Positions 1-20,767 of a DNA stretch of 20,767 bases are shown piece after piece (positions within the stretch are counted from its first letter, which is position 1; each line of letters begins with the position of its first letter). This DNA is from a virus. A model generated the notes under the pieces. The model did not search any database and was not told where the DNA came from. It saw only the letters and a list, made by a program, of their open reading frames with translations. The position numbers and the translations under genes are program-made. The DNA lies in the IMG/VR virus record IMGVR_UViG_3300042691_042633, positions 1-20,767 of that record. One strand, 5' to 3'.

Positions 1-2
1 CA

Positions 3-1331
3 ACGGCGATCGCCACCCAATCCGACGGTCAAGAACAGCGGCGGGCCATGTGGAGCCAACCGCTAATCGTGGCTAACTTGGCCGGTCGGGCAGTAGACAA
101 AATCGAGCTTGATTATTTATTGGATTTCCACGCCAGCGTTAAGGGTTCCGCCTATGGTTTTCGCCTTAGAGATTGGAGTGATTATCAGTCAGGTCTAACG
201 GCGATCGGCACAGGCAACGGAACCACCCAAACTTGGCAACTGGTCAAACGTTACACCGTGGGCAGTTACACCACAACCCGACCCATCACCAAACCCGTTG
301 CCAATACCCTTACCCTGTACCTGAACGGAATCGCCACCGCTACAGGATGGAGCCTGAACACCACAACCGGCGTGTTAACCACTACCCTAACCGGGGCGAT
401 CGCCGTTGACTTTGAGTTTGACGTACCTGTCAGGTTTGCAGAAGACCAAATAAAATTCACCTTTGAAGCCGCCGATCCCTTCGATTCTGCCCGTAGAATT
501 TTCACCCTCGATGCCCTGACCTGCACAGAAATCAGATTAGAGCCGACCATCTACCCGGCGATCGAGCCCTTACCGCCATCAATGCCCCTATTCAATTTGG
601 GCTACGACTACGGAACCAACGGCGGGCCACAATTCGATACCGGCATTGCTTCCACCGCATCCGAATTTGAAGCCCGCATCCCATACCTGGATTCCCCTAA
701 AGGATTTTGGAATATCGGCGATCAAACTCTTGACCGTGCCCAGGTTGACTATTTTCTAGCGTTTTATCGCCTATGCCGTGGGATGGCCGTGCCGTTTTTG
801 TTCAAAGATTGGCAGACCGAAACCACCAAACCCGTCCGGTTTGCAGAGGACAGAATTAGTCTTCAATTCAATGCCTATCGCCCCCATGATCAACAGGTCA
901 TTTTTTATCTGGGCGGATTGGCGATCGTGGAAAACCCACCTCCCATCATTCCCACATGGACTCTACGCCTACGATACAAAGACAATACATCCGGCCCATT
1001 CACGAATTTACTTTTAACTTTTGAGGCTTTATCTGTTGAATCTATTTTGTTAGGAGAACTGAATAACTTCTCTAACGGTATAGGTACTTCTGGCTTTCCC
1101 TCAATAAATTACGTCGCACAAACCGTAGGGGGAGAAACACTTTATATTCAGGTTTCAATCATAGATGCTAATAATAATATTCGGTATTTAAGTAGTAGCG
1201 ATTTAATCGAACCCACCGATATAGAGTCAAGCAGCAATCCTAAAATTGGATGGGTAATTGTAGGGAATCCACCGGGAGGGGGCAGTGGTGACTTGCGATT
1301 GTTTGAGTTTGTTAGCTTGGTGCAAAATTAA
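3..1331 (+). CDS. DUF2460/TIGR02217-type distal tail protein, two domain copies, 5' partial
   Basis: Virion tail protein of the DUF2460 family, which in gene transfer agents and siphophages forms the distal tail/baseplate ring. An ATG exists at 48, but the frame is open to the window edge, and the residues before it (GQEQRRAMWS) match the family's conserved N-terminal E-Q-R-x-x-x-W-S motif, so the real start lies to the left. Counting from the ATG at 48, the first copy covers about 1-165: YGFRLRDWSDYQSG, then LVKRYTVGS...TTRPITKPVA and FEFDVPVRFAEDQI, all family hallmarks. A second, shorter copy covers about 183-292, restarting with GYDYGTNGGP and repeating FLFKDW and PVRFAEDRI. Residues 300-427 are unrecognised and could be receptor-facing. 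The stop overlaps the convergent 298-residue gene by four bases. Confidence 0.8.
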   Translation, partial: TAIATQSDGQEQRRAMWSQPLIVANLAGRAVDKIELDYLLDFHASVKGSAYGFRLRDWSDYQSGLTAIGTGNGTTQTWQLVKRYTVGSYTTTRPITKPVANTLTLYLNGIATATGWSLNTTTGVLTTTLTGAIAVDFEFDVPVRFAEDQIKFTFEAADPFDSARRIFTLDALTCTEIRLEPTIYPAIEPLPPSMPLFNLGYDYGTNGGPQFDTGIASTASEFEARIPYLDSPKGFWNIGDQTLDRAQVDYFLAFYRLCRGMAVPFLFKDWQTETTKPVRFAEDRISLQFNAYRPHDQQVIFYLGGLAIVENPPPIIPTWTLRLRYKDNTSGPFTNLLLTFEALSVESILLGELNNFSNGIGTSGFPSINYVAQTVGGETLYIQVSIIDANNNIRYLSSSDLIEPTDIESSSNPKIGWVIVGNPPGGGSGDLRLFEFVSLVQN

Positions 1332-2224
1332 GCGATTGAAGAATAACACCGCATCAATAATACTTTTCCTGCAAAGTTTCCCACTGGTAAATACCAAGGA
1401 CTACCACTATCTGGGAATACGCTCCCTTGAATTTTAACGGGCTTCAAATAAGTGTAGCTACCCGTTCCTAGTAACAGGTTAGGGGCGCGACCTATAACAG
1501 GAAATCCCAGCGTTGCATTATTTTCGTAAACCCATAAATCGGTAGCCCATTGACTCCCTGGGGTTTGTCCATCAGAGCATGATATACCATAAGCAGCTCT
1601 ACCTGATTGCAATAAGGCTTTATTCGCTCCAGCTATAAAGTGGGACGCAAAACTTGTAGACTGCAACGCACTGAATGTACTTTGTTTTATATTGATTATA
1701 ATGTATCTCTTTTGGTCACTTTGCGTATAGTAATTAAAATTTGTATTGACATTTAGTAGTTGTGCCATATACAAAAATACAGGTTGCCTTTCCCATGCTG
1801 TCCTGGTTGAGTTGTATTTAAAGGTAAACCAAGAAAAGTTGTTGGGTGATGCGTTTACGACATAATCGTGGCCATTTTGTATCGGGATGCCAATGATGTC
1901 GGATAACTCAAAATTACTAGTTGCGTGGTTAATGTGGATTATAGAGTTTTGGGCGTAAACTCCTAATGACACCGATCTTCCGACTGGCGTAAAAGTAAAG
2001 AAAGGTGAAAAGCTACCGGGGAAAGTCCAGTTCCCCCGCAAGAAATGGCTGGCATATCCGACAGTGGGCATCATGTTTGCCATATCAGTCCAGAAATCTG
2101 TGTTGCTGGCATTATCAGATATAGACTTAAACCAATAGGTAGACGGAAAGGCTATATCATGCGTTCCCCATTGACAATCTCCCAAGTATTTGTTGCTAGC
2201 CGTATCACTGTAGACTGTACTCAT
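1328..2224 (-). CDS. Unrecognised 298-aa protein at end of tail-tip operon
   Basis: I do not recognise a family. The protein is rich in aromatic residues, Ser, Asn and Gly, with few charged runs, no signal peptide and no membrane segment. That composition fits an extracellular beta-rich virion protein. It is the last gene of a leftward operon that begins with the tail-tip protein at 4719, and it starts only three bases after the stop of the 57-aa gene. No Shine-Dalgarno is visible before its ATG, so translation probably depends on coupling to the gene before it. The position, last after the tip protein, is where siphophages place receptor-binding or fibre-accessory proteins; that role is inferred. 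Its end overlaps the convergent DUF2460 gene. Confidence 0.6.
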   Translation of the reverse strand: MSTVYSDTASNKYLGDCQWGTHDIAFPSTYWFKSISDNASNTDFWTDMANMMPTVGYASHFLRGNWTFPGSFSPFFTFTPVGRSVSLGVYAQNSIIHINHATSNFELSDIIGIPIQNGHDYVVNASPNNFSWFTFKYNSTRTAWERQPVFLYMAQLLNVNTNFNYYTQSDQKRYIIINIKQSTFSALQSTSFASHFIAGANKALLQSGRAAYGISCSDGQTPGSQWATDLWVYENNATLGFPVIGRAPNLLLGTGSYTYLKPVKIQGSVFPDSGSPWYLPVGNFAGKVLLMRCYSSIA

Positions 2225-2227
2225 GTT

Positions 2228-2401
2228 TTAAGGCGCTTGTGCGAAGCTATAATCTGGCGTAGTTTGTGGGCAATAATTAACTGTATTAAAACTTATATTG
2301 AGATTGTAATTAATTGTGTAGTCAGGAGTAGTCTGTGGGCAATACCTTGGGTAATCAGAAGGGACTGGGGGTAGTTTATTTTCTATAAAATACCATCTCA
2401 T
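2228..2401 (-). CDS. 57-aa small protein with duplicated YCPQTTPDY motif
   Basis: A 57-codon frame whose ATG overlaps the stop of the tail-tip gene in an ATGA arrangement, and whose stop is three bases before the next gene, so it fills the gap exactly. The nonapeptide YCPQTTPDY occurs twice, at residues 20-28 and 43-51. The two DNA copies differ at several third-codon positions but encode the same peptide, which argues that the protein sequence is under selection. Residues 29-42 between them are Asn/Ile/Tyr rich. Function is unknown; the operon position suggests a tail-tip or fibre accessory protein. It could be a small linker or a strand-swapping peptide with one Cys per repeat, but this is speculation. 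Confidence 0.6.
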   Translation of the reverse strand: MRWYFIENKLPPVPSDYPRYCPQTTPDYTINYNLNISFNTVNYCPQTTPDYSFAQAP

Positions 2402-4719
2402 AAAGCCTCCAACATTATTGTAAATTCAACGTCTAAGGCAGCGCTATTAGCAGTAGAAACAATCGTTACCCGTTGCCCTGTTGTGACCGTGTTAGCCGCT
2501 GTTGCTGTTACTAATTGTTCGGTAGAAGTGACGCTAACCGCACTTAGTCCGGTCACGTTCGTTCCGTTAATTTGAATAGCCCAAGCACAAGTTCCTGACG
2601 CTGATTTTACCCTCAAGTTAAGGATTTTGTAGGAACGATCTGGTTTAAACAAAGGATAGGTTTTGTTGGCAATTGTTTCAATAAATCCACCGTAGGGAAA
2701 TATATTGGCGTAAATTGTAGGGAATGTTTCTAAGCTTCCATCCCCCCGCAAATATTGGCTAGTTGTGCCGGTGGGATTGTCTAACTTACCTGCTAACGCC
2801 GTATTAATGTCATCAAGTTCCGTTTGCAAATCTTCCTGATCTGCCAACGTCCCCCCAATACCACCCCAGTCAACACCTGAAGCGGAAACAATCACAAAAT
2901 CAGTCAGTGATTGACCCGTTCCGGCTGGGTTGGTAACGACGATTTTCCCCGTTGTTGTGCTTGCCCCCACGATCGCCGTTAAAGTCAAGTCATTTACTAC
3001 GGTTAAGCCGGTCATAGCAACGCCGTCAATTGTGACACCTGTGGCCCCGGTAAATTTTGACCCGACAATCGTAATTGTGGAACCGATCGCCCCTTGGGAT
3101 GGGGAAAAACTCAGGACTTTAGGTAAGTTGGCATAGGGATCGGATGGCAGGTTTATGGGGGGCGGGGGAGTGGCCGGGGTTGGTTGTCCGCCATAGGAAA
3201 TATTGATCGCCGTGCCGTTGGTGATTCCGCCGCCAATAGTCGGGGTGACAGTTCCGGTGGTGGTGTTGACGGTGTAATCTGTACCAACGACAAACAAATT
3301 GCCAAGATTGTCATAAACCGAGACAGCATAGATATTTTGTTGAGCCAGGGCGATCGGGGTTCCTTGGGTAGCAGTGGCGGTTTCCCCTTGGGCGGCAACG
3401 GCGGTGTATTGGTTGTTGTAAATCGTGGAATCATAGGCATAGGCTTCGATTTCAATAACCCCATTGGCCCCATGATTGAGGCGTTTAATTTGCAAAAATT
3501 GGGGATCGCCGTCTCGGAATTCACAGTTGATTACGTCCCCCGCTTCCAAACCGCAATACCGCCCCAACACCGAAAATTTATAGGTTCGCCGTCGTTGCCA
3601 GGCCAATAACAAAATTCGATTAGCAATGTTCAACGCTTCGGTTTCTGTCAACGTCAGGTTAGATAGATCAACCTCCTCAATGTTTTTGTTCTCACTTAAA
3701 ACGATCTCAAAACTAACCTTTTCCCCTGGTAGATAGTCGTTGTTGAAATCCGAAAACTTGATCCGTACTTGGGTGGGAAGCTGGGCAATGTCTTGGTCAA
3801 TCTCCTCAGTGAAAACATCCCCCCGTTCACTGCCATCTTCCCGCCCTGCCATTTGGCTACGGGAAAAGTACACGCTAGAAGTTGGCCTGTTTTGTTTGAT
3901 AAATTTTAGGGATTCCCCGGTATCTACGACTTCAAAGTTGTAAGCCCATTGCAATTGGGTCAGCTTGTCCGCCACGGTGGAGGGGTAGGCGACAAAGCCC
4001 CTGACTGACACGGTGTCTAGTTCTGTGGTGTCAAATTGATCGGAAGTGTACCCAGCTTTTTCTAAAATCTTGCCGATGATTTCACCCAAATAAATCGGAT
4101 TACCACTGGCATGGGTATCGATCGCCGCTTCGAGATCGGGATAACGAGAATTGAAAAGGTTGCCATCTGAGTTGTTGAGGCGTAGGCGTTTGATGGCGGA
4201 ATAACAGCGGCCATGGTAGGCGATTTGGTTAGACCCCATAAAGTTGAGGGTGGGGTCGGAACTGGTTTGATCGCCGTAATAGTTGGCCACTTCCAACCCT
4301 GCAAACCGGCCCCAATAGGTTCCCAATATTCCATCAACCGAACCGTTTGAGTAGTAAAGCTCACGGTTAAACCAGATTTTTTTAACTTCCTGCCCGTCGT
4401 CTAGCGGTGGATTGGCCGCCCAGAGTACGCCCAAATTTCCGTAATAGATATAGGTCAGGATTGTTTCTCTGGCAACGGGGTCAAAATAATCATCCCGTTC
4501 CCAATCCGGCGGAACTTGGGCAGCAACATAAATCCCCCGGACTCTCACCTTGCCGTAAATATCAGGGATGTTTTCCCCGTAGGCGGAGTTGGGATAGTCA
4601 AAATTTTCAAGCCGGTTAACCTCTCGCTGGGTAACGGGCTTGGTTTGTTTGTTGAACAGCGATAACAACGCGGATGCGCCAAAGCTGACAGCGGTGGAAA
4701 TCAGGAAGTTTGCAACCAT
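2398..4719 (-). CDS. Tail-tip/baseplate hub protein (phage-tail_3-like) with TIG domain and fibre motifs
   Basis: A large virion protein at the tail tip, the counterpart of lambda J or GTA hub proteins. It opens with a hydrophobic, Ala/Ser-rich segment (about residues 3-22), as such tip proteins often do. The hub portion around residues 210-280 carries the family-like LGEIIGKILEKAGY and a following VRGFVAYPSTVADKL...LQWAYNFEVV pattern. Residues 533-613 form an IPT/TIG immunoglobulin-like domain (FSPSQGAIGSTITIVGSKF). At 618-632 stands WGGIGGTLADQEDLQ and at 656-662 YLRGDGS, motifs shared by many phage tail fibres; a beta-rich C-terminal domain follows. The gene heads a leftward three-gene operon, opposite in strand to the DUF2460 gene. 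The start shows only a weak G-rich ribosome site. Confidence 0.75.
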   Translation of the reverse strand: MVANFLISTAVSFGASALLSLFNKQTKPVTQREVNRLENFDYPNSAYGENIPDIYGKVRVRGIYVAAQVPPDWERDDYFDPVARETILTYIYYGNLGVLWAANPPLDDGQEVKKIWFNRELYYSNGSVDGILGTYWGRFAGLEVANYYGDQTSSDPTLNFMGSNQIAYHGRCYSAIKRLRLNNSDGNLFNSRYPDLEAAIDTHASGNPIYLGEIIGKILEKAGYTSDQFDTTELDTVSVRGFVAYPSTVADKLTQLQWAYNFEVVDTGESLKFIKQNRPTSSVYFSRSQMAGREDGSERGDVFTEEIDQDIAQLPTQVRIKFSDFNNDYLPGEKVSFEIVLSENKNIEEVDLSNLTLTETEALNIANRILLLAWQRRRTYKFSVLGRYCGLEAGDVINCEFRDGDPQFLQIKRLNHGANGVIEIEAYAYDSTIYNNQYTAVAAQGETATATQGTPIALAQQNIYAVSVYDNLGNLFVVGTDYTVNTTTGTVTPTIGGGITNGTAINISYGGQPTPATPPPPINLPSDPYANLPKVLSFSPSQGAIGSTITIVGSKFTGATGVTIDGVAMTGLTVVNDLTLTAIVGASTTTGKIVVTNPAGTGQSLTDFVIVSASGVDWGGIGGTLADQEDLQTELDDINTALAGKLDNPTGTTSQYLRGDGSLETFPTIYANIFPYGGFIETIANKTYPLFKPDRSYKILNLRVKSASGTCAWAIQINGTNVTGLSAVSVTSTEQLVTATAANTVTTGQRVTIVSTANSAALDVEFTIMLEAL

Positions 4720-4740
4720 GCCCCAACCCTAAACTTGTAC

Positions 4741-4772
4741 AAAAAATCCCGACCAAACGGCGATCGGGTTTT
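4741..4772 (-). terminator. Terminator-like hairpin downstream of integrase
   Basis: CCCGA (4748-4752) pairs with TCGGG (4764-4768) around an 11-base loop. Read leftward, the second arm is followed by A then six T residues, the usual form of an intrinsic terminator; read rightward it is followed by only four T. It would end the integrase transcript. It sits only 23 bases before the tail-tip start codon, so it could instead act in that gene's leader. Confidence 0.45.
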
Positions 4773-4850
4773 GATGTCGTGCTTTAGTTAAACCTTGCCT
4801 CAGTCCCCATCTTAGCTTTTTCCCTAATGCTTCCCTAAATAGTTTTTGGT

Positions 4851-4870
4851 TTTGGTAGATTTTGGTAGAT
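4851..4870. repeat. Tandem 10-bp repeat TTTGGTAGAT x2
   Basis: Two perfect head-to-tail copies of TTTGGTAGAT, preceded by a partial copy (TTTTTGGT at 4843-4850). They lie in the integrase-proximal gap and might be integrase or accessory-factor sites; that role is a guess from position. Confidence 0.5.
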
Positions 4871-4945
4871 TTATCTCCCACTAAAAGCCTTGATTTTGTT
4901 AGGTTTTACGGTGGTTTCAGGTTTTCGGATGTTGCCGATCAACGC

Positions 4946-4984
4946 ATAGGCACTCTGTCTAGGGTGACTCTGAATCGTGCCTAT
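4946..4984. repeat. 8-bp inverted repeat ATAGGCAC/GTGCCTAT
   Basis: ATAGGCAC at 4946-4953 and its exact reverse complement at 4977-4984 are separated by 23 bases. They could form a hairpin or mark protein-binding sites near attP. The arms are too far apart to be a standard tyrosine-recombinase core with a 6-8 bp overlap. Confidence 0.5.
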
Positions 4985-5018
4985 CTAAAGGGTTTTGGCT
5001 TCTGCCATTTTGCTTTGC

Positions 5019-6059
5019 CTAAATCTTCCCTAGTATTTTCCCCATGCTGATCTCGTCGATATAGCTGTGGTAGTGGCGATAGTGAATCTCTATGCCGTGG
5101 CCCATCAACCGAGAGGCGATCGCCGAATCAACTCCCTTCAGGGCACATCGGACGGCGAAGGCATCCCGCAATCCGTAGGCGGTGAATCCTAGCTTGAAGG
5201 GTCTGAAGCCGCTACAGATTCTTGATCCTAGGTCTTTGTTGGTTTCGGTTCCTTTTAGTTGGAAGTTTGGCCAATGGCGATCGCCTAAGTCAAACAATTC
5301 CACCCAATCGGATGGAACGGGCCAGACTTTTCGGGAACCTGTTTTGGTGTCTTCGTGGGTGGCGATGATGGGGAATTGGCTTAGGTCTAGTTGGAATAGT
5401 TCATGGGGGCGGAGTCCATAAGTGGCCAGGATTCCGGCGATCCAACGCCATCCTTTGTTGTCTATTTTTTGCAGAGCTTTTATGATTTCGGCATCACTGG
5501 GAACGTGCCTTTTTTTGGCTTTCCATTTCCCTCTCAATGGTGCAAATTCTTTAGGCCAATCGAGTTTATGCAGGTCGGACAGAGCTTTGTAGGCTTGATA
5601 GGCGTGTTTTCGGTAGAAGCTATCAACGTCAAATTTCAATAATGTCTCTTTTATAACGGCGATAGTGAAGGGTTCATCCTGGGGCAGGTAGTCAAAATAA
5701 CGCTGGTAGTGGCTCCGGTATCCGTCTTCTGTGGTGGCGTTTTTGGGTCTGGTTTCCCAGAAGTATTTTTCATATTCGGCGATCGCGGTTTCACAATTAT
5801 TTTTTATGTCTAAGGCTGATTGTGGTGTCCAGTCTATCCAATCAAAACGGTCAAATATCAAGTCGCTTTCCAATCTTTGCGCTTTGCCGAATGCGGATTT
5901 AATGCCTTGGTCTGTGGCGGGGCATCCGGTTTTAATTTCGTGTTGTTTCCATGCGCCTTCCCCATTTTTGGGCGGCAGTGTGGCCCGCAAATATAACCGG
6001 CTTCCCTTCTGTCGGATTTTTACTCTGTCTAGTTTGGCGTTATGGCGATCGAGGGTCAT
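5019..6059 (-). CDS. int: Tyrosine recombinase integrase
   Basis: Site-specific integrase that would recombine phage attP with a host attB. The catalytic pattern is visible: Arg217 in ATYGLRPHEL, a Lys in the beta-hairpin TKTGSRKVW (239-246), the second box YGLRDAFAVRC (295-305) with Tyr295 in place of the usual His and Arg298 present, His321 in LMGHG, and the likely nucleophile Tyr330 in RHYHSYI. The N-terminal 180 residues form the arm/core-binding part, with a basic start. Length of 346 residues is normal. The ATG overlaps the stop of the preceding HTH gene (ATGA), so the two form one leftward operon, and a terminator-like hairpin lies beyond its end. The fold and remaining catalytic residues support an active enzyme despite the His-to-Tyr change, which is seen in some relatives. 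Confidence 0.9.
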   Translation of the reverse strand: MTLDRHNAKLDRVKIRQKGSRLYLRATLPPKNGEGAWKQHEIKTGCPATDQGIKSAFGKAQRLESDLIFDRFDWIDWTPQSALDIKNNCETAIAEYEKYFWETRPKNATTEDGYRSHYQRYFDYLPQDEPFTIAVIKETLLKFDVDSFYRKHAYQAYKALSDLHKLDWPKEFAPLRGKWKAKKRHVPSDAEIIKALQKIDNKGWRWIAGILATYGLRPHELFQLDLSQFPIIATHEDTKTGSRKVWPVPSDWVELFDLGDRHWPNFQLKGTETNKDLGSRICSGFRPFKLGFTAYGLRDAFAVRCALKGVDSAIASRLMGHGIEIHYRHYHSYIDEISMGKILGKI

Positions 6060-6340
6060 TGATATTTTCCGCCGCTCTCACACACGGCTAGACGGCGATC
6101 GGGTTCAGCATCATGAGAAAAAAAGACAGAATCGCCACTCTTGTATACCAACCAAAAATAATCCTTGGCCACCGGGGGCAATGCGTTGATCAGCTTGTCC
6201 ACTTTTTTGTACCCGCTGTCAGTTTTGCCGTTCAGGAATCGAGACACGTCTGATTCTGCAACGCCACTAGACCGCGAAATATCAACCGCTCGAATATTGA
6301 ATTTTTGAATCGTGAGCTTAAAAGCCCGGCTCATGTCCAT
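6056..6340 (-). CDS. Small XRE-like HTH regulator co-transcribed with integrase
   Basis: A 94-residue DNA-binding protein. Residues about 7-55 fit an XRE/Cro-type five-helix domain: FNIRAVDISRSSGVAESDVSRFLNG places the recognition helix around VAESDVSRFLN. A short, less helical tail follows. It is divergent from the 80-aa HTH gene, with a shared control region of 117 bp between them, and is coupled to int by a four-base overlap. It is the best candidate for the lysogenic repressor, although it is short and lacks an obvious self-cleavage (LexA/S24) domain, which fits a system released by the antirepressor downstream. A role as integration or excision accessory factor is the alternative. Confidence 0.7.
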   Translation of the reverse strand: MDMSRAFKLTIQKFNIRAVDISRSSGVAESDVSRFLNGKTDSGYKKVDKLINALPPVAKDYFWLVYKSGDSVFFSHDAEPDRRLAVCESGGKYQ

Positions 6341-6362
6341 TGTGGTTCCACCTATATCGCTA

Positions 6363-6383
6363 AACCAATGCTAATTATTGGTT
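6363..6383. repeat. Inverted repeat AACCAAT-N7-ATTGGTT in the divergent control region
   Basis: Perfect 7-bp arms at 6363-6369 and 6377-6383. The right arm overlaps the first two bases of the adjacent operator-like palindrome. It may be a second regulator's site or a hairpin in the leftward leader. Confidence 0.5.
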
Positions 6384-6397
6384 GACGACTTCGTCAA
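6382..6397. promoter_or_regulatory. Operator-like palindrome O1
   Basis: TTGACGACTTCGTCAA, perfect 7-bp arms with a 2-base centre, in the gap between the two divergent regulators. Each end can also be read as a -35 hexamer (TTGACG). The leftward reading has TAGCAT 18 bases further on as a possible -10. It shares the form TTGACG-N4-CGTCAA with the site at 6721-6736. Confidence 0.6.
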
Positions 6398-6435
6398 TGC
6401 GTTATCAGACATAATCAATTGTGGTAACGTAGGAA

Positions 6436-6451
6436 TTGACCAATTCATCAA
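6436..6451. promoter_or_regulatory. Degenerate operator-like palindrome O2 over a ribosome site
   Basis: TTGACCAATTCATCAA keeps the 16-bp spacing of the other two sites; each half differs from TTGACG at one position. It overlaps the start of the AGAGG ribosome site (6451-6455) of the rightward 80-aa gene, so a bound repressor would block that gene. Confidence 0.4.
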
Positions 6452-6457
6452 GAGGCT

Positions 6458-6700
6458 ATGATAGTTAATTTCCAAGAGGCTAAATTGTCTGAATTGGAGT
6501 CTGTGACAGGGATTCCAAGTGAAATGTGGTGTCGCTGGTTTGCTGGGTATTACTCGATCTCAGGAAAATCCTTGTCAAAGGCCGCGAATGCACTCGGAGT
6601 AAGCACATCCACGCTTTTAGATCAAATCGAGAAGCGAAAACTCCTAAAGCAAGACATCGAGAAGCGAAAACTCCTAAAGCAAGACACAGTAAGCAATTAA
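6458..6700 (+). CDS. Small Cro/XRE-like regulator with duplicated basic tail
   Basis: An 80-residue protein divergent from the int operon. Residues 9-56 look like a small XRE-type domain: LSELESVTGIPSEMWCRWF followed by LSKAANALGVSTSTLLDQI, a pattern common in cyanobacterial and phage regulators. The C-terminus consists of IEKRKLLKQD repeated twice (residues 57-76), from a perfect 30-bp tandem duplication; it is strongly basic and could extend a DNA-contacting or dimerising helix. AGAGG lies seven bases before the ATG. By position it is the Cro-like partner of the 94-aa regulator, and the first gene of the rightward early transcript. A separate promoter/operator follows it, so it may be expressed apart from the antirepressor. 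Confidence 0.7.
   Translation: MIVNFQEAKLSELESVTGIPSEMWCRWFAGYYSISGKSLSKAANALGVSTSTLLDQIEKRKLLKQDIEKRKLLKQDTVSN
6626..6685 (+). repeat. Perfect 2 x 30-bp in-frame tandem duplication
   Basis: Copies at 6626-6655 and 6656-6685 are identical at all 30 positions, beginning ATCGAGAAGCG and ending AAAGCAAGAC. Because the unit is a multiple of three, it adds ten residues without shifting the frame of the regulator gene. Lack of any difference between copies points to a recent event. Confidence 0.95.
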
Positions 6701-6720
6701 TTTTTTTTTGGACTTTCCTC

Positions 6721-6749
6721 TTGACGTATCCGTCAAGACTGTGTATTGT
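6721..6749 (+). promoter_or_regulatory. Early promoter with overlapping operator O3
   Basis: TTGACG (6721-6726), a 17-base spacer and TATTGT (6744-6749) form a good sigma-70 promoter for the antirepressor gene. The palindrome TTGACGTATCCGTCAA (6721-6736), with 6-bp arms, covers the -35 box, so a bound protein would block RNA polymerase. It matches the operator at 6382-6397 in every arm position. Confidence 0.65.
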
Positions 6750-6791
6750 TAATGAATGACTTGCATATTCATCAAGTGAGGTTATCCACCA

Positions 6792-7688
6792 GTGAAATTT
6801 GAACAGTTCAAGGAAAAGGCGATCGCCGAATTACGCCACGGCAAATCGATGACGGTATCAGACCTAATCAAGGTAACGGGGGCGGCAAGTGGTAGTGCTT
6901 ACCGTTGGGCCAATATGATGACGGATTCGGGCGTTGTGCTTAACGATGGTGGTTTTATCCGTTTAACCCCATCTGCTACTCAGTCAGAATTATTTGATGT
7001 CGATCCGTCCGCAATTGCGGACACTTCCCAACCCATTACAGATGTCCCCATTGTTGAGGTAGTTGATGAAGTCCACGCCCCCAAAGAAAAGCCCATCAAT
7101 GCAACGGCGATCGCCAGTTTTGCTTATAAGCAGATGGGAGAGGTTCGGACGGCAACGGTTAACGGGGAGCCTTGGTTCTGTCTAAACGATGTCTGTGAGG
7201 TATTGCTGATTGCATCCCCCCGAACTGTAGCGGCTCGATTAGATACAGATGAGAAAGGTTACGTCTGTCTGACCGACGCAATGGGACGGGAACGAGAAAC
7301 GACCTTTATTAATGAATCTGGACTTTATTCCGTAATCCTACGCAGTGACAAGCCAGAAGCAAAGCCGTTCCGTAAATGGGTCACGTCTGAAGTATTGCCT
7401 GCCATCCGCAAAACAGGCCGCTATGAGCCGGAGCCACAGAAACCACTAAGTCAGCTTGAAATGTTAGCGGCGATCGCCCAAGAGGCAGTCAAAAACGAAA
7501 AGCGGTTAGATGCGGTGGAGTTGGAAGTTAATGCTTTGAAAGAGCGGCGACTAAAGGCAGAAAAAAAACTGAACCTCTTACCATCTGCCAGTGTGCCAGC
7601 CGTGCCGAAAAGTACAAGGGCGATGATCAATGAGCGAGTCGCGGCGTACAGTGCGGCTGGAAATGGATCGCCGTTTTGTAGGGGCTGA
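6792..7688 (+). CDS. BRO-N phage antirepressor, C-terminus apparently truncated
   Basis: Antirepressor-type protein, thought in this family to bind or displace the repressor and favour lytic growth. Residues 1-60 resemble a winged helix (TVSDLIKVTGAASGSAYRWA). Residues about 106-211 are a BRO-N domain: VNGEPWFCLNDVCEVL, FINESGLYSVILRS and FRKWVTSEVLPAIRKTGRY. A helical segment follows (218-262), then STRAMINERVAAYSAA, which looks like the opening of the C-terminal domain seen in cyanobacterial antirepressors. The frame then ends eight to nine residues later, where a methyltransferase-like fragment begins in another frame, so the C-terminal domain seems lost. Start is GTG, with GAGG about ten bases upstream and an operator-covered promoter further up. 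Overlaps the remnant at 7630. Confidence 0.8.
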   Translation: MKFEQFKEKAIAELRHGKSMTVSDLIKVTGAASGSAYRWANMMTDSGVVLNDGGFIRLTPSATQSELFDVDPSAIADTSQPITDVPIVEVVDEVHAPKEKPINATAIASFAYKQMGEVRTATVNGEPWFCLNDVCEVLLIASPRTVAARLDTDEKGYVCLTDAMGRERETTFINESGLYSVILRSDKPEAKPFRKWVTSEVLPAIRKTGRYEPEPQKPLSQLEMLAAIAQEAVKNEKRLDAVELEVNALKERRLKAEKKLNLLPSASVPAVPKSTRAMINERVAAYSAAGNGSPFCRG

Positions 7689-7773
7689 ATTAAAAGAGTC
7701 CTATTGGGAATGTGCCGCCAAAAACCTGCAATTTATTGAATCCAAACCCCAACAATTAAGCCTAATCGCATGA
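7630..7773 (+). pseudogene. C-terminal remnant of a DNA methyltransferase
   Basis: A 47-codon frame overlapping the 3' end of the antirepressor. From residue 10 it reads LEMDRRFVGAELKESYWECA, which resembles the C-terminal 'GRRFxGxELxxxYxxxA' strand and helix of N4/N6 DNA methyltransferases. The upstream catalytic and SAM-binding parts are absent. The likeliest history is one deletion that removed the antirepressor's C-terminal domain and most of a downstream methyltransferase, joining them near 7653-7662. The piece may still be translated, since it has an ATG and its stop overlaps the next gene's start (ATGA), but it cannot be an enzyme. The family assignment rests on a short motif. Confidence 0.5.
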
Positions 7774-8000
7774 GTGAACCATGCCCCCATTGTTGGGGCG
7801 ACACCGAAACCATTGAATTTCCCCAACTCACCCATCCCGTCATAGCCTGCCTTGATTGCGGCGCGATGAACTACACCAAACCAGAGGACTTAGAAAATGC
7901 TGAAAAAATTTTTGACCACGGGCTATTTACTAGCGTTAACTGCTATGCCAGTCCAGGCACTCCCAATCTGGGCAATGGCGATCGCCCGGAGTCAGTGTGA
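7770..8000 (+). CDS. Small CxxC zinc-ribbon-like protein
   Basis: A 76-residue frame whose ATG overlaps the stop of the remnant before it. CPHC at residues 5-8 and CLDC at 27-30, about 20 residues apart, form a probable zinc ribbon. The last 34 residues are encoded in DNA that also encodes, in another frame, the start of the secreted 106-aa protein. The C-terminal stretch looks less protein-like (GTPNLGNGDRPESV), so the gene may originally have ended nearer 7900, or may have been lengthened by a frameshift. A nucleic-acid or protein-binding role is usual for such ribbons; nothing more specific can be said. Confidence 0.5.
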   Translation: MSEPCPHCWGDTETIEFPQLTHPVIACLDCGAMNYTKPEDLENAEKIFDHGLFTSVNCYASPGTPNLGNGDRPESV

Positions 8001-8217
8001 ATACCTGGCGATCGGGGCTGATTGGGAATCAGCGGTTGACCAGTCCTTACGGGATAACCAGCATTGGGCCAGTGAATTTACCAACAACAAAATGGCCGCC
8101 AAGGCGATCGTTTATGCCGCCCATGAACTTTGCCCCAACCTCTATCGATCCGCCTTTCAGGAATATGAACGGCAAAAAGCCCAGCCCGTTTACAACCCCC
8201 TAGAAAAACTCCTGTAA
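7897..8217 (+). CDS. Secreted small protein with signal peptide, unknown function
   Basis: 106 residues. The N-terminus is a textbook Sec signal: two Lys at positions 3-4, a hydrophobic core (LTTGYLLALTAMP) and a likely cleavage after VQA at residue 21. The mature part contains two Cys (34 and 79) that could form a disulfide, and a mostly helical sequence with no family I recognise. AGAGG lies about ten bases before the ATG, inside the overlapping zinc-ribbon gene. No lipobox and no second membrane segment, so it is unlikely to be a holin. A periplasmic phage protein in the early region could act in superinfection exclusion or envelope changes, but that is only a possibility. Confidence 0.6.
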   Translation: MLKKFLTTGYLLALTAMPVQALPIWAMAIARSQCEYLAIGADWESAVDQSLRDNQHWASEFTNNKMAAKAIVYAAHELCPNLYRSAFQEYERQKAQPVYNPLEKLL

Positions 8218-8220
8218 CCC

Positions 8221-8424
8221 ATGCGATTAGAACACTTCACCGAACCAACCCCGATCGCCACCCTCTACGACCAATTAGAGGAATGTCGCACCCTACTGGC
8301 GATCGCCGTTTCCTGTGCAGACTTTACCGACACCCCGGAAATTAACGAATCCTTGCAAGAGGAGTTACGGGTACGCATTGTCTGGTTGACAAACGAAATC
8401 ACCACCCGATTGGAAAAATTATGA
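8221..8424 (+). CDS. Small hypothetical protein (67 aa)
   Basis: Not recognised. An acidic, largely helical sequence (ATLYDQLEECRTLLAIAV... and [15 protein letters not shown]) with no signal or membrane segment. It starts three bases after the previous stop and its own stop overlaps the methyltransferase start by four bases (ATGA), so it is part of the same transcript and probably coupled to the methyltransferase. The frame carries a HIP1 octamer, like its neighbours. Confidence 0.5.
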   Translation: MRLEHFTEPTPIATLYDQLEECRTLLAIAVSCADFTDTPEINESLQEELRVRIVWLTNEITTRLEKL

Positions 8425-9389
8425 AATTTGCATCGTTATTCACAGGCATGGGAGGGGCTGACATTGGCGCAATACAAGCCGGACTCACTCCTATCTGGGG
8501 AATCGAAATCAACCCGGCGATCGCCAACCTAGCCCGCTCAAACTTTCATGACCACAAAATCATCATTGGTGATGTCGGAAACTTCGATTACTCCAAACTC
8601 AAAACCCCTTACAACAAACCCGATTGGCTTCACGCAAGCCCTCCATGTATCAACGCCAGCCGGGCCAAAAACGGACAGGAAACCGACATGGACAAATACA
8701 TCGCCAAGGGTGTTTGTGATGCGATCGCCGTTCTACGTCCCGACTATTTCAGCCTAGAAAATGTCGCTGGCTATTTCTCTTATGACAGTTTTTTGAAAAT
8801 TGACACGACTTTATCTGATTTTGGTTATCACTTTTTTACCAAGATTTTTGATTGTGCCCAATATGGTGTACCCCAAAGCCGAAAGCGGTTGTTTTTAGTG
8901 GCATCAAAAAACAACGAATCTGCCTATCGGATTGATGACATTTCCTTAGCCCCGGTTATGAGTTGGAAAGAGGCGATCGCCGACCTAATTCCTTATCTCA
9001 CACCAACCAAGCTGACGGGATGGCAATATTCGGCGATATGCGTAAAAACAGGACACTTGCCAACCGATATCGACTTGCCAGATTTGGTTATTCAACGTAG
9101 CGGGGCCAGAAAAAAAGACGGGATTCCAAACAACACCATCCGTTTTGCAGATCAGCCGATGTTCACCGTTAAGGCGATGTCGGGAACCCAACGCCCCAGC
9201 GTTAAACAGTCAACCATCGTCATTTCCGGGCAACCCTACGAAGCCGATCCGCCCTGCTTGGCCCGTTGGCAAACCATTCCCGATTCCTACCAATTAAGCG
9301 GCAATTTAATCCTTGACACCATGGCGATCGGTAATGCCGTCCCCCCGCTAATGATGCAAAAAATCATCAAATCAACCCTGGAGAACTAA
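8421..9389 (+). CDS. C5-cytosine DNA methyltransferase
   Basis: Transfers a methyl group from S-adenosylmethionine to carbon 5 of cytosine in a specific duplex site. Motifs in order: [13 protein letters not shown] (5-16); IV, SPPC with catalytic Cys76; VI, LENV (112-115); VIII, QSRKR (152-156); a target-recognition part about 176-285; [15 protein letters not shown]; and X, AIGNAVPP (302-309). Length (322) is normal for a compact Dcm-type enzyme. No restriction partner is adjacent, so it is an orphan. Phages use such enzymes to hide from host restriction. Synechocystis has a C5 enzyme for CGATCG, the HIP1 core, but I cannot tell the target of this one from sequence. Confidence 0.9.
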
Positions 9390-9396
9390 ATCAAAA

Positions 9397-11022
9397 ATGC
9401 AAGTCAGACACATTTCAACGACTAAACCAGAAGATCCAAACCTCACCCCAGAGGGATTGATCGCCTATATCGCCCGCGTCTCTTCCCCCAACCAAGAAAA
9501 CCCCGACTATGCCCAACTTTTGCGCTATTGCATCCGCGAAAAACATTGGTCAATTTTTGAAATGGTTGACATGACCGTCGAAATTATTACCACCAGGGCG
9601 ATCGCCCCCCAGATTTTGCGCCACAAAAGCTTTTGTTTCCAAGAATTCTGCATTTCTGGTGATTCCCTAATAACGACAGTGGCGATATGTGGGCGAACCA
9701 AAAAGATCCCAATCAAAAAACTTTATGAATACCAGTTCGACCCAAGGATGCAAGTCGTTTGGGACAAAGGCGTCAGAGTATTTGATGGATTTACCCAGAC
9801 TTTTATTCGGGCAACAATCAAAGAAATTTTCAAAACTGGAGTAAAGCCAGTTTATGAAGTCACCTTGTCTGATGGCAAAAAAATCAAGTCAACACTTGAT
9901 CACAAGTTTTTATCCCGACATGGTTTTGTCCGATTAGAAAGTTTGGCAGTGGGGGACTTTATCGCCGTTAACGGAATTCCTGTCTATCAATCCAAAGATT
10001 GGTTATCACAAGCAAAACAAGAATCTATCGACGATAAAACTGGATTACAGGGAATTGCTGACAAGGCTGGCTGTTCCTATCACACCATACGAAAATGGCT
10101 AAAAATTCATCAATTACAATTTACAAAGAAGGAGGTCGCCCAATTTACTGAAGCATGGAATAAGGGCTTGCCATCCGAAGAACAGCCTATGTATGGAAAG
10201 GTTGTGCCGCCGGAAATTCGGAAAAAAATGAGCCGAAGTTCGCGCCGAGGGACTGATTCCAACCTTTACAAAAATGGAAATTCTACCAATCGATCATTCC
10301 GCCAAGAAATATACAAATGGCAAAACAAGTATAAAAACTACTTGTTAAAGAAATTTGATGAGCAGTGTCAGCATTGTTATTCCACGAAAAATCTTCAAAT
10401 AGACCACATTAAAAATGTCTCTCTTTACCCAGAATTGGCATTTGATTTAGACAACCTACAAATTCTTTGTGTTGATTGTCATAAGTCAAAAAGTAAGGAT
10501 GAAACGACAAAGGCAAAACAAACTGCTACTTGGAAGCGGATTGAATCTATTTCATTTGTAGGGGAAGAAGAAACCTACGACATAGAAGTTAATCACGACT
10601 CTCATAATTACGTTGCCAATGGTGTGATTGTTCATAATTCCCAACGGTATGCCGAAGCGATGGATTTTGAACCCTGTGAAGCCCGTCGCCAGGATCTGAA
10701 AAACCGCCAAAACTCCATTGATGACTTGCCTTTTGAGGTCAAGGAAGACTTTCTGTTTTACCAATACATAGTCTGGGATTTTGCCTATGCCCGCTATCAA
10801 GAGGCGATCGCCGCTGGTGTGGCCAAGGAATGCGCCCGGATGTTGTTACCCCTCAACACTAAAACCCGGATGTATATGAAAGGCTCGGTGCGGAGTTGGA
10901 TACATTACCTCGAAGTCCGCTGTCATCCCTCAACCCAAAAAGAACACCGCGATATTGCCCTGGCGATCAAAGAAATTTTCATCGCCCAATTCCCCACCGT
11001 ATCCGAAGCCCTCGATTACTAA
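9397..11022 (+). CDS. thyX: Flavin-dependent thymidylate synthase ThyX interrupted by an intein
   Basis: Makes dTMP from dUMP using methylene-tetrahydrofolate and FAD. The extein is residues 1-84 plus 415-541, 211 residues after splicing, a normal ThyX size. The ThyX signature is rebuilt across the splice: [10 protein letters not shown] joined to SQRY, where RHR is the usual start and Lys replaces the third residue. Near the C-terminus ARMLLPLNT and [10 protein letters not shown] are further family motifs. The intein (residues 85-414) has its own entry. The gene lies seven bases after the methyltransferase in the nucleotide/DNA-modification part of the early operon. Without splicing the signature loop is split and the enzyme should be inactive. 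Confidence 0.92.
9649..10638 (+). mobile_element. HNH-endonuclease intein in thyX (330 aa)
   Basis: A self-splicing protein insert from Cys85 to Asn414 of the precursor. Block A is [10 protein letters not shown]; block B spans [15 protein letters not shown] to STLDH (the TxxH pair Thr166/His169); block F is [20 protein letters not shown]; the end is VHN followed by Ser415 as the +1 nucleophile. The centre carries a helix-turn-helix ([20 protein letters not shown], 215-234), a NUMOD-like basic part and an HNH homing endonuclease: CQHC, IDH at 335-337, then [13 protein letters not shown]. The block is A-rich and contains no GCGATCGC, while both flanks do, which suggests later arrival. All splicing residues are present, so I expect it to be active. 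Confidence 0.92.
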
Positions 11023-11035
11023 AGGACTACCCAAA

Positions 11036-11278
11036 ATGCCCACCAAAGTCGCCACCCAAAACCAACGCCTTGAAAGGATAGAACGGCTGTTATTCCAGCG
11101 AAAAACCTGGGTAAAAATCAGCGAAGCCTCCCAAACCCTGGGAATCCCCCAATCAACCCTCCGCCGCAAATGTGAAAGCTTCCGTTACCGCGAAGGAGTT
11201 TGTTGGAAATGGAACGCCGCCAAAACAGTCCGCCTATTCAATCTCGAAAAATGGCTGGAAGCCGAAGCGGGGGAATGA
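11036..11278 (+). CDS. Small HTH/excisionase-like DNA-binding protein
   Basis: 80 residues from the ATG at 11036. A longer in-frame start at 10955 would overlap thyX; the later one has AAAGGA ten bases upstream, so I prefer it. WVKISEASQTLGIPQSTLRRKCESF (about 25-49) is a helix-turn-helix like those of MerR/excisionase proteins, followed by a wing-like strand (VCWKWN) and LFNLEKWLEA. It may be the excisionase or a transcription factor of the early operon. It follows thyX with 13 bases between and its stop overlaps the next start (ATGATG). Confidence 0.6.
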   Translation: MPTKVATQNQRLERIERLLFQRKTWVKISEASQTLGIPQSTLRRKCESFRYREGVCWKWNAAKTVRLFNLEKWLEAEAGE

Positions 11279-11469
11279 TGCGCCATGCTCGTTACCGCCG
11301 CCGAAAAAAGCGGAATTGGGAACTAAGCCCCCAACGCCGCCACGAACTTAAATCACTCAAACAATACTATGCAGACCCCCACAACTACCACGACGACCCA
11401 GGTCCAGAAATTGCAATTGACGGCGTTAGCCTTAGTCGACGCCCAAGAACTTCTACACAATTTCATTGA
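11275..11469 (+). CDS. Small Arg-rich hypothetical protein (64 aa)
   Basis: Not recognised. Start chosen at 11275, where the ATG overlaps the previous stop and GGGGGA is directly upstream; the longer frame from 11200 would run inside the HTH gene. The N-terminus is very basic (RHARYRRRKKRNW), then RRHELKSLKQYYADP. The last third shares DNA with the 72-aa gene in another frame. A small nucleic-acid-binding protein is possible. Only one of the two overlapping frames may be used. Confidence 0.4.
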   Translation: MMRHARYRRRKKRNWELSPQRRHELKSLKQYYADPHNYHDDPGPEIAIDGVSLSRRPRTSTQFH

Positions 11470-11587
11470 AAAAGAGAAAAACCAGAACACTCTATGCGTG
11501 GCCATCTGCCAGGGCGTGATCGAAGATTTACGGGCACAACGAGGAGTCCTGACCGTTGGAATTGAACACATCAATGATCCTAGCTAA
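11369..11587 (+). CDS. Small hypothetical protein (72 aa)
   Basis: Not recognised. After a Thr-rich start (MQTPTTTTTTQ) comes a good amphipathic helical stretch, LTALALVDAQELLHNFIEKEKNQNT..., which looks like a real folded protein. The Thr run is encoded by a string of ACN codons that also reads as the end of the preceding Arg-rich frame. No membrane segment. No strong ribosome site before the ATG. Confidence 0.45.
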   Translation: MQTPTTTTTTQVQKLQLTALALVDAQELLHNFIEKEKNQNTLCVAICQGVIEDLRAQRGVLTVGIEHINDPS

Positions 11588-11708
11588 TCCCTGTCACCAA
11601 TCCAAAACCCGATCGCCGTTGCCGAAATTCCTGGCGGCGATCGCCCTTTACCGCAAACTCGAAATCATTGAACATCATGCCACGCAAGAAAAAAGATCCC
11701 GACTCTAA
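11574..11708 (+). CDS. Possible 44-aa protein bridging two genes
   Basis: A short frame whose ATG lies just before the stop of the 72-aa gene and whose end overlaps the next gene by 32 bases. It carries FLAAIALYRKLEIIEHH, a plausible helix, in an otherwise empty gap of about 90 bases. Two HIP1-like cores fall in it. There is no family match I know and no clear ribosome site, so this is a low-confidence call based on gap-filling and coupling. Confidence 0.3.
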   Translation: MILANPCHQSKTRSPLPKFLAAIALYRKLEIIEHHATQEKRSRL

Positions 11709-11904
11709 AAAATTTCAATTTGGCGAATCCCGCGAACGACAACCAGAAGATTTCAAGGCGATCGAATCCAAAGCTGCCAACCCCCATTTTCAACCCGGAT
11801 CAATCCATGACCATCGAGCAATAGACGCCCTGGATTATGACCGATGGGTACAGCAACGCCTTGAACGAAAAGCCAAAAACCACACCCTCAACCCCTATCG
11901 CTAG
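11677..11904 (+). CDS. Small charged hypothetical protein (75 aa)
   Basis: Not recognised. I use the ATG at 11677; a TTG three codons earlier is the only in-frame alternative nearby. The protein is highly charged: MPRKKKDPDSKKF at the start and WVQQRLERKAKNH near the end. It is probably soluble and mostly helical or disordered. Its stop is two bases before the next ATG, consistent with a single early transcript. Confidence 0.5.
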   Translation: MPRKKKDPDSKKFQFGESRERQPEDFKAIESKAANPHFQPGSIHDHRAIDALDYDRWVQQRLERKAKNHTLNPYR

Positions 11905-11906
11905 TC

Positions 11907-12488
11907 ATGAACCCACTTATTGACCGCATTGAAGACCCGTTAACTGAGGCCAGAAACGAGGTCAAAGTCCTCGAATCCCTTACCGAATTGGGAACCGCCA
12001 CCGCAAAGGCGATCGCCGCCAAATCAGGACTAACCTATCTAGCCACCCGCATGGCCTTGCAACGTCAGCTTGGGCTGGGATGCCAAAGGATTGGCCACAA
12101 ATGGCAACTCTGTAACGGAGATGCGGATATTGAAATCGGGCTAAATGCCACCCGCGTCGCCGTCCTTGAGCAGTATTTATTGATGTCAAATGTCGATTTT
12201 ATTCGGGTAGTTCAGTATCCGATATCTAATTCCCAAAGCGTTTACTATTCCATTCCCGTTGCCGTCAAATCCCTAGAAATTGGTGATGAAATCAATGTCG
12301 CCACAGGTAAGCCCCTTTTCCGCCCTGTACTCGCTAAAACCCAGCAAATCGGGGGCACTTATTATTTGGAGCTAACCAACAACACAACCCGAACTTATAA
12401 CCCTTGTGACTTAGTAGAAATCCGCCGGTTTGTTGAGTTTTCCGAGATTGATTCCATGGCGGAGGTGTTAGATGCCCAAGCTGCCTAG
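11907..12488 (+). CDS. Winged-helix-containing hypothetical protein (193 aa)
   Basis: Residues about 15-68 look like a winged helix: VLESLTELGTATAKAIAAKSGL then YLATRMALQRQLGLGCQRIGHKWQL. The rest (80-193) is beta-rich with no recognised family. It is followed, with a 17-base overlap, by another protein of similar N-terminal fold. It may be a regulator of early genes or a replication accessory protein; the sequence does not decide. The overlapped end contains the GGAGG ribosome site of the next gene. Confidence 0.5.
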   Translation: MNPLIDRIEDPLTEARNEVKVLESLTELGTATAKAIAAKSGLTYLATRMALQRQLGLGCQRIGHKWQLCNGDADIEIGLNATRVAVLEQYLLMSNVDFIRVVQYPISNSQSVYYSIPVAVKSLEIGDEINVATGKPLFRPVLAKTQQIGGTYYLELTNNTTRTYNPCDLVEIRRFVEFSEIDSMAEVLDAQAA

Positions 12489-12834
12489 TCCCTATTTCTC
12501 TTACTACGCCAAATCGTCTAATCCCCCCCTATGGAAAAGCCGCAAAGAACGCCGCAAATCCCTTGAAGTAAAAGCCTTTGATGTTCGTGCATTGGCGATC
12601 GCCAAACGGGAATGTCAATTGATCGAATTTATCCAAGCCCACCCAGGCTATAACGCCAGCGAATTGGCCAAGAACTTGAAGTTTTGCCAACAGTGGACGA
12701 ACAAAACCCTGCGCTCTCTCCAGGCTGATGACCTTGTTTATTCCAAGTCCTCTCCAACCGGCGATCGGTGGTATTTGGTCAGCGTTGATAAATCTACGAT
12801 GGCGATCGCCGCTAAGGAGGAAAGCCATGAATAA
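12472..12834 (+). CDS. Winged-helix DNA-binding protein (120 aa)
   Basis: A basic N-terminal stretch (WKSRKERRKSLEVKAF) precedes a winged helix at about 45-103: QLIEFIQAHPGYNASELAKNL, then TNKTLRSLQADDLVYS, then a wing GDRWYLVSV. The pattern resembles MarR/ArsR-like folds used by phage regulators. GGAGG lies seven bases before the ATG within the preceding gene. The end overlaps the replication gene by eight bases, and the GGAGG near 12816-12821 in its last codons serves that gene, so the two are translationally linked. Specific function unknown. Confidence 0.55.
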   Translation: MPKLPSPYFSYYAKSSNPPLWKSRKERRKSLEVKAFDVRALAIAKRECQLIEFIQAHPGYNASELAKNLKFCQQWTNKTLRSLQADDLVYSKSSPTGDRWYLVSVDKSTMAIAAKEESHE

Positions 12835-13753
12835 AAAAAGTTTACTTGCCGCTTTGCAACGCCCGATCGCCTTTCACAAAATCTTTGCCCAAATATCAGG
12901 CAGTGTGACATCAGGGCTGTTTTTATCCCAGCTTTTTTACTGGCACGACAAAGGCAGCGACCCCGACGGATGGATCTACAAGAACTATCGGGAATGGGAA
13001 GACGAAACCACCATGACCCGACGGGAATTGGACACCGCCCGCAAACGACTAAAGGCGATCGCCGTCATTGAGGAAAAGAAAGCATGCGCTCCGGCCAAGC
13101 TGTTTTATCGCATTGACTTTGACAGACTGATCACCCTGATCAATGAGTTTGAACCATCGTCAGTGACAAACAAGGATGGCGATAGTGTGCAAACTAGCTT
13201 GGCGCATTCCGCCAAACTGCAATGTACGATTCCGCCAAACTCTCTTATATATACAGAGATTACTTCAGAGACTACATCATCAGGAGGAAAGGCAAAAAAT
13301 CCTGATGATGATGCGGATGTAGTCATTGCCGAACAACCAAAGCCCGATCCCTTTTTCACTGGACAACATCGGGCGATCGCCAGGGAAATCGTAAAAGTAT
13401 CCAGGGAATTCAACGCCCCGAAAAATTTTATAACCGATGCGCCTTGGGGCCAATTAGCGGATGAAGTCGGCAAAGACCCGTTAGGCGTTTGGAAAGCGTT
13501 TGAACAATTCATGACCCAGCTTCACGCTGACAAACAAGACCCGATCGCCTATTGCGGGAAAATCGCCAATAACCTCTACCAGAATCCTGGATCTGAATTG
13601 GCCTGCAAGCCTTGGATTGAATTTGCTGACTATTTCCGAAAAAATCTTACTGCGCCGCCCGCGCCGAAAAAATCCGAACCCCGCCCCGTCGAAATCGAAC
13701 AGATACCCGACCGAGAAGCATCAAGGGAAGCGTTTAGGAGGCTAAAAGGATGA
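12827..13753 (+). CDS. Putative phage replication initiator/helicase-loader protein
   Basis: 308 residues from the ATG at 12827, chosen because TAAGGAGG stands just upstream; a longer frame from 12728 would lie in the previous gene. Residues 15-100 form a winged-helix region typical of phage replication proteins: ISGSVTSGLFLSQLFYWHDK, GWIYKNYREWEDETTMTRRE, then ARKRLKAIAVIEE. An acidic linker (NPDDDADVV) separates a C-terminal helical domain (about 200-285). It is directly followed by dnaB with an ATGA overlap, the usual order of initiator or loader then helicase. The origin is often inside such a gene, but I see no iteron array. Function is inferred from fold pattern and context. Confidence 0.6.
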   Translation: MNKKSLLAALQRPIAFHKIFAQISGSVTSGLFLSQLFYWHDKGSDPDGWIYKNYREWEDETTMTRRELDTARKRLKAIAVIEEKKACAPAKLFYRIDFDRLITLINEFEPSSVTNKDGDSVQTSLAHSAKLQCTIPPNSLIYTEITSETTSSGGKAKNPDDDADVVIAEQPKPDPFFTGQHRAIAREIVKVSREFNAPKNFITDAPWGQLADEVGKDPLGVWKAFEQFMTQLHADKQDPIAYCGKIANNLYQNPGSELACKPWIEFADYFRKNLTAPPAPKKSEPRPVEIEQIPDREASREAFRRLKG

Positions 13754-15048
13754 ATCGCACACCTCCCCATAACATCGAGGCAGAAGAGGCGATTTTAGGC
13801 GGGATTCTACTTGACCCCCCGGCGATCGCCAAAGTCACCATCCCAACCGAGTCCTTTTACGTTGCTGCCCATCAGACAATCTTTGCCGCCATGCAGAAAT
13901 TGTCCGTCGAACAAAAGCCCGTTGATCTAATACACCTAACCGAATCCTTGGGCGATGACCTAACGGCGATCGGGGGACTGCCCAAGCTGATCAATTTATC
14001 CGATGCCGCTATTTCAACTATCAACATTGACCGCTATGCCGAATTAGTCCGCCAAAAATGGCAACGGCGCAAACTAATCAAAGTCCTCAACGACCTATTA
14101 GAACAATCCTACGACCCGGCTTGCACTTGGGATGAACTCAAAAACAAAGCCGAAAACGAGTTAACCACCGCTGTTTCTTCCTCCTCAAACGGCGATCGGG
14201 GCTTAGTCCACGTTTCCGAAACCCTGCTAGAGATTTACAACCAACTCGAAAGCGGCACAAATCCCGGCATTTCTACTCAACTCGGATACTTTGACCAATG
14301 CTTAGGCGGGGGAATGCGAGGCGGGGAATTGATTGTCGTGGCCGGACGGCCCGCCATGGGCAAATCGTTTGTCGCCACCTACCTAACTCGCACCTTTGCC
14401 GACCATGGACCCGTTGCCTTGTTTTCCCTGGAAATGGACAGGGCAAGCATTGTCAAGAGGTTGGCATCCGCCGAAGCGGGCTTGAAACAATCCTGGTTGA
14501 CGGCCAACGCTCTACCCCCCGACAAAATAACGACCTTTTTAGATGCCTACTCTCGCATGGCAGCATTGCCGATCTATGTCGATGACATCCCCGGTTCGGA
14601 ATGTTCCCCCGCCTGGCTTCAATCTGAATGCAACCGCATCTATCGCAAGCACGAAAAACTAAGCCTGATTGTGGTGGACTACCTCCAATTAATCGGCGAT
14701 CAGGGTAGTGCGAACCGGGTCAACGAATTAGGCCGTTACACTTCGGCACTTAAATCCCTTGCCAAGCGTTTTGACTGTCCTGTTATTGCTCTTTCCCAGT
14801 TATCTCGCGGGGTGGAATCTCGCAATGATAAACGCCCAATTATGTCGGACATCCGATCAAGCGGGGCGATCGAGCAGGATGCCGATGTAATTGTGATGCT
14901 TTACCGCGATGAGTATTACAAACCTGATACCCCAGACCAAGGAATTTTAGAGTTAATTCTTGCCAAAAATCGACACGGTAAATGCGCCACCGCTAAGGCT
15001 GAATTTGACCCCGAAATCGGCACTATCAAACCCTATCAAAACTATTAA
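13750..15048 (+). CDS. dnaB: Replicative DNA helicase DnaB
   Basis: Hexameric ATP-driven helicase that unwinds DNA 5' to 3' ahead of the replication fork. The N-terminal collar is clear (PPHNIEAEEAILGGILLDP, residues 5-23, and VDLIHLTESL). After a linker comes the RecA-like core: Walker A GRPAMGKS (199-206), ALFSLEM, Walker B LIVVDYLQLI (306-315), IALSQLSRGVE and the arginine-finger part IRSSGAIEQDADVIVMLYRD. At 432 residues it is full length and intein-free. AGGAGG precedes the start, which overlaps the loader gene's stop. Phage ownership, rather than a host gene, follows from its neighbours. Confidence 0.95.
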   Translation: MNRTPPHNIEAEEAILGGILLDPPAIAKVTIPTESFYVAAHQTIFAAMQKLSVEQKPVDLIHLTESLGDDLTAIGGLPKLINLSDAAISTINIDRYAELVRQKWQRRKLIKVLNDLLEQSYDPACTWDELKNKAENELTTAVSSSSNGDRGLVHVSETLLEIYNQLESGTNPGISTQLGYFDQCLGGGMRGGELIVVAGRPAMGKSFVATYLTRTFADHGPVALFSLEMDRASIVKRLASAEAGLKQSWLTANALPPDKITTFLDAYSRMAALPIYVDDIPGSECSPAWLQSECNRIYRKHEKLSLIVVDYLQLIGDQGSANRVNELGRYTSALKSLAKRFDCPVIALSQLSRGVESRNDKRPIMSDIRSSGAIEQDADVIVMLYRDEYYKPDTPDQGILELILAKNRHGKCATAKAEFDPEIGTIKPYQNY

Positions 15049-15063
15049 TTGGGAGTTTTAATC

Positions 15064-15286
15064 ATGAAACCTTACTTTCAAACTCCCTCAGTCACCCTGT
15101 ACAACCGCGAATGCTTAGCCGGTTGACGGAGTGGTTTTAGATCCCTTTTCTGGCAGTGGAACCACATTGCAAGTCGCCAAAGATTTAGGACGGAAGGCAA
15201 TAGAGTTTGAACTCAATCTCGACTATTGCCAACTCATTGCTAAACGATGCCAACAACTAACCATTTTTGATGTACTTGGAGCCTAA
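15064..15286 (+). pseudogene. Internally deleted DNA adenine/N4-cytosine methyltransferase
   Basis: The first 20 codons ([20 protein letters not shown]) resemble the usual start of phage N6/N4 DNA methyltransferases ('LYNGDCLE'). A TGA follows at 15124-15126. In the next frame, from about 15122 to 15286, comes [19 protein letters not shown], the SAM-binding motif I, then [19 protein letters not shown], the C-terminal strand and helix. The middle, including the catalytic D/NPPY region, is missing, and the halves are in different frames. A single deletion of several hundred bases with a frame change explains this. The stop abuts the next ATG, so the 3' boundary is original. A GGGAG ribosome site still precedes the ATG. 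Confidence 0.8.
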
Positions 15287-15814
15287 ATGTTAAAAATCAG
15301 ACCCAAAAAACGCAAACAAAAACGCGGCTTTGACCCCAACGTCAAGACTAAAGATCGCCAAAGATGGCGTCATGTAGCCATTGAACTAAATCAAGAAACC
15401 TGGGAAGTGATTGATGGCTTTCCTGATATGCACAATTCCGAAATCCTTGACGTACTCGAAATTCATCATCTAATCATTGCCCCCGTCAATTCCAAAGCCG
15501 ATCAAGCCCTGATCAAGCAATGGTCAGAATTAATCGCTGATTGCTACATCAGCCCCACCGAATTCCTGGCAGAAATTTACACCACAACCATCAACGATCA
15601 TGCTCTTTCCATCAATGCAAACATCGGGCGAATTTACCATAATTCCTACCTTGGGGATACCCGACTAAGACCTAATTCAATCGGACACATCTTCGAGGCT
15701 GGCGATCATGGTTGTTTTCCCGACCCCGTCCTGCAAATGCTCAAAAAATACGTTTTTGTCGAACATATTGCCGACGGCAACAACATCACCCTCAAAAACC
15801 GTTTAGGACTTTAA
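15287..15814 (+). CDS. Unrecognised 175-aa protein
   Basis: The ATG follows immediately on the stop of the methyltransferase remnant. The N-terminus is very basic (KIRPKKRKQKRGF), followed by a mixed alpha/beta body with WRHVAIELNQETWEVI and EILDVLEIHHLIIAP. Late residues HIFEAGDHGCFPDPVLQML are distinctive but match nothing I know. No signal peptide or membrane segment. The context, between a DNA methyltransferase and a small HTH protein, hints at DNA binding or defence evasion without proving it. Loss of the upstream methyltransferase may have put it closer to the dnaB transcript. Confidence 0.5.
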   Translation: MLKIRPKKRKQKRGFDPNVKTKDRQRWRHVAIELNQETWEVIDGFPDMHNSEILDVLEIHHLIIAPVNSKADQALIKQWSELIADCYISPTEFLAEIYTTTINDHALSINANIGRIYHNSYLGDTRLRPNSIGHIFEAGDHGCFPDPVLQMLKKYVFVEHIADGNNITLKNRLGL

Positions 15815-15816
15815 CA

Positions 15817-16119
15817 ATGAAGCAAAAATTTCCCCATCTAAGCCGGGACGATCGCCTATCCGTTGCTGTTGCATCCCGGCTGTTACGAGCCATCTATGAT
15901 GTGCCACCCAAAAAAGTAGCCAGGGCGATTGGTTATCGGGACACCTACTTTAATCAGTTTGAACGTTCCGATGGATTGACCCGATTGCCACCATCCGACG
16001 ACATTATTGAGTCGGTAGCCAAATACTTCGATCTAGAAGTTAGTCAACTGGTAAAAGTCGGCAACTGCAAAACCCCAATTAAAGCATTCTATTACCTACA
16101 AGAAATCAAAAAACTATGA
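15817..16119 (+). CDS. Small HTH-like protein (100 aa)
   Basis: Start taken at 15817, two bases after the previous stop; a longer frame from 15712 lies inside that gene. Residues about 12-80 fit an XRE-like layout: VASRLLRAIYDVPPKKVARAIGYRDTYFN (helices 1-3), then DIIESVAKYFDLEVSQLVKV, the typical last helix. It lacks any effector domain. It probably regulates transcription. Its stop overlaps the following start (ATGA). Recognition is by pattern only. Confidence 0.5.
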   Translation: MKQKFPHLSRDDRLSVAVASRLLRAIYDVPPKKVARAIGYRDTYFNQFERSDGLTRLPPSDDIIESVAKYFDLEVSQLVKVGNCKTPIKAFYYLQEIKKL

Positions 16120-16352
16120 CCCAACAAAATATGACCCCGTCTTACATAGCTAAAAAAATCATGAGCGTTGAGATTGGCGACAATTACGACAATCTAGCCA
16201 TTATTATTTGCAGTTATTTTGACGAACATCCCGATAACCCCAATAACGGCGAACTGGATTCAAGCGATTGGTGGGAAAAATGGACAATTGACCGCTACGA
16301 AGAATTCAAAGAAGCGATCAGCGATTGCATTGCGGAACATTTAGGAGATTAA
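16116..16352 (+). CDS. Strongly acidic small protein (78 aa)
   Basis: Not recognised. The sequence has about 17 Asp/Glu against five Lys/Arg, and three Trp in one cluster (SSDWWEKW). No signal or membrane segment. Small acidic phage proteins in this position are sometimes DNA mimics or inhibitors of host defence, but nothing here proves that. It is coupled to the HTH gene before it by an ATGA overlap and is followed three bases later by another small gene. Confidence 0.5.
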   Translation: MTQQNMTPSYIAKKIMSVEIGDNYDNLAIIICSYFDEHPDNPNNGELDSSDWWEKWTIDRYEEFKEAISDCIAEHLGD

Positions 16353-16355
16353 CCC

Positions 16356-16601
16356 ATGACAGACCAACAAGCCCAAGACATATTACAAACCCTAGGGCAC
16401 AACGCCCTAAAAACCATCAAAAAAGGCAATCCCGAAATAGTTAATTGTGGGCTATTCCAAGTCGTTAACTTTTGGGTCAACGGACAAGAATGTGAATACT
16501 TTTTCGATACAGAACCCCCATTGCTTAGGCAGGTGGAATCTGACAAAGAATTCACCAATTTTAACCAACTACTTTCGGAGATTACCTATGAATTGGCTTA
16601 A
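16356..16601 (+). CDS. Small acidic hypothetical protein (81 aa)
   Basis: Not recognised. Alpha-beta-alpha appearance: DQQAQDILQTLGHNALKTIKK, a beta segment GLFQVVNFWVNGQECEYFF, then FTNFNQLLSEITYEL. Two Cys (32, 46). The ATG follows the previous stop by three bases and GGAG is present upstream. Its end overlaps the NblA-like gene's start by 14 bases. An antisense frame over most of it is not credible. Confidence 0.5.
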   Translation: MTDQQAQDILQTLGHNALKTIKKGNPEIVNCGLFQVVNFWVNGQECEYFFDTEPPLLRQVESDKEFTNFNQLLSEITYELA

Positions 16602-16794
16602 GTTGTCCCTCTCTCTAGAAGAGAGTTTTGAAATCCAAAAGATTGCCACTGCCATTAATCACATGAGCAATGAGCAACGCACCGAGATTTTTAAAAAACT
16701 TGCCACGACTCAAAAGTTGCAAGAAAAGGCAATTCAACAAATGACGGCTGAACTATTCCAAAAGGAAATGACCAACCATGAACCCCGCCGCTAA
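16588..16794 (+). CDS. NblA-like phycobilisome degradation protein
   Basis: 68 residues from the ATG at 16588, with CGGAG seven bases upstream; a longer frame from 16447 has no such site and overlaps the previous gene. The sequence fits the NblA/Ycf18 family, small helical adaptors that bind phycobilisomes and bring them to Clp protease: MN start, LSLSLEESFEIQ (6-17), IATAINHMSNEQRTEIF (19-35), then KKLATTQKLQEKAIQQM. Family members have 'LSLEQxFxxxxFxxQvxxMSxEQAxxxL' in the same register and similar length. The conserved C-terminal 'LLKxxW' segment is not clear here, so affinity may differ. NblA genes occur in phages of Microcystis and Planktothrix. The stop overlaps the ParB-like gene by 17 bases. 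Confidence 0.65.
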   Translation: MNWLKLSLSLEESFEIQKIATAINHMSNEQRTEIFKKLATTQKLQEKAIQQMTAELFQKEMTNHEPRR

Positions 16795-17635
16795 TCCACC
16801 GCATTATCCATTTCAGGATGACCCGTTCGACTGGCATCCTTACGCAAACATATTTCCCTTAATGGAGGATGAAGACCTCGAAAAACTAGCCAACGACATA
16901 GAAGCAAATGGACAACTGAATCCCGTTCAAATCTATGGGGGATTAATCCTTGATGGGCGAAACCGATATAAGGCGATTGAAATCATCAATCATCGGCGAT
17001 TGGTAGAAGGCAAATCATTAATGATGTTGTCTTATGGGACTTTTGAAAAAGATGTTGACCCCGAAAACGACAACAAAGCACTATCCTATGTTCGATCTCA
17101 CAACGTCACCCGACGAAACCTAAAGCCTAGCCAACTCCATGCCATTGGCGTTGAAATTGAGGCGCATTATGCCGACATTGCCAAACGAGAAATCGAATGG
17201 AAAAAGCAAAAAGCGGATCAGGAAATCTCGGTTGTGAATTCACAACCCGGATCAATGGAGAACAAATCAGCTTACAAAGCGGCCAAAGACATCGGGACAG
17301 GTCAGCAAGGAATCAACCGAGCTAAAGCTGTTAAGGAGGCAGACCCTGAGCTATTCAACAAACTGCATAAGGGGGAAATTAGCACTAACGCCGCCTACAA
17401 CCAAGTCAAAGGCTACACAAAAAAAGAGCCGGAAGCGCCCATAGAGGAAGAATCCGACTCACAAACACTTGAAGTCACATCAGAAGAAATAATCATCTCG
17501 TTTGTTTCCAACATTGAGAGCTTATTCCCTGATGAGATTCAATACTGCCTTAATGAAATTCACAATCGCCGCCGCGATGCCGTAAAGGAATTTATCGCAA
17601 ACCTGAAAATCACTGACCCTTTACTTTTTAACTAA
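16778..17635 (+). CDS. ParB/sulfiredoxin-fold protein
   Basis: The N-terminal ParB-like domain is at about 22-125: NIFPLMEDEDLEKLANDIE, QLNPVQIYGGLILDGRNRYKA with the DGRNR nucleotide-binding loop (59-63), and the box SHNVTRRNLKPSQLHAIG. A helical region with an HTH-like AAKDIGTGQQGINRAKAV follows, then an acidic linker and a C-terminal helix bundle. Phages use such proteins as DNA-binding or CTP/ATP-binding factors and nucleases, not only for partition; no ParA gene is adjacent, so plasmid partition is not supported. It stands between the NblA-like gene and the annealase. The absence of ParA makes a regulatory or DNA-processing role more likely. Confidence 0.75.
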   Translation: MNPAANPPHYPFQDDPFDWHPYANIFPLMEDEDLEKLANDIEANGQLNPVQIYGGLILDGRNRYKAIEIINHRRLVEGKSLMMLSYGTFEKDVDPENDNKALSYVRSHNVTRRNLKPSQLHAIGVEIEAHYADIAKREIEWKKQKADQEISVVNSQPGSMENKSAYKAAKDIGTGQQGINRAKAVKEADPELFNKLHKGEISTNAAYNQVKGYTKKEPEAPIEEESDSQTLEVTSEEIIISFVSNIESLFPDEIQYCLNEIHNRRRDAVKEFIANLKITDPLLFN

Positions 17636-17637
17636 CC

Positions 17638-18351
17638 ATGAGCGCACTATCAACCATTTCGCACTTTAATCCCGAACAAACCCGCCTAATCAAGCAAACC
17701 ATCATGGCGGGGAAGTCCACACCAACCGATAACGATCTGGCTTTATTTGGTCTAATCTGCCAACGGGCAGGGCTTGACCCATTCGCCCAGCAGATTTATG
17801 CCATTGAGCGGGCTGGGAAATGGACTTTTCAAATTTCCATTGACGGATTACGAGCAATTGCCGAACGTTCTGGCCAATACGCGGGCAGTGATGAACCGCT
17901 ATTTGATGAAGGGCTTGGTGTTTATGAGTTTGAGGAGTCAGGGCGGGAAATCCCCAAGGTCTGTAAAGTCACCGTCTGGAAGATTGTACAAGGCGTTCGT
18001 TGTCCATTCGTTGGCATTGCTCGGTATTCGGAATGCTGTCAAAAATACAACGGCAAACCGTCTGGACTGTGGGAAAAAAGGCCCAGCACAATGCTAGCTG
18101 TTCGAGCTGAATCCCAGGCATTACGCAAGGCGTTCCCTCAATGCCAACAAATCGAACAATATGCCGAGGTTGAGGCCGTTGAAACCGTTGATGATTGGCG
18201 AGTTAACGGGGCAAACTGGGCAATTGAGCAAGGACTTGACCCACAAACAGCCCACGACATCAGCCAAGTGGCAACCAGCAAGCAAAACCTATTAGAACGG
18301 GTAAAATCTGCCTTAAACACAGAACAACCAAAGGCATCGCCAACCAATTAA
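17638..18351 (+). CDS. bet: Phage recombinase, Red-beta/RecT-type single-strand annealing protein
   Basis: Anneals complementary single strands during recombination-dependent replication and repair. Motifs of the Bet family: LICQRAGLDPFAQQIYAI (39-56), WTFQISIDGLRAIAERSG (62-79), and TMLAVRAESQALRKAFP (151-167). Length of 237 is normal. It starts two bases after the ParB-like stop. Lambda pairs Bet with an exonuclease (Exo); no exonuclease is recognisable in this window, so the partner may be elsewhere, a host nuclease, or one of the unknown proteins. The C-terminal 50 residues are variable, as expected for the part that contacts SSB. Confidence 0.85.
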   Translation: MSALSTISHFNPEQTRLIKQTIMAGKSTPTDNDLALFGLICQRAGLDPFAQQIYAIERAGKWTFQISIDGLRAIAERSGQYAGSDEPLFDEGLGVYEFEESGREIPKVCKVTVWKIVQGVRCPFVGIARYSECCQKYNGKPSGLWEKRPSTMLAVRAESQALRKAFPQCQQIEQYAEVEAVETVDDWRVNGANWAIEQGLDPQTAHDISQVATSKQNLLERVKSALNTEQPKASPTN

Positions 18352-18381
18352 AATAGGATCAGCAATATTGTGGGGGCAATC

Positions 18382-18678
18382 ATGCAAGGATTTGAAGCTC
18401 AATACGATTCATTACTTCGCAACTATGGCCGTGACTGTGCAGAACGCTATCGTCAGGTCATCCACGGTCAACCCCCACAACATTCCACCCGGCAACGCTG
18501 GACAAGCAACCGACTCCATCGCCAACGAACTTTTAATGAGATGCAGGCAGCAATAATCAGAAGCGATTACAGCGCAGGCTACACTTGCCGACAGTTGGCA
18601 CAAAAATATGGTGTATCACAAGGTTCAATTAGCAACGTTGTCAAAGAACGGGGAGCATATAAGGGCGAAAAGTCCTGA
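18382..18678 (+). CDS. Small HTH protein upstream of terminase (98 aa)
   Basis: ATG at 18382 chosen because GGGGG is seven bases upstream; in-frame GTG at 18370 is possible. The C-terminal half holds a resolvase/Hin-like helix-turn-helix: YSAGYTCRQLAQKYGVSQGSISNVVKERGAY (about 63-93, given as a pattern of three helices). The N-terminal half is basic (RQRWTSNRLHRQR). Sitting last in the early block and just before the terminase promoter, it may be the late-gene activator. A sequence-specific terminase helper is the alternative. Confidence 0.6.
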   Translation: MQGFEAQYDSLLRNYGRDCAERYRQVIHGQPPQHSTRQRWTSNRLHRQRTFNEMQAAIIRSDYSAGYTCRQLAQKYGVSQGSISNVVKERGAYKGEKS

Positions 18679-18726
18679 TAAAATAGTTAATCCACGGGTC
18701 CCTTTAAAAAGTGGACGTTAGCCGTG

Positions 18727-18756
18727 TCGGCATCCCTCGCATTTCGTAGGTATAAT
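18727..18756 (+). promoter_or_regulatory. Promoter before the terminase operon
   Basis: A perfect TATAAT at 18751-18756 lies 26 bases before the terminase small-subunit ATG. TCGGCA at 18727-18732, 18 bases upstream, matches the -35 consensus at four of six positions, so this promoter may need an activator. It fits the switch from early to packaging genes. The rest of the 104-bp gap holds an imperfect stem near 18698-18718. Confidence 0.5.
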
Positions 18757-18782
18757 GTACGTATTTTTAGGTTATTATTACA

Positions 18783-19322
18783 ATGCCAAACCAAGGGACT
18801 GATTACGGGGAACGATACTTGAGCGGGTCAAACTTGATCGACCTTTACGGGGACAGGGTTAAACTTCCAACCGTTAATAAGTGGGTTGAGTCGGGGAAGG
18901 TCAGCACCGATTCGGATGGGCGGCGAAATGAGCAGCAGGTATTGATCGCGTTGCTGGATGCCAAAGACGCAGAAATTGAACGACAAAAATCATTGAAAAC
19001 AGTCGGCGATTTAAGAGAGGAGATTGATAAAGCAAAACTGCGAAAAATCCTGCTAGAAGGCGACATCATTGAACTACAGAGGGACAAAGAAAAAGGCGAG
19101 TTGATTCGGCTGGATGAGGCAATCATTGAAAGGAAGGATACAGACACAAGGATCAAACAAAAACTTTTGTCTTTACCTTCGAGGATTTCTTTGGAATTAT
19201 CAGGGATCAGTGACCCGATAGAGATACAGAAAATTTTAGACGAATTTGTCCGAGAGTTGTTGCTTGAGTTGCACACAGAACTTTATGGGGGGAGCGATGA
19301 AAAAGAAAATTGTCGTGGGTAG
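18783..19322 (+). CDS. Terminase small subunit candidate (Nu1-like, 179 aa)
   Basis: By position it is the DNA-recognition subunit of terminase. The N-terminus looks like a winged helix selecting DNA: NLIDLYGDRVKLPTVNKWVESGKV, the 'YGxxxxTVxxWxxxG' pattern of Nu1-type proteins. Residues about 60-125 are heptad-like coiled coil (LREEIDKAKLRKILLEGDIIE and onward), giving oligomerisation, and the C-terminal helix (FVRELLLELHTELY) may bind the large subunit. The stop overlaps the large subunit gene by 26 bases. The promoter at 18751 is directly upstream. No clear ribosome site. Confidence 0.7.
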   Translation: MPNQGTDYGERYLSGSNLIDLYGDRVKLPTVNKWVESGKVSTDSDGRRNEQQVLIALLDAKDAEIERQKSLKTVGDLREEIDKAKLRKILLEGDIIELQRDKEKGELIRLDEAIIERKDTDTRIKQKLLSLPSRISLELSGISDPIEIQKILDEFVRELLLELHTELYGGSDEKENCRG

Positions 19323-20767
19323 TTTCTTACCACCTCCAAAACTAAACCCAGCAGAATGGGCGGAATCAAACGTCGTTATTCCTAAAGAGTCTGGATCTGA
19401 GCCTGGGTTTTACCGCATCCGTCGCGCACCGTATCAGAGAGGGATTATTGAATCAATCACTGAATATAGAAAAATTGTTGTGATGTCCTCTGCTCAGGTT
19501 GGAAAAACACTGATGCAGACTATTGCGTTGGGGTATTGGATTGATCAGGAACCTAGCCAAATCCTGTGGGTAGCCCCAACAATCCAAATGGCAGAAAGTA
19601 CAAGCAAGGAAAAATTAAGCCCGTTTTTTAGGGACACGCCAAAACTATCTGCTTTGATAGACGAAAAAAGCAGATCATCGGGAAACACGATATTAAGAAA
19701 AAACTTTCCAGGCGGTTTTTTGGTTTTAGCTGGGGCCAACTCTCCGGCAAGCTTGGCCTCTAGAAGTGTGCGAGTGTTGATATTAGATGAGTTGGATCGG
19801 TTTCCTTTGTCCGCTGGCTCGGAAGGCTGCCCATATAAGTTAGCCGCAAAAAGAACAGCCGCATTTTTTAATAGTGTCGAGTTTCTTGTTTCCACTCCAA
19901 CCCTATCCGGGTCATCAAAAATAACAAAGGAGTTTGAACTATCCAATCAACAGCATTTCTATCTGCCTTGCCCCCACTGTGGGCACTATCAGCATTTGAT
20001 TTGGGATCAGTTGCAGTATGTCGGCAAGGGCACGAAGGAAGCCAAGTTAGGGGATGGGGACTCGCTGGGTTATTTCTGTGCAGGATGTGGGGACTTGATC
20101 GTCGAAACGGAAAAAATGGGGATGCTTCGGAAGGGTGAATGGCGGGCTCATCGGGAAAGCAGGACGGCGGGATTTCACCTAAACGAGCTTTATTCACCGT
20201 TCCGATCCTGGCGGGATGTGGCGAGGGATTTTGAGGAGGCTAGACTTGACCAATCAACCTATCAGGTATGGTGGAATACTTCCCTGGGTTTGCCGTTTGA
20301 GTTGGCCGGGCGGACTCGTTACCGTTGGGAGGATTTACACGCTAGGGCGGAAAATTCTTTGTATTCCTTGGGCGAAATTCCCGAAGGGGTTCTGTTGTTG
20401 GTGGCCGGGGTGGATGTCCAGGGCGATCGCCTAGAGTGTACGTTGCTTGGTTTTGGTGAGTCTGAGGAATGTTGGTTGATCAATCATCAGCAATTTTTTG
20501 GCCAAACGTTAGAACCGGAAGTATGGGACGCATTGGAAGATTTTTTAGACCGCAAATACCCGCATCCGTTGGGGGGAACCATTGAGGTCAAGCGGGCGGC
20601 GATCGATACGGGCTTTCAAACCCAGGATATTTATCAACAGATCAGGCAACGGAAACACCGAACCCGATCCCGTTGGTTGGCCGTAAAGGGGAAGGAAGGC
20701 GATCGGGCGGCGTTATCGTCCCCAAGCAATCAGGAAATAAATTGGCGGGGGCAAAAAATCAAGCGGG
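19297..20767 (+). CDS. Terminase large subunit, GpA type, 3' partial
   Basis: ATP-driven motor and nuclease that cuts and packages phage DNA. The frame starts at ATG 19297, after GGGGGGAG, and is open to the window end (490 codons). N-terminal ATPase: RRAPYQRGI, Walker A SSAQVGKT (64-71), WVAPTIQMAE, Walker B LILDELDR (161-168), then VSTPT. A zinc-binding insert has CPHC (225-228) and CAGC (261-264), characteristic of GpA terminases of cos phages. The nuclease starts near GVDVQGDRLE (371-380), whose Asp373 is the expected metal ligand, and continues to AAIDTGFQTQDIY. The C-terminus and the portal gene lie beyond the edge. Confidence 0.92.
   Translation, partial: MKKKIVVGSFLPPPKLNPAEWAESNVVIPKESGSEPGFYRIRRAPYQRGIIESITEYRKIVVMSSAQVGKTLMQTIALGYWIDQEPSQILWVAPTIQMAESTSKEKLSPFFRDTPKLSALIDEKSRSSGNTILRKNFPGGFLVLAGANSPASLASRSVRVLILDELDRFPLSAGSEGCPYKLAAKRTAAFFNSVEFLVSTPTLSGSSKITKEFELSNQQHFYLPCPHCGHYQHLIWDQLQYVGKGTKEAKLGDGDSLGYFCAGCGDLIVETEKMGMLRKGEWRAHRESRTAGFHLNELYSPFRSWRDVARDFEEARLDQSTYQVWWNTSLGLPFELAGRTRYRWEDLHARAENSLYSLGEIPEGVLLLVAGVDVQGDRLECTLLGFGESEECWLINHQQFFGQTLEPEVWDALEDFLDRKYPHPLGGTIEVKRAAIDTGFQTQDIYQQIRQRKHRTRSRWLAVKGKEGDRAALSSPSNQEINWRGQKIKR

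Follow-up and report, generated by a model that had tools for sequence, protein, structure and literature searches.

NblA acts through two regions, of which the N-terminal one binds ClpC and the C-terminal one binds phycobiliproteins (PMC4103541; PMC7760959). Copies carried by phages can be active as well, as phage nblA bleaches Synechocystis (PMC4103541). Phage nblA is known mostly from lytic cyanophages. It is also found in marine cyanopodoviruses and cyanomyoviruses (PMC9602691), and PMC9239245 cites a marine lineage "with lysogenic potential" in connection with nblA. In the Planktothrix phage PaV-LD, nblA (ORF022L) shares the genome with an integrase (ORF018R) and DnaB (ORF007R). The range of Microcystis and Planktothrix phages given in an earlier, sequence-only reading of the DNA described here was thus too narrow, and the combination of nblA with the replication genes of a temperate phage, which it pointed out, has precedents in PaV-LD and the marine lineages. 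New, as far as the searches show, are the nblA slot of a phage group and a member of that group with a rebuilt C-terminal half. The group is integrase-bearing and was previously uncharacterised. The member is the window, which is the whole IMG/VR record IMGVR_UViG_3300042691_042633 with a length of 20,767 bases.

The phage and its host

The window encodes a temperate-type phage, as judged from an integrase, helix-turn-helix (HTH) genes on both sides of a strand switch, and a BRO gene. The integrase (5019–6059, − strand) is matched by PHROG 1 (E 3.6e-12) and has a homologue at the matching relative place in L100. No Pfam model matches it at E 0.01, and since PHROG 1 alone recognises it, it is described here as a divergent tyrosine-recombinase-like protein. 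Beside it, in a repressor-type position, lies an HTH protein (6056–6340, − strand, phrog_3642, E 1.3e-4). A second HTH regulator (6458–6700, + strand, PF01381, E 0.002; phrog_8, E 3.2e-5) opens the + strand run in a Cro-type position and is followed by a BRO-domain, antirepressor-type protein (6792–7688, + strand, PF02498, E 1.2e-24). The + strand run continues with a phage O-like replication initiation protein (12728–13753, phrog_9773, E 6.2e-35), the replicative helicase DnaB (13750–15048, PF03796, E 1.5e-72), a conserved phage protein with 175 aa and no known function, which L091, L133, and L134 also encode (15287–15814), the single-strand annealing protein RecT (17638–18351, PF03837, E 1.3e-23), and a terminase small subunit (18783–19322, phrog_57, E 6.5e-14). 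The earlier description of a temperate phage whose nblA lies among replication and recombination genes is borne out, as nblA shares its gene run with the genes for DnaB and RecT. From this gene content, early expression of the nblA-like gene may be inferred. Promoter and terminator scans of the window gave fewer matches than shuffled sequences, and transcript boundaries are therefore left unclaimed.

Highly iterated palindrome 1 (HIP1, GCGATCGC) is a marker of cyanobacterial genomes. The window contains 23 HIP1 sites, against 0.17 expected, an excess that would fit a cyanobacterial host. The sites are dense over the rest of the window and absent from 403–5116 and from 13829–20423, the latter containing the nblA slot; the HIP1-free stretches possibly reflect a mosaic origin of the modules. 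The searches yielded no host genome. Among 390 Cyanobacteriia genomes, the RecT of the window found one distant match (52% over 164 residues) that lacks an adjoining nblA, and among plasmids distant matches only. The L091 RecT found no match in 386 genomes of the cyanobacterial phylum, and the DnaB of the window found in genome contigs only distant bacterial matches and one Anabaena fragment.

Further upstream on the + strand, the thymidylate synthase gene thyX (9397–11022) is split by an intein that contains an HNH endonuclease (Pfam Thy1, Intein_splicing, and HNH). Judged from the intein-free ThyX of L091 (8214–8870), the intein is placed directly ahead of the conserved S-x-R-Y in the active-site motif.

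An nblA slot in related phages

The nblA-like ORF (16588–16794 with its stop codon, + strand) starts with ATG and encodes a protein of 68 aa, MNWLKLSLSLEESFEIQKIATAINHMSNEQRTEIFKKLATTQKLQEKAIQQMTAELFQKEMTNHEPRR. The frame lies exactly where the sequence-only reading had placed it and contains both motifs quoted there, LSLSLEESFEIQ (residues 6–17) and INHMSNEQ (residues 23–30). A Shine-Dalgarno-like GGAG (16577–16580, + strand) is located 7 nt 5′ of the start codon, within the end of the upstream gene. The first 14 nt of the ORF overlap this preceding gene, its last 17 nt overlap the ParB-like gene that follows, and its GC3 resembles that of the neighboring genes. It is a genuine gene.

Relatives of the phage were reached via RecT. 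PF04485 (NblA) genes are present in L002 (61.2 bits), L003 (53.8 bits), and L091 (48.2 bits), and a purpose-built NblA profile identifies a clear NblA in L133. In each of the four, nblA lies directly 3′ of a homologue of the 16356–16601 gene of the window, and the sequence of L134 ends just within an nblA gene. Gene order in the window and L091 is 81-aa gene–nblA–parB–recT, and in L002, L003, and L133 nblA is followed by recT without parB. L136 and L137 have parB–recT with no nblA in the slot. In all of them, the next gene of the slot begins at or near an equal position. In most of them a GGAGG inside the last part of the preceding gene stands before this start, the relatives having either GGAGG or a similar site there, and in L136 and L137 the same GGAGG precedes parB. 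As nblA is absent from the slot in some relatives and present in others, it is an accessory gene with a fixed slot. The ORF of the window occupies the nblA slot of this phage group, and this position is the strongest evidence for its identity as NblA.

The upstream edge of the slot is formed by the conserved 81-aa protein (16356–16601, + strand), which shares 53–58% identity with its homologues in four relatives, where the range of lengths is 81–89 aa. It has no Pfam and no PHROG match. Every slot-bearing relative keeps the pattern FWxxGxECEYxxxTxPxLLxQVExxKEF in this protein, and the coding end of the gene is the ribosome-binding site of the following gene. The downstream edge is a ParB-like partition/nuclease-type protein of 285 aa (16778–17635, + strand, phrog_4715, E 3.6e-14) that is 47% identical to the L091 ParB over 112 aa. 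In L091, L136, and L137, this protein is about 130 aa long and comprises the N-terminal part only. Single-sequence searches with the ParB-like and the 81-aa protein returned no relatives.

Two observations concern NblA in the wider set. The family phrog_23930, annotated "unknown function", matches the NblA of L002 (3624–3782), L003 (7764–7922), and L091 (5998–6180) with E values from 7e-4 to 4e-5 and is probably a PHROG of phage NblA. In L141 (IMGVR_UViG_3300043442_001260), which has a related RecT, an NblA-like frame (2485–2679, − strand, MEELPLEKKFELQRF..., profile E 5e-4) represents a second type of divergent NblA-like protein, on the opposite strand and outside the slot.

Homology of the 68-aa protein to NblA

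Out of 24,736 Pfam models, PF04485 ranks at the top for the 68-aa protein (21.8 bits, E 2.7e-4). In the proposed HMM check, NblA is thus the best model, but the score stays under the curated cut-off of 25 bits. Weak matches to further helical families were also obtained, for example FliG_M (E 0.0016). Because of the sub-cut-off score and these weak matches, additional homology tests were applied. A phmmer search of 177,635 PDB sequences returned NblA as the best (1OJH, E 0.0027) and the next match (3CS5, E 0.34). A profile was built from 33 distinct NblAs of cyanobacterial genomes, with no phage members. The 68-aa protein scores 20.5 bits against it, a value reached by none of 20,000 shuffles (maximum 14.0), and unrelated frames of the window score at most 4.2 bits. 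Smith-Waterman Z values rise to 9.6 (an Anabaena NblA), and hhalign aligns the protein with NblA over 50 ungapped columns (probability 90%, E 1.4e-6). A profile of the syntenic sibling NblAs counts against reading the protein as an NblA adaptor, as it gives 8.7 bits, a score that 57 of 20,000 shuffles reach.

The AlphaFold2 model (pLDDT 82) places helices at residues 10–24 and 28–63, and the sibling NblA of L002 (P0004) is modeled with helices at 6–20 and 24–52 in the same register. The monomer is thus predicted to be an NblA-type helix-loop-helix with both helices placed confidently, which is the fold that the earlier reading had anticipated. Foldseek found no NblA in the PDB for the 68-aa protein. 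It also found none for P0004, a certain NblA that served as positive control, and its silence is therefore uninformative.

It could be argued that the slot holds a small helical protein with no relation to NblA, and that the resemblance is due to chance. The PF04485 score under the cut-off, the weak matches to other helical models, an identity of only 24% to the syntenic siblings, and the empty Foldseek result would all fit such a protein. The shuffle, phmmer, hhalign, and Smith-Waterman tests nevertheless all favor NblA, the helix boundaries agree with those of the sibling, the slot of four relatives holds a clear NblA, and Foldseek misses P0004 as well. A chance resemblance is accordingly considered very unlikely, and homology of the 68-aa protein to NblA is very probable. 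The homology claimed by the sequence-only reading is thereby upheld by the sub-threshold PF04485 match, the PDB sequence matches, the helix-loop-helix model, and the NblAs at the same slot in relatives. Since the protein falls short of both the cut-off and the C-terminal feature of the family, it is filed as a divergent NblA-like variant and not as a certified PF04485 member.

Divergence from the sibling NblAs

The nearest relatives of the window are L002 and L003, to which RecT is 72–73%, DnaB 60–70% (70% to L003), and the upstream protein 53–55% identical. Against this range of 53–73% for the neighboring genes, the NblA of the window is only 24% identical to that of these relatives. Sibling NblAs are mutually 65–79% identical, even where their RecT proteins share 56–69%. 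Searches of IMG/VR and phage records found no close relative of the 68-aa protein, which makes it a singleton at close range. Several chromosomal NblAs (maximum Z 9.6) align with it better than the siblings do (Z 3.4–4.4). This higher similarity, read from the alignments, would fit a replacement by a different NblA, and rapid divergence in place is a possible alternative. In an NblA tree, the protein sits on an extreme branch, and neither its grouping with the siblings nor that with chromosomal NblAs is rejected (p-AU 0.50 each). The data agree with either origin.

An accessory gene under relaxed constraint might also be decaying and functionless. That L136 and L137 have the slot without nblA indicates that this phage type can do without the gene, and the very rapid divergence beside conserved neighbors points in the same direction. 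A decaying gene, however, would hardly be expected to keep a full-length frame, a good ribosome-binding site, both overlaps, and a neighbor-like GC3, nor would both helices be predicted with confidence and the N-terminal conserved positions be retained. Decay is thus held to be very unlikely.

N- and C-terminal halves

The divergence is distributed unevenly along the protein. Conserved positions were defined on host NblAs, and the 68-aa protein was compared with 33 host and 6 other phage NblAs. In the N-terminal half, 10 of the 21 conserved positions are identical and 14 similar, which lies within the range of the other phage NblAs (9–12 identical, 12–17 similar). The N-terminal segment LSLEQxF...MSxEQA is present, but with A30 replaced by R. 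In the C-terminal half, 2 of 16 conserved positions are identical and 4 similar, compared to 3–7 and 8–11 in the six other phage NblAs. As the minimum among the 33 host NblAs is 3 identical positions, the protein falls below all of them. An altered C-terminal segment had been noted before and is confirmed here, with IQQMTAELF in place of YxxLLKxxW and just these two conserved positions left. In register, Leu51, Lys53, and Trp56 of NblA correspond to M52, A54, and F57. We take Leu51 and Lys53 to be functional residues, and the roles of the other residues follow reviews.

LLKxxW is also missing from many chromosomal NblAs and from the NblA of PaV-LD, which is reported to bleach Synechocystis nonetheless (PMC4103541). 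Loss of this motif alone is therefore no sign of a new target. What sets the 68-aa protein apart is the broader erosion of its C-terminal half beyond LLKxxW.

This erosion would be explained if the protein were a retargeted or interfering NblA, in which the ClpC-docking N-terminal half is kept and the C-terminal half no longer meets the usual phycobiliprotein surface. Such a protein would deliver another substrate to ClpC, or would compete or heterodimerise with the host NblA and thereby block or tune phycobilisome breakdown. An N-terminal half conserved on par with other phage NblAs next to a C-terminal half below all those compared speaks for it, as does the NblA1/NblA2 heterodimer reported from Synechocystis (title of Baier et al. 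2014, cited in PMC7966870). On the other hand, NblA C termini are variable, the NblA of PaV-LD reportedly bleaches without LLKxxW, and F57 aligns with the usual Trp and M52 with Leu51, so that a hydrophobic face could persist. Retargeting or interference is hence possible but unlikely. The more specific scenario, in which the rebuilt substrate half sends Clp to a new target or blocks the host NblA and so protects the antenna during replication, is regarded as slightly less likely still.

Proposed function

The reading that we prefer, with a probability somewhat above even, is that the gene of the window encodes a highly divergent, accessory NblA homologue that acts as ClpC adaptor on the phycobilisome. 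For an ordinary phycobilisome-degrading role of the adaptor taken by itself, the chances are about even or slightly better. Its slot, flanked by the 81-aa gene on one side and parB/recT on the other within the rightward run of replication and recombination genes, would be translation-coupled, and the protein would be made during phage replication. It may dimerise in an NblA-like manner, into a four-helix bundle, by itself or with the host NblA. Its N-terminal segment would dock to ClpC, and its long second helix may contact the phycobilisome. ClpCP could then degrade phycobiliproteins, which would lower light capture and free amino acids during replication.

A kept N-terminal half combined with an unrecognisable C-terminal half in one member of the group offers a natural contrast for testing which NblA residues pick the substrate. 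The same contrast bears on whether phages retarget the Clp protease of their host.

Comparison with known NblA systems

Cyanobacterial NblAs (PF04485, e.g., 1OJH from Anabaena PCC 7120) and the protein of the window are alike in their length of about 60 aa and their helix-loop-helix fold. Both share the N-terminal LSLExxF...MSxEQ in an ungapped alignment of about 50 columns. They differ in that the protein of the window carries E for Q11, R for the nearly invariant A30, and IQQMTAELF for the C-terminal YxxLLKxxW, and scores below the Pfam cut-off. With the NblAs of L002, L003, L091, and L133, it has in common the slot, the upstream gene, the start point, and a downstream RecT. It is only 19–28% identical to these siblings, which score high against PF04485 or an NblA profile.

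The phages Ma-LMM01 and MaMV-DC of Microcystis resemble the window in that their NblAs are phage-borne and have diverged from the host NblA. Unlike the window, they are lytic myoviruses in which nblA adjoins nrdA and the C-terminal W is kept. PaV-LD resembles the window in combining nblA with an integrase and in encoding DnaB, a ParB-like protein, and an antirepressor. Its DnaB is the best phage match to the DnaB of the window (40%), and its NblA, too, is without LLKxxW. The nblA of PaV-LD differs from that of the window in its place in the gene order, on the opposite strand and beside a thymidylate kinase gene, in a better conserved C-terminal half, and in its reported bleaching.
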